Source: Paraburkholderia sp. HP33-1 (lineage in GTDB: Bacteria > Pseudomonadota > Gammaproteobacteria > Burkholderiales > Burkholderiaceae). From it: 64,000 nt of DNA. Of this stretch, positions 1-64,000 are shown one piece after another. How positions within the stretch are numbered: the first letter of the stretch is position 1; each line of letters opens with the position of its first letter. The stretch is taken from the NCBI RefSeq assembly GCF_021390595.1, contig NZ_JAJEJR010000003.1:62001-126000 (forward strand). Reading direction: 5' to 3'. Below the pieces are notes generated by a model that searched no databases, was not told where the DNA came from, and saw nothing but the letters and a program-made list of their open reading frames with translations. The position numbers were made by a program, and so were the translations under genes.

Positions 1-1359
1 GTCGCGCGGCTGTCGTGGAATCTGCTCGAGCGTTGCCAGCGCTTTATCGGCGCGCTGCCGATCGACAACCCGGCGTTGATCGAGACGCTGCAAGCGGAGC
101 TCGGCCGCGAGGCGCTCTGCGAGGCGGTAGCGCTGTGGTTCGAGGATTTCGCGCGTCAGACCGGCCGCTATGCGGTGGCGATGTTCGCGCTCGGCGAGCC
201 CGACTACGCCCGCGCCTGGATCGGGACCGCCGCGTTTCACGCGGCCAAGAGTCACGTGGCGCGCCTCGGCGAGTGCTACATGAGCCCGAAATGGCTGTCG
301 CTGCAACTCGAACGCGCAGCCGTCGATGCAGGGCGCGCCGGCCGTCTCTGGAACCTGCTGCACGCGCCGCGCGAGCATGGCACCGAAAGCGGGCTGCTCG
401 CGGCGGGCGTCGCGCTGATCCGCGAGTTCGGCGTCAACGGTGTGAGCCTCGTGGCCGACAACGTGCTGATCGGCCCTGGCAAAGACACGACGACCTGGCA
501 GATCGGCGAACGGGTCCATGTGCTGCGAGGCAGCGACGTGTTTGCGCTCGACGACGAAGCCGCCCAGGCCTGGCGGTCGATCACCTTCGACGCGCCATGC
601 ACGGCGATCGCCAGCCGTGGCGACGCGCAGGCGGCCAGCCGGCGCCGCGCGCTGATCGCCGACTTCAGCCGGCTCGGCCTCGTGAGCCTGCGCTGGAAGG
701 GCGGCGGAGAAATCCACGCCCGTCAGCAGGCGACGTCGACGCCGGTGTCCCGTGCGCCCCTGATCTCAATCGACGGTGCGCGTCTCGCGGCCGGCCGCGC
801 GAGCGGTGCCCAGTTGCTGCCGATGCCCGCCGGGCGCTTCGCCGAAGCGGGGCTCGAGATGATCTGGGCCAACATTGGCCTCGAGAACGCGCGTGAGGAC
901 GCCCAAGGCGCACTCCAGCGCGGCCAATGGAAGGTGCTCGAATACGCGCTGCAACGGATGATGCAGACCGCCTGCATGGTCACGCTCGGGGCGCACGGTG
1001 TGACGCCGCAGTCGACGATGGAAGAAGCGACGCTCGACGCGATCCGGCTGCTGCCGCTCGATGCGGTGCTGATCGACGGCATCCGCGAACTCGAACAGTG
1101 TTCGATCGGATCGGCACGCGATGCGCAGCGCTACGTCGCGCTGGCCGATGAGCTCGCGCAGCGTCTGCGCAACCTCGGCGGCGACCCGCAATTTCCAGCG
1201 AGCTTCGATACGGCGTCGGGTTGGCGCGGCACGATCCACGCCGCCTACGACTGGATCAACCTCGGCGCGCATCTGCACGCGCGCTTCCCGCAGACCGCTC
1301 ACGGCGGACGCGGTACCGCCGAGGAAGCGAGAGATCTGCTCGCTTCGTCGAGCACCTGA
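1..1359 (+). CDS. Unrecognised protein, 5' end outside window
   Basis: The frame is open from base 1 and ends with TGA at 1357-1359, so at least 452 residues are present and the true start lies upstream; internal TTG/ATG codons need not be used. I do not recognise a family. The protein is soluble-looking, Ala/Arg/Leu rich, with no evident signal peptide or membrane segment. The next gene starts 15 bases after its stop, preceded by GGGGAC, so it is almost certainly the upstream member of the acyl-AMP ligase / PEP-synthase-like / exporter operon. A biosynthetic role follows from position only. The strong third-position GC pattern supports real coding, and the long reading frames on the other strand here are shadows. 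Confidence 0.75.
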   Translation, partial: VARLSWNLLERCQRFIGALPIDNPALIETLQAELGREALCEAVALWFEDFARQTGRYAVAMFALGEPDYARAWIGTAAFHAAKSHVARLGECYMSPKWLSLQLERAAVDAGRAGRLWNLLHAPREHGTESGLLAAGVALIREFGVNGVSLVADNVLIGPGKDTTTWQIGERVHVLRGSDVFALDDEAAQAWRSITFDAPCTAIASRGDAQAASRRRALIADFSRLGLVSLRWKGGGEIHARQQATSTPVSRAPLISIDGARLAAGRASGAQLLPMPAGRFAEAGLEMIWANIGLENAREDAQGALQRGQWKVLEYALQRMMQTACMVTLGAHGVTPQSTMEEATLDAIRLLPLDAVLIDGIRELEQCSIGSARDAQRYVALADELAQRLRNLGGDPQFPASFDTASGWRGTIHAAYDWINLGAHLHARFPQTAHGGRGTAEEARDLLASSST

Positions 1360-1374
1360 CCAACGGGGACCGCA

Positions 1375-4152
1375 ATGAAGTTAGACACCATTACGCCTGC
1401 ACGCGGGCAATTCGAAGCGGCAGGAAGCTGCGCGCCACACGAGGTCCACCCCGCGAGCGGCAGCGCCGCCCCGGCAGCATCGTCACGCGTGATCCTGACC
1501 GCGGCGAGTCCGGCCGACACCATCGAGCGGCTCGCCGGCAATAAGGGCAGATCGCTCCATCGGCTCGCGAACCTCGGCGTAGCGGTGCCGCACTGGGCGA
1601 TCCTCGGTACCGACTGCTTCGCGGACTTCCGGCGCGATGCGGGCCTCGATCAAACCATCGCCGCGCTGCTGCGCGACTTCACGCCCGCGAATGCCGCCGC
1701 GATCGCGAGCACGATCCGCGAGGCCGTGCTGACTTGTGACATGAGCGCCGCGTTGCGCGCCGACATCGCACGCGCGTACGACAGCATCGGAGACGGGCCG
1801 CTCGCGGTGCGCTCGTCCGGTGTCGAAGAAGACAGCGCGAGCTTCTCGTTTGCAGGCCAGTTCGACACGTTCCTCGACGTCCGCGGTCTCGACTCGACGC
1901 TCGAACATGTGCGCCGGTGCTGGGCTTCTGCCTGGTCCGAGCGCTCGCTACGCTACCGGCATCAGCACGGACTCGATATCGCCGGCGCCGGCATGGCCGT
2001 GATCCTGCAGCGCCTCGTTCAGGCGGACACGAGCGGCGTCGTGTTCACGATCAATCCGGCGAACGGCAACCGCGACGAGCTCGTGTTGAGCGCCGTCTAC
2101 GGGCTCGGCGAAGGACTCGTGTCGGGCGCAGTCGACGCAGACACGATCACCGTGGACCGCCACAGCGGACAGCATAAGCAGGTAGTGATCGGCGAAAAGC
2201 GCGAGCGTCATAACGGCCGCCACATCAGCGAAGTTCCGGCCGAGCTGCGCGATATAGCAGCCCTGTCCAACGACGAGATAGAGCGCGTCGTTGCGACGGC
2301 CCGCACGCTCGAAACCACGCTTGGCGAGCCGCTCGATATCGAATGGTGTATTGCGCAGAACCAGTTGTGGATCCTGCAAGCGCGCCCGGTGACCACACCG
2401 GTCGCAGCGGACCCCACGCGGACGGGCGAATTCCAGCTGTGGGACAACTCCAACATCGTCGAGAACTATCCTGGCGTGACGACGCAGCTGACGTTCACAT
2501 TCGCGCAGCACGTCTATGCGCAGGTGTTCCGTGAGTTCTGCCGGCTGCTCGCAATTCCGCACAAACAGCGCCGTGAGATGGATGGCTTCCTCGGCTCGAC
2601 GCTCGCGTTCCTGAACGGGCGCGTGTACTACAACCTGCTGCACTGGTACAAGCTTTCCGGGCTCGCGCCGTTCCAGGATCTCGGGCGCAAGATGATGGAA
2701 GTCCAGATGGGCGTCGGCGAGCCGCTCGATCTTGCGAGCTTCGCCGCGCTGATCACGCCGTACAAGGCCGGCTCGCGCGCCGCACTCGCCTGCATCCGGG
2801 CATTGAGCGGCGCGAAGTTCACGTGGCACTTCGCGCGTCTCGAGCGCAACGTCGAGCAATTTCGCGCGTTCTTTTATCCGGTCTACGACGAGTTCGACGC
2901 GCTCGACTATCGCTCGCTTCCCGCCGACGCCGTCTATGCGCACTACCGTCGCTTCGAACAGGCGCTGCTCGCGCGCTGGGGCATGATGATCGTGCTCGAA
3001 TCGGCGATCGGTCTCAGTTACGGCGTCGTGCGGCGCCTGATCAAGCGGTGGATGCCCGATGCGCCTGACTGGCTCGAAGTGGCGGTCGTCGGGGGCATGG
3101 ACGACATCGAGTCCATCGAGCCGGTCCGCAGGCTGGCCGCGATTGCGCAAGCCGTGCGGTTGAAACCGCAGATCGAAACGCTGATCCGCAACACGCCGTC
3201 GGCCGAAGCGTATGCGGCGCTGCGCGGATGCGGCGCGCCTGAGATCGTCGCCGCCATCGAGCGCTACCTCGCCGATTTCGCCTACCGCAGCAAGAACGAA
3301 CTGAAGCTCGAAGAGCCCGATTTGCGCGAAGACCCGGGCGTGCTGTTCGATATGTTGAAGGTCTCGCTGGCGCATGGTGCCGCGTCGATCGATCGCACCG
3401 CCATCGAAGCGCGCATCGACGCCTTGTTGCGTGAGCGGCTCAATCCGCTGCAGCGCTGGATTTTTGCACGCGCGCGCAGCCGCGTGCGCGCCGCCATCCG
3501 GGCGCGTGAGACCGTGCGCTTTTGCCGTTCGCGCGCGTTCGGCGTCGCGCGCCGCATGTTCCGCGCGATCGGCGAGGGTCTCGCCGGCGACGGCGTGCTG
3601 GCGACCGGCCGCGACATCTTCCATCTGCGCCTCGAAGAAATTCGGGGGTGCTTCGAAGGCACCGTCTCTCACCGCGAACTGCGCCCGCTCGTCGAGCAGC
3701 GCAAGCGCGACGATGCGGCCTATCGTGACATGGATGACCTGCCGCCACGCTTCGTCACGCATGGCCCGGTTGCGGCCTGGCTCAGCCAACCCGCGAACCT
3801 CGCCGCGCTCCACGCGGCGCCTGCCCACGCGCCCGGCGCGACGCTGCGCGGCACGCCCTGCTCGCCGGGCTTCGCGGAAGGGCCGGCGAAGGTCGTGCGC
3901 GAGGCCAACGAGTTCGACGGCGGCATCCTCGTCACCTATCGGACCGACCCCGGCTGGGTACCGGTATTCGCGGCGGCGACCGGGCTGCTGATCGAGCGCG
4001 GCAGTCCGTTGACCCATGCCGCGATCGTCGCGCGCGAGATTGGCATTCCGACCGTCGTCCAGATTCCGGGCCTTACCACGCGCGTGCGTTCGGGGATGCA
4101 GCTGAAGGTCGATGGCCATAGCGGCGTGATCGAACTGCCCGAGCCGACCTGA
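1375..4152 (+). CDS. PEP-synthase/PPDK-like phosphotransferase
   Basis: A 925-residue protein with the two ends of the PEP synthase / pyruvate phosphate dikinase / rifampin phosphotransferase architecture. The N-terminal ATP-grasp part has NKGRSLHRLANLGV (about residue 55), AVRSSGVEEDSASFSFAGQ (about 145), GVVFTINP (about 222) and LWILQARPVT (about 330). The C-terminal swivelling phosphohistidine domain has GSPLTHAAIVARE, with the candidate catalytic His near residue 881. The middle (about 350-800) is not a normal PEP-synthase TIM barrel, so a variant that phosphorylates another acceptor is likelier than housekeeping PpsA. ATG at 1375 follows GGGGAC. Its operon partners (desaturase, acyl-AMP ligase, RND pump) suggest activation of a lipid-derived intermediate; this is inference. 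Confidence 0.8.
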   Translation: MKLDTITPARGQFEAAGSCAPHEVHPASGSAAPAASSRVILTAASPADTIERLAGNKGRSLHRLANLGVAVPHWAILGTDCFADFRRDAGLDQTIAALLRDFTPANAAAIASTIREAVLTCDMSAALRADIARAYDSIGDGPLAVRSSGVEEDSASFSFAGQFDTFLDVRGLDSTLEHVRRCWASAWSERSLRYRHQHGLDIAGAGMAVILQRLVQADTSGVVFTINPANGNRDELVLSAVYGLGEGLVSGAVDADTITVDRHSGQHKQVVIGEKRERHNGRHISEVPAELRDIAALSNDEIERVVATARTLETTLGEPLDIEWCIAQNQLWILQARPVTTPVAADPTRTGEFQLWDNSNIVENYPGVTTQLTFTFAQHVYAQVFREFCRLLAIPHKQRREMDGFLGSTLAFLNGRVYYNLLHWYKLSGLAPFQDLGRKMMEVQMGVGEPLDLASFAALITPYKAGSRAALACIRALSGAKFTWHFARLERNVEQFRAFFYPVYDEFDALDYRSLPADAVYAHYRRFEQALLARWGMMIVLESAIGLSYGVVRRLIKRWMPDAPDWLEVAVVGGMDDIESIEPVRRLAAIAQAVRLKPQIETLIRNTPSAEAYAALRGCGAPEIVAAIERYLADFAYRSKNELKLEEPDLREDPGVLFDMLKVSLAHGAASIDRTAIEARIDALLRERLNPLQRWIFARARSRVRAAIRARETVRFCRSRAFGVARRMFRAIGEGLAGDGVLATGRDIFHLRLEEIRGCFEGTVSHRELRPLVEQRKRDDAAYRDMDDLPPRFVTHGPVAAWLSQPANLAALHAAPAHAPGATLRGTPCSPGFAEGPAKVVREANEFDGGILVTYRTDPGWVPVFAAATGLLIERGSPLTHAAIVAREIGIPTVVQIPGLTTRVRSGMQLKVDGHSGVIELPEPT

Positions 4153-4203
4153 AATGAACTGCCTGCCCGTTGACCATTGAAACTGCCCCTGAAGGAAATT
4201 GCC

Positions 4204-5193
4204 ATGTACCGCCTGCTCAACGATCGTCGCGACCTGCCGCATCTGTGGCTTTACGTCCAGTGCGCGTTGCTGTTCATCCCCGCCGCGGGCGTGCTGTATG
4301 GCCTCGGCCACTTTCCGTGGTGGCTGGGCGTTGCGTATGTGCTCGTCTGGAACGCGTTCGGCGACCGCTTCACGATGAGCTACCACTGCACGCTGCATCG
4401 GCGGCTCTTCAGAAAGCAGTACCGGGCATGCCAGATCCTGCTCGACTGGGTGCTGTGCCCGTTCTTCGGTCAGACGCCAGGCACTTTCTATGTCCATCAC
4501 ATGGGCATGCATCACATCGACGACAACCTGCCGCGCGATCTGAGCTCCACGATGCCGTTCCAGCGCGATAGCGTGAGCGGCTTTCTGCACTACTACCTGC
4601 GCTTCGCCGCGCTGGTCCCGCTCGAGCTCACCGTCTATCTGTGGCGCTCGCGCAATACGAAGCTGATCCGGCAACTGCTCGTGGGCGAGGTCGCGTTCTA
4701 CGCAGCGATCACCGCCGCCGCGTACTGGAACCTGCGGGCGACGCTCGTCGTGTTCGTGTTCCCGTTCGTGTTCGTGCGGCTGATGATGATGATCGGCAAC
4801 TGGGTCCAGCACGCGTTCATCGACCCCGATCATCCCGATAACCCGTATACGAGCAGCACCAACACGATCGACTCGCGTTTCAATGCGCGCGTCTTCAACG
4901 CCGGCTATCACATCTATCACCACGTCCGCAAAGGGACGCACTACAGCGAGCTCACGAAGGAATTCGCGGCGAACCTCGAAAAGTACGGCCGCGAGGACGC
5001 GGTCGTTTTCGATCGCATCGACATCGCGCAGATCTGGCTGCTGCTCGTCACGCGCCAGCATCGCAAGCTCGCGACGCATTTCGTGCGCCTGCCGGGCGCG
5101 CCGGCGCGCAACGACGACGAGGTGATCGCACTGCTGCGTCGCCGACTGCAGCCGATCCGCGACTGGACGCCGGCTGCGTCGCTTGATCGCTGA
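4204..5193 (+). CDS. Membrane fatty-acid desaturase family protein
   Basis: A 329-residue di-iron membrane desaturase/hydroxylase. It shows the His boxes expected of the family: HCTLH (about residue 62), HHMGMHH (about 99-105) and YHIYHH...GTHYSE (about 238-251), between hydrophobic segments near residues 15-55, 160-180 and 185-200. ATG 4204 is chosen over the upstream TTG 4177 because AAGGAA sits about seven bases before it. The family uses O2 and electrons to desaturate or hydroxylate acyl chains at the inner membrane. Placed between the PEP-synthase-like protein and an acyl-AMP ligase, it most likely modifies the acyl chain of the operon's product. Position and stereochemistry of the reaction cannot be read. 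Confidence 0.88.
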   Translation: MYRLLNDRRDLPHLWLYVQCALLFIPAAGVLYGLGHFPWWLGVAYVLVWNAFGDRFTMSYHCTLHRRLFRKQYRACQILLDWVLCPFFGQTPGTFYVHHMGMHHIDDNLPRDLSSTMPFQRDSVSGFLHYYLRFAALVPLELTVYLWRSRNTKLIRQLLVGEVAFYAAITAAAYWNLRATLVVFVFPFVFVRLMMMIGNWVQHAFIDPDHPDNPYTSSTNTIDSRFNARVFNAGYHIYHHVRKGTHYSELTKEFAANLEKYGREDAVVFDRIDIAQIWLLLVTRQHRKLATHFVRLPGAPARNDDEVIALLRRRLQPIRDWTPAASLDR

Positions 5194-5224
5194 TGCTCAA
5201 TGACATGACCGGGGAGCCGTCAAC

Positions 5225-6895
5225 ATGGACCAGACGCTAGTCGATGCCGTTTCAGCGCTGCCGCGCGGCGACGCTCGAGGCCTTCGCTTTGTCTCCTCGA
5301 ACGGCGACGAGCACTACTATCCTTACGAGGCGCTCGAACGCGAAGCACGCAAGCGTGCGAGGAAGCTCGCGGCACTGGGCCTGAACAAGGGCGAGCGCAT
5401 CGCGCTCGTGATCCTCGACCCGGAAGCGTTCATCCTGAGCTTCCTCGGCGCATCGTTCGCCGGTCTCGTCCCGGTACCGATCTTTCCTCGCGGGAGCCTC
5501 AACTTCAAGACCCGCACGCGCTACGCCGAAACGGTGAGTCACATCGTGCGCTCGGCGGGCGCGCGGATACTACTCACATCGGACTCGGCAAGAGAGACCA
5601 TCGAGGATGTGCTGGCCGTCGACACCGGCCTCGAACGCATCGTGACCGTTGAAGCGCTGGGCGACAGCGAGCCGCCCGCCTGCGATTTGCCCACAGTGCA
5701 TCCCGACGACCTGTGCTTCCTGCAATACACGTCGGGCAGCACGTCGCTGCCGAAAGGCGTGATGGTCACGCATCGCAATCTGGTCGCGAATGCGAGCGCG
5801 TTCCTCGGACCGCGAGGCATCGATCTGCGCAAACAGGATGTCTATGTCAGCTGGCTGCCGCTGCACCACGACATGGGGCTCATCAGCGTGCTCGGCGCGC
5901 TCATCTGCGACTTGCCGAGCGTGCTGCTGGCAACCGAAGCGTTCGTGCGCCGCCCTGGGCTCTGGATGGAGGCGATCACGAAGTACGGCGGCACGATCAG
6001 CTTCGCGCCGAACTTTGCATACGCGCTCGCCGCGCGCCGTACCCGCGACGCCGACCTCGAAGGGCTGGACCTGCGGCGGTTGCGCGTAGCCGGCTGCGGG
6101 GCCGAGCCGATCAACGCGCAAGCGTTGCGCCAGTTCTGCGCGCGCTTCGAGCCGGCCGGCTTTCGCGCCGAAGCGCTGCTGCCGTGCTACGGGATGGCCG
6201 AGGCAACACTCGCGATCACGTTTCACGACCACGGCCAGCCGATCGTCACCGACGTCGTCTATGCGTCGACGCTGGGCCTCGGTCGAGCCATACCGGCCAC
6301 GCGTGACAGCGGATTGCGCTCGATCGAACTGGTCGGCTGCGGCCATCCGTTTCCCGGGCACGAGCTGCGGATCGTCGACGAATCCGGGCAAGCGTTGCCC
6401 GAACGCTGCGTCGGCGAAATCGTCACGCGCGGGCCCAGCATCACCGCGGGCTATTACGGCCTGGCCGACGCGACTGCCGACGCATACCGCGACGGCTGGC
6501 TCCAGACCGGCGACCTCGGCTACCTCGTCGGCGACCAGCTTTATATCTGCGGCCGCAGCAAGGATCTGATCGTCATTCACGGCTCGAACCACTATCCGCA
6601 GGACATCGAATGGGCGGTGGCCGAGTTGCCGAGCGTGCAAAGCCGCGGTGTCATCGCGTTCAGCGTGATGCGCGACGGCGACGAGACGCTCGTTGTCTGT
6701 GCCGAGGGCAAGCCGGCCGAAGCCGCGACGCTGCGCCGCGCGATCGCCCAGAAGGTCGCCGAAAGCGCGGGCCTGCAGGTCGGTCACGTGGCGATCGTGC
6801 AGTCGGGCAGCTTGCCGCGGACTTCGAGCGGCAAAGTGCAGCGCCGCCGGACCAAGGCACAGTTCGAAGCCGGCGAGCTGGAGGAACACTCGTGA
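5225..6895 (+). CDS. Fatty acyl-AMP ligase (FAAL-type)
   Basis: A 556-residue ANL-superfamily adenylating enzyme. It carries the P-loop-like core LQYTSGSTSLPKGVMVTH (about residue 165), CYGMAEATLAI (about 322), a TGDLGY motif (about 427) and the C-terminal LPRTSSGKVQRRRTK with the catalytic-type Lys near 539. The overall style (HPDDLCFLQYTSGST, WLPLHHDMGLI) matches fatty acyl-AMP ligases that load acyl-adenylates onto carrier proteins rather than CoA ligases. No carrier protein gene is visible inside the window, so one would have to lie upstream. ATG 5225 follows GGGGAG. The stop overlaps the next gene's GTG in a GTGA junction, which indicates translational coupling to the exporter. Confidence 0.88.
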   Translation: MDQTLVDAVSALPRGDARGLRFVSSNGDEHYYPYEALEREARKRARKLAALGLNKGERIALVILDPEAFILSFLGASFAGLVPVPIFPRGSLNFKTRTRYAETVSHIVRSAGARILLTSDSARETIEDVLAVDTGLERIVTVEALGDSEPPACDLPTVHPDDLCFLQYTSGSTSLPKGVMVTHRNLVANASAFLGPRGIDLRKQDVYVSWLPLHHDMGLISVLGALICDLPSVLLATEAFVRRPGLWMEAITKYGGTISFAPNFAYALAARRTRDADLEGLDLRRLRVAGCGAEPINAQALRQFCARFEPAGFRAEALLPCYGMAEATLAITFHDHGQPIVTDVVYASTLGLGRAIPATRDSGLRSIELVGCGHPFPGHELRIVDESGQALPERCVGEIVTRGPSITAGYYGLADATADAYRDGWLQTGDLGYLVGDQLYICGRSKDLIVIHGSNHYPQDIEWAVAELPSVQSRGVIAFSVMRDGDETLVVCAEGKPAEAATLRRAIAQKVAESAGLQVGHVAIVQSGSLPRTSSGKVQRRRTKAQFEAGELEEHS

Positions 6896-8007
6896 GCCGC
6901 ATGCGCTGGCACGGGATCATGCTGACGGTGTCAGGCGCGCTCGCGCTCGCCGCCTGTCACGCGAAACAAGCCGAGGTGACGCTGCCGCCCCAGGTTATCG
7001 CCGTGGCTGTGCATCGGGACAGCAGGCCCGTTCTCGCGACGCTGCCGGGCGAAGTCAACGCACGCTATGCAACGCCGCTGTCGTTTCGCATCGCAGGCAA
7101 ACTGATCGTGCGGAACGTGCATCTCGGCGATACGGTCAAGGCCGGCGACGTGATCGCGCGGCTCGATCCCGACGACGCGCAACGCAGCCTCGCGAGCGCG
7201 CAGGCCCAATTGATGGCGGCGCAGCATCGGCTCACCTTCGCCGAGCAGCAACTCGATCGCGACCGGGCACAGGCGCAGGAACAGCTGATCGCGACGACAC
7301 AGCTCGAGCAAACCCAGGACGCGTACGTGGCGGCCGTTGCGCAACGCGATCAGGCAGTGGAGCAGTTCGCGCTGCTGAAAAATCAGGTGCAATACACGGT
7401 CCTCACGGCAGACCATGCTGGCGTCGTGACCAGCGAAGACGCCGACACCGGGCAGAACCTCGCGGCGGGACAACCGGTCTACCATCTCGCCTGGTCCGGC
7501 GAGGTCGATATCCTCTGCGACGTGCCAGAGAGCCTGCTGAAGGCGCTCGCGGTCGGCAGCGCAGCCAGCATCTCACTGCCGGCCGTCACCGGCCGGCGTT
7601 ACGCGGCGCGCGTGCGGGAACTATCGCCGGCCGCGGATCCCGGCAGCCGCACCTATCGCGCGAGACTGACGCTCGATGCGCCGGGTCCCGAGGTCCACCT
7701 CGGCATGACGGCCAACGTCACCTTCGCCGAGGCGGCGGGCGAGGCGCAAGCGGACGATCCGATCACGCTGCCCGCCACCGCGCTCTTTCACGAGGGCAAC
7801 ACGCCGGCCGTCTGGGTCGTTCGGCCCGGCGACCATGCGCTGGAGCTGCGCCGGGTCCAGGTCGGCCGCTACGACGACCGCACGATCTCCGTCTCGCGAG
7901 GCCTCACGGACGGCGAGCGCGTCGTGCTGCAAGGCGTGCATACCGTCAGCGCCGGCGAAACCGTGCGCGCGGTCGCGCCGTTGCATCCCGAGGACTTCGC
8001 ATCATGA
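6892..8007 (+). CDS. RND efflux periplasmic adaptor (HlyD/MFP), lipoprotein
   Basis: A 371-residue membrane-fusion protein. GTG 6892 overlaps the previous stop and follows GAGG; it gives a lipoprotein signal with lipobox LAAC near residues 17-20. Lipoyl/barrel-sandwich halves flank a Gln-rich helical hairpin (about residues 95-160: LASAQAQLMAAQHRLTFAEQ). The C-terminal half has the usual beta-barrel and membrane-proximal strands (LPATALF, VWVVRPG). It should bridge the RND pump and outer-membrane channel encoded next. The stop and the pump's ATG overlap in ATGA, so the three components are co-translated. The likely cargo is the product of the upstream acyl-modifying enzymes. Confidence 0.9.
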   Translation: MSRMRWHGIMLTVSGALALAACHAKQAEVTLPPQVIAVAVHRDSRPVLATLPGEVNARYATPLSFRIAGKLIVRNVHLGDTVKAGDVIARLDPDDAQRSLASAQAQLMAAQHRLTFAEQQLDRDRAQAQEQLIATTQLEQTQDAYVAAVAQRDQAVEQFALLKNQVQYTVLTADHAGVVTSEDADTGQNLAAGQPVYHLAWSGEVDILCDVPESLLKALAVGSAASISLPAVTGRRYAARVRELSPAADPGSRTYRARLTLDAPGPEVHLGMTANVTFAEAAGEAQADDPITLPATALFHEGNTPAVWVVRPGDHALELRRVQVGRYDDRTISVSRGLTDGERVVLQGVHTVSAGETVRAVAPLHPEDFAS

Positions 8008-11000
8008 AGGCACTGTTCAGCCAGGGGTCCGGCGGAGCCGGTGGACCGCGACGGCCGGCGGCGGACGACACTGGCCGTTTCAACCTGTCCGCGTGGGCGA
8101 TCCGCAATCAGGCGGTCGTCATTTTCGCCGTCGTGCTCGCGACGTTGTTCGGCGTGCTCGCCTATTCCCGGCTCGGACAATCCGAGGACCCGCCGTTCAC
8201 GTTCCGCGCGATGGTGATCCGCACCTTCTGGCCCGGCGCGACCGCACGCCAGGTCGAGGAGCAGGTGACCGACCGGATTGGCCGCAAGCTCCAGGAAACG
8301 CCCCATCTCGACTATCTGCGCAGCTACTCGCGTCCCGGCGAATCGCTGATCGTCTTCACGATGAAAGACTCTGCGCCGGTGAACGAGGTGCGCGAGACGT
8401 GGTACCAGGTGCGCAAGAAAGTGGCCGACATCGCCGATACGCTTCCGCCCGGCGCGCGGGGGCCGTACTTCGACGACGAGTTCGGCGACGTCTACACGAA
8501 CATCTATACGCTCGCGGGCGACGGGTTCTCGCCGGCCCAATTGCACGACTACGCCGACGAACTGCGCAGCGTGCTGCTGCGCGTGCCCGGTGTCGCGAAG
8601 GTCGACTATTTCGGCGACCCCGACGAGCACATCACGATCGAGATTCCCAACGCGCAATTGACGCGGCTCAGTATCACGCCGCAACAGCTCGCGCAGGCGA
8701 TCAATGCGCAAAACGCGGTCACGCCGAGCGGCACGCTGACCACCGCGTTCGATCGCGTGTATGTGCGTCCGAGCGGCCAGTTCACCGATCTGAAGGCGAT
8801 GGCCGACACGCTGATCGATATCAACCATCGACTCGTTCGTCTCGGTGACATCGCGACGATCAGGCGCGGCTACGACGATCCGCCGGTCTCGCAGGTTCGC
8901 ACCGACGGCGGCGCCGTGCTCGCCATCGGCATCACGATGCAGGCTGGCGGCGATGTGATTCAGCTTGGCAAGCGGCTCGATGCGCAGGCCGCCGAATTGC
9001 GTGCGCGTCTGCCGGCGGGACTCAAGCTCGTCGAGGTGTCGAGCATGCCGCACGCGGTCTCGCATTCGGTCAACGCTTTTCTGGAGGCCGCCGCCGAAGC
9101 CATTGCGATCGTGCTGGCCGTAAGCCTCATCTCACTGGGCTGGCGCGCCGGCGTGGTGGTGGCGATCTCGATCCCGGTCGTGCTTGCGATCACCGCGCTC
9201 GGCATGGATGGGTTCGACATCGGCTTGCACAAGATCTCGCTCGGCACGCTCGTCCTCGCGCTGGGCCTGCTCGTCGATGATGCGATCATCGCGGTCGAGA
9301 TGATGGCCGTGAAGCTCGAACAGGGATGGTGCCGCGCAAGGGCCGCGGCGTTCGCCTACAGCAGCACAGCGTTTCCGATGCTGACGGGGACCCTTGTTAC
9401 GGTGGCGGGATTTCTGCCCATCGCGCTCGCAAAATCGGCCACCGGCGAATACACGCGCTCGATCTTTCAGGTATCCGCGATTGCGCTGATCGCCTCGTGG
9501 TTCGCGGCAGTCGTGCTGATTCCGTTGCTCGGCTATCACCTGCTGCCCCATCGCAAGCACACCGCACGCGGGCCTATGCGCCACGCGGCTCTCAAGAACC
9601 GCTGGCACGACGACACGCAGACGGGCCCGGCCCCGGCGACGGCGCTGCCCGTCACCCGCTTTCATAGCTGCCTGCGCGAGTGCATCGCGTGGTGCCTGAA
9701 GCGGCGTCTCGTCGTGCTCGGCGTCACGGCTGCGCTGTTCGTTGCCGCGCTGGCCGGCTTTGCGCTCGTGCCGCAACAGTTCTTCCCGAGCTCCGAGCGG
9801 CCCGAACTGCTCGTCGACATGCGGCTGCCCGAAGGTGCGTCGTTCGAAGCGACGCTGCGCGAAGCCGCGCGCCTCGAAAAAACGCTGGCCGGCCGGCCCG
9901 AGATCGATCATCTGGTCGACTTCGTCGGCGCGGGCGCGCCCCGGTTCTATCTGCCGCTCGACGTCCAGCTGACCCAACCCAACTTCGCGCAGTTCGTGAT
10001 CACCGCAAAGTCCGTCGACGATCGTGCGACGCTCGAGCGCTGGCTCGCGAGCACACTGCAAAAGAGCTTTCCCGCCGTGCGTACGCGCGTTTCGCCGTTG
10101 GAGACAGGGCCTTCGGTGGGCTATCCGGTGCAGTTTCGCGTCAGCGGAAGCGACCTCGGCACCGTGCGGGAGATCGCGGAACAAGTCGCGGCGACGATGA
10201 AAGCCGATGTCCGCACGACGGGCGTCCATTTCGACTGGGACGAACCCGGCGAACGCTCGGTGCGCTTCGAGATCGACCAGCAGAAGGCGCGCGAACTCGG
10301 CGTCACGTCGGAAGACGTGGGGAGCTTCCTCGCGATGACGCTGTCGGGCTATACGTTCACGCAATTCCGGGTTCGCGACAGGTTGATCAGCGTCGACCTG
10401 CGCGCGCCCCAGCGCGAGCGGGTCGATCCCGCCGGGATCGTGAACCTCGCGATGCCGACGCCGAACGGCCCGGTTCCGCTCGGCACGCTCGGACACCTGA
10501 ACAACGAGCTCGAATACGCGGTGATCTGGGACCGCGACCGTCTTCCGACGATCACGGTCCAGTCCGACGTGCGCGGCAATGCGTTGGACCTCGACGTGAT
10601 CCAGGCGATCGATCGGACGCTCGCGCCGCTACGCGCGTCGTTGCCGATCGGCTACCGGATCGAGACCGGCGGTGCGGGCGAGATCAGCGGCCAGGCGCAG
10701 GCGTCGGTGATCGCGCAGCTTCCGCTGATGCTCGTGGTGGTGCTCACGCTGCTGATGATGCAACTGCGCAGTTTCGTGCGCGTGCTGATGGTCGTGCTCA
10801 CCGCGCCGCTCGGGCTCATCGGCGTGGTCGGCGCGCTGCTGCTGTTCGGCAAGCCGTTCGGCTTCGTGGCGATGCTCGGCGTCATTGCGATGTCCGGCAT
10901 CATCATGCGCAACTCGGTCATTCTCGTCGACCAGATCGAACGCGATATCGCCGCGGGCCACGCGCGCTTCGACGCGATCATTGGCGCAACGCTCCGGCGC

Positions 11001-11228
11001 TTCCGCCCGATCATGCTGACCGCCGCGGCAGCCGTGCTCGCCCTGATCCCCCTGCTGCGTTCGGCCTTCTTCGGACCGATGGCGACCGCCCTGATGGGCG
11101 GCATTACGGGTGCCACCGTGTTGACGCTGTTCTTTTTGCCCGCGCTATACGCGACCGCGTTCAAGGTACGGCATGGCGAACGCGGTGGGCAAACGGCGGC
11201 CGCGACAGTCGCATATACGTGGAGTTGA
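8004..11228 (+). CDS. RND family inner-membrane efflux pump
   Basis: A 1074-residue pump of the AcrB/MexB superfamily. It has the first TM near residues 32-54, the periplasmic porter loop, the TM4 acidic motif LLVDDAIIAVE (about 420-430) and GVIAMSGIIMRNSVILVDQIE in the second half. The length is standard for HAE/HME-type RND proteins. The first nine residues plus a Gly-rich stretch before TM1 form a longer cytoplasmic N-terminus than usual. ATG 8004 overlaps the adaptor stop (ATGA). It sits in a complete adaptor-pump-channel set directly behind biosynthetic genes, which favours dedicated export of a lipidic metabolite over general drug efflux. Confidence 0.93.
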   Translation: MKALFSQGSGGAGGPRRPAADDTGRFNLSAWAIRNQAVVIFAVVLATLFGVLAYSRLGQSEDPPFTFRAMVIRTFWPGATARQVEEQVTDRIGRKLQETPHLDYLRSYSRPGESLIVFTMKDSAPVNEVRETWYQVRKKVADIADTLPPGARGPYFDDEFGDVYTNIYTLAGDGFSPAQLHDYADELRSVLLRVPGVAKVDYFGDPDEHITIEIPNAQLTRLSITPQQLAQAINAQNAVTPSGTLTTAFDRVYVRPSGQFTDLKAMADTLIDINHRLVRLGDIATIRRGYDDPPVSQVRTDGGAVLAIGITMQAGGDVIQLGKRLDAQAAELRARLPAGLKLVEVSSMPHAVSHSVNAFLEAAAEAIAIVLAVSLISLGWRAGVVVAISIPVVLAITALGMDGFDIGLHKISLGTLVLALGLLVDDAIIAVEMMAVKLEQGWCRARAAAFAYSSTAFPMLTGTLVTVAGFLPIALAKSATGEYTRSIFQVSAIALIASWFAAVVLIPLLGYHLLPHRKHTARGPMRHAALKNRWHDDTQTGPAPATALPVTRFHSCLRECIAWCLKRRLVVLGVTAALFVAALAGFALVPQQFFPSSERPELLVDMRLPEGASFEATLREAARLEKTLAGRPEIDHLVDFVGAGAPRFYLPLDVQLTQPNFAQFVITAKSVDDRATLERWLASTLQKSFPAVRTRVSPLETGPSVGYPVQFRVSGSDLGTVREIAEQVAATMKADVRTTGVHFDWDEPGERSVRFEIDQQKARELGVTSEDVGSFLAMTLSGYTFTQFRVRDRLISVDLRAPQRERVDPAGIVNLAMPTPNGPVPLGTLGHLNNELEYAVIWDRDRLPTITVQSDVRGNALDLDVIQAIDRTLAPLRASLPIGYRIETGGAGEISGQAQASVIAQLPLMLVVVLTLLMMQLRSFVRVLMVVLTAPLGLIGVVGALLLFGKPFGFVAMLGVIAMSGIIMRNSVILVDQIERDIAAGHARFDAIIGATLRRFRPIMLTAAAAVLALIPLLRSAFFGPMATALMGGITGATVLTLFFLPALYATAFKVRHGERGGQTAAATVAYTWS

Positions 11229-11230
11229 TC

Positions 11231-12742
11231 GTGGGTAGAGACTGCAACCCCGTTGTCGGGCCGGCGTCGGCGATCGATCGTTGGCGCGCGGCGTGCGGTG
11301 CCGCGGCGACGATCGCATTTGGCGCATGCACGTTCGGCCCCAGCGGTGAGCCGCCTGCGATGCCCGTTCCCGTCCATTACGGCGTCGAGCCGCAGCCCGC
11401 GCAAACGGTCGAGGCGCTCGGTGTCGCGCAGCGCTTCACCATCGGCGTGCAACCTGTGCCCGAATGGTGGCGGCTGTTCGGATCGACGACGTTGAATGCC
11501 CTCGTCGAAGAGGGCTTGCGCAACAGCCCGACGCTCGCCGCCGCCGACAAACGCCTCGCCGCCGCGCGCGAACAACTGCGGGGCCAAATTCACAGCTCGC
11601 TGCTGCCGACGGTCGATCTGGTCGGGCAGACGTCGCGCGGGCGCGATCTCGGCATTCCGGTCCCCGGCGGCCCGAATACGCTGCTTTACAACGAGTTTAT
11701 CGGCGTCGTCCAGGCGCAATATACGTTCGACCTGTTCGGTGCGGTGCGCCAGGCCAACGCGGCCCGGTCCGCGCGTGTCGACATCGAAGCGTATCAACGC
11801 GAAGCCGCGCGGCGCGCACTGGCCACCAACATCGTCACGGCAACGATGGAGGCGGCGATGTTGCGCGCCGAGATCGACGCGACCGAGCGCATGGTCGCGC
11901 TTGCGGGCGATCAGGCTCACGATACCGAACGGCATTACGAACTCGGATCGCTGACGCACGGCGAGGTGTTGGCCGCGCGGCAAAGCATCGCCACGCTCGA
12001 GGTCAGCGTGGCCGAGTTGCGGCAGCGGCTGGCGGTGACAAGACATGCGCTCGCGGTGCTGCTTGGCCGCACGCCCGACGCGGCGCCGCCCGAGCCCGAT
12101 CTCGCGAGCCTGCACTTGCCGCAGGACCTGCCCGTCGTGTTGCCATCCGACCTGTTGCGCGCGCGGCCCGATATCGAGGCAGCCGAGGCGGCGCTGAAAG
12201 CCGCCGCAGCCGACGTCGGCGTCGCAACGGCCCAGCTCTTTCCGAGCCTGACGCTGAACGCATCGATGGGACAAGGCGGGTTCAGCTGGCCGCTCGCGCT
12301 GTCGGGCGCCGGCGCGATCTGGAGCATCGGCGCGACCTTGTCGCAAGCGCTTTTTCATGGCGGCGCGCTCGTCGCACAGCGGCGCGCGGCAATCGACGCC
12401 TACGAGGCGGCCGTGTTCGAGTACAAGCAGACTGTGCTGGCCGCGTTCGAGAACGTCGCGGACACGCTCGCGTCGCTCGAACACGACGCGCAGGCACTCG
12501 AAGCCGCGAGCGGTGCCACTCATGCTGCACGCGAGGCGTTCGACGAAGCCACGTCACGCCACCGGCTCGGCGCGCTACCGGCTTCATCCGCGCGCGGCGG
12601 CGAGCAGCAGTACGAAACTGCGAGGCTCGAAGAAATCCGCCTGATCGGCAGGCGTCTGACCGATACGGCGACACTGTTTCAGGCGATGGGCCAGTTGCCG
12701 GCGGGTAGCAACGCGACATCTGACCACCTGGCCCGCAAGTGA
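11231..12742 (+). CDS. RND outer-membrane channel, NodT/OprM-type lipoprotein
   Basis: A 503-residue outer-membrane factor with two repeated OEP domains (about residues 80-270 and 290-490). Family features include WWRLFGSTTLNALVEEGL near residue 76, RPDIEAAEAALKAAAADVGVA near 305 and a final helix-rich stretch. GTG 11231 is used because GGAG ends six bases before it; this yields a lipoprotein-type N-terminus whose Cys (context AFGAC) is near residue 34, an imperfect lipobox. It completes the tripartite pump. Its TGA ends at 12742, exactly abutting the 3' end of a gene on the other strand, with no room for a separate terminator. Confidence 0.9.
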   Translation: MGRDCNPVVGPASAIDRWRAACGAAATIAFGACTFGPSGEPPAMPVPVHYGVEPQPAQTVEALGVAQRFTIGVQPVPEWWRLFGSTTLNALVEEGLRNSPTLAAADKRLAAAREQLRGQIHSSLLPTVDLVGQTSRGRDLGIPVPGGPNTLLYNEFIGVVQAQYTFDLFGAVRQANAARSARVDIEAYQREAARRALATNIVTATMEAAMLRAEIDATERMVALAGDQAHDTERHYELGSLTHGEVLAARQSIATLEVSVAELRQRLAVTRHALAVLLGRTPDAAPPEPDLASLHLPQDLPVVLPSDLLRARPDIEAAEAALKAAAADVGVATAQLFPSLTLNASMGQGGFSWPLALSGAGAIWSIGATLSQALFHGGALVAQRRAAIDAYEAAVFEYKQTVLAAFENVADTLASLEHDAQALEAASGATHAAREAFDEATSRHRLGALPASSARGGEQQYETARLEEIRLIGRRLTDTATLFQAMGQLPAGSNATSDHLARK

Positions 12743-13531
12743 TCAGCCCGCTGGTCCCCGGGGAACGCCGACAAGGTAAGTGAGACCGAGCGGCGATCCG
12801 TGCACCGGCTGCGTGCCGATGTCCCATTCGAAGCTTTGTTCGTCCGGGATACTCGCGACCATCTCGCGCAATTCGTCGGGATTGTAGATGCGCAGCATCG
12901 AAACAATGCCGTCGAACAGACAGAGCAGCGGGATCACCGGGAGGACATAAGTGAGCCCGAGTCGCGACCAGCGAAACGGCCGGATCAGCGGAGTCAGCGC
13001 GAGCATCATCAGCGGCATCAGCAGAATGAACAGGATTCCGAGCAGGCGATGGTCGGCGCCCTCGACGATGACGATCGCACGGCGCTTCGCCACCGCATCG
13101 GCGAGGATCGCCCGCGCATCGTGCGGCCGGAAATGGTGGAAAGCGTTGAACATCGTGCGCACACCGTCGAATCCCGACGGCACATCCATCGCATCCACCG
13201 GTTCGCTCACATAGGTGACGCGCGCGGTCGACGCGGCAGATACCCGCTCGTGCGCGGCGCGATTGGGATAGAAGTCCGTCAACTGCACCGTCACGCATCC
13301 GGACTGCGCGAGCAACGGTGCAAGCGTCTGCCACGGGCCGCCGCCGCCCGAGCAGAGATCGACGATCCGGTCGCTGCCGACCCGTCGCATCGCCTCGCGC
13401 AGCTTGACTGAGATGACGTTGAATCCCTTGTGGGCATTGGCCAGAAAGTGCAGCCAGTCGGTAGCGCCGTCACGGATGGCCCGGGGGCACCACGGCTCGT
13501 CTTCGATTTCGAGCAGATGCAGGCGTCGCAT
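12743..13531 (-). CDS. SAM-dependent methyltransferase with C-terminal membrane segments
   Basis: About 262 residues from ATG 13531 (MRRLHLLEIED...). A longer frame reaches 13582 but the shorter start looks like the family N-terminus. The Rossmann motif I is IVDLCSGGGGPW (about residue 56), followed by LTDFYPN and FDGVRTMFNAFHHF. A hydrophobic stretch (about residues 160-220: LLGILFILLMPLMMLALTPL, then VLPVIPLLCLF) suggests one or two membrane segments after the catalytic domain, unusual for a soluble class I methyltransferase. It converges with the exporter operon. It may decorate the same lipid product, but the opposite strand makes that only a guess. Confidence 0.75.
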   Translation of the reverse strand: MRRLHLLEIEDEPWCPRAIRDGATDWLHFLANAHKGFNVISVKLREAMRRVGSDRIVDLCSGGGGPWQTLAPLLAQSGCVTVQLTDFYPNRAAHERVSAASTARVTYVSEPVDAMDVPSGFDGVRTMFNAFHHFRPHDARAILADAVAKRRAIVIVEGADHRLLGILFILLMPLMMLALTPLIRPFRWSRLGLTYVLPVIPLLCLFDGIVSMLRIYNPDELREMVASIPDEQSFEWDIGTQPVHGSPLGLTYLVGVPRGPAG

Positions 13532-13672
13532 GGTCACGCGGGCAACCGAGCTAACTGAATACCGGCATTTTCCATGACGCACCCTCGATCAGCATTTGTC
13601 AGCGGAAACTTTTTACCGAAGTTAAACGAGTTGAGGTGTGGGATTTTTAACGATCAGTTCGCCCCGTAAGCC

Positions 13673-13728
13673 GTCACTGAAAGTTAGCAATGAAAATTCG
13701 CGGTAAAGATTGTCAGTGAAAGTAAGCA
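13673..13728. repeat. Two 17-bp direct repeats
   Basis: GTCACTGAAAGTTAGCA (13673-13689) and GTCAGTGAAAGTAAGCA (13712-13728) match at 15 of 17 bases. A weaker relative starts at 13598 (GTCAGCGGAAACTTTTTACC). Multiple short terminal repeats of this look occur at the ends of IS21-type elements, but no transposase is nearby. They could also be operator repeats for the PAP2 gene at 13801. Confidence 0.5.
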
Positions 13729-13778
13729 TCGCAAAATGCGGCGTATCCAATACGCTATGCTAACGGCATTTTGCGATG
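13727..13778. repeat. Nested inverted repeat upstream of PAP2 gene
   Basis: The outer arms CATCGCAAAATGC (13727-13739) and GCATTTTGCGATG (13766-13778) are perfect 13-bp complements. An inner perfect stem GCGTAT/ATACGC (13741-13746, 13750-13755) has a 3-base loop. The structure ends 22 bases before the ATG at 13801, so it could act in the leader RNA or be a transposon-end remnant. It lacks the T-run of a terminator. Confidence 0.6.
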
Positions 13779-13800
13779 ACCCCAATCTTCTTACAAAATA

Positions 13801-14493
13801 ATGAACGGCTTTGATTCGTCTATCGAAACATATCTGTCCAACCTTCACTTCGGTCATTTCGCGACCCAATCCATACAGGCCATCGCCGATCTGTACAGCT
13901 TCAAAGGTCTCGTACTCATTCCCGTGCTGTGGTGGATGTGGTTTCAGCAAGACCAACGCCGCGAATGGCGCAGAGAGATGGTTCTCGCGACGCTTCTCAG
14001 CGGCATCGTGGCGCTTTTTGTCGGCAGACTGCTGACTCACTGGTTGCCGTTCAGGGTACGCCCCATCTATAGCCCTGAATTGCATCTGCACTTTGCGGAT
14101 GGCGCGATCAAGGACGCACTGCTGACAAGCTGGAGTTCCTTCCCGAGCGATCACGCGATGCTATGGATGGCGGTCGCCACCGGCATCTTCCTCGTGTCGC
14201 GCGGTATCGGTGTGCTGGCGATTCTCTATACCGCGCTGTTCATTTGCCTTCCGCGCGCCTATCTCGGCTTTCACTACCCAACCGATTTGCTGGTCGGTGC
14301 TGCCGTGGGAATGGTGATTGCCGTGGTCATGACGCGAGATGCGATCCGCGTGCGCTACGCGACTCCGATGCTGCGATGGATCGAACGCTGGCCGGGGCCG
14401 TCAGCGATGCTGGCCTTTATTCTGTGCCTCGAACTCGTCACGCAGTTCGACGAACTGCGCAAGGTGGCGAGCGGCGTGTTCAAACATCTCTGA
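13801..14493 (+). CDS. PAP2-superfamily membrane phosphatase
   Basis: A 230-residue membrane protein of the PAP2/phosphatidic acid phosphatase superfamily. The motifs are an R-P pair (LPFRVRP, about residue 84), SSFPSDHAMLWM (PSxH-type, about 115-121) and PRAYLGFHYPTD with the catalytic His near residue 158, among about five hydrophobic segments. The first residue of the third motif is Pro instead of the usual Ser. Such enzymes dephosphorylate lipid phosphates or undecaprenyl pyrophosphate on the periplasmic face. There is no obvious ribosome site before the ATG. It stands alone behind a hairpin-rich leader. Confidence 0.85.
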   Translation: MNGFDSSIETYLSNLHFGHFATQSIQAIADLYSFKGLVLIPVLWWMWFQQDQRREWRREMVLATLLSGIVALFVGRLLTHWLPFRVRPIYSPELHLHFADGAIKDALLTSWSSFPSDHAMLWMAVATGIFLVSRGIGVLAILYTALFICLPRAYLGFHYPTDLLVGAAVGMVIAVVMTRDAIRVRYATPMLRWIERWPGPSAMLAFILCLELVTQFDELRKVASGVFKHL

Positions 14494-14703
14494 ACGGCTC
14501 TGGCATAGACGACACGCATCCTCCGTGGCACGCACGAGGCTATGGCCTCTGCATTCCTGCTTCTGCATTTCGCACAGCCGGAGCGGGACGGCTTTCGAAA
14601 CGCGCGTCCTTCCGGCCGCGCTTGAAGAGACTTTCGTACACGACAAATCCGAGCTTTACGATCACCGACCCCGTCACAACTTCGATAAAAACCAACGCCG
14701 ATT

Positions 14704-15063
14704 TTGCGACCCGCCTCATTTCTGACGAACGCGCGACATGTGCCGTTCGCGCAGCTAGTTGCCTACGACAGCGCATGCTTTTCGGCCACGCGTTCCGAGT
14801 TCCTTGCGGGCTGGATCGCGCAACCGCATGCGCTGGCTCTGGCTCTGGCGGATGTCCGCAACGATCAGATCAGAGGGTACGGCGTGCTGCGCCGTTGCAG
14901 GACAGGCTACAAGATAGGTCCGCTCTTTGCCGACGACGCGCAGAATGCCAGCCATCTGTTCGACGGACTGGTCGCGAGCGTCGCAGGTGAAGTCATTGCG
15001 TTCGACGTCCCGGAGGTCAACGCTGTTGCGGTAGCACTCGCTGAACGCCACGGTATGTTAAGT
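14704..15063 (+). pseudogene. Truncated GNAT-type acetyltransferase C-terminal part
   Basis: About 120 residues resemble the C-terminal domain found after GNAT folds: IRGYGVLRRCRTGYKIGPLF, then ADDAQNASHLFDGLV, IAFDVPEVN and LAERHGM. The N-terminal catalytic half is missing (only a TTG and no good start), and the 3' end is cut exactly where an IS5-like end begins at 15064. The bases upstream (14494-14703) hold no convincing gene. I read it as a remnant damaged by insertion and rearrangement. The missing C-terminal tail is not seen beside the second IS copy, so the event was not a simple insertion. Confidence 0.7.
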
Positions 15064-15258
15064 AGTCGGGTTTGAACAATTCGCTTTGGTCGGCCGTCGT
15101 CCTCACTGCTGGAAGACCACAGTGATTGGGCGGTTGAGCAAAGCGATCAGAGCAAGGGCGTAAAAGAGCCTCAGTTTTCCGAGGATCATCCGCAGGTTAT
15201 GGCCGGCGCCGCACGGCGCTGCGTGTATCGCATCACCGAGCGCACCTTTGAGCCATGC
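15064..15258 (-). mobile_element. Truncated IS5-like element end (transposase C-terminus)
   Basis: The stretch begins with the same terminal sequence as the element at 22694 (AGTCGGGTTTGAACAATTCG versus AGTCGTGTCTGAATTATTCG) and is nearly identical to it to about 15258. On the minus strand it encodes the C-terminal end of an IS5-family transposase (WLKGALGDAIHA, GAGHNLRMILGKLR). The similarity then stops, leaving only this end. 15259-15336 is unassigned. Both copies lie in the same orientation about 7.6 kb apart. Confidence 0.8.
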
Positions 15259-15336
15259 CACGCTTACTGTATCGCCGCGATTGAGTCGACAGTACCCTCC
15301 GGACTGCCCCAACGATCGACAATCGTTTGCCCACAC

Positions 15337-17556
15337 TTATCGTTTACCGCCCGCCGCCCAAACGGAACGGGTGTATTCCATCACCCGGTCATAGTAGGCA
15401 CTCGTGACATTGTTCTTGTCGCTGACATTTTCAGGATTGTCCTCGTCACCCGGCGCCCACAATACTTCGATTTGGACCGTGTTGTATTGGTAGCTCGGCG
15501 TTTGGAAAGAACCAAAACCTTTTCCGCGCACCCCCGCAAAGAGTCGCGGCAGGTCCATCATCGTGCTGGTTTCGGCGCCGCCGGGCTTTTTCTTGACTTG
15601 CAGACTCACACTGACTGGACTCGCCGTCGCGATTTCGTCGTACCAGTTGGTTTGCGACGAATCGATACTGTTGAACGGACGGTAGTACCCCGTGTCATTA
15701 ATCATCCGTACATTGGGATACTGCCGACCAGACGCATCGTTCATACGGCTGTAGAAATACAGAACCTGATTGGCCGTGGAGAGCATGTCCCCATGATTCT
15801 GCACGCCGATGATCACATAGTTTCCATGCTTATCACGCAAGTTATGATCGATGCCGTATTGCGCCAGTTCTTTCACCAATGGAATGATTTGCGTGTCCAT
15901 CAAATCTTTCCATGAGATACGGCTGATTTGCACCGGCGGCGGTCCCGTGAAGATACGCATCATGGGGGCGCCCAAACGCGCAGTCATCTCCAGATAGAAT
16001 TTGGAGCGTTCCAAGTCCAGATCGCGGCGCTTTTCCAACGAGTCTGAAAAGCTATTTTGAATGCCGGTGCCGCTGATATCGATGCCGATAGTTTGCCCCC
16101 ACTGTTTTAGCTCATCGATGCGTGCGCGAATAGTGTCCTGACTGACGCATTCGCCCGGTTTGCAGCCGGCTGCGGCAGCCAAAGGAGGCATATCGGTGTT
16201 GCTGTAGCCGGGTAGGTAATAGAACGCAATGTCCACCTGGTCAAAGCCGTTGATTTTCGCCCATTCCATCGCATCGAGCGTATTGATCTGGTTGCCGTTG
16301 GTCATACCCCAGCCTGGGCTGCCATCGGCAAGCGTGCTGCTCGTGGTGCCGTCCTTGATGGCGCGATTGAGTGCGGAGTTGAAGGAATAGAGTTGCAAGC
16401 TGTATTTATAACTGCCACCGTATAGCCCAGAACCAGGGTATTTTGCACGCAATGATTGAAAGCAACCATCTTGATAGGCATTGATTGCTGGCGGTGTGAC
16501 GATGACATCCCCGCTGCTGGCATGCGCCGGGAAACTGCTGAAATCGACTTCCGAAATATAGGCCTTGTTAAGATAATTGGCATCGTAGCTGGCTTTGCTT
16601 GGCACATAAATTTCAACTTGAGTGGCATAGCTGAACCATAGCCCCTCCTTGCTGGCGGGCCGGCTGAAATAAGGGGGCGTGTCGCCAAGAACAAGCTTGT
16701 TCAGGCTTACGTTGTAATAAAACGTCCGTTCCCAACTGGTTTTGAGCTTGGGCAGATGGATTTCGGAGAGTTGACTGGTGTTGCTGAATTTCTCCATGGC
16801 GAAGGCTTGAGACTGCAGGATTTCCACATTGGGCAAATCCACATATTGCAAGGTAGGAATCAGTGAAAATGCCTGGCTCGCCACCTGCGTAGCATTGGCG
16901 ATCGTGACACGGCGCAGCGACGGATGCGATGCGAACATGGCCTTGGGAATGACGCCCAGTTGCACATCGGAAGCGGCATTGGACGTCGGCGTCCCCTCCA
17001 GACTACAGCCGGATTGATCCTGACCGGGAAAGAGATCGGGGAAGTAGCAGGGATTCGTGCCGTTGCCCAGGAAATTCGCCGTACCCACGACTTCCAGTTC
17101 CTGCAGGTTCTTCATCCCGGTGCCGTCTTTCGCGCTATAAAAAACGGCGCTGTCCTTGCCGCTGAGCGTGCCAGCGTTGATGACCAGTTTACCGATGCGT
17201 TCGAGATCCGCTTGAGTACCGTATCCTTTCGCTGTCAACGCAGCGGCCAGCTTGCCCTGGGTACCGGTGGAAGCGACGCTGTCCACCGTCACCGTATCGC
17301 CGGTCAACACGTAAGGCTGCACCGACATTCGCGATTGAGCAACCTTCTGGGAGCGGGAGGCCGCCGCAATATAAGGCGTTGAATCGCAATCGGCGGCACC
17401 GCTGACGTTTTGTTGGCTCTCATCCGATTGATTTTCAGACACGCCATTCGCGGCTGACGAGATTAGATTGTCCCCCCCGGAACAACCTGAAAGCAGTAAC
17501 AATACCGCCGCCAGCCCAAATAATCGTTGGATTGCACAAATCATGCGTTGCCGCAT
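15337..17556 (-). CDS. Lipoprotein: BspA-like leucine-rich repeats fused to sugar-isomerase TIM barrel
   Basis: 739 residues from ATG 17556, preceded by GGAGA. There is a clear lipoprotein signal (AAVLLLLSGC, Cys near residue 21) and a Ser/Asn/Gln-rich linker. Repeats of the BspA/LRR_5 type span about residues 100-330 (LRRVTIANATQVASQAF, LQYVDLPNVEIL, LSEIHLPKLKTSWERTF). The C-terminal half (about 360-739) reads as an AP-endonuclease-2/xylose-isomerase-like TIM barrel: LDAMEWAKINGFDQVDIAFY, IGIDISGTG, LGAPMMRIFTG, VIIGVQNHGDML, NVRMINDTGYY. Such barrels are normally cytosolic sugar epimerases; an exported, LRR-tethered one is odd. It is last in an operon with two Gfo/Idh/MocA oxidoreductases and an MFS carrier. 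Base composition is AT-richer than the flanks. Confidence 0.75.
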   Translation of the reverse strand: MRQRMICAIQRLFGLAAVLLLLSGCSGGDNLISSAANGVSENQSDESQQNVSGAADCDSTPYIAAASRSQKVAQSRMSVQPYVLTGDTVTVDSVASTGTQGKLAAALTAKGYGTQADLERIGKLVINAGTLSGKDSAVFYSAKDGTGMKNLQELEVVGTANFLGNGTNPCYFPDLFPGQDQSGCSLEGTPTSNAASDVQLGVIPKAMFASHPSLRRVTIANATQVASQAFSLIPTLQYVDLPNVEILQSQAFAMEKFSNTSQLSEIHLPKLKTSWERTFYYNVSLNKLVLGDTPPYFSRPASKEGLWFSYATQVEIYVPSKASYDANYLNKAYISEVDFSSFPAHASSGDVIVTPPAINAYQDGCFQSLRAKYPGSGLYGGSYKYSLQLYSFNSALNRAIKDGTTSSTLADGSPGWGMTNGNQINTLDAMEWAKINGFDQVDIAFYYLPGYSNTDMPPLAAAAGCKPGECVSQDTIRARIDELKQWGQTIGIDISGTGIQNSFSDSLEKRRDLDLERSKFYLEMTARLGAPMMRIFTGPPPVQISRISWKDLMDTQIIPLVKELAQYGIDHNLRDKHGNYVIIGVQNHGDMLSTANQVLYFYSRMNDASGRQYPNVRMINDTGYYRPFNSIDSSQTNWYDEIATASPVSVSLQVKKKPGGAETSTMMDLPRLFAGVRGKGFGSFQTPSYQYNTVQIEVLWAPGDEDNPENVSDKNNVTSAYYDRVMEYTRSVWAAGGKR

Positions 17557-17678
17557 CACATGTCTCCATCTATATAAGAAATCTGCAAACTTAGAAATCG
17601 CGATCAGCCACCATTGGTGGCTAACCGAACGTCTGGATTCAATCGACCAAATCAAAATGGATCTCGAAAAGCACGGCA

Positions 17679-19055
17679 TCAATCTTTTGGCAATGGCTTT
17701 CCTTTTGTTTCCGGCAAAAATGGCAATACTATGATTCCCAACAGGAGAATGAAACTCACCGCAATTCCACTTGTCCTGAAAGCCTCGATATTGCCACCCA
17801 GGCTGCGTGTCACCTGGCCGATAGTGAAAGGCGCCGTCGCGGCCAATAGCCGACCGAAGTTATAACAAAAACTCGTTCCAGTGCCGCGCAGACTGGTGGG
17901 GAAAAGCTCGGGCAAATAAATGGCATAAACGCCGAACACCGAATACTGACCAAACCCCATGACGGGTAACATCCAGTACATCTGGTCGATTTCACGCATG
18001 AACCTGAAAACCATGACTGTCGTCAAAAACGACAACAACAGAGCCAATCCAAGCGCAATTCGGCGTCCTTTGACTCGTGCCAATTTAGACAGCACCAGCA
18101 TGCCCAGAAAACCACCGATATTCTGCAGGAACAAGCCGACAGAACCCCAGTAGGTTTTCTCGGCGGCGATCGCCTCCGGCGTCAAGTTCGACGCGGCAAG
18201 GTGGGCATCCACGATTGAACGCACAATGCGCGGATGGAAATTACCAATCCCCCACAAGCCAATAATGCCTGCGCCGCAGGCAACGAGCCCCAACCAGGCG
18301 TGTTTTCTCCAGACCGGGTGTCCTAGCAGGTTTGCATATGATCCGAACTTGATTCCTTTCAGCTCCCCCTCTTTTTTCGCATCGACCCATTTTTGAGGCT
18401 CGTTGATCCTTAAAAGAAGCGGAGCCAGAAACAATGCCGGAATTCCACCAATCAGGAACAATATCTGCCAGGCCTGGAGATTCGCTGGCAGCGCCTGACG
18501 AATTGCCAAAAAGCCTACACCGATGCCGATCAATCCGGCAGAAATATTACCCAGCGCCGAAAGGGATTGAAGCATCCCCAGAGCGGGAGCACGCGAGCGA
18601 TCAGGGACCGAATCGGACACCAACGCCACCGCCAAACCAAAAACACCTCCGACGCCCAAGCCGGTAATAAAGCGATAAAAGCTGAAATCCCAGAATCCTT
18701 TAGCAAATGCGCTCAACCCTGTACAGACCGCATACATCAATATGGCCACGAGTAGCATTTTTGCCCGACCATAACGGTCGCCCAATGAACCGAGGATCAG
18801 TCCGCCGATCGCCCAGCCAACCAGAAATACGGAGGTTGTATAGGGTGCGTAAATGTTCGTCAGTTCTTTATTCACCAAGAACTCAACTGCGGGATCGCGC
18901 GCCAGATTGAATATTTGCTGATCCATGCAATCGATCATCCAGGCCATCGATGCGACGACAAAAATCATCCAATGGGTTCGATTGAAAATCCGCCACCAAG
19001 GCTTCTCATCTTCTCTATCAATAGCCTGGATAGGCTCGGATGCACCACCTGACAT
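17679..19055 (-). CDS. MFS transporter, sugar-type
   Basis: 458 residues from ATG 19055, preceded by a strong AGGAGGAGAG. Twelve membrane segments are expected. The loop motif LGDRYGRAKMLLVAI (about residue 99) and the later PELFPTSLRGTGTSF (about 384) are typical of sugar/organic-acid MFS porters. A cytoplasmic N-terminus of about 35 charged residues precedes TM1. It should import the substrate processed by the two oxidoreductases encoded 22 bases upstream and the lipoprotein encoded 122 bases downstream. The gene shares the AT-rich composition of the block, consistent with acquisition from another lineage. Confidence 0.88.
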   Translation of the reverse strand: MSGGASEPIQAIDREDEKPWWRIFNRTHWMIFVVASMAWMIDCMDQQIFNLARDPAVEFLVNKELTNIYAPYTTSVFLVGWAIGGLILGSLGDRYGRAKMLLVAILMYAVCTGLSAFAKGFWDFSFYRFITGLGVGGVFGLAVALVSDSVPDRSRAPALGMLQSLSALGNISAGLIGIGVGFLAIRQALPANLQAWQILFLIGGIPALFLAPLLLRINEPQKWVDAKKEGELKGIKFGSYANLLGHPVWRKHAWLGLVACGAGIIGLWGIGNFHPRIVRSIVDAHLAASNLTPEAIAAEKTYWGSVGLFLQNIGGFLGMLVLSKLARVKGRRIALGLALLLSFLTTVMVFRFMREIDQMYWMLPVMGFGQYSVFGVYAIYLPELFPTSLRGTGTSFCYNFGRLLAATAPFTIGQVTRSLGGNIEAFRTSGIAVSFILLLGIIVLPFLPETKGKPLPKD

Positions 19056-19077
19056 ATCGCTCTCCTCCTGATAAAAA

Positions 19078-20148
19078 TCAAAGCGCGTCAACTTTGATCG
19101 GCAAATGTTCTTCTGCTGACTGGTATATCCCACAGACCAAAGCGACCGTGTTACGCGCTTCCTTCACGTCTACACTTAGCGGCCGCCCCAAGCGAATAGC
19201 CTCCACCATCTCCTCGATCTGCTTTTGGTGGCCGTGGTAACTGATCTGATCGGGCGCTGCTGCGCCGGACGAGGAATTTTTCCCTTCCTGCTGACCACGC
19301 AATATTTCGTCTTCAGGCTGGGTATCCATAAACTCCCACCGCACGATCCGATCATCCTCGATGGATACCGAGCCGCGCTCGCCACAGATTTCTATGCGTC
19401 GCTCCCAGCCTGGGTAGGCCCCGGTTGTTGCCTCGAACACGCCCAACGCGCCATTGGGAAATTTGAACGTCGCACAAGCCGTATCTTCTGCTTCGATTTT
19501 TTTATGAACCGCACGCGTTGCCCACGCATAAACTTCATACGGCATGCCCGCAAACCAATGCAATAAATCGAGGGCGTGAATAGCCTGATTCATTACCGCT
19601 CCGCCACCATCCAAAGCCAGGGTGCCTTTCCATCCGGAATAATATTCTTCGGTGCGATGCCACTTGACATAGGCGCTGCACAAACATAGCCGACCAAAAC
19701 GATCCGATTCCAGTGCCTTTTTTACAGCTTGCGCGCCAGACGCAAAGCGCGCCTGAAAAATCGCCGAAATCTTCACGCCGGCCATTTGCGCGGCTTCAAT
19801 CATCGCATCCACCCGCTCAATCGTGATTTCAAGTGGTTTTTCGATAATCACATGTTTGCCGGCATGAATTGCCTTCAATGCAGGCTCCAAATGAGCGCCG
19901 CTTGGCGTGACGATGCAAACGACATGGATATCCTGTCTTTCAAGCAATTCATCGAGCTGAGTCGTATAAAACGGTATTTCGTTTTTTGACGCGAACTCGG
20001 CAGTCTGCTCCTGTGTCTTCCCCCATACCCCCATCAGGCGAATATCGTATTGGCGGCTCGCTGCCTGAATGGCTTTAGCATGAAATCCAGCGATCATCCC
20101 CGCACCAATCAAGCCGAATCCTAGCGTTTCATTTTTACCCACGCGCAT
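19078..20148 (-). CDS. Gfo/Idh/MocA family oxidoreductase
   Basis: 356 residues from ATG 20148, which overlaps the upstream gene's TGA (TGATG) and follows AGGAAGGA. The N-terminal NAD(P) Rossmann motif is GLIGAGMIAGFHAKAI (about residue 11). The family EKP motif is HVIIEKPLEI (about 95), and DGGGAVMNQAIHALDLLHWF (about 170-190) carries the conserved catalytic-region His. Family members oxidise or reduce sugars, inositols and aminosugars at one carbon. Translational overlap with a second member suggests two successive redox steps, for example oxidation to a keto sugar followed by reduction. The substrate cannot be named from sequence. Confidence 0.88.
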   Translation of the reverse strand: MRVGKNETLGFGLIGAGMIAGFHAKAIQAASRQYDIRLMGVWGKTQEQTAEFASKNEIPFYTTQLDELLERQDIHVVCIVTPSGAHLEPALKAIHAGKHVIIEKPLEITIERVDAMIEAAQMAGVKISAIFQARFASGAQAVKKALESDRFGRLCLCSAYVKWHRTEEYYSGWKGTLALDGGGAVMNQAIHALDLLHWFAGMPYEVYAWATRAVHKKIEAEDTACATFKFPNGALGVFEATTGAYPGWERRIEICGERGSVSIEDDRIVRWEFMDTQPEDEILRGQQEGKNSSSGAAAPDQISYHGHQKQIEEMVEAIRLGRPLSVDVKEARNTVALVCGIYQSAEEHLPIKVDAL

Positions 20149-21179
20149 CAGACATCCTTCCTGTTGATGGATTTTGCAACGGCTTGAGCCGTCAAGGCCA
20201 ACTCGCATACTTTGAAGCAGTGACGATGCGTCATTGCCGTTTCGGTTCTTTCGAAAATATCGCGTTTTAGATCTGTGTAATAAGGCAGCCGAGCCTGCGA
20301 GCAGTCGATGTAACGCGTTTCGTTTTGATTGACGATGAACAAGTGATCCTTGCCGGGGCGTCCTGCGATATCGATATATTTGCGCAGCTCTATATAACCT
20401 TCGGTACCTAGAATGGTTAATCTTCCATCCCCCCAGGTCGCCAGACCATCCGGTGTAAACCAATCGACCCGTATGTAGCCGCCCGCCATCTCATTGGCAA
20501 GCGCGATCTCGCCAAAATCCTGCAATCCGGGATCATCAGGATGGCCGACATTCCCATAACGGGCGCTAACAATTTCCGCGTCGGCGCTGCCCGTAAAATG
20601 CAGAAATTGTTCAATCTGGTGCGAAGCGATATCAACCAGGATGCCACCATATTGAACCGGATCAAAAAACCACGCAGGCCGCGTGGCGCGATTAAGCCGA
20701 TGAGAACCCAGACCCACTGTTTGTATGACGCGTCCAATAGCGCCGGAGCGCACGAGCTCGGTCGCGGTTGTCACGGCCCGCACCTCGAAATGCTCGGTAA
20801 AATTGATGGAATAGATTTGCCCCGTTTCCCGCTGGACTTTTTTAACCCGCTCCAGTTGGTCGAGCGTGGTCACACCGGGCTTGTCCACCATGAAATCCTT
20901 ACCGTGCAGCATCGCCTCAATGGCGAAATCAGCACGCTGGTATGGAATGGCCGCGCAGGTTATCAGCTGAATACTTGGGTCTTCCAGCAATTGCTGGCGA
21001 TCATCGATACGCGGAATATCCGGAAATCGTTCGACGAACCCTTTCTCGATATAGGTTTCGCCTGCCGTCCAATACCCGGCACATTCAGAGCCAATCTCCA
21101 GCAGACTTTTTACCTGATCGTAAATATGTCGATGATCAATACCGACCACACCGAAACGTAGTTTCGGATAATTACTCAT
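20148..21179 (-). CDS. Gfo/Idh/MocA family oxidoreductase, first gene of operon
   Basis: A 343-residue oxidoreductase. The N-terminal motif is RFGVVGIDHRHIYDQVKSLL; the canonical GxGxxG is replaced by VGIDHRH, as in a subgroup whose nucleotide loop is unusual. Later motifs are FMVDKPGVTTLDQLE (about residue 97, the EKP position reads DKP) and GGILVDIASHQIEQFLHF (about 180). It is the promoter-proximal gene of the four-gene operon running to 15337, starting at ATG 21179 after TGAGG. A divergent LacI regulator begins 282 bases away and is the obvious controller. Confidence 0.85.
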   Translation of the reverse strand: MSNYPKLRFGVVGIDHRHIYDQVKSLLEIGSECAGYWTAGETYIEKGFVERFPDIPRIDDRQQLLEDPSIQLITCAAIPYQRADFAIEAMLHGKDFMVDKPGVTTLDQLERVKKVQRETGQIYSINFTEHFEVRAVTTATELVRSGAIGRVIQTVGLGSHRLNRATRPAWFFDPVQYGGILVDIASHQIEQFLHFTGSADAEIVSARYGNVGHPDDPGLQDFGEIALANEMAGGYIRVDWFTPDGLATWGDGRLTILGTEGYIELRKYIDIAGRPGKDHLFIVNQNETRYIDCSQARLPYYTDLKRDIFERTETAMTHRHCFKVCELALTAQAVAKSINRKDV

Positions 21180-21201
21180 TATTGATTTACCTCATTTTGA
21201 C

Positions 21202-21211
21202 AGACCGGTCT
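21202..21211. promoter_or_regulatory. Candidate LacI operator (AGACCGGTCT)
   Basis: A perfect 10-bp palindrome with the central CG typical of LacI-family sites lies 22 bases upstream of the first oxidoreductase start, between that operon and the divergent LacI gene. The rest of 21180-21461 shows no gene. Assignment rests on position and symmetry only. Confidence 0.4.
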
Positions 21212-21461
21212 TCCGCTACAACGCTAGAAACCCATGCTGCTCGGGCGAACGGTCCGGGTTACGGATAATCTTGACAAGCAATCAGGCGACAGGGATCGCC
21301 GTGGCGGACCGCCAGATCACGTCGAGGGAATTCGCAACAACGCTCCGCGCCGTCAAGGTCGTCGTCCCGGTCGGGTGGTTTTCCGCCCGGATTGTCATGT
21401 ATGATCCCCAATCGAAAAGCCACCCCCTTCCGTCCATCTTTTTGTTGTCGCGTTGCCGCTC

Positions 21462-22499
21462 ATGCAGGCTCCCCCCAGAGTCACCATCCGAGATATTGCC
21501 GAACGGGCAGGCGTGTCCGTTCCCACCGTGTCGCTCGTATTACGCGAAAGTCCCCTGGTCGCCAGGAAGACGGTGGCAAAGGTGCAGGCCGCCATTCAGG
21601 AACTCGGATACGTGTATAACCGCAATGCGGCATCGATGCGATCGCGTCGTAGCGGTGTCATTGCCGTATCGGTCAACGATCTTGCCAATCCCTATTTCGC
21701 GGGCCTCGCGTCCTCCGTGGAACGTGCGCTTTACCAAATCGATCGGACCGTGTTGATTTCCGATGTACGGGAAGACACATCTCGACAGACGCATTTCATC
21801 GAGAAAATGCGCGAGCACAATGTCGATGGCCTATTGCTGTGTCCGGCGCATCGCACCGAATCCGATCAACTCGTTGCGCATCTGAAAAAAGCCGGCATGC
21901 CCTGCGTACTTGTGTCGCGTGACCTGCCCGACAGCGGCCTCGATTACGCCGGGTACGATCATCGATACGGGATGCGTGTCGCGGTTGAACATCTGATCGC
22001 GCTTGGGCATCGGCGGATCGCGTTGCTGGGTGGCTCGTCCTCCACGTGGGTCGGCCGCGAACGCGTCGCCGGCTACCGGGATGCTTTGCGACGTTATAAG
22101 ATCCGACGCGACGCCGCCCTCGAAATTGAAGGCGAACTCACACGACATTCCGGCATGTCGTTGCTCGATCAAGCGCTCGCGTTGCCGGAGCCTCCGACCG
22201 CGGCCGCATGCGCGAACGACACGGTTGCCTTCGGCGTGATGCTCGCGTTGCACCGACGGGGATTGGAACCGGGTATCGATTTTTCCGTCACGGGCCATGA
22301 CGACGTCGCCGAATCGGCGCTGTGGACTCCCGCGCTGACGACCGTGTCGATCGATTTCGATCAACTCGGCGAGCAAGCCGCCGCGATGCTGTTGCGCCGC
22401 ATCGATAACCCCGCAATCGAGCGTCAGCATGTCAGTCTGCCAGTGCGGCTCGAAACCCGCGGCTCGACTTGTCCACCACGGGTCAGTCGCGCGAGGTAA
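21462..22499 (+). CDS. LacI-family transcriptional regulator
   Basis: 345 residues from ATG 21462. The N-terminal helix-turn-helix and hinge are classical: VTIRDIAERAGVSVPTVSLVL (about residues 8-28) and the hinge region NRNAASMRSRRSGVIAV. A periplasmic-binding-protein-like sensor follows (VDGLLLCPAHR, RRIALLGGSSSTWVGRERVAGYRDAL, TAAACANDTVAFGVMLAL, FSVTGHDD). It is divergent from the oxidoreductase/MFS/lipoprotein operon, so local repression relieved by a sugar or derivative is the simplest model. Its composition is GC-richer than the operon it faces, suggesting that operon and regulator may have different histories. Confidence 0.92.
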   Translation: MQAPPRVTIRDIAERAGVSVPTVSLVLRESPLVARKTVAKVQAAIQELGYVYNRNAASMRSRRSGVIAVSVNDLANPYFAGLASSVERALYQIDRTVLISDVREDTSRQTHFIEKMREHNVDGLLLCPAHRTESDQLVAHLKKAGMPCVLVSRDLPDSGLDYAGYDHRYGMRVAVEHLIALGHRRIALLGGSSSTWVGRERVAGYRDALRRYKIRRDAALEIEGELTRHSGMSLLDQALALPEPPTAAACANDTVAFGVMLALHRRGLEPGIDFSVTGHDDVAESALWTPALTTVSIDFDQLGEQAAAMLLRRIDNPAIERQHVSLPVRLETRGSTCPPRVSRAR

Positions 22500-22572
22500 T
22501 ACCGTATCGGATCCCACGGCGTTTGCGATCCGGTTGTCTCCACTCATTATGTCTGTCCGACTCGGTTCGTTT

Positions 22573-22608
22573 CGATGATAAATTTAGAACGTTCTAAATT
22601 TATCATCG
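22573..22608. repeat. Perfect 36-bp palindrome, AT-rich
   Basis: The left half CGATGATAAATTTAGAAC (22573-22590) is the exact reverse complement of the right half (22591-22608), with no loop. It lies 74 bases past the LacI stop and 121 bases before an IS copy. The central TTAGAACGTTCTAA resembles TetR-type operators. There is no GC-rich stem plus T-run, so a terminator is less likely. No TetR gene is in the neighbourhood. Confidence 0.8.
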
Positions 22609-22626
22609 GCGAATCCCCCTTCTTTG

Positions 22627-23485
22627 TCAAGCGTGTCGCGTTCCACTCCAGGGCTTCCGCATGAAGGCCGGTTGCGTCGCGATAAGGTTAAGTAGTCGTG
22701 TCTGAATTATTCGCTTTGGTCGGCCGTTGTCCTAACTGCTGGAAGACCACAGTGATTGGGCGGTTGAGCAAAGCGATCAGAACAAGGGCGTAATAAGGCC
22801 TCCGTATTCCGAGGATCATCCGCAGGTTATGGCCGGCGCCGCACGGCACTGCGTGTATCGCATCACCGAGCGCACTTTGAGCGAGTTCCGATCGCGCTTC
22901 GCCTTCGGATCATCGCGCGCACGCCGCGCGTGATCCCGCGTCGCAATCCCGGGTGATAGGTCATCACGCCATCGACGAAGACGCCTTTGTCGCCGCGATC
23001 AACAATGGTCGCTTCCGGCTGCACGTCGCTCAGGAGCGTCGCCTGCTCCAGCGCTTCAGCCAGACGTACCGGCGGATGCTTCAGGTTAGTCTGCTCGCGC
23101 AGGGAATGTCGGAACAAATCGCCTTCGCTCACCGCTGTCTTCGGGCCCATCCAGACCTCGACAGAATTTGCAGGAAACTACCCATAATCTGCCAGGTTCC
23201 TGCACATGCACCAACCACTTTCCACTTCAAACCCTTGCTGCACTGGGCGCTTCGAATTATTCAGACCCGACTAAGTAGCCTCATAAGCCTTGCTCTTTGC
23301 AGCGGAGTCAGCCCTCGCGTAGCGCTCACCTGCTGAACACGTGCGCGCAAGTAGGTCCGGCCGAACAATGATTCTGCGCCATTGCACGACAGGATCTGTT
23401 CGAGATGTGAAATCGGATCCTCGGCAGTCTGGGGCGTGTAAGGGCTCTCCGTGTCTCCAGATAGTTTCTTGATTGTCGTCTTCAT
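22627..23485 (-). pseudogene. Small hypothetical gene interrupted by IS element
   Basis: From ATG 23485 the frame (MKTTIKKLSGDTESPYTP...) reads 71 codons and then runs into the IS end, stopping after LSRV. If the element 22694-23272 and one AAGT copy are removed, the frame continues without interruption (MRLL-NLIATQPAF...) to TGA at 22627-22629, giving a 91-residue protein. The continuity supports both the gene and the insertion boundaries. The protein is soluble-looking, with LGYTYLRARV-like segments being absent and a basic C-terminus. I do not recognise the family. It lies downstream of a small membrane protein and phaB on the same strand. Confidence 0.65.
22694..23272 (-). mobile_element. 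Internally deleted IS5-like element, 579 bp
   Basis: The left end AGTCGTGTCTGAATTATTCG and the right end (complement AGTCGGGTCTGAATAATTCG) are inverted with 18 of 20 matches, flanked by AAGT on both sides (22690-22693, 23273-23276). Inside, minus strand, are transposase pieces: the N-terminus (MGPKTAVSEGDLFR, about 23150), then VQPEATIVDRG, YHPGLRRGITRGVRAMIRRRSAI and ALGDAIHA...GAGHNLRMIL. The middle of the transposase, including much of the DDE core, and the segment between RRSAI and ALGD are missing. It is therefore non-autonomous and MITE-like. Confidence 0.82.
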
Positions 23486-23547
23486 CCACTTTTCTCGATG
23501 TCGTGACCGAATAAGTCCGGTCCGTATATCCGTGTGCGGCGGTGCGA

Positions 23548-23706
23548 TCACATTCTTTCGCGCGTTTGATGCCAGCACTCGTGATCATTCAGATCTCGTA
23601 GCATCCGTGCCCGCGACCGCTCACGGCGATAGTGACCAATCACCATGAACACGGCGATACAAAGGGCCGAGCCTCCGATAATCAGGCCCATCCAGATTTC
23701 ACTCAT
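23548..23706 (-). CDS. Small single-span membrane protein
   Basis: 52 residues from ATG 23706, preceded by GAGAAACGTGAC. One hydrophobic segment (MGLIIGGSALCIAVFMVIGH, about residues 6-25) is followed by a basic cytoplasmic-type tail (YRRERSRARMLRDLNDHECW). No family is recognised. It lies 66 bases downstream of the phaB stop and 62 bases upstream of the interrupted small gene, all on the minus strand, so the three may once have formed a unit. Confidence 0.55.
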   Translation of the reverse strand: MSEIWMGLIIGGSALCIAVFMVIGHYRRERSRARMLRDLNDHECWHQTRERM

Positions 23707-23772
23707 GTCACGTTTCTCTCGAGGAGCAATAGGGTTGTTGCGTGAGCGGCTCATGCGGGCTTCGCATGACTG

Positions 23773-24516
23773 TTACTGCATGTGCTGGCCGCCGTTGATC
23801 GCAACATTGGCTCCGGTCACAAAGCCGGCATCGTCCGAGCAGAGGTAAAGCACGAGCGCCGCCACTTCGTCGGGCCTGCCCAGACGTCCCACAGGGATAT
23901 GCGGCAGGATCTTTGTATCGAGAATCTCCTGTGGAATCGCCGTAACCATCTTCGTCGCCAGGTAGCCCGGCGAAACCGTGTTGACAGTAACCCCTCTACG
24001 CGCCACTTCCAGTGCCAGCGATTTCGTGAAGCCGTGCATGCCGGCCTTGGCCGCGGCGTAGTTGGTTTGGCCGATCGAGCCTTTCGAGCCGTTGACAGAA
24101 GAAATGTTGACGATGCGTCCCCAGCCTCGTGCGACCATCCCTTCGCACAGCGGCTTCGTCATGTTGAATACCGAATCCAGATTGGTGCGGATGACCGCGT
24201 CCCAACTGACCTTGTCCATCTTCCGCAGTGTCATGTCCTCGGTAATTCCGGCGTTGTTCACCAGAATGTCAACCGGACCGACTTCGGCCTGGATCCGGGC
24301 CGCACAGTGCTGGCATGAATCGTAGTCGGCCACATCGACCGGATACGCACGAAAGTTCCTGCCCTGAGTTTCCATGTTCGCCAGCCATCCAGCTGAGCTG
24401 GCGTTGCTCAACGAGTGCGTGACTACAACCGCATAGCCGGCATCGTGCAATTTCATACTAATCGCCTCTCCCAAACCGCCCATACCGCCGGTCACTACAG
24501 CAATTCGTTTCGTCAT
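23773..24516 (-). CDS. phaB: Acetoacetyl-CoA reductase (PhaB-type SDR)
   Basis: 247 residues, the usual length. SDR features: GGMGGLGEAI cofactor loop (about residues 10-19), LVNNAGITEDMTLRKM (about 87-102), the catalytic triad in NISSVNGSKGSIGQTNYAAAKAGMHG (Ser about 140, Tyr 153, Lys 157) and the C-terminal PGYLATKMV. It reduces acetoacetyl-CoA to (R)-3-hydroxybutyryl-CoA with NADPH for polyhydroxybutyrate synthesis. ATG 24516 (MTKRIAVVTGG) matches the family N-terminus; an ATG nine bases upstream is an alternative. No phaA or phaC is adjacent, so this is a stand-alone paralogue, next to two small genes of unknown role. Confidence 0.85.
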   Translation of the reverse strand: MTKRIAVVTGGMGGLGEAISMKLHDAGYAVVVTHSLSNASSAGWLANMETQGRNFRAYPVDVADYDSCQHCAARIQAEVGPVDILVNNAGITEDMTLRKMDKVSWDAVIRTNLDSVFNMTKPLCEGMVARGWGRIVNISSVNGSKGSIGQTNYAAAKAGMHGFTKSLALEVARRGVTVNTVSPGYLATKMVTAIPQEILDTKILPHIPVGRLGRPDEVAALVLYLCSDDAGFVTGANVAINGGQHMQ

Positions 24517-25333
24517 TCTTTTCATCCGTAATCGTCATGTCTGCGAGGAACGTGAATAACCCAATAGCCGTCTCGCACAACCAGCCATTGCTTTGCCACA
24601 ACGCATAGCCTGTAGTTCGTCAGACGAAAATGCGCTCGTTGTCTCCGCTGCGGAGAAATCCGCACACCTCGCCACGATGGTTGCGCGCATCACGCCATGA
24701 ATTTCTCTTCCAAATTCGCTTTAGTACGACTAATTAATTAGAAGACGCTGAAGACCGGATCAATGCCTCCTGACCGGAAACATTGCACGATTCTGACGGC
24801 TGCGTCAGAGCCGCCTTTTACCGTTTTTGTTACCGGTAACAGGCAAGAGTGTAAATATACCTTCGGAACTGCTTCGCCGCTTGCGGCAAGCGCACGCGCA
24901 CTGCATCAGGCAGGTATTGCGCAGTCGGTCGATTCGACCGACGAGGCAATAGTAGTAGATAAACTACATCATTGCAACGCCTTAAATGTAGTTTTTGTAC
25001 ATTCTCGAGCAGCGCGCTGTAGGTCGACACGTTGTTCGGGATAGTGCCAGTTGCCGCCGCGCAGGCGTAAGGGAGCCGACGATCACGCGGTTCTACCTGA
25101 AAACGTGGAACCTCTGTCGCCCGTCTAGCTTCCGCCAACCCGCCCTTCGTGTCGCGGGCGAATCGAACGATCTCGCGTCGTGAAAAGCGAAGGCTTTTTG
25201 AGGCAGGTACGCCCGGCACCAGGGTAAATACAGATACGAGCGCTCGAAAAGCTTTATAGAATGGTCAAATATTAGCAAGGAGCAAAACGCCTTGCTATAT
25301 ATTAATCAAGACGCCGCAGAATCTGGAGACGCC
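24517..25333. promoter_or_regulatory. Long intergenic region with two palindromes
   Basis: No convincing gene lies in these 817 bases between phaB (minus) and the flavin monooxygenase (plus). It contains CTAATTAATTAG (24730-24741) and TGTTACCGGTAACA (24828-24841), both perfect palindromes. The second closely resembles operators of LacI-type gluconate regulators (GntR/IdnR-like). The region is visibly AT-richer around 24720-24970 and probably carries promoters for both flanking genes. Confidence 0.5.
25266..25296. promoter_or_regulatory. Shared CAAATATTAG motif and hairpin before monooxygenase gene
   Basis: CAAATATTAG (25266-25275) recurs exactly at 29057-29066, before the MBL-fold gene of the same locus. 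It overlaps an inverted repeat AGCAAGG...CCTTGCT (25274-25280, 25290-25296). The ATG is at 25334. Two IclR genes between the two sites are the natural candidates to bind. Confidence 0.45.
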
Positions 25334-27019
25334 ATGCAGATCGACTACCAAACGATGCGGTTCGACTACGAGCGAGCCGCCGACCACGATTCCGATGCCC
25401 CGCTCACCTACCCGGTCGTCGTGATCGGGGCGGGCCCAGTCGGGCTATCCGCGGCCATCGATCTGGCCCAGCAGGGCGTTCGCACCGTGCTGCTTGACAA
25501 CGACGACACGCTGTCGAGCGGTTCGCGCGCGATCTGTTTCGCGAAGCGGACGTTGGAAATTTTCGACCGGCTCGGCTGCGGCGCGCAGATGGTCGATAAA
25601 GGCGTGAGCTGGAATGTCGGCAAGGTGTTCCTGCAGGACGAGCTGATCTATACGTTCAACCTGCTGCCCGAGACAGGCCACGCGCGCCCTGCATTCATCA
25701 ACCTGCAGCAGTACTACGTCGAAGGCTATCTGGCGGACCGCGCGAAGCAAACCGCGAATCTGCAGATGCGCTGGAAAAGCAATGTGATTGGCCTGACCCA
25801 ACAAGACGACCATGTCGAGTTGCAGGTCGAAACGCCCGACGGCATCTATCCGATGCGCGCGCAATACGTGATCGCCGCCGACGGCTCGCGCAGTACAGCG
25901 CGCAAGGCACTTGGTCTCGACAGCCACGGGCGCACCTTCAAGGACCGCTTCCTGATCGCGGACGTGAAAATGAAGGCGCCGTTTCCGACCGAACGCTGGT
26001 TCTGGTTCGATCCGCCTTTCCATCGCAATCAATCAGTACTGCTCCACAAGCAGCCTGACAACGTCTGGCGCATCGATTTCCAGCTCGGCTGGGACGCCGA
26101 TCCGGTCGCGGAAAAGCAGCCTGAAAAAGTGATTCCTCGCGTGAAAGCACTGCTTGGCGACGATGCCGAGTTCGAGCTCGAATGGGTCAGCGTCTATACA
26201 TTCTCATGTCTGCGGATGGACAGTTTCCGGCATGGCCGCGTGCTGTTCGCCGGCGATTCGGCGCACGGCGTGTCGCCGTTCGGCGCGCGCGGCGCAAATA
26301 GCGGCGTGCAGGATGCCGACAATCTGGCCTGGAAGCTGCGTCTGGTCGTCAACGGCGACGCGCCGCCCGCCCTGCTCGATACCTATGCCTCGGAGCGCGA
26401 ATATGCGGCGGACGAAAACATCCTGAACTCATCGCGCGCCACCGACTTCATCACGCCAAAAAGCGCGGTTTCGCGGATGTTCCGCGATGCCACGCTGAGG
26501 CTCGCGAAAGAGTGTCCGTTCGCGCGGCGCATCGTCAACAGCGGCCGTCTGTCGGTGCCGGCGGTGCTGCGCGACTCACCATTGAACACGCCCGACGCCG
26601 ACGCTTTCACAGGCACGATGGTGCCGGGCACAGCATGCACCGACGCGCCCGTCAAACTCGAAGGCGACGACGCATGGCTGCTGAATCAGACAGGCCACAG
26701 CGACTTCACAGGCGTGTATTTTTGCGGACAGGGCGACGACCTGACCAAATGCGCCGAACAGCTTCGCGCGCTCGCACGCCTCGCGGTTCCTGTGCGTTCG
26801 TTGATCGTCGTGCCGCGTGGCGCGGCCGTGACCGCTCTGCCCGACATGCCGCACGTCAAGGTGGTCGAGGACGTCGAAGGCATCGTCACGCATCGCTTCG
26901 ATGCCCGGCCCGGCACGTTCTATCTGCTGCGTCCGGATCAGCACGTCTGCGCGCGCTGGCGCGCCCTCGACACCGCGTCGGTCGCCAAGGCCGTCGATCG
27001 CGCAACCTGCAACGGATAA
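25334..27019 (+). CDS. FAD-dependent aromatic monooxygenase (MhpA-like)
   Basis: 561 residues from ATG 25334, preceded by GGAGACGCC. Group A flavoprotein hydroxylase motifs: VVVIGAGPVGLSAAIDLA (about residue 28), the DG motif YVIAADGSRSTARKALG (about 180) and VLFAGDSAHGVSPFGARGANSG (about 305). The C-terminal thioredoxin-like extension of phenol-type hydroxylases is present. Relatives hydroxylate phenylpropionates or other phenols with NAD(P)H and O2. It is followed after five bases by a DUF2783 gene and, across two IclR genes, an MBL-fold hydrolase and MFS carrier. That association is common in Burkholderia aromatic loci as I recall; the actual substrate is not determined. Confidence 0.85.
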   Translation: MQIDYQTMRFDYERAADHDSDAPLTYPVVVIGAGPVGLSAAIDLAQQGVRTVLLDNDDTLSSGSRAICFAKRTLEIFDRLGCGAQMVDKGVSWNVGKVFLQDELIYTFNLLPETGHARPAFINLQQYYVEGYLADRAKQTANLQMRWKSNVIGLTQQDDHVELQVETPDGIYPMRAQYVIAADGSRSTARKALGLDSHGRTFKDRFLIADVKMKAPFPTERWFWFDPPFHRNQSVLLHKQPDNVWRIDFQLGWDADPVAEKQPEKVIPRVKALLGDDAEFELEWVSVYTFSCLRMDSFRHGRVLFAGDSAHGVSPFGARGANSGVQDADNLAWKLRLVVNGDAPPALLDTYASEREYAADENILNSSRATDFITPKSAVSRMFRDATLRLAKECPFARRIVNSGRLSVPAVLRDSPLNTPDADAFTGTMVPGTACTDAPVKLEGDDAWLLNQTGHSDFTGVYFCGQGDDLTKCAEQLRALARLAVPVRSLIVVPRGAAVTALPDMPHVKVVEDVEGIVTHRFDARPGTFYLLRPDQHVCARWRALDTASVAKAVDRATCNG

Positions 27020-27024
27020 CCATC

Positions 27025-27234
27025 ATGAACAAGCTGAACATCGAAACGAATATTGCGGACCCCGACGCGTTCTACGAAAAGCTCATCGACGCGCACAATG
27101 GACTGACCGACGAGCAAAGCCATTTCATGAACGCGAAGCTGGTGCTGCTGCTCGCGAACCACATTGGCGATGCCGACGTGCTACTCGAAGCGCTCGCGCT
27201 GGCGCGCGCGGGTGTGGCACCGACGCCTGAGTGA
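27025..27234 (+). CDS. DUF2783 small protein
   Basis: 69 residues. The composition and motif DPDAFYEKLIDAHNGL...SHFMNAKLVLLLANHIGD match my memory of the DUF2783 family, whose genes habitually follow flavin monooxygenases. No enzymatic motif is visible. ATG 27025 is five bases after the monooxygenase stop, so the two are co-transcribed. A subunit or chaperone-like role for the hydroxylase is plausible but unproven. Confidence 0.8.
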   Translation: MNKLNIETNIADPDAFYEKLIDAHNGLTDEQSHFMNAKLVLLLANHIGDADVLLEALALARAGVAPTPE

Positions 27235-27253
27235 CCAATCCGACGCTGTACGG

Positions 27254-28105
27254 CTACCCAATCCAGCCGAACCGCCACGACAGCCGCCTGGTCGTGGCGA
27301 GCAGCCTTTGTGCGGTCGTGCCGTGCAGGCCGAAATCGAAGCTGCCCGACGGACCAATCACGGCAACCACCAGACTGACGCTGCCTGTGTGATCGAACAC
27401 AGGCGCGGCCAACGCGCCGATGCCGGGCACCGGCGCATCGAGCGCGTCATCGATACCCTCGTTCAGAATCTTCGCGCGACGTGCCAGATAGGCCGGAGCC
27501 AACGACGGCGCGCCCTTTTTCGGCGACACGAGCACCTCGGCGAGCGGCGCGCCCGCGAGTCTGATCGATTCCTGCGACAGCAGGCCGACCAATACGTCGT
27601 CCACAAGATGCGCGGCGAACACGCGTCCTATCGCCGTGTTGACGAGCGACATCACGGTGCCCACCCGCAGGCTCACGTGTTGCGGTCTGGCCGACTCTTC
27701 GAAGCGAATCACGGTCGGACCCAGAGGCCCAAGAATCGCCACCGCGACGCTCATGCCGGACTCCGACGCGAGCGTGACGATCTCCGGTTCGGCATCGCGA
27801 ATCGGCGACATGCGCTGCAACGCGATCAGGCCCAGTTCCATGCCGAGCGGTCCCGCGCTGAAAAGACCCGCGTCGTCGCGGCTCAGCAAGCCCACCTTGA
27901 GCAGACTCACCAGATGCGGAAACGCCTTGGCCGCGGGCATCCCTGCGGCAGCGGCCAGATCGCGCAGCGACAGCGGGCGGCCGGCGGCAACGAGTGCCAG
28001 CAACAGTTCGCCGGTGTTGTCGAGCGCGCTGATCCCGCGCTGAGCTTTCGTGTCGTTGAGTTGAGGCGAGTTCGCGTCGGACGCGCCCGGGGATTCGATC
28101 TGCAT
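27254..28105 (-). CDS. IclR-family regulator (downstream copy)
   Basis: 283 residues from ATG 28105. The N-terminal winged helix (GELLLALVAAGRPLSLRDLAAAAGMPAAKAFPHLVSLLKVGLLSRD, about residues 35-80) is followed by the IclR effector domain (SVAVAILGPLGPTVIRFEES, TAIGRVFAAHL, PGIGALAAPVFDHTG). It starts five bases after the stop of a second IclR gene, so the pair forms a two-gene operon. A non-conserved N-terminal tail of about 30 residues precedes the DNA-binding domain. The pair is convergent with the monooxygenase/DUF2783 unit and divergent from the MBL gene. Confidence 0.88.
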   Translation of the reverse strand: MQIESPGASDANSPQLNDTKAQRGISALDNTGELLLALVAAGRPLSLRDLAAAAGMPAAKAFPHLVSLLKVGLLSRDDAGLFSAGPLGMELGLIALQRMSPIRDAEPEIVTLASESGMSVAVAILGPLGPTVIRFEESARPQHVSLRVGTVMSLVNTAIGRVFAAHLVDDVLVGLLSQESIRLAGAPLAEVLVSPKKGAPSLAPAYLARRAKILNEGIDDALDAPVPGIGALAAPVFDHTGSVSLVVAVIGPSGSFDFGLHGTTAQRLLATTRRLSWRFGWIG

Positions 28106-28110
28106 GGTTC

Positions 28111-28914
28111 TCAGGTGGGTGTGACCACTGCTTCGGTGATACGTCGGGAAGTTTCCAGCAACTGACGCGCGACCGTGCCGTCCCACTCGACGTCGATCGA
28201 GCCCGACGAGCCGATCGCCGTCAACGCGAGTTGCATCCGGTGCTCGCCATCGAACACCGGCACGCTCAGACTGCTGATGCCCGGACTCGGTGCATCGATG
28301 CCGCGCTCGATGCCGCGCGCGCGGATCTCATCGAAGCGTTTGCGCCACTCCGCGCTAGCCGGCCCTTTGGCTGCACGGCCGCGGGCCGGCGCCGGGTCCA
28401 TCGACTGCGCCTGGCTTCTCGCCATTGCCGCGACCTGCTCGGGCGCGCAGAACGCGCAAAAGACACGGCCCGTCGACGTGGCCTCGAGCGACATCACCGT
28501 GCCGATGTGCAGATTCACATGCAGCGGAGAACCGCTGCGCTCGTATCGCACGATCGCCGGACCCTGCACGCCCGCCACGCAGATCGCCACGCTAAGACCG
28601 ATCCGCTCCGCGAGCGCGGCCGCATAGGGCGCCGCGATGCGATAGACCGGTTGTTGTTCGATATGCATGAGACCAAGCCGCAACGAGAGCGGCCCCGGCT
28701 CGTAGTTGCCGGTCAGTGCGTCACGCTTGACGAGGCCGAGGCGCGTCAGGCTCACCAGATACGTATGCGCCTGCGCCGACGACAGTTGCGCCTCGCCGGC
28801 GAGTTCTGTCAGCCCGAGCGGTTCGCGCTGTCGCGCCAGCGCCTGCAGAAGACGCCCGCCAACCTCGACGCTCTGAATGCCCCGCTGTTTCTTTTCGATT
28901 GTCGTATCAGCCAT
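28111..28914 (-). CDS. IclR-family regulator (upstream copy)
   Basis: 267 residues from ATG 28914 (MADTTIEKKQRGIQSVEVGGR). The helix-turn-helix segment is LGLTELAGEAQLSSAQAHTY (about residues 34-53). The effector domain has GLSVAICVAGVQGPAIVRYE, STGRVFCAFC and PGISSLSVPVFDGEH. It shares the domain plan of the next IclR gene but is clearly diverged, so this is an old duplication or two sensors with separate ligands. The intergenic space to the MBL gene (28915-29118) contains the best operator candidate of this locus. Confidence 0.9.
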   Translation of the reverse strand: MADTTIEKKQRGIQSVEVGGRLLQALARQREPLGLTELAGEAQLSSAQAHTYLVSLTRLGLVKRDALTGNYEPGPLSLRLGLMHIEQQPVYRIAAPYAAALAERIGLSVAICVAGVQGPAIVRYERSGSPLHVNLHIGTVMSLEATSTGRVFCAFCAPEQVAAMARSQAQSMDPAPARGRAAKGPASAEWRKRFDEIRARGIERGIDAPSPGISSLSVPVFDGEHRMQLALTAIGSSGSIDVEWDGTVARQLLETSRRITEAVVTPT

Positions 28915-29032
28915 CGTGTTGCCCAACCCTGACCCGAAGGAAATTCGACCCGTTCGGTGTCGCCGTGGAAGGCCTAGATGGTATCCGATCGGACCGCTCC
29001 GTCCAACCAACGGCGTTTACCCTATGTTAGTG

Positions 29033-29066
29033 AATGACAAGGTATTTTGTCATTGACAAATATTAG
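29033..29066. promoter_or_regulatory. Candidate IclR operator before MBL gene
   Basis: AATGACAA (29033-29040) and TTGTCATT (29047-29054) form an inverted repeat. The second arm also belongs to a perfect 7-1-7 palindrome TTTGTCA-T-TGACAAA (29046-29060), which runs into CAAATATTAG (29057-29066), the motif also found at 25266. The MBL gene starts at 29119 and the IclR genes diverge from here. Confidence 0.55.
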
Positions 29067-29118
29067 AGCGACGACGACTATTAGTCATCCTCCAACAAGT
29101 CGTCAGACGGAGACACTC

Positions 29119-30078
29119 ATGGCGAAGGCTTTCGCATCCCAGGCCGACCTGGAAGAAAAGAAGATCACGTGGACCCAATTGTCGGAAAACGCGTACGCGT
29201 ACACGGCCGAGGGCGACCCGAACTCGGGCGTGATCATCGGCGACGACGGCGTGCTGATCGTCGACACCACTGCCACGCCAGCCATGGCGCAAGACCTGAT
29301 CGCGAAGATCCGCAGCGTCACCGACAAGCCGATCAAATACGTCGTGCTGTCGCACTATCACGCGGTGCGCGTGCTGGGCGCATCGGCCTACTTCAAGGAA
29401 GGCGCGCAGCAGGTGATCGCCAGCCGCGGCACCTACGAGATGATCGTCGAGCGCGGCGAAGCCGATATGAAGTCGGAGATCCAACGCTTCCCGCGCCTTT
29501 TTGCCGGTGCCGAAACGGTGCCCGGTCTGACGTGGCCCACGCTGGTGTTCGAAAAGGAAATGACGCTCTTTCTCGGCAAGCTCGAAGTGCGCATCGCGCA
29601 TCTCGGCTCGGGCCACACGAAGGGCGACACGGTCGTCTGGCTGCCGTCGCAGAAGGTGCTGTTCTCCGGCGACCTGGTGGAGTACGACGCGGCCTGCTAT
29701 TGCGGCGACGCGCAACTCGAACAATGGCCGGCGACGCTTGAAGCACTCCGCGCGCTGAACGCGGACAAACTGGTGCCGGGGCGCGGCCCCGCGCTGCTGA
29801 CGCCCGCGGAAGTGAACAAAGGCATCGACTACACGAAAGACTTCGTCACCACGCTGCTGCAGGCAGGCCGTGACGCATTCAAGGACAAGCTCGACCTGAA
29901 GGGTGCAATGGCGCTCACGCGCAAGGCAATGGACCCGAAGTTCGGGAATGTCTTCATCTACGAGCATTGCCTGCCGTTCGACGTGTCGCGAGCCTACGAC
30001 GAGGCAAGCGGCATCAGCCATCCGCGCATCTGGACCGCGCAGCGCGACAAGGAAATGTGGGACGCGCTGCAGAACTGA
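29119..30078 (+). CDS. MBL-fold hydrolase-like protein
   Basis: 319 residues from ATG 29119, preceded by CGGAGACA. Metallo-beta-lactamase fold features: NSGVIIGDDGVLIVDTTATP (about residues 35-54), VVLSHYHAVRVLGA (about 75-88), AHLGSGHTKGDTVVWLP and VLFSGDLVEYDAACYCGD. The usual HxHxDH metal motif reads H-Y-H-A-V-R: the two leading His are kept, but Asp-His are replaced by Val-Arg. Thus one metal site is probably altered. The C-terminal half (about 230-319) is not part of the core fold. The promoter carries the motif shared with the monooxygenase gene, tying it to the same aromatic pathway. Confidence 0.85.
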   Translation: MAKAFASQADLEEKKITWTQLSENAYAYTAEGDPNSGVIIGDDGVLIVDTTATPAMAQDLIAKIRSVTDKPIKYVVLSHYHAVRVLGASAYFKEGAQQVIASRGTYEMIVERGEADMKSEIQRFPRLFAGAETVPGLTWPTLVFEKEMTLFLGKLEVRIAHLGSGHTKGDTVVWLPSQKVLFSGDLVEYDAACYCGDAQLEQWPATLEALRALNADKLVPGRGPALLTPAEVNKGIDYTKDFVTTLLQAGRDAFKDKLDLKGAMALTRKAMDPKFGNVFIYEHCLPFDVSRAYDEASGISHPRIWTAQRDKEMWDALQN

Positions 30079-30094
30079 TCGCCTCCCGCACTCG

Positions 30095-30122
30095 AGGAAA
30101 GGCCGTCCGGTCTTTCCTTTTT
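30095..30122 (+). terminator. Rho-independent terminator after MBL gene
   Basis: The stem AGGAAAG (30095-30101) / CTTTCCT (30112-30118), extended by a CCG/CGG pairing, is followed by TTTTT to 30122. It lies 17 bases past the MBL stop and separates it from the MFS gene at 30204. Confidence 0.75.
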
Positions 30123-30203
30123 ACCGTTCAAACCATGAAGGCGCGCTAGACGCCTCGGGCGCGCTCGTCTTCGCACAGGCGCGTCCCGCACCTGGAGCGA
30201 GAC

Positions 30204-31529
30204 ATGCAACACTCCCTCGATGGCGACGCCATCGGCCACATCGCGCCTGTCGCGAGCGACGATTCGATGTTTCAGAAGGTCGCCTGGCGCATCGTGCCGT
30301 TTCTGTTTCTTTGCTACGTCGTGTCCTTTCTGGACCGGATCAACATCGGCTTCGCGCAACTGCAGATGAAGCATGATCTCGGCTTCAGCGACGCGATGTA
30401 CGGACTCGGCGCAGCCGTGTTCTACGTCGGCTACGTGCTGTGCGAAGTGCCGAGCAACATCCTGCTCGCCAAATACGGTGCGCGCAAAACCTTCATGCGG
30501 ATCATGCTGCTATGGGGCATTGCGTCAATGAGCATGATGTTCGTGTCGAAGCCCACGCACTTTTACATTCTGCGCTTCATGCTGGGCGTGTTCGAGGCGG
30601 GTTTTTTCCCCGGCATCGTGCTGTATCTGACGTACTGGTTTCCTGCCAGCCGGCGTGCCGCCGTGATCTCGGTGTTCTTCGCGGGCGTGGCGGTGGCGGG
30701 TGTGCTAGGCGGACTTTTCTCCGGCTGGATCATGCGTGACATGAGTGGCGTGCTGAGCCTGTTCGGCTGGCAGTGGATGTTTGCGATCGAAGGCGCACCC
30801 GCTGTGATCCTCGGATTGCTCACCTGGCGCTATCTGGTCGACAGGCCTCACGACGCGAGCTGGCTCACGCAGGCCGAAAAGGAACGGCTCGTCGCGCTTT
30901 GCGCGCAAGGCCAGGCGAAAGACAGCATGCATGACGCTCGCAGCTTCTCTGCCGCGTTGCTCAATCCGCGCGTCTATCTGTTCGCGTTCATCTATTTTTC
31001 GCTGACCTGTGCCTCGCTGACGCTCAACTTCTGGATGCCGTTGATGATCCGCGATTTCGGCGTTCAGGATGTCGTGGCAGTGAGTCTCTACACGGTGGTG
31101 CCGAATGCTATCGGCGCGGTCGGCCTGATTCTGATTGCGCGCCGCTCGGATCGAACCGGGGAACGCCGCAAGCATTTCGCATTCTGCACGGTGGGCGGCG
31201 GGCTCGCTCTCGCGGCGCTCACCCTGCACCTGAGCAGCTTTCCCGCGATGCTGGCGATTCTGTCGCTGGCCGCCGTGTTGATCTTTGCTGCGCTGCCGAT
31301 TTTTTGGGCGGTTCCCACCAGCTATCTATCCGGCAAAGCGGCTGCGTCGGGTATTGCGTTCATTAGCAGCATCGGGATCACTAGCGGCATCGTCAGCCCG
31401 TGGGTAATCGGTCAGATACGTACGACGACGGGCAGTATGGATCTCGCCGTTTATCTGCTTGCGGGTCTGCTTGTGGTTAGCGGGGTCGCGTTGATGGTGG
31501 GTGTTAAAGGTGACGCGGTGCGGCGCTGA
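30204..31529 (+). CDS. MFS transporter, anion:cation symporter type
   Basis: A 441-residue, 12-TM carrier. FLDRINIGFAQLQMKHDLGFSD after TM1 (about residues 45-66) and GARKTFMRIMLLWGI (about 92-106) are the hallmark loops of the ACS family, which carries tartrate-, phthalate- and hydroxyphenylacetate-type anions. FFPGIVLYLTYWFPASRRA (about 134-152) also fits. ATG 30204 follows GGAGCGAGAC. It is the last gene of the aromatic locus and likely imports the organic acid consumed by the monooxygenase pathway. Confidence 0.9.
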   Translation: MQHSLDGDAIGHIAPVASDDSMFQKVAWRIVPFLFLCYVVSFLDRINIGFAQLQMKHDLGFSDAMYGLGAAVFYVGYVLCEVPSNILLAKYGARKTFMRIMLLWGIASMSMMFVSKPTHFYILRFMLGVFEAGFFPGIVLYLTYWFPASRRAAVISVFFAGVAVAGVLGGLFSGWIMRDMSGVLSLFGWQWMFAIEGAPAVILGLLTWRYLVDRPHDASWLTQAEKERLVALCAQGQAKDSMHDARSFSAALLNPRVYLFAFIYFSLTCASLTLNFWMPLMIRDFGVQDVVAVSLYTVVPNAIGAVGLILIARRSDRTGERRKHFAFCTVGGGLALAALTLHLSSFPAMLAILSLAAVLIFAALPIFWAVPTSYLSGKAAASGIAFISSIGITSGIVSPWVIGQIRTTTGSMDLAVYLLAGLLVVSGVALMVGVKGDAVRR

Positions 31530-31557
31530 TGCGTTTTCGCAGGGCGGGGCGAGTGGC

Positions 31558-31577
31558 AGGGGCCGGGGACGGCCCCT
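31558..31577 (+). terminator. GC-rich hairpin after MFS gene
   Basis: AGGGGCCG (31558-31565), loop GGGA and CGGCCCCT (31570-31577) form a perfect 8-bp stem 28 bases past the MFS stop. The following GATTCGTTTG is only weakly T-rich, so termination may be partial. Confidence 0.55.
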
Positions 31578-31607
31578 GATTCGTTTGTCGGAAGTATCAC
31601 CGCCGTG

Positions 31608-31794
31608 GGCCCCGGTCGCTCCGCTTATCCCGCTGTCTGATTCTATGCGCTCACCTCTCTCCCGGCGGTCTGCGTGCTGGTACCGCTGAGGTCCGTCCTC
31701 GTATTGATGAACCTTGCAGACACCGAAGCCAGCAAAAAGCAGCCGACGAAGAGATGGAACACAACATTGAAGTCGTTATTCGTTCTGGTCAGGA
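31608..31794 (-). pseudogene. MFS 3'-end fragment, copy A of 187-bp direct repeat
   Basis: These 187 bases match 35023-35209 without gaps and with roughly eight substitutions. On the minus strand they encode the last about 50 residues of the intact MFS at 35040 (TRTNNDFNVVFHLFVGCFLL, with SARF for SAWF). Homology ends sharply at 31794/35209. Weak similarity continues a few bases beyond the other side (GAAGTATCAC versus GAAGGTATCAC). The two copies bracket the effector island. Confidence 0.85.
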
Positions 31795-31800
31795 CGCTAA

Positions 31801-31887
31801 GTGCCAGTACCGCAGCTGCCGAATCCCGAGTACGAAGGCTATGACCTCGGCCCCGAGGACGCGCCCGCCCTGCCCGAAACAGCGTGA
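31801..31887 (+). pseudogene. Orphan 3' gene tail (plus strand)
   Basis: From the repeat boundary the plus strand reads a proline-rich tail (VPVPQLPNPEYEGYDLGPED...) ending in TGA at 31885-31887, immediately followed by a terminator. It looks like the last 28 codons of a gene whose body was lost or left behind when the island formed. The family is not recognised. Confidence 0.35.
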
Positions 31888-31910
31888 AAATCACAGGGTG
31901 TGATTTTTGT
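31888..31910 (+). terminator. Terminator after orphan gene tail
   Basis: AAATCACA (31888-31895), loop GGG, TGTGATTT (31899-31906) and then a T-run form a good rho-independent terminator reading rightward. A second structure follows: 9-bp arms GTTAGAGAC (31913-31921) and GTCTCTAAC (31952-31960) enclosing CCCCG/CGGGG. Confidence 0.65.
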
Positions 31911-31981
31911 TCGTTAGAGACCCCCGCCGAAACGGGGCGTGTCTTTGCATAGTCTCTAACAGCCATCGCGGAGCAGGAAGA

Positions 31982-32569
31982 TCAATTTCGCGGAATTGCG
32001 ACCGACGCTCGTTTCAACGCCCCTGAATCGTCTCGATACCAAACATCGAGACGATCACGCCCCCAGCGAAGTCTTTCAACGTCCGGTTGAGTGTACGAAG
32101 TCGCAAGGTGCAGTGTCGCCACAGGCCCCTTGCCTGCAAAGAGTCTAAAAACCTCGAGCGGGTTAGACGCCACACTAACAACCAGACGGCGCTTGAAATC
32201 AATCGCGTCTTGCGCGACTAACTCATGCCCGTCAACCTTGTTCGGCGGACTGAAGAACATATCGTTGCGGCAGCCAGTACCGCAAGGGAACCGCATCATC
32301 GCGATGTCCCCGTACCATTGAACTCCTGGTCGGACTGATGTCTTGATAATTGTCTGAGTTGTTTTTCCGTTTTTTAACACAGAGACAACACAATCATCGG
32401 GCGCTCCGCTGTGCTTGCATTTCACAGATATCGCCCATCCACCGGGACCTCGATACAGATCATTGACAGGCTCGTCTGGACCATATGCCGCCAAGGGGAG
32501 AGCGTAGCTGACGGCGGTCAAACACGACAAAATTACGCTAGCGAACGTTCTTGTAAAACTTGAGGTCAT
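31982..32569 (-). CDS. Exported protein, candidate immunity partner of the hydrolase
   Basis: 195 residues from ATG 32569 (MTSSFTRTFASVILSC...). There is a Sec signal peptide with cleavage expected after about residue 28 (SYALPLAAYG). The mature part is mostly beta-type with four Cys that could pair (VKCKHSGAPDDCV, FPCGTGCRND). No enzyme motif is seen. It overlaps the last 32 bases of the peptidoglycan-hydrolase gene on the same strand, so the two are translationally coupled. A periplasmic protein directly behind a signal-less wall hydrolase is the classic arrangement for an immunity protein; function is inferred from this context. Confidence 0.7.
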   Translation of the reverse strand: MTSSFTRTFASVILSCLTAVSYALPLAAYGPDEPVNDLYRGPGGWAISVKCKHSGAPDDCVVSVLKNGKTTQTIIKTSVRPGVQWYGDIAMMRFPCGTGCRNDMFFSPPNKVDGHELVAQDAIDFKRRLVVSVASNPLEVFRLFAGKGPVATLHLATSYTQPDVERLRWGRDRLDVWYRDDSGALKRASVAIPRN

Positions 32570-33062
32570 GTTCAGAAACCCCCGAAGGATTTGGGACTTG
32601 TATAGCATCAAGTGTAAGAAAGCGGGGCACCGCTGGATACATTTTCGGATCTTTCTTATGTAGCTGGGCCTGCGCATCAGGGCTGTAATAATGCGTCGCC
32701 CCTGGTATCGGATTGGAAGCGGACGCAGCGTAATAGACTTCCCTCGCTGCGTCCAGGCTGTCATTCCAAGCCGCCTTGTTACTTGGATGCTGTACCTCGC
32801 GGTAGTTCGGATCATTCTTTAGCCACGCGTCATACTGCCACGGCGCAGTCACCACCTCTTTATAGGTGCTACCGCGAAACTTGCGTTCGACACGATTTCG
32901 GATTGACCAGCCCACTGCTACTTTCGACTCGTGATTTGTCCCCCGCGCTTCGCCGTATATCGTCTTGGCGAGATAGATGAGTTCAGTTGGGTCCGTCTTG
33001 ACGGTCACCTTTGAGTTAGCCGTTGTGTTCGTAGTTACCGTCGTGAGTCTACTCCCAGCCAT
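32538..33062 (-). CDS. SleB-type cell-wall hydrolase, candidate T6SS effector
   Basis: 174 residues from ATG 33062, preceded by AGGAGAAGG. The motif ELIYLAKTIYGEARG (about residues 28-42) and the following SKVAVGWSIRNRV match the SleB/hydrolase_2 lytic transglycosylase fold, with the candidate catalytic Glu in YGEARG. Later ATHYYSPDAQAQ also fits the family. There is no signal peptide, so reaching peptidoglycan would need a secretion machine. It lies between a transthyretin-like accessory gene and an exported candidate immunity gene, an arrangement typical of type VI effectors. No vgrG, hcp or tss gene is in the window. Confidence 0.75.
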   Translation of the reverse strand: MAGSRLTTVTTNTTANSKVTVKTDPTELIYLAKTIYGEARGTNHESKVAVGWSIRNRVERKFRGSTYKEVVTAPWQYDAWLKNDPNYREVQHPSNKAAWNDSLDAAREVYYAASASNPIPGATHYYSPDAQAQLHKKDPKMYPAVPRFLTLDAIQVPNPSGVSEHDLKFYKNVR

Positions 33063-33480
33063 CACCTTCTCCTATCGTATGTTCCAAATCGAGGTCAATT
33101 GCTTCGGCGGTCTTGACGCGACCCGTAAGACCATCAGCTCCCGTTATGCCTTGCATCACGGTTCCGCCCTCAGCACGAAACCGGTAAGGAAAATTCCGAA
33201 GGGGTTGACCCGTAACGCGATCCACCAACGTCACTTGCTCGTCGTACCGCTTACTGGCGCGTTCGCGACATTTGCACGCCCATGCGTAACCCAGGGCGTC
33301 GGCCATTTGGTATCCGGTCGAATATGAGCGAAGCCTATCGTGCGGAAACCATACGCCCGTTTCGACGTTCAGAGCCATCGCAGACGGCATTGACGGGAAG
33401 TTGGAAAATATTGAATATGTGATCCGGCAAAGAAGGCACTCCTCCTTGCCTCCGGTGTATTTCTGTGTCTGCTGCTCCAT
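33049..33480 (-). CDS. Accessory protein with transthyretin-like C-terminal domain
   Basis: 143 residues. The C-terminal half has VTLVDRVTGQPLRNFPYRF...GGTVMQGITGADGLTGRVKT, a transthyretin/Ig-like module that I associate with cargo adaptors and effector heads encoded beside VgrG. The N-terminal half has Cys pairs (ECLLC, ACKCRE) and no signal peptide. The start is uncertain, since ATG 33480 has no strong ribosome site. Its stop overlaps the hydrolase start by 14 bases. I infer a loading or adaptor role for the hydrolase; a direct metal- or wall-binding role is also possible. Confidence 0.6.
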   Translation of the reverse strand: MEQQTQKYTGGKEECLLCRITYSIFSNFPSMPSAMALNVETGVWFPHDRLRSYSTGYQMADALGYAWACKCRERASKRYDEQVTLVDRVTGQPLRNFPYRFRAEGGTVMQGITGADGLTGRVKTAEAIDLDLEHTIGEGDGWE

Positions 33481-33639
33481 TCGACCTCTTCCTATCTACC
33501 AGACAATACCTGAAGAATTAATCATCCAGACGGGTCACGGTCAACAGCTTTAATTTGGGATAGAGCTGTTTTGACGAAAATTAACGATAATCCCGGGCAT
33601 CTCATTTTCAGGTGCATCTGTCCGGTTCGCGGTTCAACA

Positions 33640-34035
33640 AAAAAAGCAGCCTTGAGCAGCGTCAGCGAGAAGCGCTGCAGTGTTCACCGGTACCGGTCGG
33701 CGATCGGGAAGTCCCTTGAGCGAGCAGGTACGCACGGCCACCTTTCGCGACGGCCACCTCGACCAGCGCGCCGGACTTCTTCTCGTATTCAAGGAGGCGC
33801 AGCAGTGCCGCGCAGTTCCTTCTCTCAGCCGTAACGCCTCACCATAAACCAGTCCCTTTGCACCGTCGCCCGTCTGCAAAGTGTCCTTTGCGACGTCATT
33901 TGCGGGCCGCTGCGCCAATGCGATCGCGCGCGACGGAGTGCCGACGAGCGTCGGGTCCATGAGGCCGTCAGCCACGGTGCAAAGACTTTTTGAAAGCTGT
34001 CGCCAGGGAAAAGCCGCGGCGAGCAATGCCCACAT
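33640..34035 (-). pseudogene. Decayed gene, two frames, family unknown
   Basis: The minus-strand frame from about 34035 (GLMDPTLVGTPSRAIALAQRP, LQTGDGAKGLVYGEALRLRE) loses coding character near 33815. The coherent continuation (CAALLRLLEYEKKSGALVEV, AVAKGGRAYLL) is in a different frame, ending at TGA near 33662. This suggests a frameshifted gene of about 130 residues. I recognise no family. The bases 33481-33639 upstream of the adaptor gene hold nothing further that I can identify. Confidence 0.4.
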
Positions 34036-34160
34036 TTTCCCGAGGGCAGAAAAGTACCTTTCGCACCAGTCTCAGCAAAATCGGCGCAAACTGCGCCGAC
34101 CTGCGCAGTCGGTAGCAGGTTGTTGGATAGAATCGCGCGAACAAGACACAAGGAAAATAT

Positions 34161-34580
34161 ATGACGTTGTACTACATAATTTTCGAGATAGCCTTGTTCG
34201 TACTTGGAATGTTTTTCGGGATGCATAAGCGTGGCGCGAAAGACAAAGCAACACCGTCCAGTCAAGTCAGTTCGGAGCATCGCCGCTCCTTCAACGACAC
34301 ATACGGACCGACAGACCGTTACGTGCAGTCTGAAAGTGCAATAACGGTTATTGAACGATTGACCATCGAGTACAGGGACGGGATCGGCGAGGTCACTTCC
34401 CGGAATATCACGACACGTCACTATGACCCCGAAGGCGGCTATATCCTGGCGCGCTGCCACCTTCGCAATGCGGACCGGACGTTTCGGATCGATCGGATCG
34501 TACAGGCTGTCGATACTGAGACAGGAGAAATCACCACCACGAAATTGCGCTCCTGGTTGCGTAAGCACAAACTGAGATGA
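34161..34580 (+). CDS. Membrane-anchored WYL-like domain protein
   Basis: 139 residues from ATG 34161, preceded by AAGGAAAAT. One N-terminal membrane span (YYIIFEIALFVLGMFFGM, about residues 4-21) and a polar linker precede a WYL-type ligand-sensing fold: IEYRDGIGEVTSRNITTRHY (about 70-89), GGYILARCHLRNADRTFRIDRI and VDTETGEI. WYL domains usually sit in helix-turn-helix regulators, often of defence systems; here there is no DNA-binding part. An 8-3-8 hairpin TCGGCGCA/TGCGCCGA (34081-34099) lies in its leader. It is the only plus-strand intact gene of the island. Confidence 0.7.
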   Translation: MTLYYIIFEIALFVLGMFFGMHKRGAKDKATPSSQVSSEHRRSFNDTYGPTDRYVQSESAITVIERLTIEYRDGIGEVTSRNITTRHYDPEGGYILARCHLRNADRTFRIDRIVQAVDTETGEITTTKLRSWLRKHKLR

Positions 34581-34585
34581 CTGTG

Positions 34586-34978
34586 TTACTTCGCACTTGC
34601 AACGGCCTTCACCAGTTCCCGGCCGAACACCTTGTCGAAGTTCACGGCTACGACCTTCTCTGCTCGCTCGTCGAAATCCAGACGCTTGCGGGTTTCGACG
34701 GGCGCGTGGAACGCCACCAGCAGCTTCAGTCTGCCGGTCGTATTGGGGCCTCAGGGCAATAGGCCGGCGTGCTCGCCACGCCACTTTTTGCGCAGCCACA
34801 CAAGGTCTGAAACGTCCGTTCCACGTTCGCGCAGGAACGGTCGATGCCACACGCCGTATACCTTGCCACGCTTCGTGTTGACCGGCCCCATGAACAAGTC
34901 AGGTCGGTTCATGTATTTGCGGATCGTGCCACGCGGCAGGTTCCCTTGTCCATCACCGACCGCGTCCGCCGGACTCAC
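34586..34978 (-). pseudogene. Gene with an in-frame nonsense codon, family unknown
   Basis: The minus strand reads 75 codons from 34978 (RGTIRKYMNRPDLFMGPVNT, DVSDLVWLRKKWRGEHAGLLP) to TGA at 34751-34753. It then continues in the same frame with clear coding character (GPNTTGRLKLLVAFHAPVET, ERAEKVVAVNFDKVFGREL) to TAA at 34586-34588. A single CGA-to-TGA change would explain the break. The N-terminus is probably also missing, since the frame begins only 45 bases from the 187-bp repeat. Given its neighbours it may be a toxin or effector C-terminus, but I cannot assign it. Confidence 0.5.
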
Positions 34979-35022
34979 TTCTTCATCTCCCCGGCTCCTT
35001 TACCGAAGGTATCACTAGCTTA

Positions 35023-35209
35023 GGCCCCGGTCGCTCCGCTTATCCCGCTGTCTGATTCTGTGCGCTCACCTCTCTCCCGGCGGTCTGCGTGTCCGTACCG
35101 CTGAGGTCCGTCCTCGTATTGATGAACCATGCGGACACCGAAGCCAGCAAAAAGCAGCCGACGAAGAGATGGAACACGACATTGAAGTCGTTATTCGTCC
35201 TGGTCAGGA
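35023..35209. repeat. Copy B of 187-bp direct repeat
   Basis: This copy lies in the intact MFS gene: it covers that gene's last 170 bases plus 17 bases beyond the stop. It pairs with 31608-31794, exactly 3415 bases away, in the same orientation. The arrangement resembles an integration or duplication that left one functional 3' end. Confidence 0.85.
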
Positions 35210-36338
35210 TGTAACCGACGATCAGCGGAGAAAGAAATCCCGCCAGTTGCCCCCCTGCGTTGACAAAGCCGATTGCCGACCCGACGACCTTGTTCGGCAG
35301 CGCAGCGTTCGGGATGGTGTACAGCGAACAGCCGGCCATGGTCGAGAAGAAATAGCCGATCGTCTGATCGAACACCGCCGTTTCCGCAGTTTCGGCATGG
35401 GCCGTCAGATAGGCAAAGATGGCGGCCACGACGCAGCCGAGCACGACAAGCAACTCGCGACGATTGCGAAAGAACTTATCGGAAAGAAAGCCCGTGATGC
35501 AATAGGCGATCGTGCCGACGAGAAATGGCACCGACGCCATAATGCCCATCCTCGCCGTCGAAAGGCCGCGTGCGTTCAGCAGATACGTCGGGAACCAGCT
35601 CATGATCCCCCACGACGCGATGCTGAAAACGAACAGGGTGACAAAGCACCACCAGACCAGTGGCGTTTTCATCAATCCAGCGAAATCGGATTTGCCGACG
35701 GAGGTGGGCAATTTCTTTTCGCTGTTGCCGATTTCCTCTAATTCGATTTCCGAAACGTGCTTGCTGTCCTTCGGGCTGTTTCTGATATAAATCCAGCCGA
35801 ATACGGCCATCGCGATGCCGGGTATGAACAGACTCGTGAAGATCGCGCGCCACCCCCACGCGGCCATGACGGCCGCCACAAACAGCGGCGCCAGTGCGGG
35901 TCCGAGCGCATTGGTGGTCATCATGAGCCCGGTCGCCCGTCCCACTTCGCGCTTTGGGAACCATGCCGAGAGTGCCTTGAACGCGGCGGGGGGAAACAGC
36001 GCTTCGCCGATGCCGAACGCGACCCGCACCACCAGCATCAAGCCGAGCGAATTGCACAGTCCGGTGAGCGCGGTGAAGATCGTCCACCACGTGACGCCGA
36101 TTGTCGTCATGAGCCGCGGGCCGAACCTGTCTGCGAGCAGGCCAGCTGGGATCTGACATAGCGCGTAGCTGAAGAAGAACGCACTGAGGATTCCGCCCAT
36201 TTCCATCGCCGACAGATGAAACTCGGACGCAATAAATGGAATAGCCGCCGCCATGATCATTCTGTCCATGTAACAGAGCAGATAGATCGCAAACAGGATC
36301 AGCAGCACGAGATAGCGATGTCTCCAACGAAAGCGCAT
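35040..36338 (-). CDS. MFS transporter (ACS/NarK-like), oligosaccharide or sugar-acid uptake
   Basis: 432 residues from ATG 36338, preceded by AAGGAAGACC. TM1 is followed by YLLCYMDRMIMAAAIPFIASEF (the D-R-hydrophobic signature in its first half) and LADRFGPRLMTTIGVTWW at the conserved loop (about residue 72). FPKREVGRATGLMMT (about 130) is also ACS-like. It lies 48 bases downstream of a GH43 glycosidase gene on the same strand, so it probably imports the xylo- or arabino-oligosaccharide (or its product) acted on by that enzyme. Its 3' end is duplicated at 31608-31794. Confidence 0.88.
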   Translation of the reverse strand: MRFRWRHRYLVLLILFAIYLLCYMDRMIMAAAIPFIASEFHLSAMEMGGILSAFFFSYALCQIPAGLLADRFGPRLMTTIGVTWWTIFTALTGLCNSLGLMLVVRVAFGIGEALFPPAAFKALSAWFPKREVGRATGLMMTTNALGPALAPLFVAAVMAAWGWRAIFTSLFIPGIAMAVFGWIYIRNSPKDSKHVSEIELEEIGNSEKKLPTSVGKSDFAGLMKTPLVWWCFVTLFVFSIASWGIMSWFPTYLLNARGLSTARMGIMASVPFLVGTIAYCITGFLSDKFFRNRRELLVVLGCVVAAIFAYLTAHAETAETAVFDQTIGYFFSTMAGCSLYTIPNAALPNKVVGSAIGFVNAGGQLAGFLSPLIVGYILTRTNNDFNVVFHLFVGCFLLASVSAWFINTRTDLSGTDTQTAGREVSAQNQTAG

Positions 36339-36386
36339 GAGGTCTTCCTTATTATTAAACAACAGCGATGACACGAAATCCCGGTT

Positions 36387-38006
36387 CTATCCGGTCAGTT
36401 GACGGTAGGAGAATGACTTGAAGTCGGCAGGTTCGCGAAAGCCAAGCATGTCGTTGACGGTGATACCGGCGAAAGCCCCCGTGAAGCCGATGGGGGTTGC
36501 ATATTCATCGCTCAGTTTCGTGAAATCTTTTTCCAGTCCGAGATCGTTCCAGTCACCGTCCGTCGAGCGATAGAAGAAGCGCAGTTTCGCGTCCACGACG
36601 CGAACCCGCAGACCGATCCCGGAGGCCTCCGGCAGCGTCGCGAGTCGATTGCTGTAGGCGAAGCTGCCGGCATCCATCTCCATGTAGGAGAGTATTTTTG
36701 TGCCGTCGTCGTCGCGGGTGACAAAGAGATAGTAGAAAGTGTTCTCGTCGTAACGCGCCATGAGCCCAGCCATGTGCAGATACGACATGGGAGAAAATTC
36801 CAGCTCTGTTTCGACTTCGAACTGCCAGTCACGGATGCGACAGGCCAGCAGGCTTTGATGGAACCGCGAAGTCGGCGACTCCTGGCCCCGGATCCGCAGA
36901 TAGCCCGGACGTTCGTGAAGATTGCACCAGTCATCGCCGATAGGAATTCGCAGACTCTGCAGTTCCAGGGGCAACTCTGCACGTTGTCCAAAGTCGATCG
37001 CCCAACTGCTGTCGAGCCTTTGCTCGATGTCCGAGTCGATCGCGAAAGATTCGCGGGGAACCACTCCGCCACTGGCCAGACGGGGCCAGTCCGCATGCCA
37101 TTCGATCGGTGCGACGCAGGTCTCGCGACCTAGCGGCGAGCGCTTCGTGTGCGCATCGATGGGTCGTGATCCGAGGTAGGTCATGTACCACTGGCCGTGC
37201 GGACCCTCGACCAGATTGCCGTGGCCGGTCCGCTGGATTCGTCCGTTCACGTCGCGCGACGTGAGCATCGGCGTGTCGGGATGAAGCTCGTACGGACCGA
37301 AAATCTCGCGGGACCTCGATACACACGTCGCATGCGTATAGCCCGTGCCCCCTTCCGCCGTGATCAGGTAGTACCAGTCTCCCTTCTTCAGTAAATGCGG
37401 CGCTTCGTAGATCTGACACTTCATGAAGTAGTCAGTCTTCAGATTGGCGCCCTTATAGATGACGCGCTCTTCGCCGATCAGCTTTTTTTCCTGCACCGAG
37501 TATTCGCGCAGAATGATTCCGGCGAAAAGGTCTTCGTAGATACCTCTGAAATCGCGCCGGATATAGGCCAGCCACTTTTTGCCGGATTCATCGTGGAACA
37601 GGGATGGATCGTATCCACCGGACACGAGATGCACGGGCTCCGACCAGGGTCCGGTGATGTCGGGGGCGGTCACGAGGTAGTTGTGCATGTCACGCAGCGG
37701 GGAGATCTTCTGCTCGCCTTTCCATGCCTTGGTGTCGGTATAGACGAGCCAGTAAAGGCCGTCGTGATAGGACAGCGCGGGCGCCCATATGCCACCGGAG
37801 GGCTGCTCTCCGATGAGGTTCAATTGCGATAGCCTGTCCAGAGGCGTGGCCTTGAGTTCCCAGTTGACGAAGTCTTCAGATTCGTAAATGAGAACGCCCG
37901 GATACCACTCAAATGTTGATACCGCGATGTACCACGCGTCCTTGCCACGGCATACGCAGGGATCTGGGTTGAAGCCGCGCAGAACTGGATTTTGAATAGT
38001 GCTCAT
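36387..38006 (-). CDS. GH43 beta-xylosidase-type glycosidase
   Basis: A 539-residue, cytoplasmic glycosidase (no signal). The five-bladed propeller starts with NPVLRGFNPDPCVCRGKDAW, containing the catalytic-base Asp (about residue 15), and has DITGPWSEPVHL, GYDPSLFHDESGKKWL (about 130, pKa-modulating Asp region) and QIYEAPHLLKKGDWYYL with the candidate acid Glu near 200. The C-terminal part (about 330-539) is the beta-sandwich found in GH43 subfamily xylosidases (FEVETELEFSPMSYLHMAGL). It should hydrolyse imported xylo- or arabino-oligosaccharides. The ribosome site is weak. Confidence 0.88.
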   Translation of the reverse strand: MSTIQNPVLRGFNPDPCVCRGKDAWYIAVSTFEWYPGVLIYESEDFVNWELKATPLDRLSQLNLIGEQPSGGIWAPALSYHDGLYWLVYTDTKAWKGEQKISPLRDMHNYLVTAPDITGPWSEPVHLVSGGYDPSLFHDESGKKWLAYIRRDFRGIYEDLFAGIILREYSVQEKKLIGEERVIYKGANLKTDYFMKCQIYEAPHLLKKGDWYYLITAEGGTGYTHATCVSRSREIFGPYELHPDTPMLTSRDVNGRIQRTGHGNLVEGPHGQWYMTYLGSRPIDAHTKRSPLGRETCVAPIEWHADWPRLASGGVVPRESFAIDSDIEQRLDSSWAIDFGQRAELPLELQSLRIPIGDDWCNLHERPGYLRIRGQESPTSRFHQSLLACRIRDWQFEVETELEFSPMSYLHMAGLMARYDENTFYYLFVTRDDDGTKILSYMEMDAGSFAYSNRLATLPEASGIGLRVRVVDAKLRFFYRSTDGDWNDLGLEKDFTKLSDEYATPIGFTGAFAGITVNDMLGFREPADFKSFSYRQLTG

Positions 38007-38159
38007 CGGGAGAGATATTTTCTGACGTGCTGATGTTACCGATACCAGCCTAACTTAGCATGTGACCTGCGGGCTGTTCAAGCGCAATGATGGGGGGTAT
38101 TCCCTTGGGTACGATGATTGCTGGTACTGCTCATCCCCGATGACCGGAGGGAAAGAATC

Positions 38160-38363
38160 ATGACCAGACTACTCTTTGCGATAGTCCTATCGATCGGCCT
38201 GGCGGGCTGCGTCGTCGCCCCACCCCCCAGCTATGGCTACGGTTACGAGCCAGCGCCCGTCTATGGCTATGGTCCCGGGTATTACGTCGCACCGTCCGTC
38301 AGTTTGGGTATCGGCGTTGGCGGCTACTGGGGTGGCCACGGCGGCGGTTGGCATGGTCGATAG
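38160..38363 (+). CDS. Small Gly/Tyr-rich lipoprotein
   Basis: 67 residues from ATG 38160, preceded by GGAGGGAAAG. The lipoprotein signal has lipobox LAGC (Cys near residue 17). The mature part is Tyr-Gly-Pro rich (SYGYGYEPAPVYGYGPGYY) and ends GGYWGGHGGGWHGR, like the YXWGXW-type envelope lipoproteins common in Burkholderiales. It is probably an outer-membrane-anchored stress or envelope protein; no partner gene is apparent. It sits alone between the xylosidase and the hydroxylase gene. Confidence 0.75.
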   Translation: MTRLLFAIVLSIGLAGCVVAPPPSYGYGYEPAPVYGYGPGYYVAPSVSLGIGVGGYWGGHGGGWHGR

Positions 38364-38465
38364 ACCACCAGGGTAAACATCATCCTCGCAAGAAGTACTT
38401 CAAAATGGTTGGTGTACGGAGTATATTTGCGTTCAGTAGATATCTACAGAACGGAGGAGGATGTC

Positions 38466-40361
38466 ATGCAATTTCATCTCAACGGTTTCCGCGTCGGCGA
38501 TCCGACGATCGAGCCAGCCATCGGTAACGGCCATGCGGCGCAGATGCCCGGGACGGTCGACGTGCTGATCGTCGGAAGCGGCCCTGCTGGACTCGTGCTG
38601 GCGGCACAACTGTCGCAATTCCCGTCGATCAGCACGCGCATCGTCGAGCGCCGCGATGGCCCCCTGCAGATGGGCCAGGCAGATGGCGTAGCGTGCCGGA
38701 CCGTCGAGATGTTCAATGCGTTCGGCCTCAGTGATCGCCTGCTGCAGGAAGCCTATTGGGTCAACGAAACGGTATTCTGGCGCCCCGATGCAAATGACCG
38801 CGGCGCGATCAGTCGTACCGGGCGCGTTCAGGATACCGAAACAGGTCTTTCTGAATTTCCGCACGTCATCGTCAATCAGGCCCGCATCCAGGAATATCTG
38901 CTCGATGTGATGCGCCGCTCCGCGCGACGGATCGAACCGGATTACGGCCTCGAATTCGTCGACGTTCAGCGCGACGATACGCATGAATATCCAGTGCTAG
39001 TCACGTTGCGCCATACCGATCCCGCGCGGCTCGACGAAACCGTGACCGTGCGTGCGCGCTATGTCGTCGGTTGCGACGGCGCTCGCAGCCGGGTACGCAC
39101 TGCGATCGGACAAACGCTGCGGGGTGACGCGGCCAATCACGCGTGGGGCGTGATGGACGCGCTGGCCGTCAGCGACTTTCCGGACATCCGGCTGAAAGCG
39201 GCGATTCAGTCCGCGAGCAAGGGCAACCTGCTCATCATTCCGCGTGAGGGCGGCTATCTTGTCCGCTTCTACGTCGACCTCGGCGATGTCACCCCGGAGA
39301 ACCGCGACAGCATCAAACAGATCACGGTCGATCGCATCATCGAGACGGCTCAGCGCATTCTCCACCCCTACACGCTCGACGTGAAAGAAGTGGCGTGGTT
39401 CTCGGTCTATGAGGTCGGGCAGCGCCTCACCGACCGCTTCGACGACGCCGTTGCCGCCGATGGCACCTCCCGCGAACCTCGCGTGTTCATCGCGGGCGAT
39501 GCCTGCCATACGCATAGCGCAAAAGCGGGCCAAGGCATGAACGTGTCGATGCAGGACGGCTTCAATCTCGGCTGGAAGCTCGGCGCGGTGCTAGAGGGGC
39601 GTAGCGACGCCGATCTGCTGCGCACCTATTCAGACGAGCGCCAACCCATTGCGCAGGAGCTGATCGATTTCGACAAGGAATGGTCGGCGATGATGGCCGC
39701 TCCGCCGAAGGACCCCAACCGGCCCGAGGCAAGCGGCGTCGATCCCGCGGAGCTTCAGGCGTACTTCGTTCGCGCCGGCCGCTACACGGCTGGCATCGCA
39801 ACGCGTTACCGGCCGGCCACCTTGACGGGCGAAGCGACGCATCAGGCGCTCGCCAAAGGCTTTTCGATCGGCACGCGCTTTCACTCGTCGCCAGTCGTTC
39901 GCCTCGCGGATGCCAAACCGTTCCATCTCGGGCACGCCGGTCGCGCGGACGGCCGCTGGCGCCTGTATGCTTTCGCGGACGCGTCCGGCCGTGCGCTCAA
40001 TGCGCTGTGCGAGCATCTCGACACGTCGCCCGATTCGGTTTTGCGGCTAGTCACGCCGAAGGACGCCGACGTGGACAGCGTCCTCGATCTGCGCGCGGTG
40101 CTGCAGCAGCCGCATCGCGAAGTCCGTCTCGACGCTCTGCCCGCGCTCCTGCTGCCGCGCAAGGGGCGCCACGGTCTCATCGACTACGAAAAGGCATTTA
40201 CGAGCGACGCGACGACTGATATCTTCGACGAGCGCGGCATCGATCGAGAACGAGGCGCGCTCGTTATCGTCCGTCCCGATCAATACGTGGCCCATGTTCT
40301 TCCATTGAACGCATACGCGGAGTTGAACGCTTTCTTCGAGCCCATCTTCCGCGCGCGTTAA
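38466..40361 (+). CDS. mobA: 3-hydroxybenzoate 4-monooxygenase-like flavoprotein
   Basis: 631 residues from ATG 38466, preceded by GGAGGAGGATG. FAD motifs: VDVLIVGSGPAGLVLAAQ (about residue 34), YVVGCDGARSRVRTAIGQ (about 200) and VFIAGDACHTHSAKAGQGMN (about 340), plus the C-terminal thioredoxin-like domain of phenol hydroxylases (about 470-631). The N-terminus MQFHLNGF, the length and the adjacent MarR regulator match MobA/MobR of Comamonas as I remember them. MobA-type enzymes hydroxylate 3-hydroxybenzoate to protocatechuate with NADPH and O2. Substrate assignment is by resemblance; another phenol is possible. Confidence 0.72.
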   Translation: MQFHLNGFRVGDPTIEPAIGNGHAAQMPGTVDVLIVGSGPAGLVLAAQLSQFPSISTRIVERRDGPLQMGQADGVACRTVEMFNAFGLSDRLLQEAYWVNETVFWRPDANDRGAISRTGRVQDTETGLSEFPHVIVNQARIQEYLLDVMRRSARRIEPDYGLEFVDVQRDDTHEYPVLVTLRHTDPARLDETVTVRARYVVGCDGARSRVRTAIGQTLRGDAANHAWGVMDALAVSDFPDIRLKAAIQSASKGNLLIIPREGGYLVRFYVDLGDVTPENRDSIKQITVDRIIETAQRILHPYTLDVKEVAWFSVYEVGQRLTDRFDDAVAADGTSREPRVFIAGDACHTHSAKAGQGMNVSMQDGFNLGWKLGAVLEGRSDADLLRTYSDERQPIAQELIDFDKEWSAMMAAPPKDPNRPEASGVDPAELQAYFVRAGRYTAGIATRYRPATLTGEATHQALAKGFSIGTRFHSSPVVRLADAKPFHLGHAGRADGRWRLYAFADASGRALNALCEHLDTSPDSVLRLVTPKDADVDSVLDLRAVLQQPHREVRLDALPALLLPRKGRHGLIDYEKAFTSDATTDIFDERGIDRERGALVIVRPDQYVAHVLPLNAYAELNAFFEPIFRAR

Positions 40362-40388
40362 ACCACTTCGAAACCCGAAACCCCGAAA

Positions 40389-40829
40389 TTGCCGATCAAA
40401 TCTGAAGACGCCGGCGCGCTCCCCAAATTTACGGGCAGCCTGGTGCGCCGTGCCCAACAGCGCCATGCAGCAGTCTGGCTAAGTGAGGTTTCCACAGAGA
40501 TCACGAGCGTCCAGTACGCGGCGCTCGAGTTCTTGCAGGAGACGCCTGGTGTCAGTCAGCGGCAACTCGGGGATCAACTCGACGTAGACCGTTCGACGAT
40601 TGCCGATCTCGTTGCGCGCATGGTTCGCAACGGCCTGATCGAGCGCGCGGACGATCCTGTCGACAAGCGCAGTTACGTGCTGTTTCTCACCACCGCCGGT
40701 AAAAAGCAGCTTTCGGCCTTGCGTCCGCGAGTCGAGCAGGTCGAGCGCATTCTCACTGCAAGGCTGACACCGGCGGAACTGGCGCAGTTGCGCCGCCTGC
40801 TTTCGGCACTTTTGCCGCCGCAAGCTTAG
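40389..40829 (+). CDS. MarR-family regulator
   Basis: 146 residues from TTG 40389 (no ATG is available that keeps the fold). The winged helix is QRQLGDQLDVDRSTIADLVARMVRNGLIERADDPVDKRSYVLFLT (about residues 56-100, with the conserved D-x-R wing), flanked by dimerisation helices. It begins 27 bases after the hydroxylase stop on the same strand, so it is likely co-transcribed and autoregulated with it. In Comamonas the MarR protein MobR represses mobA; here the same pairing is present but co-directional. Confidence 0.85.
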   Translation: MPIKSEDAGALPKFTGSLVRRAQQRHAAVWLSEVSTEITSVQYAALEFLQETPGVSQRQLGDQLDVDRSTIADLVARMVRNGLIERADDPVDKRSYVLFLTTAGKKQLSALRPRVEQVERILTARLTPAELAQLRRLLSALLPPQA

Positions 40830-41104
40830 GGCGCTTGCTCCTGAAGACCGCCTGCCGTCGCGGTCTGTCAGATAACCGCACCATTCGGGCACGCCACCCG
40901 AAACGAAGTCCGCGCCAGCGGACATTCGCTCGATCCAGCGTCCGCAAACCTCGCACCGGCGCTTCCGTTCAATCACGATATCGATAGCACTCGATATTGT
41001 TTGTGCGCTAACGGGCGCCTCTCTACGATCTGGTGACATCGCACGACGCAAGCGGCGGCGCTTCGGCCGCAGCAAATCCTGCCCTCTTGATCGTATTGCC
41101 CGTC

Positions 41105-42070
41105 ATGCCCATTACCAGAACACTCCACGACCGCCGCACCTTCCTGAAACTTTCGCTCGGTGCCGCAGCGGCTGCCGCAGCACCGCTTTCGTTCGCGCAA
41201 GGTAACGCGCGCACGCTGCGCATTGGCAACCAGAAGGGTGATCTGAATCTGTTGAAGGGGCGCGGCACGCTTGAAAAACGGCTCGCGCCGCTGAACGTAT
41301 CGGTGACGTGGACCGAGTTCGCGGCAGGCCCCGTGCAACTGGAAGCGCTGAACGTCGGCTCGATCGATTTCGGCGACGTCGGCGAGGCGCCGCCGATCTT
41401 CGCACAGGCCGCCGGCGCTCCTTTGGCCTATGTGGCGGCGACCGTCAAGCGGCCGCAGTCGGAAGCCGTGCTCGTGCCGCCGCAATCGACGATCCGCTCG
41501 GTCGCGGACCTGAAGGGCAAAAGGATCGCGCTCAACAAAGGCAGCAACGTCCACTACTTTCTCGTCAAGCTGCTCCGTCAGCACGGTCTGCAATACGGCG
41601 ACGTGAAGCTCGTTTTCCTCGCACCCGCCGATGCGCGCGCGGCGTTCGAGCGGGCGTCGATCGACGCGTGGGTCATCTGGGATCCGTTCTTCGCCGCGGC
41701 GGAGCATTCGCTGGGCGCGCGCGTGATTGCCGATGCAAGCGGCGTGGTCGGCGATCGCGGGTTCTACTTTTCGTCGCAAAGTTACGCGGCGAACAATCCC
41801 GACGTGATCCGGATCGTGATCGAAGAACTCGACAAGGTCGAACTGTGGGGTCAGCAGAACAAGGATCAGCTCGCGAGCGAACTCGCGCAGCTATGGGGCC
41901 TGCCGAAGGCGGTCGTGGACGTGGCGGTGCAACGCCAGCAGTTCGGCACACAGCCGATTACTCGCGCGATTCTCGGCGAGCAGCAACAGATTGCCGATAC
42001 GTTCCTCGATCTCGGCCTGATTCCGAAGCACGTCGACGTGCTGAAAGCGGCGCCTTCGAATCTCGCTTAG
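41105..42070 (+). CDS. Tat-exported sulfonate-type ABC substrate-binding protein (SsuA-like)
   Basis: 321 residues from ATG 41105. The twin-arginine signal DRRTFLKLSLGAAAAAAAPL is clear. The mature part has IGNQKGDLNLLKGRGTLEKRL, TWTEFAAGPVQLEALNVGSI and VADLKGKRIALNKGSNVHYF, typical of aliphatic-sulfonate/nitrate/taurine-type binding proteins. No permease or ATPase gene adjoins it, so it is an orphan serving a transporter elsewhere. No Shine-Dalgarno sequence is evident; a longer start at 41033 is possible but would bury the Tat signal. Confidence 0.88.
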   Translation: MPITRTLHDRRTFLKLSLGAAAAAAAPLSFAQGNARTLRIGNQKGDLNLLKGRGTLEKRLAPLNVSVTWTEFAAGPVQLEALNVGSIDFGDVGEAPPIFAQAAGAPLAYVAATVKRPQSEAVLVPPQSTIRSVADLKGKRIALNKGSNVHYFLVKLLRQHGLQYGDVKLVFLAPADARAAFERASIDAWVIWDPFFAAAEHSLGARVIADASGVVGDRGFYFSSQSYAANNPDVIRIVIEELDKVELWGQQNKDQLASELAQLWGLPKAVVDVAVQRQQFGTQPITRAILGEQQQIADTFLDLGLIPKHVDVLKAAPSNLA

Positions 42071-42087
42071 GCGGCTCCATCACCACG

Positions 42088-43488
42088 TCAACGCTCGGAG
42101 ACCGGCCGCTTCGGCGTGGCTTGTCGCTCCTGCAGGGCCTCGCTGTGGTCCGTCATGCGCCGTACCGAACTCGCGCCGGCCGCGATCAACGCGAGCGCCG
42201 CGGCAATGCCCGCGATCAGCGTGACGTGCTGGCCGTGTACGAGTCCGAACACGACGGAGACCACCACGGCGCCGCTCGACTGGCCGAGCAGACGTCCCAT
42301 CGATTGCAGCCCGGACGCGCCGCCGCTGCGATGCCTCGGCGCACTGCCGATGATCACGCGATTGTTCGGCGACTGAAAGAGACCGAAGCCAAGGCCGCAG
42401 ATCGCCAGCCGCCACACGATGTCGAAGCGCGTCGCCGTATCGCCGAGTTGGCACAGCATCGCGAGACCGCACCCGAACACGACGAGCCCAATGCTGCTGA
42501 TGCGACCCGGCTGCATCCGGTCGGACAACCGGCCCGCGACCGGTGCGATCGACGCGGTCACGAGCGGCCACGGCGTCATCAGGAGGCCGGTTTGTGTTTC
42601 CGACAGCTTCAGCGTCTGCTCGAAATAGAACGGCAGCACGATGTACGCCATCGTCTGTGCCGCAAACGAGCAGATCGATGTCGCCATCGACAATGAAAAT
42701 ACCGGCATGCGCAGCAGGTCGATGGGCAGCATCGGCGTCGCGAGCCGGCTTTCGCGCCGCACCAACAGCACGCCGGCCGACAGTGCGACCGCGACCATCA
42801 CGACGCCTCGCTGCGTCGCGCCCGGCTGACTGAATGCGGCGAGACCGGAGATCAGCAGGCCGAAGCTGAGCGCGTTGAGCACGACGCTCAAGGCGCTCAG
42901 GCGCGCGCCGGAAGTCGGCGTCGCGGGCAACGTGCGCGCGCCGATCGACAGCGCCAGCACGCCGAGCGGCACGTTGACCAGAAACAGCCACTGCCAGTGC
43001 GCGACCGACAGAATCGCCGACGCGATACTGGGCCCGGCCGCCGACGATACGGCCACGACCAGCGACGCATAACCGACGCCGACGCCGAGCCGCGCCTTCG
43101 GAAAGATGAAGCGCACCAGCGCGATATTGACGCTCATGATGCCGGCCGCGCCGAAGCCCTGAAACACGCGGGCGACGGCAAGCAACGGCAGCGTGTGCGC
43201 ATTCGCGCAGGCGAACGACGCCACCGTGAAAAGCGCGAGTCCGTAGCAGTAGACCCGCTTGTAGCCGAGGCTGTCGCCGAGCACCGCGAGCGGCAGCAAC
43301 GACACGGTGATCGCCAGCTGATACGCGCTGACGACCCAGATTGCGTCTGCGGGCGATACCGCGAAGTCGTTGGAGATGGTGGGCAGCGCGACGTTGACGA
43401 TCGAGGTGTCGAGAACCGACATCGTCATCGCGATGGCGATCGCGATGAAAGCAAACGCACGTTGGGGATTGGGCAAGCCGTCGGTCAT
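42088..43488 (-). CDS. MFS exporter, DHA2-type (14 TM)
   Basis: 466 residues from ATG 43488. The motifs are TMSVLDTSIVNVALPTISND after TM1 (about residue 22), VVSAYQLAITVSLLPLAVLGDSLGYKR (about 48-74) and ARVFQGFGAAGIMSVNIALV (about 100-120), the last being the drug-antiporter motif C region. This is the EmrB/QacA-like DHA2 family exporting drugs or metabolites by proton antiport. It converges on the sulfonate-binding protein with a 17-base gap. Confidence 0.88.
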   Translation of the reverse strand: MTDGLPNPQRAFAFIAIAIAMTMSVLDTSIVNVALPTISNDFAVSPADAIWVVSAYQLAITVSLLPLAVLGDSLGYKRVYCYGLALFTVASFACANAHTLPLLAVARVFQGFGAAGIMSVNIALVRFIFPKARLGVGVGYASLVVAVSSAAGPSIASAILSVAHWQWLFLVNVPLGVLALSIGARTLPATPTSGARLSALSVVLNALSFGLLISGLAAFSQPGATQRGVVMVAVALSAGVLLVRRESRLATPMLPIDLLRMPVFSLSMATSICSFAAQTMAYIVLPFYFEQTLKLSETQTGLLMTPWPLVTASIAPVAGRLSDRMQPGRISSIGLVVFGCGLAMLCQLGDTATRFDIVWRLAICGLGFGLFQSPNNRVIIGSAPRHRSGGASGLQSMGRLLGQSSGAVVVSVVFGLVHGQHVTLIAGIAAALALIAAGASSVRRMTDHSEALQERQATPKRPVSER

Positions 43489-43725
43489 GGTGCAAGCGGG
43501 TCGAAAGAGTATGCGCGGGCGGCGGCGTGCTGCGCGGACGCCGGCGGGGCTGCATTGTTGCAACTCTGACTCGCGGGAGCAAGGCTGGCCTGGATACTGG
43601 GATGTTGGCTACCCGGCTCGTATCGCCAACGTGCGACACCTGATTCCACCCGCGATTGACGTTACTGCGTCCCACGTTGTAAACCTGTAGCGATCGCCGC
43701 CGCTATCGTCGTCGGCGACGCATGC

Positions 43726-44268
43726 ATGGAAACGAAACGCCCTTTTTTCACGATCGGCCACTCGACGCACCCGTTGCAGGAATTCGTCGATCTGCTGAAA
43801 GGCGAGCAGATCGCCTTGCTGGTCGACGTGCGCAGCATCCCGCGCTCGCGGACCAACCCGCAGTTCAATCGTGACACGCTGCCCGCTTCGCTCGCAGCGG
43901 AACATATCGGCTACGTGCATCTCCCGGCACTCGGCGGACGCCGCGGCAAGCGCAACGACGACGCGCCGTCGCCGAACGCGTACTGGACGCATCCGGCCTT
44001 TCGCAACTACGCGGACTATGCAATGAGCGACGCGTTCCGCGAAGGACTCGCGCAACTTCTGACGCTCGGTCATCGGCAGCGCTGCGCGATCATGTGCTCG
44101 GAAGCGGTCTGGTGGCGTTGCCACCGGCGTATCATCACGGACTATCTGCTGATGCACGACGAGACCGTGCTGCACATCATGGACGCGCATCACACGAACG
44201 CTGCCACGATGACGCCGGGCGCCGAGCCCCAGGCCGATGGCACGCTGATCTATCCGGTTCAGACGTAG
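43726..44268 (+). CDS. DUF488 family protein
   Basis: 180 residues. The N-terminus FFTIGHSTHPLQEFVDLLK, then LVDVRSIPRSRTNPQFN (about residues 34-51) and CAIMCSEAVWWRCHRRII (about 122-139, with the conserved Cys and Trp/His), are diagnostic of DUF488. Its biochemical role is unknown; linkage to nucleic-acid repair genes is common. Here a uracil-DNA-glycosylase-like gene starts 52 bases after its stop, which fits that association. Confidence 0.9.
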   Translation: METKRPFFTIGHSTHPLQEFVDLLKGEQIALLVDVRSIPRSRTNPQFNRDTLPASLAAEHIGYVHLPALGGRRGKRNDDAPSPNAYWTHPAFRNYADYAMSDAFREGLAQLLTLGHRQRCAIMCSEAVWWRCHRRIITDYLLMHDETVLHIMDAHHTNAATMTPGAEPQADGTLIYPVQT

Positions 44269-44319
44269 AACCAGGCAGCCCCACGACGCGACTGCCCGCC
44301 AGTCACCTTGCATCGCTTT

Positions 44320-44946
44320 ATGGCTGTCACCACCAAACGCACGTCGAAAAACAGCGCGTCGCTCGACGCGCTGCTTCACGACATCCGCTCCTGCACGCTG
44401 TGCGCACCGAACCTGCCGCACGCGCCCCGCCCCGTGCTCGCGGCGTCCGTCCGGGCGCGCATCCTGATCGTCGGTCAGGCGCCAGGCGCGCGCGTGCATG
44501 CATCCGGGGTGCCGTGGAGCGACGCGAGCGGCGCGCGTCTGCGCGGGTGGCTCGGCGTCGACGATACGACCTTTTACGACGATTCGATATTTGCCATCGT
44601 GCCGATGGGCTTCTGTTTTCCGGGTCGCGGCGCGAGCGGCGATCTGCCGCCTCGGCCCGAGTGCGCAAGCCGCTGGCAACGTGAATTGCTCGCACATCTG
44701 CGTTCGGTGAAATTGACGCTGCTGATCGGACAGTACGCGCAGCGCTTCGGCCTCGGCGACGCTTTTGGCCCAACCTCGACCGATACGCTCGTCAGGTGGG
44801 CCGAGTTTGGACCGCATGTAATGCCGCTACCGCATCCGTCGCCGCGCAATATCGCGTGGTTTAAGCGCAATGCGTGGTTCGAAGCCGAGGTATTGCCGAC
44901 GTTGCGCGAGCGTGTAGCGGCGACGTTGGCGGGTCGGGAGCTTTGA
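44320..44946 (+). CDS. Uracil-DNA glycosylase family protein
   Basis: 208 residues from ATG 44320. ILIVGQAPGARVHASGVPWSD (about residues 46-66) is motif 1 (GQAPG), followed by GFCFPGRGASGDLPPRPEC and the leucine/minor-groove motif PLPHPSPRNIAWFKRN (about 165-180). The CxxC near the N-terminus (SCTLCAPN) hints at the iron-sulfur family 4/5 style, but the other two cysteines are not obvious. It should excise uracil or recognise damaged bases. It is likely co-transcribed with the DUF488 gene. Confidence 0.85.
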   Translation: MAVTTKRTSKNSASLDALLHDIRSCTLCAPNLPHAPRPVLAASVRARILIVGQAPGARVHASGVPWSDASGARLRGWLGVDDTTFYDDSIFAIVPMGFCFPGRGASGDLPPRPECASRWQRELLAHLRSVKLTLLIGQYAQRFGLGDAFGPTSTDTLVRWAEFGPHVMPLPHPSPRNIAWFKRNAWFEAEVLPTLRERVAATLAGREL

Positions 44947-45298
44947 GCGCCGCGCACCGATCTGCGCGACCGACCGTTCGTGGTAAACACGCATCGCGAT
45001 CGGCGCCCTGCTCTGCGCCTCCTGTCTGCTGCAGCGCGCCACGGGCCGAACTCCACTGACCCGGCGTCCCAATAGTCGAACTAGTTAGGGGTATACATGG
45101 GTTAGGCGGCGCAACCGCACTGCACTAACATTTTTGCGGTACCGCACGGCGCGTATCGAGCACTTCCGAATCGGGGTTGCACGTCGCCACGCCAAAGTCC
45201 CGTGCTGCCCAGCGCATTCCCGGTGCCGTCCAGCATCTGCACGCGATCGACTCATCGTCGACCGCATCGACCCACGAAGAAAAGAACCGGAGGAAGAG
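44947..45298. other. Intergenic region before ABC operon
   Basis: 352 bases with no convincing gene. It includes a repeated GTTAGG motif (around 45084-45109, GTTAGGGGTATACATGGGTTAGG read in two parts) that could belong to the promoter of the sugar ABC operon starting at 45299. Nothing else stands out. Confidence 0.4.
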
Positions 45299-46408
45299 AT
45301 GGCACAGCAACGGGATGACGACCAGGAACACAGCAGTAACGCTATCAGCACGACGCGGCGGGGGCTGATGCAGGGAGCAGGACTCGGCGCGGCGCTGTCG
45401 CTGATGGGTGCGCTAGGCGGCGCAGGCGGCCTGATCGGCACCGCGCAGGCCGCGGGGACGGCTTTTCCCCCGCACAAGAAGTGGAAGATCGTGTTCGTCA
45501 ATCACGTCACCACCAACCCGTTCTTCGTGCCGACGCAGTACGGTATTCAGGATGCCTGCTCGCTGCTCAACATGGATTATCAGTGGACCGGCTCGGCCAC
45601 TTCGGACGCGGGTGAAATGGTCCGCGCCGTCAACTCGGCGATTGCCGCGAAGGCCGACGCCATCGCCGTGCCGATCGTCGATCCGAGCGCTTTCGACAAG
45701 CCCATCCAGGCCGCGCTCGATGCCGGCATCCCGGTGTTCGCTTATAACGCCGACGCGCCGCGCGACAAGAAGAATCCGCGCCTCGCCTATATCGGCCAGG
45801 ATCTGTATCTTTCCGGCTACCAGATGGGCGAGCGCATCGTGAGCCTCATCGACAGCGGATTGGTCGGGCTTTTCATCGCGACGCCGGGGCAACTCAACAT
45901 CCAGCCGCGTATGGACGGGGCGAGCGACGCCATCAAGAAGTCCGGCAAGAAGATCGAGATTCAGACCGTGGCCACGGGCGCGACTGTCAACGAGGAGCTA
46001 TCGAAGATCAAGGCGTTCTATCTGGGCCACCAGGACCTGAAGGGCATGTTCGCCGTGGATGCGGGTAGCACGCAGGGCGTCGCGCAGGTGATGAAGGAAT
46101 CGAACCTTCCCGCCAAGGGCGTGCACGGCGGCGGCTTCGACCTGCTGCCGACCACGATCCAGCTGATCCACGAAGGCTTCCTCGACTTCACCATCGATCA
46201 GCAACCCTACGTCCAGGGTTTCTATACTGTGATGCAGGCGTTCGTGTTCCTCAGCTCGGGCGGCCTCGTCGGGCCGGCCGAAATCAACACCGGCCTGAAA
46301 TTCGTGACGAAGGATAACGTCGAGCCGTACCTCACTACCTCGACACGCTTTGAAGGCAAGACCGACAAGCAGCAAATCGTTCCGAGGTCCGGCGCAATCA
46401 AGTCCTGA
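45299..46408 (+). CDS. CUT2-type sugar ABC substrate-binding protein
   Basis: 369 residues from ATG 45299, preceded by GGAGGAAG. The twin-arginine-like signal is STTRRGLMQGAGLGAALSLM. The mature protein is a periplasmic-binding-protein type 1 fold: IVFVNHVTTNPFFVPTQYG (about residue 62), AIAAKADAIAVPIVDPSAFD, GIPVFAYNADAP, GMFAVDAGSTQGVAQVM and HGGGFDLLPTTIQLI. It belongs with ribose/fructose/inositol-type binders. Its TGA overlaps the permease ATG (TGATG). The ligand is not deducible. Confidence 0.9.
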   Translation: MAQQRDDDQEHSSNAISTTRRGLMQGAGLGAALSLMGALGGAGGLIGTAQAAGTAFPPHKKWKIVFVNHVTTNPFFVPTQYGIQDACSLLNMDYQWTGSATSDAGEMVRAVNSAIAAKADAIAVPIVDPSAFDKPIQAALDAGIPVFAYNADAPRDKKNPRLAYIGQDLYLSGYQMGERIVSLIDSGLVGLFIATPGQLNIQPRMDGASDAIKKSGKKIEIQTVATGATVNEELSKIKAFYLGHQDLKGMFAVDAGSTQGVAQVMKESNLPAKGVHGGGFDLLPTTIQLIHEGFLDFTIDQQPYVQGFYTVMQAFVFLSSGGLVGPAEINTGLKFVTKDNVEPYLTTSTRFEGKTDKQQIVPRSGAIKS

Positions 46409-47418
46409 TGAATACAGTGAACCAATCCAGCAACACCGAAGCGGTCCGCGCGCCCCGGCGCGCGGGTGTTTCATTCGCGTCGCAATGGGCGGCCGAGCTG
46501 CGCATCCTCCTCGTGGCCGTGATTCTGGCCGCCTACTTCGAATTCGCGAATCACGATTTCCTGTTCACCAACGCGAGCCTCGTCAACCTTTCGCAGTTCA
46601 TCGCGCCGGTGGCGATCATCGCGTTCGGCGAAATCATGTTGATGATCGGCGGCGACATCGATCTGTCGGCGGGCATGGTGTTCGCCTTCGCGCCATTCAT
46701 GATGGTGTTCGCGAATGACGCCGGCGCGCCCATGTGGCTCGCCGTGATCGCGGGGCTCGTGGCCGCGGCGATCGTCGGCTTCGCAAACGGCGCCGTGACG
46801 GTGTGGTTGCGGCTGCCCTCGTTCGTCACTACGCTCGGCACGCTCTTTCTGATCAACGGCATCACGCTCACCATCTCGCGCGGCACGCCAGCGCCTACGC
46901 CGGGGTCTCCTACATTTGCCGGCTTCATGGGCGCGTGGGGCTACAGCGAGATCATCTGGACCCTGGCGATCGCGTTCGCGATGCACGTGCTCTTGCGGCA
47001 TACGCGCTGGGGCCTGCATACGCAGGCCGCCGGAGCGAATCCACTGGGCGCGAGCGAGGCCGGCATTCATGTAAGGCGGCTGCGCCTCGGCAACTTCATC
47101 CTCGCCGCAGTGCTCGCGGGCTTCACCGGCATGCTCGAAGCCTTTCGGATTACCTCGATCGACCCGCAGGCGGGCGGCAACCAGATCATGTTCCTTGCCG
47201 TGGCCGCCGCTGTGATCGGCGGCACGCCGCTCACGGGCGGCTCCGGCACCATCGTGGGCGGGCTCATCGGCGCGGCGGTGCTCGGCATACTGAACGACGG
47301 CTTCACGCTCATCGGCATCAACGCGTTCACGTTCAACATCATTCTTGGCGCCGCGATTCTGGCGGCGATGATCTTCAACATCCACGTCGGGCGCATTCGC
47401 CGCAAGGCAGGACGCTGA
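46408..47418 (+). CDS. CUT2-type sugar ABC permease (RbsC-like)
   Basis: A 336-residue permease with eight to ten hydrophobic segments. MLMIGGDIDLSAGMVFAFAP (about residues 76-95) and FVTTLGTLFLINGITLTISRG (about 138-158) are RbsC/FrcC family signatures. NPLGASEAGIHVRRLRLGNF (about 213-232) is the EAA-like loop that contacts the ATPase. Start and stop overlap both neighbours, so the three subunits are translationally coupled. Confidence 0.92.
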   Translation: MNTVNQSSNTEAVRAPRRAGVSFASQWAAELRILLVAVILAAYFEFANHDFLFTNASLVNLSQFIAPVAIIAFGEIMLMIGGDIDLSAGMVFAFAPFMMVFANDAGAPMWLAVIAGLVAAAIVGFANGAVTVWLRLPSFVTTLGTLFLINGITLTISRGTPAPTPGSPTFAGFMGAWGYSEIIWTLAIAFAMHVLLRHTRWGLHTQAAGANPLGASEAGIHVRRLRLGNFILAAVLAGFTGMLEAFRITSIDPQAGGNQIMFLAVAAAVIGGTPLTGGSGTIVGGLIGAAVLGILNDGFTLIGINAFTFNIILGAAILAAMIFNIHVGRIRRKAGR

Positions 47419-48248
47419 TGGACGAATCGCAAACCTCCTCCGCGGGCGCGAATGCCACGACCGCCGCGAACAGCGCGGCCACCCCTCCGCTCGCGCTGCG
47501 CGGCGAGAACCTCGTCAAACGCTTCGGCGCGGTGACGGCACTCGACGGCGTTTCGCTCACGCTCGCCGAAGGCGAAATTCTGGGCATACTCGGCGACAAC
47601 GGCGCGGGTAAGTCCACGCTCGTGAAAATCCTCACCGGCTTTCATCAGCAAACGGGCGGCACGCTCTATATCAACGGCGAGGAGACGCTGTTGCGCTCGG
47701 TCGATCATGCGCGTTCACTCGGTATCGAATGCGTGTATCAGGATCTCGCGCTTGCGAATTCGCTGAGCATTTACCACAACATGTTCCTGAATCGCGAACT
47801 TGTGCGGCGCGGACCGTTCAGGCTGCTCGACCACAAGCAGATGCGCGAGCGCGCGGCGCAATGTCTCGACGATATCGGCGTGCACGTGCCTTCGGTCGAT
47901 TTGCCCGTCGAGCGTCTTTCGGGCGGCCAGCGCCAGGCCATCGCCGTGGCGCGCGCCGTGCATTCGAATGCGAAGATCCTGTTGCTCGACGAGCCGCTCG
48001 CCGCGATGGGCGCGCGCGAAGCGGGGCTCATCATCGATCTTCTGATGCGCCTGAAGGAAAAAGGCGGCCTTTCCATCATCATGATCATGCACAACTATGC
48101 GCAGACGCTCGATATCGCGGATCGCATCATGTTGATGCAGCGAGGCCGCGTGACCTACGAGCAACAGAGCGCGCTGACTTCAGTGGCGGAACTCATGAAC
48201 ATCGTGCAGCGGGAATACCGGGCCATGCGCACTGGCGGCGTGCAGTGA
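47418..48248 (+). CDS. Sugar ABC ATP-binding protein, single nucleotide-binding domain
   Basis: 276 residues with one NBD: Walker A GDNGAGKST (about residue 58), Q-loop VYQDLALANSLSIYHN, signature LSGGQRQAIAVARAV (about 158), Walker B ILLLDEPLAAMG (about 180) and the switch His in IMHNYAQ. Most CUT2 ATPases are duplicated (about 500 residues); this half-length form resembles the FrcA fructose type. An Ala/Thr-rich tail of about 25 residues precedes the domain. It completes the SBP-permease-ATPase operon. The next gene converges on it 15 bases away. Confidence 0.92.
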   Translation: MDESQTSSAGANATTAANSAATPPLALRGENLVKRFGAVTALDGVSLTLAEGEILGILGDNGAGKSTLVKILTGFHQQTGGTLYINGEETLLRSVDHARSLGIECVYQDLALANSLSIYHNMFLNRELVRRGPFRLLDHKQMRERAAQCLDDIGVHVPSVDLPVERLSGGQRQAIAVARAVHSNAKILLLDEPLAAMGAREAGLIIDLLMRLKEKGGLSIIMIMHNYAQTLDIADRIMLMQRGRVTYEQQSALTSVAELMNIVQREYRAMRTGGVQ

Positions 48249-48263
48249 GCCCGTCGATCAGGA

Positions 48264-50477
48264 TCAGAAGTCGATCTTCGCGTTCAAGCTGACCATCCGC
48301 GGATCGCCCGGCCCGATGTAGTCCGAGTACTGGAACATCCAGTAGCGGCGATTCGCAATGTTGTCGATCGCCGCGCGCAGCGTCACGTCGTGACCACCGA
48401 CGCGAATCATGTAGTTCGCCCCGACGTTCACGATCATGTAGCCGCCCGTCTCCAGGTCGCCCGCCGGACGCACCTTCGTGCTGCCCGTGAACTTCGCGTC
48501 CGCGCCGACCTGCAGGCCCGGCACGGCGGGCACGTCGTAGGTCACACGGCCGGCGGCGACGAACTGCGGCGCGCCGGCCACACGATTGCCGCTATAGGCC
48601 TGCCCCTTCGCGTACCAGGTGTCGAGCAGCATCAGGTTGCCGGCCACCTGCCAGCTGCGGCCGAGGCGCACGCTGGCACCCGCTTCGAGACCTTCGTAGA
48701 TCGAGTTGCCGTCCTGCACGTAGACGTTCTGGCTGTTCGCGTACGCGGCGCCACGTTCGATGCGGAACAGCGCGGCCGTCGCGCTCCAGCGCTCATGCGC
48801 GCTCTTGACGCCGAGCTCGTACTGACGCGAGCGCAGCGGACGCAGCAGCGCGCCGGCGTTCGCGTAGATGTCGGCCACCATCGCGCCCTGCTCGAGCGCC
48901 TCCACGTAGCTCGCGTAAAGCGTAGTGTGCGGTTCGAGCTTGTACATCAGCGCGACGGTCGGCGTCAGCACGCCGTTCTGCCCGTACGACGACGCCAGCG
49001 AGCCGTTGACGTTGTACGACTGCTGATCGTAGTTGGTGTAGCGCAGGCCCGCGAGCAGCGACCAGCGATCCGTCAGCTGGATCGTGTCGCTCGCGAACAG
49101 CGCCTTCTGCGTGATCTCGCTCGCGCGGTACTTGTCGAGACCGGCGCCCGAATAGTAGCGCCACGGGTTCGGCTGATACAGGTTGCCGTCGCCCAATGTG
49201 AAGTAGTGCGAAACAGCGCTGTAGTCGTTCGTCTGGTACTGCCACGACGCGCCGAGCGCCAGTTGATGCGTGAAGATGTCGGTCTTCACCTTGCCTTCGA
49301 GCACGCCCTGCCAGTAGATGTCCTGGTGGCCTTCGTCGCCGTTCCAACGGTTGTCGATATAGTCGCCCGCCTGGTTCAGCAGCGTCAGTGTGCTTTCGTT
49401 GCGGTCGCGCGCCGATTTGCTGTAGCTCGCCGACGTCCTGAACGACCAGTCCGGCGTGATCTGATAGTTGACGCCCACCGTGTACAGCTGCAGGTTCGTG
49501 TTCAGGTGCTGATCGGTGCCGCCGAGAAGATTGGTGCCGCCGCTGATCGTCGCGGGCAGGCTCGTGCCGGTATAGCGGCCCGTATAGACCGCGGGCGTCT
49601 GGCCGCTCGAGCGGCTTTGCTGATAGATCGCGTCGAAGTAGACGTCGAGGTCGCGCGTGAGCCGGCCGTCGAGCGACACCGCCAGCGAATTGCGATTGAT
49701 GTTGCCCGCGTTGTAAGTCTTGCCCGCCTCGTGCGTGTAGTTGATGCGCGCGCCGAACATGTCGTCCGGACCGAAACGCCGGCTCAAGTCGACGTGCTGG
49801 CTGAACACGCTGTCCATCCGGTAGCCGGCCGACACGCTCGTCACCGGTTGATCGGCAGGCTTTTTGGTCACGTAGTTGACGACACCGCCCGGCTGCACGA
49901 AACCGTACATGAAACCGCCAAGGCCCTTCAGCAGCTCGACGCGTTCGAGGTTTTCATAAGGCATCGTGATGCCGTACGAGATGAGCGGATTGCCGTCGAT
50001 GCGAAAGCCATTCTGCCAGTCGATCGGCAGGCCGCGAATCGAGATGTACGTGGCCCACGCGCTATACGCGTTGCTGTTGTCGGTCACCGACGCGTCGCCC
50101 GCGAACACTTCGCCGAGCTTGTTCGCCTGACGGTCGGCGAGTTCCTCGCCGGTCACGACGGTAGTCGAGAACGGCGTGTCGAGCTGCGAACGTGTGCCGA
50201 GCGCGCCGATCGACACGGGCGTGCGCAAGTGCATGGGCGAATCCGTCTGGGCGGCCGCGCTGACGTTGACGGGCGGTAGGGCCTGGCCGCCGCCGTTAGC
50301 CGCCGGCGCGGCCGACGCCGTAGCGCCCGAACTGGCGGCCGGCCCCGCGGCTTCCCCGCTGGCGGCGCTCTGCGCGAAAGCGGATTGCGCGGCGCCGGCA
50401 AAGGCCAGCCAGACGGCAATCTGCATGGAACGATGGAGTGTGAGCCTTGTTGGACGTGCGGTTGTTTGATTCTTCAT
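48264..50477 (-). CDS. TonB-dependent siderophore receptor
   Basis: 737 residues from ATG 50477. The signal peptide ends near AQSAFAQS. The plug domain shows TPFSTTVVTGEELADRQANKL (about residue 105), ISIRGLPIDWQNGFRIDGNP and LERVELLKGLGGFMYGFVQPGGVVNYVTKKP. The 22-strand barrel ends in a terminal Phe (SLNAKIDF), as required for BAM assembly. An Ala/Gly-rich stretch (about 37-65) precedes the plug. It is the FhuA/FpvA-like class importing ferric siderophores. A Fur-box-like dyad lies 36 bases upstream. No siderophore biosynthesis or permease genes adjoin. Confidence 0.92.
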   Translation of the reverse strand: MKNQTTARPTRLTLHRSMQIAVWLAFAGAAQSAFAQSAASGEAAGPAASSGATASAAPAANGGGQALPPVNVSAAAQTDSPMHLRTPVSIGALGTRSQLDTPFSTTVVTGEELADRQANKLGEVFAGDASVTDNSNAYSAWATYISIRGLPIDWQNGFRIDGNPLISYGITMPYENLERVELLKGLGGFMYGFVQPGGVVNYVTKKPADQPVTSVSAGYRMDSVFSQHVDLSRRFGPDDMFGARINYTHEAGKTYNAGNINRNSLAVSLDGRLTRDLDVYFDAIYQQSRSSGQTPAVYTGRYTGTSLPATISGGTNLLGGTDQHLNTNLQLYTVGVNYQITPDWSFRTSASYSKSARDRNESTLTLLNQAGDYIDNRWNGDEGHQDIYWQGVLEGKVKTDIFTHQLALGASWQYQTNDYSAVSHYFTLGDGNLYQPNPWRYYSGAGLDKYRASEITQKALFASDTIQLTDRWSLLAGLRYTNYDQQSYNVNGSLASSYGQNGVLTPTVALMYKLEPHTTLYASYVEALEQGAMVADIYANAGALLRPLRSRQYELGVKSAHERWSATAALFRIERGAAYANSQNVYVQDGNSIYEGLEAGASVRLGRSWQVAGNLMLLDTWYAKGQAYSGNRVAGAPQFVAAGRVTYDVPAVPGLQVGADAKFTGSTKVRPAGDLETGGYMIVNVGANYMIRVGGHDVTLRAAIDNIANRRYWMFQYSDYIGPGDPRMVSLNAKIDF

Positions 50478-50512
50478 GTCTACCATCGAGCAAGCGCCTC
50501 GGTCAGTTTGTA

Positions 50513-50531
50513 AATGCGAATGATTCGCATT
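50513..50531 (-). promoter_or_regulatory. Fur-box-like dyad
   Basis: AATGCGAA-TGA-TTCGCATT is a perfect 8-3-8 inverted repeat of 19 bases, with the spacing of a Fur operator, 36 bases before the receptor start. Iron-dependent repression of the receptor follows if Fur binds. Confidence 0.75.
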
Positions 50532-50649
50532 GCGAGAGAGCGCGATGGTAGCAAAGGCTTCCGCCTTTTGAAAGCATTACGGCGAGATTCGGATGGCTTG
50601 CAGTGGCAGCGACGCCACAGTCATGACGGCCTTCGGCCTGCACGGCTTT

Positions 50650-50833
50650 GGCGTCGCCTGCACGGTTGCGCCGGTTGGGGGAATTCCAGCGCTTTCGACA
50701 ATTGCTCGAGAATGACGGGGGCGATCCCGAGCGTCGGCTCATCGAGAATCAGGAGCTTCGGCTGGGTCATCAACGAGCGCGAGCGAGTATTTGCTGCTCG
50801 CGGCGGGGCCGCCGCGTGGCGGATTTTCCGCAT
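50650..50833 (-). pseudogene. LivF-type ABC ATPase fragment
   Basis: The minus strand retains LMTQPKLLILDEPTLGIAPV (about 50773-50714), the Walker B/D-loop region of branched-chain amino-acid ATPases. In another frame just upstream it keeps REQQILARAR, the end of the signature helix. The two pieces are separated by a frameshift, and nothing of Walker A or the C-terminus remains. It is a decayed remnant beside the Fur-regulated receptor; 50834-50899 is unassigned. Confidence 0.7.
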
Positions 50834-50899
50834 CAGGAGCGATGCATATTTCCTGCGAGATCAGTGGCAGTTCGCGTTATGCGAAATATATGGCGGTCT

Positions 50900-51289
50900 C
50901 TACCTGGCGGGTGGCGTGATATCGCAGTCGCCGGGGTGGGCGCCGCTGCCGGTGTTTTTCAGGGTAAGCACAAGTCTGCTCCCTCTGTTTGTCGTGAGGA
51001 TCTGACCATAGCTAACCGTCGGAATAAACTGGATATCCGGCGCAACCGCCACAGGGGGATTTCTGGCCCCGTCGACGGTCAGGTCAAGCTCCACGGTGAC
51101 CGAGTCAATCGCAGCGCCCAAATCCGGTTTCCGGCCGGCCTGATCTTTTCTGAAATTGCACAGGCCCGTGAGAACTTGCTCGAGAGCAGTCGGGATATCA
51201 ACCGGCTTGCCTGGTGGGATCGGAGGTGTGTTACAGCCAACGATCATGAACGGCAAGGTGCAGATCGCTACAAATCGGCAGGCTCGCAT
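50900..51289 (-). CDS. Small lipoprotein, possibly trypco2-like
   Basis: 129 residues from ATG 51289, preceded by GGGGAACC. Lipobox IVGC is near residue 19. The mature part (IPTALEQVLTGLCNFRKDQA, IDSVTVELDLTVDG, SRLVLTLKNTGS) has the helix-then-strand pattern I associate with trypsin-co-occurring (trypco2) domains; this is a tentative memory-based match. No protease gene is adjacent. It lies on the same strand as, and 90 bases downstream of, a small basic exported protein. Confidence 0.6.
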   Translation of the reverse strand: MRACRFVAICTLPFMIVGCNTPPIPPGKPVDIPTALEQVLTGLCNFRKDQAGRKPDLGAAIDSVTVELDLTVDGARNPPVAVAPDIQFIPTVSYGQILTTNRGSRLVLTLKNTGSGAHPGDCDITPPAR

Positions 51290-51379
51290 CAGGTTCCCCA
51301 CTTGATCTGATACAGCTAGTCAGTCCCGCCCGTGCTGTCGCTGGTTCAGTGCCAGGCTGGCGCACCTGAAGGCGAACGC

Positions 51380-51637
51380 TCAATACTTGATGTTCCTGGC
51401 CGCCTGTCGGCCGCCCTGTTTACTTTGCCGCTTGTCCTGCCGGCATTGCGAATTGCTCTTCTGGTCCGTGGCCCTGCACTCCTGCTTCGTATGCCGGGCG
51501 CCCTCGCGTGTCTCCTGGCGAACGTCACGCCCGGCGCGACGTTGCTGAGCCTGCTCGGTTGCCCAGGAGGTTCCCGCGGAAGCCATCACGGACACAGCAA
51601 TGACCGCAACCGCGAACTCCCGGCTCCGTGAAAACAT
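51380..51637 (-). CDS. Small basic periplasmic protein
   Basis: 85 residues from ATG 51637, preceded by a strong GGAGGTCACC. The signal peptide is cleaved after about residue 26 (ASAGTSWATE). The mature 59 residues are highly basic and Gln/Arg rich with two Cys (RQETREGARHTKQECRATDQ, SQCRQDKRQSKQGGRQ) and lack hydrophobic core patterns. I recall similar small exported proteins across Burkholderia with no assigned role. Disorder and nucleic-acid or polyanion binding are plausible but unproven. Confidence 0.7.
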   Translation of the reverse strand: MFSRSREFAVAVIAVSVMASAGTSWATEQAQQRRAGRDVRQETREGARHTKQECRATDQKSNSQCRQDKRQSKQGGRQAARNIKY

Positions 51638-51792
51638 GGTGACCTCCGTATTCTGTTGTCGTGTTCATGCCGCTGGTGCCTGGTGAGCAGGCTTCTCGCT
51701 GGAAACACGGTTGTTCTGGAACGTGGGAGCGGCTTTGTAGAAGGGTGCCACGCGTGGATCCCGAGTCAATCGGACCTAAGTCCTAGGGTCTG

Positions 51793-51828
51793 TTTACATC
51801 TTGAACGCACGTGCGTTCAAGATGTAAA
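51793..51828. repeat. Perfect 36-bp palindrome
   Basis: TTTACATCTTGAACGCAC (51793-51810) is followed directly by its exact reverse complement (51811-51828). It lies 42 bases past the 3' end of the Gfo/Idh/MocA gene (minus strand) and 155 bases upstream of the small basic protein's start. It is preceded by CTAGGGTCTG, which resembles ends of some IS5-group elements. No T-run follows on either strand. Confidence 0.8.
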
Positions 51829-51870
51829 ACCCTACGGCCGGCGCGACGGAAATTGCGCCCGCGAAACACT

Positions 51871-52884
51871 TCAACCTTGCTGGATGCTCTCCCACGCGCC
51901 CGATCGGGCCGAGCGGAACACCGCATCGATCACTCGCATATTTGCGCGCGCATCTTCTAGCGGAATAGCCTGCGGATTTCCACTCAGGATCGCCTCGGCG
52001 AACGTGGAAGCTGCCACGCCATATTGATCGCACACCGGCAGTTCCAGCCAGCGATCAGCCGCGACACCGTCGCTGGTGTTTTCAGTGATCAAAAGGCGCG
52101 TCGGCCGATCATTAGGTGCATTGAATGGAATCTCGACCTCGATCCGCCCCTTGGTACCGTGAAATTGCATCCGCTGATAGGGATAGGTCTGGGTCGAGTA
52201 AAAGAAGCTCGCCTGCACACCATCGAAATCCATCAGCACGGAGCCGAGCCGGTCCACTTTGAAGATGGGATCCTGTTCCATCAGCGAAACCACCCGCTTT
52301 GGCTCACGCCCAATAGTGAAGCGCGACGTTGTGATTGGATAACAACCAATATCGAGCAGACCGCCGCCACCGAACTCTTTCTGGTTGCGGATATTGTTTG
52401 CGATCGTGTTGTAATAGGTGAAACCGCCGGTCACCGCCCGCAATTCGCCAATTGCACCTTCGTCAATCAGCGTGCGCACCTTCATCCATTGCGGATGCGT
52501 GCGAACCATGAAGGCTTCCTGTATGTATCGGCCATTCGCGTCGCGCGCAGCGATGAGTCGTTCAACCTGTTCAACGTCCAAACCAATCGGCTTTTCACAT
52601 AGGACGTGCTTGCCCGCCTCGACGGATCGGACCGCCCATTCCACGTGGAGATGATTGGGTAACGGAATATATACCGCGTCGATTTCCGGGTCCGCCAGGA
52701 GCGCCTCGTAACTGTCGTATGCGACAGCCAAACCATATTTGGCCGCGGCTTCCCGCGCCTTCTCCGGCGATCGCGACGCGATGCCCTTCACCCGGCACTT
52801 CGGCGCGTTGTGTGTGGGCACGACCACCTTGTCGTTGATCTTTGCTGCACCCAAAATTCCCCAGACAATTTCATCCTTTGCCAT
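51871..52884 (-). CDS. Gfo/Idh/MocA family dehydrogenase (glucose-fructose oxidoreductase/xylose dehydrogenase-like)
   Basis: 337 residues from ATG 52884, preceded by AAAGGGATG. VWGILGAAKINDKVVVPTHN (about residue 7) is the NAD(P) motif, VEAGKHVLCEKPIGLDVEQV (about 84-103) the EKP motif, and GGGGLLDIGCYPITTSRFTIG (about 164-184) the substrate-side motif with Tyr of the GFO/xylose-dehydrogenase branch. There is no signal peptide, so it is cytosolic, unlike Zymomonas GFOR. It is monocistronic. Of the three family members in the window this is the GC-rich, host-like one. Confidence 0.88.
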   Translation of the reverse strand: MAKDEIVWGILGAAKINDKVVVPTHNAPKCRVKGIASRSPEKAREAAAKYGLAVAYDSYEALLADPEIDAVYIPLPNHLHVEWAVRSVEAGKHVLCEKPIGLDVEQVERLIAARDANGRYIQEAFMVRTHPQWMKVRTLIDEGAIGELRAVTGGFTYYNTIANNIRNQKEFGGGGLLDIGCYPITTSRFTIGREPKRVVSLMEQDPIFKVDRLGSVLMDFDGVQASFFYSTQTYPYQRMQFHGTKGRIEVEIPFNAPNDRPTRLLITENTSDGVAADRWLELPVCDQYGVAASTFAEAILSGNPQAIPLEDARANMRVIDAVFRSARSGAWESIQQG

Positions 52885-53188
52885 CACATCCCTTTTCCGA
52901 TTGAGCATTCCAGAACTCGGGCAGGCTGAACATTCGCGGGAGTCGACAGGTCCATGAACCCGCGAACGGCCTCAAGCGCCCGATCGCGTCAGTTTAACCT
53001 CGGTGCCTGCGATTCCGGATACCCGAGCGCACTCGAGCGCCTTCGCGATCGAACGGCTGTGTGCTGGTGTGGAGCTGATGTCTGAGTGACTGAGTGAAAC
53101 TGCGGTCGAATGTCGTCTACTGGCTGAATACGGTTAGACACTGCATTGAGCGTGCCGATACATGCTGTTGAGTGCCCCGCACAGGCCC

Positions 53189-53386
53189 TCAATGCGATTC
53201 TCGTTGCCAACGACGTAGATTGTCCTTGACACGACGAGCGACGAGGACCGTCAGGTAGTCCGTGATTCGTGCGCCCTCGCTGTATTCCGTCCACGTCTCC
53301 TCGTACATCCGCGAGACCGTTTCCACTGGGATGTTGGTAGCAGTGGCAATCTGCCTGATGACATCTTCGACGTTGGGCGTGACCAT
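53189..53386 (-). CDS. DUF3562 small protein
   Basis: 65 residues from ATG 53386, preceded by CAGGAGCAAG. The pattern DVIRQIATATNIPVETVSRMYEE...ARITDYLTVLVARRVKDNL fits the DUF3562 family of small helical proteins seen in Burkholderia. Its role is unknown. Its upstream region (53387-53546) carries tandem operator-like repeats. 52885-53188 on its other side holds no gene I can support. Confidence 0.75.
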   Translation of the reverse strand: MVTPNVEDVIRQIATATNIPVETVSRMYEETWTEYSEGARITDYLTVLVARRVKDNLRRWQRESH

Positions 53387-53448
53387 ATCTTGCTCCTGGC
53401 GCGCGGTGATAAAAGACCGCCACTCACACATTACCCGCCTCGGTACAT

Positions 53449-53476
53449 GAGTCGATTGACGTGAGTCAATTGACTC
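53449..53476. promoter_or_regulatory. Tandem GAGTCRATTGAC repeats before DUF3562 gene
   Basis: GAGTCGATTGAC (53449-53460) and GAGTCAATTGAC (53463-53474) repeat with a 14-base period. The second is part of the perfect palindrome GAGTCAATTGACTC (53463-53476). They lie 63-90 bases upstream of the DUF3562 start and just past the pstS stop, consistent with an operator. Confidence 0.5.
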
Positions 53477-53546
53477 CCTGCATGATAGATCACGAATTGG
53501 TTGGCGTAGCCGGTTGGCCGTCCATGCTCTGTACTAGCCGCTACCT

Positions 53547-54584
53547 TCACTGAAACACCGGCTTCCCCGAAGCGTCCTTGACCTTCGTCTTCCACTGCGA
53601 GCGGATTTCCTGCACGACCGAATCCGGCATCGAGATGTAGTCGAGATCGCTGGCAGCCTGCCCGCCGTTCTTGAACGCCCAGTCGAAAAACTTCAGCGTC
53701 GCCGCGCCTTGCGCCGGCTTTTCTTGCGTCGCATGCAGCAGCACGAAGGTCGCGCCGACGACCGGCCATGCATCCTTACCCGGCTCGTTCGTCAGTATCT
53801 GGTAGAACGAGGTCTTCCAGTCCGCGCCGGATGCGGCGGCCTTGAAGGTTTCCGTCTTCGGCAAAACTACGGCGCCCGCCGCATTCTTCAGGCTGGTGTA
53901 GACCATGTTGTTTTGCTTCGCATACGCCCACTCGACATAGCCGACCGCGCCCGGCAGGCGTTGCACGAACGCGGCAACGCCATCATTGCCCTTGCCGCCC
54001 GTACCGGTCGGCCAGTTCACCGTCGTGCCTTCGCCGACCTTCGACTTCCACTCGGGGTTCACCTTCGACAGAAAGTTAGTCCAGATGAAGCTCGTGCCCG
54101 AGCCGTCGGCGCGGCGCACCACGGCGATATCCGTATCAGGCAGCTTCATATTCGGATTCAGCGCGGCGATCGCCGGATCGTTCCATTTCTTGATCTTGTT
54201 CAGATAAATGTCGCCGAGCACTGCACCCGACAGAACAAGTTGCCCCGGCTTGACGCCCGCCAGATTCACGACCGGAACCACGCCGCCAACCACCGTCGGG
54301 AATTGAAACAGGCCTGTCTTCGCCAGTTCGTCGTCCTTCATCGGCGCGTCGGAGCCTGCGAAGTCGACAGTCTTCGCGAGGATCTGCTTGATGCCGCCCG
54401 CCGAACCAATGCCCTGGTAGTTGACCTTGCCGCCCCCCGCCTTGTGGTAGGCATCGGCCCACTTGTTGTAGATCGGGGCTGCAAAAGTGCTGCCCGCTCC
54501 GGTGATATCGACGGTTTGCGCTTGCGCGGCCGCGACGGGCAGCAGTGCAATGGCAAGAACTGCGAATCCTCGTTTGAACAGCAT
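53547..54584 (-). CDS. pstS: Phosphate ABC transporter substrate-binding protein
   Basis: 345 residues from ATG 54584, preceded by GCGGAGGC. Signal peptide cleavage is expected after AAQAQ. The phosphate-pocket motifs are [20 protein letters not shown] (about residue 24), [20 protein letters not shown] (about 63-82) and [20 protein letters not shown] (about 155-174). It captures periplasmic phosphate for PstCAB. No pstC, pstA, pstB or phoU follows, so it is a lone or second copy. Only an isolated CTGTCA half-site resembling a Pho box is visible upstream. Confidence 0.92.
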
Positions 54585-54702
54585 GGCCCGCCTCCGCTAA
54601 ATGAATTGACAGCGTTAATGTTCTAGCAAGCTAGGCACGAGTTGTGTCAATTTCGTGACTACTTCTTTTAACCCAGTCGTGCTCCCGTGCAGAATCGCAC
54701 GG

Positions 54703-56589
54703 CTACGCATCCGACCCGGGCGGCTTGCGGATGGCCACCTGCAACTTGCGCAGGAGCGCGGACTTCTTGCGATGGTGCTCCTCGATCCGCTCCAGCACGT
54801 CCGAGAGGAATTTGAGCGTTTCAAGAATGTAAGGTCCCTTGTTCAGCATCACACACTCGGCGCGGCTGCCCATCGCTGCGTCGCTGACCTCGGCGCGTGA
54901 AGGCAGCCCGCCCTTGGCTAGCGATTCAAGCACCTGCGTGGCCCAGATGACCGGCACGTGCGCCGCTTCGCACAACCACAGCATCTCCTCCTGCACCTCG
55001 GACAGCCGCTCGAAACCCACCTCCACGCCCAGATCACCACGGGCGATCATCACGGCAATCGGCGGATGACGCATCGCGCTCAACAGAAGGTCCGGCAGCC
55101 GGCTGAACGCGGTCTTCGTTTCGATCTTGAGAACGATGCCGAGGTGTGACGCGTTGAGCTTCCCGATTTCGCGCAGCAAGTCGTCGATGTCTCTGGGACG
55201 CTGTACGAACGACATCGCCACTGCGTCGGCGTGCTTCGCGACGAACGCCAGGTCCTCGATGTCCTTGCGCGTCATTGCTGGCAGCGCAAGGTCCGTATCC
55301 GGCAGGTTGATGCCCTTCTCGGACCGGAGTTTTGCCATGCCTCCTGCCACGCCGGTGATCTCGACCCGCAAGCGATCCTCGGTGACATCGCGAATCACAC
55401 CTCTGAGCTTCCCATCGTCAAACAGGATCGGCTCGCCGATACGCGCTCCACTGAACACTTCAGCGAGCGCACACGAGATGAATGCCGGTTCAATGACCTG
55501 GCCGTCGTCATCGTAGGTTGCACCGCAACCGGGTGCTTCCCCGTGCACGACTTCCAGGGTATCGCCGACGCGCAGCGCGATCCACTGCTCAAGCGTCGCC
55601 AGCGCGCCCACTTCGCCCTTCGCGATGGACGATTTCTCTCGCCGCAACGTCAGGCACGTTCCGGGTACGACAAATGCAGGCCTGTCGGTTTCGCACAGGC
55701 ACTCGCCCGGACGAACTTCAACGACGTGAAGCACGCGCTTGCGCTCGCGCGTGTCAACGAATGCAAAGGAATCGCCCGGTTTGGCCTTGTTCAGAAGCGT
55801 AGCTTCGACGGGAATCGTCGGCATATCCGCATCGGGCGGACTGTTGTCCGCCACCAGTCGCACGCGGGCGGGTTCGGTCACCTGTCCCAATGCATTGCGG
55901 GTTGGCCGCCATTTGACGACGGCCGGTCCGGGCGCGATCGGACCCGTGCGGAGTTTCGGGCCGGCAAGGTCGAACGAAACCAGGCAACGCTTGCCCAGGT
56001 CTCGCTCCGCCTCACGCAGATGCTTGACCATCCGCTCCCAGACCGGTGGCGAATCGTGTGCGCAATTGACGCGCATGATTCCCATGCCTGCTTCAACCAT
56101 CGCCCGAATCAGATCCGGGTCGTCGGCCACTTCCCCGGGCATCGTAACCATGATCCGGGTCTGCCGACCTTGCGGCGCCAAACCCAGGATGGCGTTGGTG
56201 TGCTCGGCGAGCAACGCGGGCCCGGTATCGAACGTGATCGGCGGATCCTCGACGAGATCAGGGGGGAAGGGTTCGCGCAGCAGCACGTAGAGGATTCGGA
56301 GCACGGCCTGGAGCGAGGCGATGACGTGCGCCTCCATGCGTCCGAGGGAGCTGAGTCCCAGGCGCGCCAACTCGTCCTGAAGGGCACGCACATCATGGCG
56401 TCGTACCGCGAGGTAGTGAACGAGATTGACGGCGCTCTCGCGCATCGAGGGCGCCACCAGCTCGAACTCGGCGCTAAATTCCTGCTCTGCAGCGAGGGCA
56501 GCACGCCACAATTCCTCGACGCCGCTTTTCGATTGCCCGAACTGCGCCACCCAGGAAGCCTCGCGCTCCGTGCATTGTTCGACCTTCAT
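54703..56589 (-). CDS. Pyruvate-kinase-like protein with long N-terminal extension
   Basis: A 628-residue protein. The kinase barrel begins near residue 145 (RIMVTMPGEVADDPDLIRAM) and contains FDLAGPKLRTGPI (about 205), VLKIETKTAF (catalytic Lys region), VMIARGDLGVEVGFERL and IWATQVLESLAKGGLPSRAE. The substrate loop usually reading R-x-N-F-S-H is R-V-N-C-A-H (about 173-178), replacing the Ser. Residues 1-144 are a helical extension not found in standard pyruvate kinase, and the usual C-terminal effector domain is missing or very short (about 60 residues after the AEVSD motif). It may be a variant enzyme or a PEP/pyruvate sensor. ATG 56589 follows GGAGGGGC. Confidence 0.82.
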   Translation of the reverse strand: MKVEQCTEREASWVAQFGQSKSGVEELWRAALAAEQEFSAEFELVAPSMRESAVNLVHYLAVRRHDVRALQDELARLGLSSLGRMEAHVIASLQAVLRILYVLLREPFPPDLVEDPPITFDTGPALLAEHTNAILGLAPQGRQTRIMVTMPGEVADDPDLIRAMVEAGMGIMRVNCAHDSPPVWERMVKHLREAERDLGKRCLVSFDLAGPKLRTGPIAPGPAVVKWRPTRNALGQVTEPARVRLVADNSPPDADMPTIPVEATLLNKAKPGDSFAFVDTRERKRVLHVVEVRPGECLCETDRPAFVVPGTCLTLRREKSSIAKGEVGALATLEQWIALRVGDTLEVVHGEAPGCGATYDDDGQVIEPAFISCALAEVFSGARIGEPILFDDGKLRGVIRDVTEDRLRVEITGVAGGMAKLRSEKGINLPDTDLALPAMTRKDIEDLAFVAKHADAVAMSFVQRPRDIDDLLREIGKLNASHLGIVLKIETKTAFSRLPDLLLSAMRHPPIAVMIARGDLGVEVGFERLSEVQEEMLWLCEAAHVPVIWATQVLESLAKGGLPSRAEVSDAAMGSRAECVMLNKGPYILETLKFLSDVLERIEEHHRKKSALLRKLQVAIRKPPGSDA

Positions 56590-56825
56590 ACCATGCCCCT
56601 CCCCGAGTGATAAGTAACGATGTCCGCAACGAAGTACGCATGGCGAGTGCGGCGTTCGTCATGGGGAACAAGCTAGGCGGTTCGAGTGACAGTTCGCTGA
56701 CAGGGAGCGACTCACTCTCAAGCATGTGGATAGATTATTTCGGGCGCAGAAGACCGGGGCACCATGTCGCATGGTGCTAGCTAAATTGCTAGCCCTCTAT
56801 CACTGAACGCCGAGGAGCGGACTCC

Positions 56826-57017
56826 TCATCCGCGTTTCGTGAGGTTGACGGTGACGATTTCGTATCCGGGATCAGCGTGCTCGTTCGCGACCTTATTCGC
56901 TTCCTCGTACGAGAGAAAGGACGTGGCTTCTTTAATTTCCGGTGCCAGGCCGATATCGCCGTCCTCTGCGGTACAGAGGAACTTCTCGCCGGTCTTCACG
57001 ACGTAGACGATTGTCAT
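56826..57017 (-). CDS. Small hypothetical protein
   Basis: 63 residues from ATG 57017, preceded by GGAGGGAGAC, a very strong ribosome site. The sequence (MTIVYVVKTGEKFLCTAEDG, SFLSYEEANKVANEHADPGY) is acidic, soluble and predicted alpha/beta, without a signal. I do not recognise a family. It is divergent from the cNMP/thioredoxin-reductase-like gene, 163 bases apart. 56590-56825 between it and the pyruvate-kinase-like gene contains no gene. Confidence 0.6.
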   Translation of the reverse strand: MTIVYVVKTGEKFLCTAEDGDIGLAPEIKEATSFLSYEEANKVANEHADPGYEIVTVNLTKRG

Positions 57018-57180
57018 GTCTCCCTCCATGACTTGCATGGGGAACTTCCAGTCTAGCAGGCCGGAAGGGTTGCACACGGTTCGCAACGCCGTTTCCGTAA
57101 TGCTCAACAGAGATATCATCCCTACACCGGATGCAGCACATCCACGACGAGTACCTCATGTTGACTTGATGGAATCCGCC

Positions 57181-58854
57181 ATGGACAAGGACACTTCAGG
57201 CAATCCCAACGAGCTGTCATCAGGCGGAAGCCGCCACCATCAGGTATACCCCACGCTGAACGAAGCGCAACTGGCGATATTGGAGCGATATGGCGAGCTG
57301 CGCAAGCTGAAAGCCAACGACATCCTCTATTCCGAAGGCGACCGGCACACGGGCATGTTCGCCATTCTTTCCGGAACGATCGAGGCCACCAGACGGTCCG
57401 TTCAAGGCCCTCGGTCTCTCGGCATACATGGCCCCGGCACTTTCACCGGCGAAGTCGGCACGCTCGCCGGCCGGGCCGCGGTGGCCACGACGCGCGCGCT
57501 GTGCGATTGCGAGGTCATCGTCATCGATGAGGAGTCGCTCCACGCGCTCGTGATTGCTGAAGCAGAGTTAAGCGAAACCATCATGCGCGCCTATATCCTG
57601 CGCCGGGTCGCTTTCATCCAGGGTGAACAAGTAGGCTTGATAGTGATCGGCAGTACGTCCTCAGCCCCTACGTTTAGCCTGCGCCACTTTCTGAGCCGAA
57701 ACGGTCAACCCTCGGCCTACTTCGATACTATCGAGCACGCCGAGACAAAAGAACTCCTGACACGCTATGGCGTAACGGAAGCCGATATTCCGATTGTGGT
57801 CACGATGCAAGGCATCGTGCTGACGCGACCCAGCCACAGGGCCGTCGCAGACGCAATCGGCCTGAGTCCCGACCGGCTCGATGGCGAGCACTTCGAGCTC
57901 GTCGTGGTGGGTGCGGGGCCGGCCGGGCTGGCAGCCGCGGTGTACGCTGCATCAGAGGGATTGAAGGTGGCGGTTCTGGACGCCAAGGCCCCGGGAGGTC
58001 AGGCCGGCACCAGTTCGAAGATCGAAAATTACTTTGGTTTTCCGACTGGCATATCCGGGCAGGCGCTAGCCGGTCGCGGCCTGTCTCAATGCCGCAAGTT
58101 CGGCGCAGAGGTCGGCGTGCCCATCGAGGCACTGTCGATCGACTGTACGGACACCCAATCGTTTCACCTTGGCCTCGATCATGACGAGCGCGTTTATGCT
58201 CGCGCTGTCGTCATTGCCACCGGTGCGCGCTATCGGAAGCCGGCGCTTGCCCGTCTCGAGCATTTTGAAGGTCGCGGTGTCTACTACAGTGCGACATTCA
58301 TGGAGGGCGGGTTCTGCAAAAACGAAGAGGTGATCGTGGTGGGCGGCGGGAATTCGGCCGGACAGGCTGCGGTATTCCTCGCGAGGTTCGCGCGTCATGT
58401 CCACGTCGTCGTTCGTGGCGAAGGACTCCGTGCAAGCATGTCGGCGTATCTGATCAGCCGGATCAACGCGGCGGCCAATATCACGGTTCAGACGAGAACA
58501 CAAATCGTCGAGTTACACGGCGAGTCGAGACTCGAGGCAATATGCTGGGACCGGCAGGGGCAGATCGAACTCAAGCCCATTCGGCACGTTTTCCTTTTTC
58601 TGGGCGCGGAGCCCAATACCTCGTGGCTTGGTAATTGTGTCGCCCTGGACAAGGATGGGTTCGTGCTAACAGGAGCCGAGGCCGGCGGGAACTGGACAGC
58701 AGATCGGCCGCCGCATGATCTCGAGACCAGCCGGCCCGGCATCTTTTCGGCCGGCGATGTGCGCAGCGGTTCCGTCAAGCGAGTAGCGGCGGCCGTGGGC
58801 GAAGGGGCAGCCGCCATTCAGGCAGTTCACCAATATCTTGCTCGCGGTGGGTGA
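57181..58854 (+). CDS. Cyclic-nucleotide-binding domain fused to thioredoxin-reductase-like flavoprotein
   Basis: 557 residues from ATG 57181 (GGAA six bases upstream; an ATG at 57169 has no ribosome site). A cNMP/CRP-like domain occupies about residues 25-145 (DILYSEGDRHTGMFAILSGT, GPGTFTGEVGTLAGR). A short glutaredoxin-like linker follows (about 150-220). The FAD/NAD(P)H module is about 240-557: ELVVVGAGPAGLAAAVYAAS, GGQAGTSSKIENYFGFPTGI, VIVVGGGNSAGQAAVFLARF and PGIFSAGDVRSGSVKRVAAA. Where bacterial thioredoxin reductases have C-A-T-C this protein has S-A-T-F (about residue 369), so it cannot reduce thioredoxin the standard way. It probably transfers electrons to another acceptor under nucleotide control. 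Confidence 0.85.
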   Translation: MDKDTSGNPNELSSGGSRHHQVYPTLNEAQLAILERYGELRKLKANDILYSEGDRHTGMFAILSGTIEATRRSVQGPRSLGIHGPGTFTGEVGTLAGRAAVATTRALCDCEVIVIDEESLHALVIAEAELSETIMRAYILRRVAFIQGEQVGLIVIGSTSSAPTFSLRHFLSRNGQPSAYFDTIEHAETKELLTRYGVTEADIPIVVTMQGIVLTRPSHRAVADAIGLSPDRLDGEHFELVVVGAGPAGLAAAVYAASEGLKVAVLDAKAPGGQAGTSSKIENYFGFPTGISGQALAGRGLSQCRKFGAEVGVPIEALSIDCTDTQSFHLGLDHDERVYARAVVIATGARYRKPALARLEHFEGRGVYYSATFMEGGFCKNEEVIVVGGGNSAGQAAVFLARFARHVHVVVRGEGLRASMSAYLISRINAAANITVQTRTQIVELHGESRLEAICWDRQGQIELKPIRHVFLFLGAEPNTSWLGNCVALDKDGFVLTGAEAGGNWTADRPPHDLETSRPGIFSAGDVRSGSVKRVAAAVGEGAAAIQAVHQYLARGG

Positions 58855-58917
58855 GTTGTGCCGGCCATCCTGGACATCAAGCGCTGCCCCGCAAAACCGG
58901 CGCAGCTTCTCCCCCAC

Positions 58918-59637
58918 TCACTTCCGTTCGACGACATCGGGATCGATGTAGCCCGGAACCGCCAGCGAGAGAGTCTGCTTCAGCGCCCGGCCGCCGGCAT
59001 CCGCTAGCACTTCGCTCTCACCCGCTTCAAGCGCGTCGTACGTCTGGCGGACGACATCGACGGGATTCGCTTTCGGAACGTCGAGGTTCTTCGTGAGATC
59101 GGTATCCACGAAGCCGACGTGCAAGCCCAACACCCGGATATTCCTTTCCTTCAGCTGGGCCCGGATGTTGTTGCTGTAGCTCCAGGCTGCGGCCTTCGAC
59201 GCCGAATACGGCGCCAGCATTGGGACCACTCGCCATACGGCCTCGGAAAGCACGTTGATGATGGCGCCGTTGCCGTCGCCGGGAAGTGACGGCTCGAACG
59301 CGCGCGTCGTTCGCATGACGCCGTAGTAGTTCGTCTCGAAGGTGCGGCGCGCGTGATCTTCCGCGCAATCGGCGAGCGGCGAACCGGTTATTTCCCCGAT
59401 TCCCGCGTTGTTGACCAATAGGGTCACGTCCGATGCGTTACGGGCGGCCACGTCGACCGAAGCGGGGTCCGTCACGTCAAGCTTGACGGGAATGATGCCG
59501 GGCTCGCTGAAAACCGCCGGGTTACGGACACCCGCGTAAACCTTCGCCGCACCGCGGGCAAGCGCCTCACGTGCGAATGCAAGACCCAGTCCGCGGCTGG
59601 CGCCGGTCACGAAAACTACGGAATCTTCGATTTTCAT
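58918..59637 (-). CDS. Short-chain dehydrogenase/reductase
   Basis: 239 residues from ATG 59637, preceded by GAGGTTGAA. SDR motifs: SVVFVTGASRGLGLAFAREA (TGxxxGxG, about residues 5-24), LVNNAGIGEITG (about 82), the catalytic Ser in INVLSEAVW and YSASKAAAW (Tyr and Lys, about 145-149). It is a classical-length cytosolic oxidoreductase of unknown substrate. It is convergent with the cNMP/reductase fusion gene (63-base gap) and divergent from the flavin monooxygenase. Confidence 0.85.
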   Translation of the reverse strand: MKIEDSVVFVTGASRGLGLAFAREALARGAAKVYAGVRNPAVFSEPGIIPVKLDVTDPASVDVAARNASDVTLLVNNAGIGEITGSPLADCAEDHARRTFETNYYGVMRTTRAFEPSLPGDGNGAIINVLSEAVWRVVPMLAPYSASKAAAWSYSNNIRAQLKERNIRVLGLHVGFVDTDLTKNLDVPKANPVDVVRQTYDALEAGESEVLADAGGRALKQTLSLAVPGYIDPDVVERK

Positions 59638-59961
59638 TTCAACCTCATCAGTTAGTACGACACAACGAATAAGGACCGGAAAAGCTGTCGAATGCCAACA
59701 GTGCGGCATGGGCGGAAGAACACCGACATCTACTTCCAGGAACGCGCAAGCCGGTTTTTCGATTCCGTCAATAAACACTTCTTCCTTGTTGTAGTGGCTC
59801 TATTTAATTGAGTGCAATTCGTAAAGCGGAATATAGAGGAGATCATCGGCGTTCTAATCAGGTGAGTTGATTCGCTGGACCGATCGACGCTCGTATTGAA
59901 GCCGTTGCGTCGTTCCGCTTCGGCGAATCAGCTCGTCACCCTGAACAAATAAGGAACTCTG
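59638..59961. other. Intergenic region, divergent promoters
   Basis: 324 bases between the SDR (minus) and the monooxygenase (plus). No gene or strong repeat was found. An AT-rich patch around 59790-59840 is a likely promoter area for one or both genes. Confidence 0.5.
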
Positions 59962-61329
59962 ATGTCGACTAACCCTACATACAAAAGCGCCGTGGTCATC
60001 GGCGCAGGAATCGGCGGACTTGCGGCCGCGCAAGCACTCGCCGATCATTTCGACCAGGTGATCGTTCTCGAACGAGATCACTTGCCGTCCGACACGCGTC
60101 CGCGGCGTGGCGTGCCGCAAGGCAAGCATCCGCACGGTCTGCTCTCTGGTGGACTTGGTGCGCTGTGCGACCTGTTCCCGAACTTCACAGCCTCACTCGC
60201 GGATGCGGGGGCACACGCCGGGGACGCCGGACTTCATCTACGGGTGGAAATGCCGGAACAGGAGGCTTTACCGCGACGCTATCTTGACGTGCCATTCTTC
60301 ACAATGACGCGGCCGTTACTTGAACGTGTAGTGCGTCAGCGCGTAGAGGAGCGGAAAAACGTCGTTTTTCGCGGCGGATGTCGAGTGGTTGGTATAGTTG
60401 GCGAGCCTGACGGAAGATCTGTCTGCTCGGTGTCGTTCATTACCGCTGAAGGGAAACTCGAGGAAGCTCCGGCAAACGTGGTGGTGGACGCGTCTGGCCG
60501 CGGGATCCCCACACTGGATTTCCTGAATTCGACAGGCCACCCGATGCCCGAAGAAACGATCATTGGTGTGGGCCTTTCTTATGCGACCGCGGTCCTTGAG
60601 ATAGCCGACGATTCGAAACTCCTTTTCAAGGCATTGGTGACATCGCCAAAGGCCCCGGCGCGATGCTGCCGTGGCGTCATGGTCCTGCGTGAGGATGGCT
60701 ACTGGCTTGTTACCCTCGTACAGCGAGGCGTTGATCGGCTACCGGCCAACAGAGAGGAATTTCTTGCGCTCGCTTCGAGCCTCGACCGCCCCACCTTGTA
60801 CAACGCCATCAAGGATTCAACGCTCCACGGCAAGATCACGCAGTTCGCATTTCCTGAAAGTTGGCGGCGGCACTTTGATCGTATCGAGGATTTCCCGCGT
60901 GGTCTGATCCCAATTGGCGATTCCGTGTGCCGCTTTAATCCCGTCCACGCCCAGGGTATGAGTGCCGCACTGCAAGAGGCTGTGGTTCTACGAAATCTTC
61001 TTGCCGCGCGGGCGACTCAACAGGTTCCATTTGCGACGCTGGGGCAGGAATATCTCTCGGCGATACAGCCGATCATCGAGAACCCGTGGACCTTGTCCGC
61101 ATTTCCCGACCTCGCACACCCAGACGCAGAAGGTGAACGGCCGACCGATCTGGAAGAGGTGCTTGAATATCAGTCGGCAGTCGGTCGTGTGGCATTTCAT
61201 GATTCGGACGTTCACAAACTGCTCTACGAAGTCTTGCATTTGATTAAACCAGTCAGTGCTCTACATTCGCAGGAAGTTATGGATAAGGTACGAGGCAATC
61301 AAAGTCCGATGCTGGAAATAACAGCGTAG
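59962..61329 (+). CDS. FAD-dependent monooxygenase/epoxidase-like protein
   Basis: 455 residues from ATG 59962, preceded by AAGGAA. The Rossmann motif is AVVIGAGIGGLAAAQALADH (about residues 10-29), with PRRGVPQGKHPHGLL (about 49-63, typical of a squalene-epoxidase/geranylgeranyl-like hydroxylase branch), NVVVDASGRGIPTLDFL (about 174-190) and GLIPIGDSVCRFNPVHAQGM (about 314-333, GD motif). There is no signal peptide. It is a group A flavoprotein of unknown substrate, alone on its transcript. Confidence 0.82.
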   Translation: MSTNPTYKSAVVIGAGIGGLAAAQALADHFDQVIVLERDHLPSDTRPRRGVPQGKHPHGLLSGGLGALCDLFPNFTASLADAGAHAGDAGLHLRVEMPEQEALPRRYLDVPFFTMTRPLLERVVRQRVEERKNVVFRGGCRVVGIVGEPDGRSVCSVSFITAEGKLEEAPANVVVDASGRGIPTLDFLNSTGHPMPEETIIGVGLSYATAVLEIADDSKLLFKALVTSPKAPARCCRGVMVLREDGYWLVTLVQRGVDRLPANREEFLALASSLDRPTLYNAIKDSTLHGKITQFAFPESWRRHFDRIEDFPRGLIPIGDSVCRFNPVHAQGMSAALQEAVVLRNLLAARATQQVPFATLGQEYLSAIQPIIENPWTLSAFPDLAHPDAEGERPTDLEEVLEYQSAVGRVAFHDSDVHKLLYEVLHLIKPVSALHSQEVMDKVRGNQSPMLEITA

Positions 61330-61408
61330 GCCGATCCACAAGATAAGTGCAACGAATACCGGGTCGATATCACGGCCCGGTTAGCACCGCGCATGCGAAC
61401 CCAGATAC

Positions 61409-61852
61409 TCAATCAGGCGTAACGGTGACGATCATCATCCCCGCCAACCTTTCCACCAGATCGATGTGAAGCGGACGGGTTCCGACCCAGCGTGCGAGGC
61501 CTGCTTTCGTACGGTGGCCGATGACGATCAGATCAGAACTCAATATCTCGATCATCCGTGTTATTGCGTCTGCAGCGTGGCCAAATACGACGTGGCCGCG
61601 TGCGAACACACCATGCAAGCCTAACTCGTCGATTGCGTCTTTCAAGGCAGACCGGGCGTTCTCTTCCATCCGCGATATCAGGACATCGCTCAACATGCCT
61701 CCAGTCATGGCGTTTGTCCCCACGTAATCGACAACTGTGATGACGTCGACAAGGGCCGAAAGCGCAACGGAAAGATGTGCACACCGAATCAAAGCAGTTT
61801 TTGCTTCGGTTGTTCCATCATAGAACAGTAGTATCTTGGAAGAATTTGACAC
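61409..61852 (-). CDS. Universal stress protein (UspA) family
   Basis: 147 residues from GTG 61852. The fold pattern is ILLFYDGTTEAKTALIRCAH at the start, DVITVVDYVG, FGHAADAITRMIEILSSDLIVIGHR and a final IVTVTPD strand. The ATP-binding G-x2-G-x9-G-S/T motif is not intact: after IGHR comes TKAGLARWVGTRP, so this is probably a non-ATP-binding type. It is monocistronic on the minus strand. Confidence 0.82.
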   Translation of the reverse strand: MSNSSKILLFYDGTTEAKTALIRCAHLSVALSALVDVITVVDYVGTNAMTGGMLSDVLISRMEENARSALKDAIDELGLHGVFARGHVVFGHAADAITRMIEILSSDLIVIGHRTKAGLARWVGTRPLHIDLVERLAGMMIVTVTPD

Positions 61853-61995
61853 AGGTATTCGCAGTATTTACGTGCTATAGGACCAGACGGCGCTTGTGCG
61901 TGACGTTCAATGAAGTCTGGATGTAGTCAGTCAAACCAATTCAGTCAATACAACGCCGAAGCGTCGGAAAATATTCCGCGTTTTGTGGCCTCAAA

Positions 61996-62505
61996 CTACA
62001 TATTCCTCAACCGGAATCGGGCGCTGATCGCAATGCGGGCACGCGCAAGGCGGCTCATCACCGTGCCGATCGGCACACCTAGCACGTCCGCTGCCTCCTG
62101 GTAACTCAGACCTTCAACGGCGACCAGCAGCAAGACCGCGCGCTGCGCATCGGGCAGACGCTGCACCGCATTCATGATCTGTGTGCCAAAGACCGCGCTT
62201 TGCGGATCTGCCCCCTGCGGGTCCGCTACAGTGTCCACGAAGCTCTCATCCCAATCGACGCGGGCCCGACTTCGAACATTGCGTGCCCGGATTTCGCTGA
62301 CCCACGAGTTATGCATGATCGAATACATCCAACTTAACGGTGCGGTATCCGCCTGCAATTGATGGGCGCGCTCAAGTGCTCTCAGGCAGGTTCGCTGCAA
62401 AAGGTCCTCGGCATCGTGCTTATCGCGTGCGAGGTGCAGCGCGAATATCCGCAGCCGAGGCAGGAGTGCCGGAAGCACGTCATGAAGACCGGCTGTGGAC
62501 GACAT
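61996..62505 (-). CDS. ECF-type RNA polymerase sigma factor
   Basis: 169 residues from ATG 62505, preceded by AAGGAAGG. Sigma region 2: LRIFALHLARDKHDAEDLLQRTCLRALERA (about residues 20-49, core-binding and -10 recognition, with WMYSIMHNSWVSEIRAR). Region 4: AVQRLPDAQRAVLLLVAVEGLSYQEAADVLGVPIGTVMSRLARAR (about 115-159). No anti-sigma gene is downstream on the same strand, where the universal stress protein gene lies 143 bases away. Its signal and regulon are unknown. Confidence 0.9.
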   Translation of the reverse strand: MSSTAGLHDVLPALLPRLRIFALHLARDKHDAEDLLQRTCLRALERAHQLQADTAPLSWMYSIMHNSWVSEIRARNVRSRARVDWDESFVDTVADPQGADPQSAVFGTQIMNAVQRLPDAQRAVLLLVAVEGLSYQEAADVLGVPIGTVMSRLARARIAISARFRLRNM

Positions 62506-62847
62506 TGCCTTCCTTTGCAACAAAGTGGCGCCGCGTTGAATTAGCGGCTCCCAGGTGCCTACGCGCTGCAGAGCGATTCATCGTAATGCCTCAGTGATGC
62601 GCGAACAACGCAGTCTGCGAACCGATTGCGCCGACTCGACTCGCCGAAACGGAATGTCTCGTTGAAATGCATTCTGGAGAACCGCCAGACGTAGCGAAAT
62701 GACATGAATGGCACTAGACAAGTGACACCGACTCACCAATGAGGCATGATGGACTTGGGTATCCAGCACGCCTGTCCGGTGCAGCGTTGCCGTGTTGACC
62801 TTCCGTTGATCCGTTGCGATCAGTCACCCGCATCCACCCGCGCGACC
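62506..62847. other. Intergenic region, divergent promoters
   Basis: 342 bases between the sigma factor (minus) and LysR gene (plus). An open frame continues upstream of the LysR ATG to 62746 but lacks family similarity. No other gene or notable repeat was seen. Confidence 0.4.
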
Positions 62848-63780
62848 ATGAGATCCAGTAGCGAGAAGCTGTCCAGTGGTATTGGCGTGTTCGCCGCCGT
62901 CGTTGATGCGGGGACCTTTTCAGCCGCTTCGGAGGCGTTAGGAATGTCGCCGCCGGGCGTCAGCCGGGCGATTGCGAGGCTGGAAACGAGGCTGAAGATC
63001 CGGCTCTTCAACCGAACGACGCGCTCCGTCTCCCTGACCGAAGAGGGCCGTCGCTTTTACGAGCAGGTCATGCCCCACCTCGCCGGGCTGGAGGAAGCAG
63101 CCACGGCCGCGGCAGGTGGCGCGTCGGCTGTGCGCGGCAAGCTGAGAATCAATCTGGATCCCGTCTTCTACCAGACCATTCTCGGGCAGCAGCTGGACGG
63201 ATTCATGGACGCGCACCCCGACCTCGAAATCGAGTTCATCGCGCGGGACAATCTTGGCGATCTCGTCATGGACGGCTTCGACCTCGCCGTGCGATTCGGC
63301 GAGCCCAAAGCATCCACCCTGATCGCGCGAAAGCTGCTCGATACCGGTATTGTTACGGTCGCAGCGCCCGCGTACGTCGCTCGATGGGGACGCCCCGCAA
63401 AACCCGAGGACCTTGAAAACCGAAGCCACAAATGCATTGAATTTCGCAACCCGGAAACGGGCAAACCGTTCCCCTGGGAATTCCATCGCAAGCGAAAGCG
63501 CATCGTGGTTGACACGCGGGGACGGCTCACGGTCAACGATCCGAGTGCGATTATCAAGTCATGCCTCGCCGGTTCCGGAATTGCGCAGATGCTCCTTCTC
63601 GTTGCCGAGCCGCTGATTGCCGACGGCAAATTGATCAATCTCTTTCCCGAATGGGCAGACGAGCGGTATCCCTTATACGCCTACTACCCATCGCGACATC
63701 ATGTGCCGGCGAAGACGAGAGCGTTTCTTGACTTTGTTGTCGAGTTGACGAGCACTAGCCGGCGCGTTGGCGCGAGTTAG
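62848..63780 (+). CDS. LysR-family transcriptional regulator
   Basis: 310 residues from ATG 62848 (MRSSSEKLSSGIGVFAAVVD). The helix-turn-helix is TFSAASEALGMSPPGVSRAIARLE (about residues 23-46), followed by LFNRTTRSVSLTEEGRRFYE. The effector domain starts about residue 92 (GKLRINLDPVFYQTILGQQL). LysR regulators often control a neighbouring gene; the LysE-type transporter beginning 121 bases downstream on the same strand is one candidate, the divergent side another. Confidence 0.92.
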   Translation: MRSSSEKLSSGIGVFAAVVDAGTFSAASEALGMSPPGVSRAIARLETRLKIRLFNRTTRSVSLTEEGRRFYEQVMPHLAGLEEAATAAAGGASAVRGKLRINLDPVFYQTILGQQLDGFMDAHPDLEIEFIARDNLGDLVMDGFDLAVRFGEPKASTLIARKLLDTGIVTVAAPAYVARWGRPAKPEDLENRSHKCIEFRNPETGKPFPWEFHRKRKRIVVDTRGRLTVNDPSAIIKSCLAGSGIAQMLLLVAEPLIADGKLINLFPEWADERYPLYAYYPSRHHVPAKTRAFLDFVVELTSTSRRVGAS

Positions 63781-63901
63781 CGGTTCGCAATGCCGGTCGA
63801 ATCCGCAACCGAAAGCAGCCAGTCAAGCTGATTGACCCCTTAACATTCGTTCACTAAACTGAGATCCCTTTTGTATTGCCAACAAAACGAAAGGGGATTT
63901 C

Positions 63902-64000
63902 ATGCTCGGCCTCACTACGCTCGGACTCTTCTCGGGGGCATGTGTCGCCCTTACCATGACGCCTGGTCCGGATATGCTGCTAATAGCGTCCCGAAGCGTA
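63902..64000 (+). CDS. LysE-family transporter, 3' end outside window
   Basis: ATG 63902 follows AAAGGGGATTT. The first 33 residues (MLGLTTLGLFSGACVALTMT, then PGPDMLLIASRSV) contain the LysE/RhtB signature TPGPDMLL after the first membrane segment. The family exports amino acids or homoserine lactone-type compounds. Only the N-terminus is visible. Confidence 0.8.
   Translation, partial: MLGLTTLGLFSGACVALTMTPGPDMLLIASRSV

Follow-up and report, generated by a model that had tools for sequence, protein, structure and literature searches.

A Paraburkholderia gene block homologous to the core of the salinipostin cluster and lacking its gamma-butyrolactone branch

The window is the whole 64,000-nucleotide stretch of Paraburkholderia sp. 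HP33-1 DNA that was analyzed (contig NZ_JAJEJR010000003.1, positions 62,001 to 126,000). Its positions 1 to 12742 make up the right-hand portion of a block of 22.6 kb, which spans positions of about -8994 to 13582 and contains approximately 15 genes (Table 1), the right half of which had been described in the initial annotation. The gene order, junctions, and domains given there were confirmed by gene calls and domain checks, as were the GTGA overlap between the fatty acyl-AMP ligase (FAAL) and the adaptor and the ATGA overlap between the adaptor and the pump; these two 4-base overlaps and the operon-like spacing link the pump to the FAAL. The operon proposed at that time is real, but it is part of a larger unit, which begins approximately 9 kb before window position 1 and has the convergent methyltransferase gene at its right edge. 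What lies upstream belongs to this unit as well, rather than to an unrelated operon, and contains the gene for an ACP, a carrier protein of the kind that the initial annotation had proposed to look for there. The GHMP-like, TMK-like, and TsrM-like/tryptophanase genes form a set divergent from the rest of the left part. No promoter or terminator was found in a scan between the divergent operons, and a tRNA search of this locus (L004) gave no match. Among plasmid records at E ≤ 1e-100, there was only one distant match (36%).

Table 1. Genes of the block, in window coordinates (negative positions lie to the left of the window)
Feature	Position	Strand	Remarks
TMK-like kinase	-8994..-8251	-	
TsrM-like B12/radical-SAM + tryptophanase fusion	-8241..-5215	-	
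GHMP-like kinase	-5165..-4056	-	start set from 369-aa relatives
Coq4-like protein	-3461..-2691	+	
ACP	-2673..-2344	+	
UbiA-like protein	-2347..-1430	+	
SDR, thioester-reductase-like	-1403..-321	+	
NTase-domain protein	-302..1359	+	553 aa; 5' end outside window; start = L004:15698
PEP-synthase-like phosphoryl-transfer-type enzyme	1375..4152	+	925 aa; NF004881 subfamily
Membrane fatty-acid desaturase	4204..5193	+	329 aa
Fatty acyl-AMP ligase (FAAL)	5225..6895	+	556 aa
RND periplasmic adaptor	6892..8007	+	GTG start within GTGA overlapping FAAL stop
RND pump, AcrB-type	8004..11228	+	1074 aa; ATG start within ATGA overlapping adaptor
NodT-type outer-membrane channel	11231..12742	+	503 aa
Methyltransferase-like membrane protein	12743..13582	-	279 aa; convergent; right edge of block

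The gene that had been left as an unknown protein is present and is now identified as an NTase with the active-site pattern EGSIAEGFGN..SDVDF; in 27 loci (Nocardia-type), the NTase and the FAAL are fused as one polypeptide. The best NCBIfam model for the FAAL is fatty acyl-AMP ligase (515 bits, under the cut-off of 600) and its best PDB match is 3pbk, a Fatty Acyl-Adenylate Ligase; a DIP2-like C-terminal domain is present, and the family is assigned by best-family match. The His boxes of the desaturase, as read from the sequence, are HCTLH, HHMGMHH, and HIYHH. The Coq4-like protein has the HDxxH...E pattern, a Pfam score of 61 bits, and a match to PDB 6e12, and Coq4 is found only in the Paraburkholderia loci (7/7, versus 0/83 others). 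Among 398 genomes drawn evenly across the phylum, only the HP33-1 genome itself was found to have the GHMP-like gene.

The PEP-synthase-like enzyme has a PPDK_N domain at residues 52 to 342 and a PEP-utilising mobile (His) domain at residues 848 to 917 of 925 (Pfam), in which His881 is invariant. A PEP synthase is recognized by a C-terminal barrel that binds PEP or pyruvate; Pfam listed PPDK_N and PEP-utilizers only, and no such barrel after the His domain. The middle of the protein had been described as non-standard, but the protein matches a described subfamily, NF004881 (PRK06241.2-2), with 1365.9 bits (over the cut-off of 883). The models of RedH (384 bits, cut-off 1350) and PigC (336 bits, cut-off 1300) each align with it in a single full-length stretch, both under the cut-off, and the Rph model aligns in two stretches. 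Because this full-length match is to condensing enzymes, the PEP-synthase-like enzyme may join its substrates rather than phosphorylate them. It is similar to PigC and RedH in the one-stretch alignment and in the C-terminal position of the mobile His domain, whereas it differs from them in scoring under the curated cut-offs and in its partners, which are NTase and UbiA instead of MBC genes. TamQ, which we take to be a further condensing enzyme of this kind, functions in the tambjamine pathway.

The UbiA-like protein of Paraburkholderia itself has no UbiA match in Pfam, and its relatives in the salinipostin (spt) cluster and in L104 score 31.2 and 36.3 against the UbiA cut-off of 34.2. Alignment with the spt UbiA by hhalign gave a probability of 96.9 (E = 1.7e-10). 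Across both UbiA groups, R80, D83, and D87 are invariant and D91 is nearly so, which corresponds to a conserved RxxDxxxD motif. In the UbiA tree, a quick tree without bootstrap that carries a long-branch warning (81 of the 84 loci with matches; short or interrupted rows dropped), the proteins of the 15 AfsA-less loci lie on one side of a branch with an SH-aLRT of 99, and the spt and Paraburkholderia proteins belong to different groups. This grouping is not reproduced by the tree of the PEP-synthase-like enzyme, which was built in the same quick manner from 85 of 90 loci and carries the same warning.

The fusion protein aligns with both the B12 and the radical-SAM halves of TsrM, a tryptophan 2-C-methyltransferase, and differs from it in being fused to a tryptophanase. 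In the alignment with TsrM (PDB 6wte), the radical-SAM cysteines (CxxxCxxC) are kept together with R69, E273, and Y308, which we take to be functional residues of TsrM; the TsrM model TIGR04428 gives 250.5 bits, under its cut-off of 500. The tryptophanase half reaches NF009709 (641 bits, over the cut-off of 285) but not the equivalog models TIGR02617 and NF053783, and its best PDB matches are tyrosine phenol-lyases. At the sites of Arg381 and Phe448 of tyrosine phenol-lyase, which presumably distinguish tryptophan from tyrosine as the substrate, it has leucine and histidine, respectively. If the fusion works as predicted, tryptophan would be converted to 2-methylindole by a single protein. Neither a paper on a 2-methylindole synthase nor one on the Paraburkholderia cluster was found among the literature matches listed, whose coverage excludes most subscription papers.

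The block is carried by 7 of 144 Paraburkholderia genomes in a genus-wide count, a set that overlaps with, and is not independent of, the seven loci in which it is collinear. DNA identity to the six other named loci is 89 to 93%, and in 29 of 30 gene comparisons (with L013 and L009) the share of differences at third codon positions is 0.50 to 0.80, the exception being ubiA against L009 (0.38). Collinearity at this identity, with differences concentrated at third codon positions, shows that the block is conserved beyond chance. The block is best read as a discrete biosynthetic cluster with a patchy distribution, and it has probably spread horizontally. A link to nitrogen-fixing symbiosis was considered separately: nifH scored over the cut-off in 34 of the 144 genomes, three of the seven carriers (G1057, G1150, and G1154) being among them, and no association is claimed.

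The closest described system is the nine-gene Salinispora locus L070 (PEP-synthase-like enzyme, FAAL, NTase, ACP, SDR, NDK, UbiA, luciferase-like protein, and AfsA), which we take to be the salinipostin cluster. The product class of this cluster, bicyclic phosphotriesters, includes cyclophostin and the cyclipostins. Compared with four Salinispora loci (tblastn at 1e-6), the identities are 41 to 42% for the PEP-synthase-like enzyme, 33 to 34% for the FAAL, 36 to 37% for the NTase, and 43 to 44% for the SDR; the ACP and the UbiA-like protein are homologous at the profile level, giving six homologous genes in all. On the other hand, the AfsA, NDK-like, and luciferase-like genes of spt have no counterpart in the Paraburkholderia block, which adds the desaturase, RND pump, Coq4-like protein, GHMP-like and TMK-like proteins, methyltransferase, and TsrM-like/tryptophanase fusion. 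AfsA, a gamma-butyrolactone synthase that is presumably Spt9, had no match in a profile search of 8/8 Paraburkholderia and Methylobacter genomes, and the same model matched 4/4 Salinispora genomes, always in that one cluster gene. NDK-like and luciferase-like genes occur in 0/7 Paraburkholderia loci; the HP33-1 genome has a single NDK match, a 146-aa frame located on C1, and of the 73 actinobacterial loci only 10 have the luciferase-like gene. Judged by sequence comparison, the Paraburkholderia core is homologous to the spt core, and the gamma-butyrolactone branch is missing, with a different acceptor branch presumably in its place.

Partner genes were counted in the best 80 of 173 relatives, found with patterns from the PEP-synthase-like gene alone, and the counts describe that sample. 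Since the flanks are at most 10 kb each and 14 of the 73 actinobacterial loci span less than 19.5 kb, a partner scored as absent may lie further out. NDK, NTase, AfsA, UbiA, ACP, and SDR were counted with fixed-seed profiles, and the counts of FAAL, Coq4, desaturase, RND, and the luciferase-like gene come from an earlier census. Two profiles of that census were discarded as contaminated, namely, the iterated one of NDK, which matched all Paraburkholderia loci and 71/73 actinobacterial loci, the same as SDR, and that of NTase, which matched at AMP-ligase genes. Of 81 loci (the sample plus our own), 76 combine the PEP-synthase-like enzyme with NTase, SDR, and UbiA; two of these, L016 and L022, have weak NTase matches (21 and 25 bits), and leaving them out gives 74. 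With FAAL and ACP added, the set is complete in 7/7 Paraburkholderia loci. In the 73 actinobacterial loci, AfsA and NDK are both present in 62 and both absent in 10, AfsA is never found alone, and the single NDK-only locus (L075) is truncated. FAAL and ACP are both present in 46 of these loci and both absent in 20; 7 have ACP only, and none has FAAL only. In the 20 loci without FAAL and ACP, the SDR is retained in 18 and the NTase in 19, so the acyl-ACP of the FAAL is not necessarily the substrate of the SDR. Homologues of the PEP-synthase-like gene are not scattered, as they travel with NTase and SDR and partly with FAAL, but the desaturase and RND pump that had been regarded as their partners are confined to Paraburkholderia (7/7 loci, versus 0/74 other sampled loci within the flanks). 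More distant PEP-synthase-like genes adjoin UbiA-like genes without NTase or SDR in 7 of 9 loci and in an eighth, L104.

The cluster of Methylobacter sp. BlB1 (L014), of which no description was found in the literature searched, shares the PEP-synthase-like enzyme (57% identity, same clade), FAAL, NTase, ACP, SDR, and the UbiA-like, GHMP-like, TMK-like, and methyltransferase (51%) proteins. It differs in having no desaturase, RND, Coq4-like, or fusion gene, the last being the indole branch, within 19 kb, and in having LuxE- and LuxC-like acyl reductase genes and, as read from the sequence, a P450.

From gene content, homology, motifs, and co-occurrence, we infer the chemical steps, their order, and the product. 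The FAAL would adenylate a fatty acid and load it on the ACP, the desaturase would introduce a double bond, and the SDR would free the chain by reduction to an alcohol or aldehyde. Phosphorylation or another activation of the chain may then fall to the PEP-synthase-like enzyme together with the NTase and the two kinases (TMK-like and GHMP-like), after which the UbiA-like enzyme, with its conserved RxxDxxxD motif, would couple the chain to an acceptor. The acceptor used in Paraburkholderia may be supplied by the fusion protein via 2-methyltryptophan and 2-methylindole and be trimmed by the Coq4-like protein and the methyltransferase, before the RND/NodT pump carries the product out. The earlier proposal of a compact pathway for an exported product, with an activated, probably unsaturated acyl chain and a phosphoryl-transfer-type enzyme, is supported. 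Our preferred reading, with about even chances of being correct, is a salinipostin-type alkyl-phosphoryl core acting on another acceptor, which in Paraburkholderia is perhaps derived from 2-methylindole, with export by the RND pump.

The one-stretch RedH and PigC matches, set beside the two-stretch Rph alignment, and the predicted indole supplier also fit a tambjamine- or prodigiosin-like pathway, in which FAAL, ACP, desaturase, and thioester reductase would provide a fatty aldehyde for a PigC/RedH/TamQ-type ligase, and its condensation with 2-methylindole or one of its derivatives as the aromatic nucleophile would give a phosphorus-free product. In the tam pathway, a thioester reductase works alongside an adenylating-ACP protein and an enzyme proposed to oxidize the chain (PMC9594044). 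However, the RedH and PigC scores are far under their cut-offs and that of NF004881 is exceeded, and no MBC-pathway gene was recognized among the 16 proteins scanned. Moreover, the nearest relatives with a known setting lie in spt-type clusters with NTase, and salinipostins contain phosphorus (PMC6681047). We consider the phosphorus-free product a serious but distinctly less probable outcome.

The invariant R80, D83, and D87 of the UbiA-like protein, the HDxxH...E pattern of the Coq4-like protein, the methyltransferase, and two extra kinases that could produce an alkyl diphosphate would suit a ubiquinone-like alkylated aromatic, for which UbiA couples the alkyl chain to a ring, Coq4 and the methyltransferase finish it, and phosphate is only the leaving group. 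Against this, Coq4 is confined to Paraburkholderia, and UbiA accepts saturated alkyl diphosphates poorly as donors, so that the chain would have to be made allylic by the desaturase; such a product seems improbable. An afc-type pathway, as mentioned in the initial annotation, to an acylated peptide like AFC-BC11 of the Burkholderia cepacia complex is hardly credible: PMC12186527 describes a FAAL, one carrier, a membrane desaturase-like protein, and an outer-membrane channel as in our block, but gene content contradicts it, as the FAAL is the only adenylating enzyme and the signature A-domain AfcQ, PLP decarboxylase AfcP, KAS III-like AfcL/O/R, and citrate synthase AfcS have no counterpart among the 16 proteins scanned (Pfam/NCBIfam). 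The salinipostin cluster is the better relative.

A fuller form of the salinipostin-type reading, in which a portable alkyl-phosphoryl module separable from the butyrolactone branch, a bifunctional TsrM-tryptophanase serving as a dedicated 2-methylindole synthase, and an AfsA-independent UbiA group together yield an exported unsaturated alkyl-phosphoryl indole-type metabolite, is speculative and on balance unlikely; we know of no example of such a metabolite class. To our knowledge, the origin of the phosphotriester in salinipostins and cyclipostins is unsolved. Clusters that retain the core without the genes of the butyrolactone branch divide the spt set into three units (the core, FAAL plus ACP, and AfsA plus NDK) and so point to the enzymes worth assaying for phosphorus chemistry. 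In 2021, Creamer reportedly sought spt-like clusters via the AfsA gene, and a search of that kind would miss the AfsA-less class, in which the Paraburkholderia block may make an undescribed phosphorus-containing lipid.

Judged by its gene content, the cluster has a salinipostin-type core, lacks the butyrolactone synthase, and is carried in Proteobacteria. The window (C3:62001-126000, in a genome of 7.35 Mb) has its nearest named proteins in Paraburkholderia. The genes named in the initial annotation lie where it placed them, and both overlaps that it reported are present, i.e., GTGA at the junction of the fatty acyl-AMP ligase (FAAL) and adaptor genes and ATGA at that of the adaptor and pump genes. 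The analysis also covered 32 kb to the left of the window, where positions are negative. By eye, approximately residues 255 to 335 of the nucleotidyltransferase-domain protein (NTase) resemble a PqqD-like winged helix.

Features located in and to the left of the window
Feature	Position	Orientation and spacing	Evidence
NTase-domain protein	First gene of the window, starting 302 bases outside it; L004 (own locus):15698-17359		
SDR, thioester-reductase relative	Left of NTase	Same strand, close spacing	NAD_binding_4, 150 bits
UbiA-like membrane protein	Left of NTase	Same strand, close spacing	
Acyl carrier protein (ACP)	Left of NTase	Same strand, close spacing	GLDSL
Coq4-like protein	Left of NTase	Same strand, close spacing	
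GHMP-like kinase	Left part	Divergent	Weak family matches; Pfam GHMP_kinases_C in some relatives
B12/radical-SAM protein fused to tryptophanase	Left part	Divergent	
Thymidylate-kinase-like (TMK-like) protein	Left part	Divergent	
781-aa frame	Window 15337-17682	Minus strand	Lipoprotein-type stretch (LLLLSGC) near start

The neighbor census comprised the best 80 of the 173 loci that a single pattern scan over genome contigs yielded, together with the own locus, and fixed-seed profiles were used for the NTase, SDR, UbiA, NDK-like, AfsA (gamma-butyrolactone synthase), and ACP counts. Among the 73 actinobacterial loci, NTase was found in 71 (two of them, L016 and L022, weak matches), SDR in 71, UbiA in 69, NDK-like in 63, AfsA in 62, ACP in 53, and FAAL in 46. 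The four-gene core of PEP-synthase-like protein, NTase, SDR, and UbiA is present in 76 of the 81 loci, or 74 without the two weak NTase loci. FAAL and NTase form one polypeptide of 1101 to 1382 aa in 27 loci; 25 of these are Nocardia loci in the range L050 to L087, and the other two are L041 and L076. In Salinispora, the gene order is PEP-synthase-like, FAAL, NTase, ACP, SDR, NDK, UbiA, luciferase-like, and AfsA, and the AfsA matches in each of four Salinispora genomes are confined to the AfsA gene of that locus. We take the salinipostin cluster to be a nine-gene operon, spt, in which spt9 is the AfsA gene. From this gene content, that operon, and the literature, we identify these loci as spt. 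Published work describes spt as an experimentally characterized Salinispora cluster (PMC8609351), and a paper on the salinipostin gamma-butyrolactone cluster appears by title in reference lists.

AfsA had no match in the seven Paraburkholderia carriers or in the Methylobacter genome, and because this defining gene was looked for and not found, the cluster is not classed as an spt member. The core occurs without AfsA in 15 loci (seven Paraburkholderia, five Lentzea, and one each of Methylobacter, Actinophytocola, and Actinomadura), and NDK was found in none of these 15. In the actinobacterial set (n = 73), AfsA and NDK occur jointly or are jointly missing (62 both, 0 AfsA only, 1 NDK only, 10 neither), and FAAL and ACP are nearly always paired (46 both, 0 FAAL only, 7 ACP only, 20 neither). 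We read this pattern as three units, namely, the core, a unit that loads fatty acyl chains, and a butyrolactone branch, the last of which is missing in the window's cluster. In the UbiA tree, which carries a long-branch warning, the 15 AfsA-less loci lie on one side of a branch (SH-aLRT 99); the PEP-synthase-like tree, with the same warning, does not group the AfsA-less members from actinobacteria with those from proteobacteria. Profile comparison shows the two UbiA groups to be homologous, and they share R80, D83, D87, R209, and K210, with D91 nearly common to both. Within the AfsA-less cluster of Methylobacter sp. BlB1 (L014), LuxE-like and LuxC-like acyl-reduction genes occupy 14547-17057, and LeuA/LeuC/LeuD-like frames were read from the sequence upstream. 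In the AfsA-less cluster of Actinophytocola (L015), an adenylosuccinate-synthetase-like gene (12728-13810, likewise read from sequence) adjoins the PEP-synthase-like gene. The system recognized in the initial annotation is real and coherent, and the annotation's outline of an exported, unsaturated, possibly phosphorylated acyl metabolite was well guessed; the relative that it named, the afc loci of Burkholderia, was wrong.

The PEP-synthase-like protein is a member of NF004881 (1366 bits, cut-off 883). The RedH and PigC models align with it over the full length in one stretch, and the rifamycin phosphotransferase model aligns in two. We take its nearest solved chains, the 5fbs/5hv1 group deposited as phosphoenolpyruvate synthase, to represent rifampin phosphotransferase. 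The swivelling His domain lies at the C-terminus, and all 23 aligned sequences keep its His881; the enzyme therefore has the Rph/PigC architecture and is not a PEP synthase. The weakest joint of the proposed mechanism is the choice between phosphorylation, which the spt context suggests, and condensation, as in PigC and RedH. SDR is kept in 18 of the 20 loci lacking both FAAL and ACP, a persistence that makes a second weak joint.

The radical-SAM half of the fusion can be aligned with TsrM, a tryptophan 2-C-methyltransferase; counted on the alignment, it retains R69, E273, and Y308, residues with mechanistic roles in TsrM. The subfamily model classes the lyase half as a tryptophanase (641 bits, cut-off 285), but this half falls below every equivalog cut-off. 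Among solved structures, tyrosine phenol-lyases are its closest relatives, and it has the tryptophanase-type Leu and His at the positions of Arg381 and Phe448 in tyrosine phenol-lyase. Together, the halves are predicted to convert Trp via 2-methyl-Trp to 2-methylindole. A single match spans the whole fusion in L008, L009 (= G1148), G065, and the own genome. In G1154 and L010-L013, the best match covers half the length, and gene calling gave two separate frames in L013. The gene is apparently fused in L004, L008, and L009 and split in L010-L013. In a protein search with query words from the first half only, one of ten relatives was fused (P0193 from P. monticola). Within the flanks covered, Coq4-like, desaturase, and RND genes are present in all seven loci of Paraburkholderia but absent from the 83 other loci, distant ones included.

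The block is collinear among carriers at 88-93% DNA identity by DNA alignment (89-93% for the six named loci; one of them, L008, has the record name Burkholderia sp. H160). Boundaries were read from matches of >150 bases only and, among the matches listed, from those in the flanks or >3 kb. On the left, the long alignment stops at window position -8940 in G1154 and -8943 in G1148; beyond it (from approximately -10100), pieces of the flank match again in G1148 and G065. Its right end falls at 13579-13658 in G1154 and L010-L013, whereas in L008 and L009 the alignment continues to the end of the locus. These ends therefore delimit a unit of approximately 22.6 kb that begins with the TMK-like gene and finishes with the methyltransferase gene. 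Protein-level constraint is indicated by third-position share for the 15 genes, with the exception of ubiA against L009. Searched by its NTase, the cluster turned up in 7 of 144 Paraburkholderia genomes, and the PEP-synthase-like gene occurs in 2 of 299 genomes in an even draw of the family, both of this genus.

Next to distant PEP-synthase-like genes of gamma- and betaproteobacteria (30-37% identity), a UbiA-like gene is found without NTase or SDR in eight of nine loci (L104-L108 and L110-L112, two profiles taken together). HMG-CoA-reductase-like and AMP-ligase genes were also read from sequence in L104, L106, and L107, and L106 has a DUF3419 gene. The pairing of a UbiA-like gene with a distant PEP-synthase-like gene may be older than spt.
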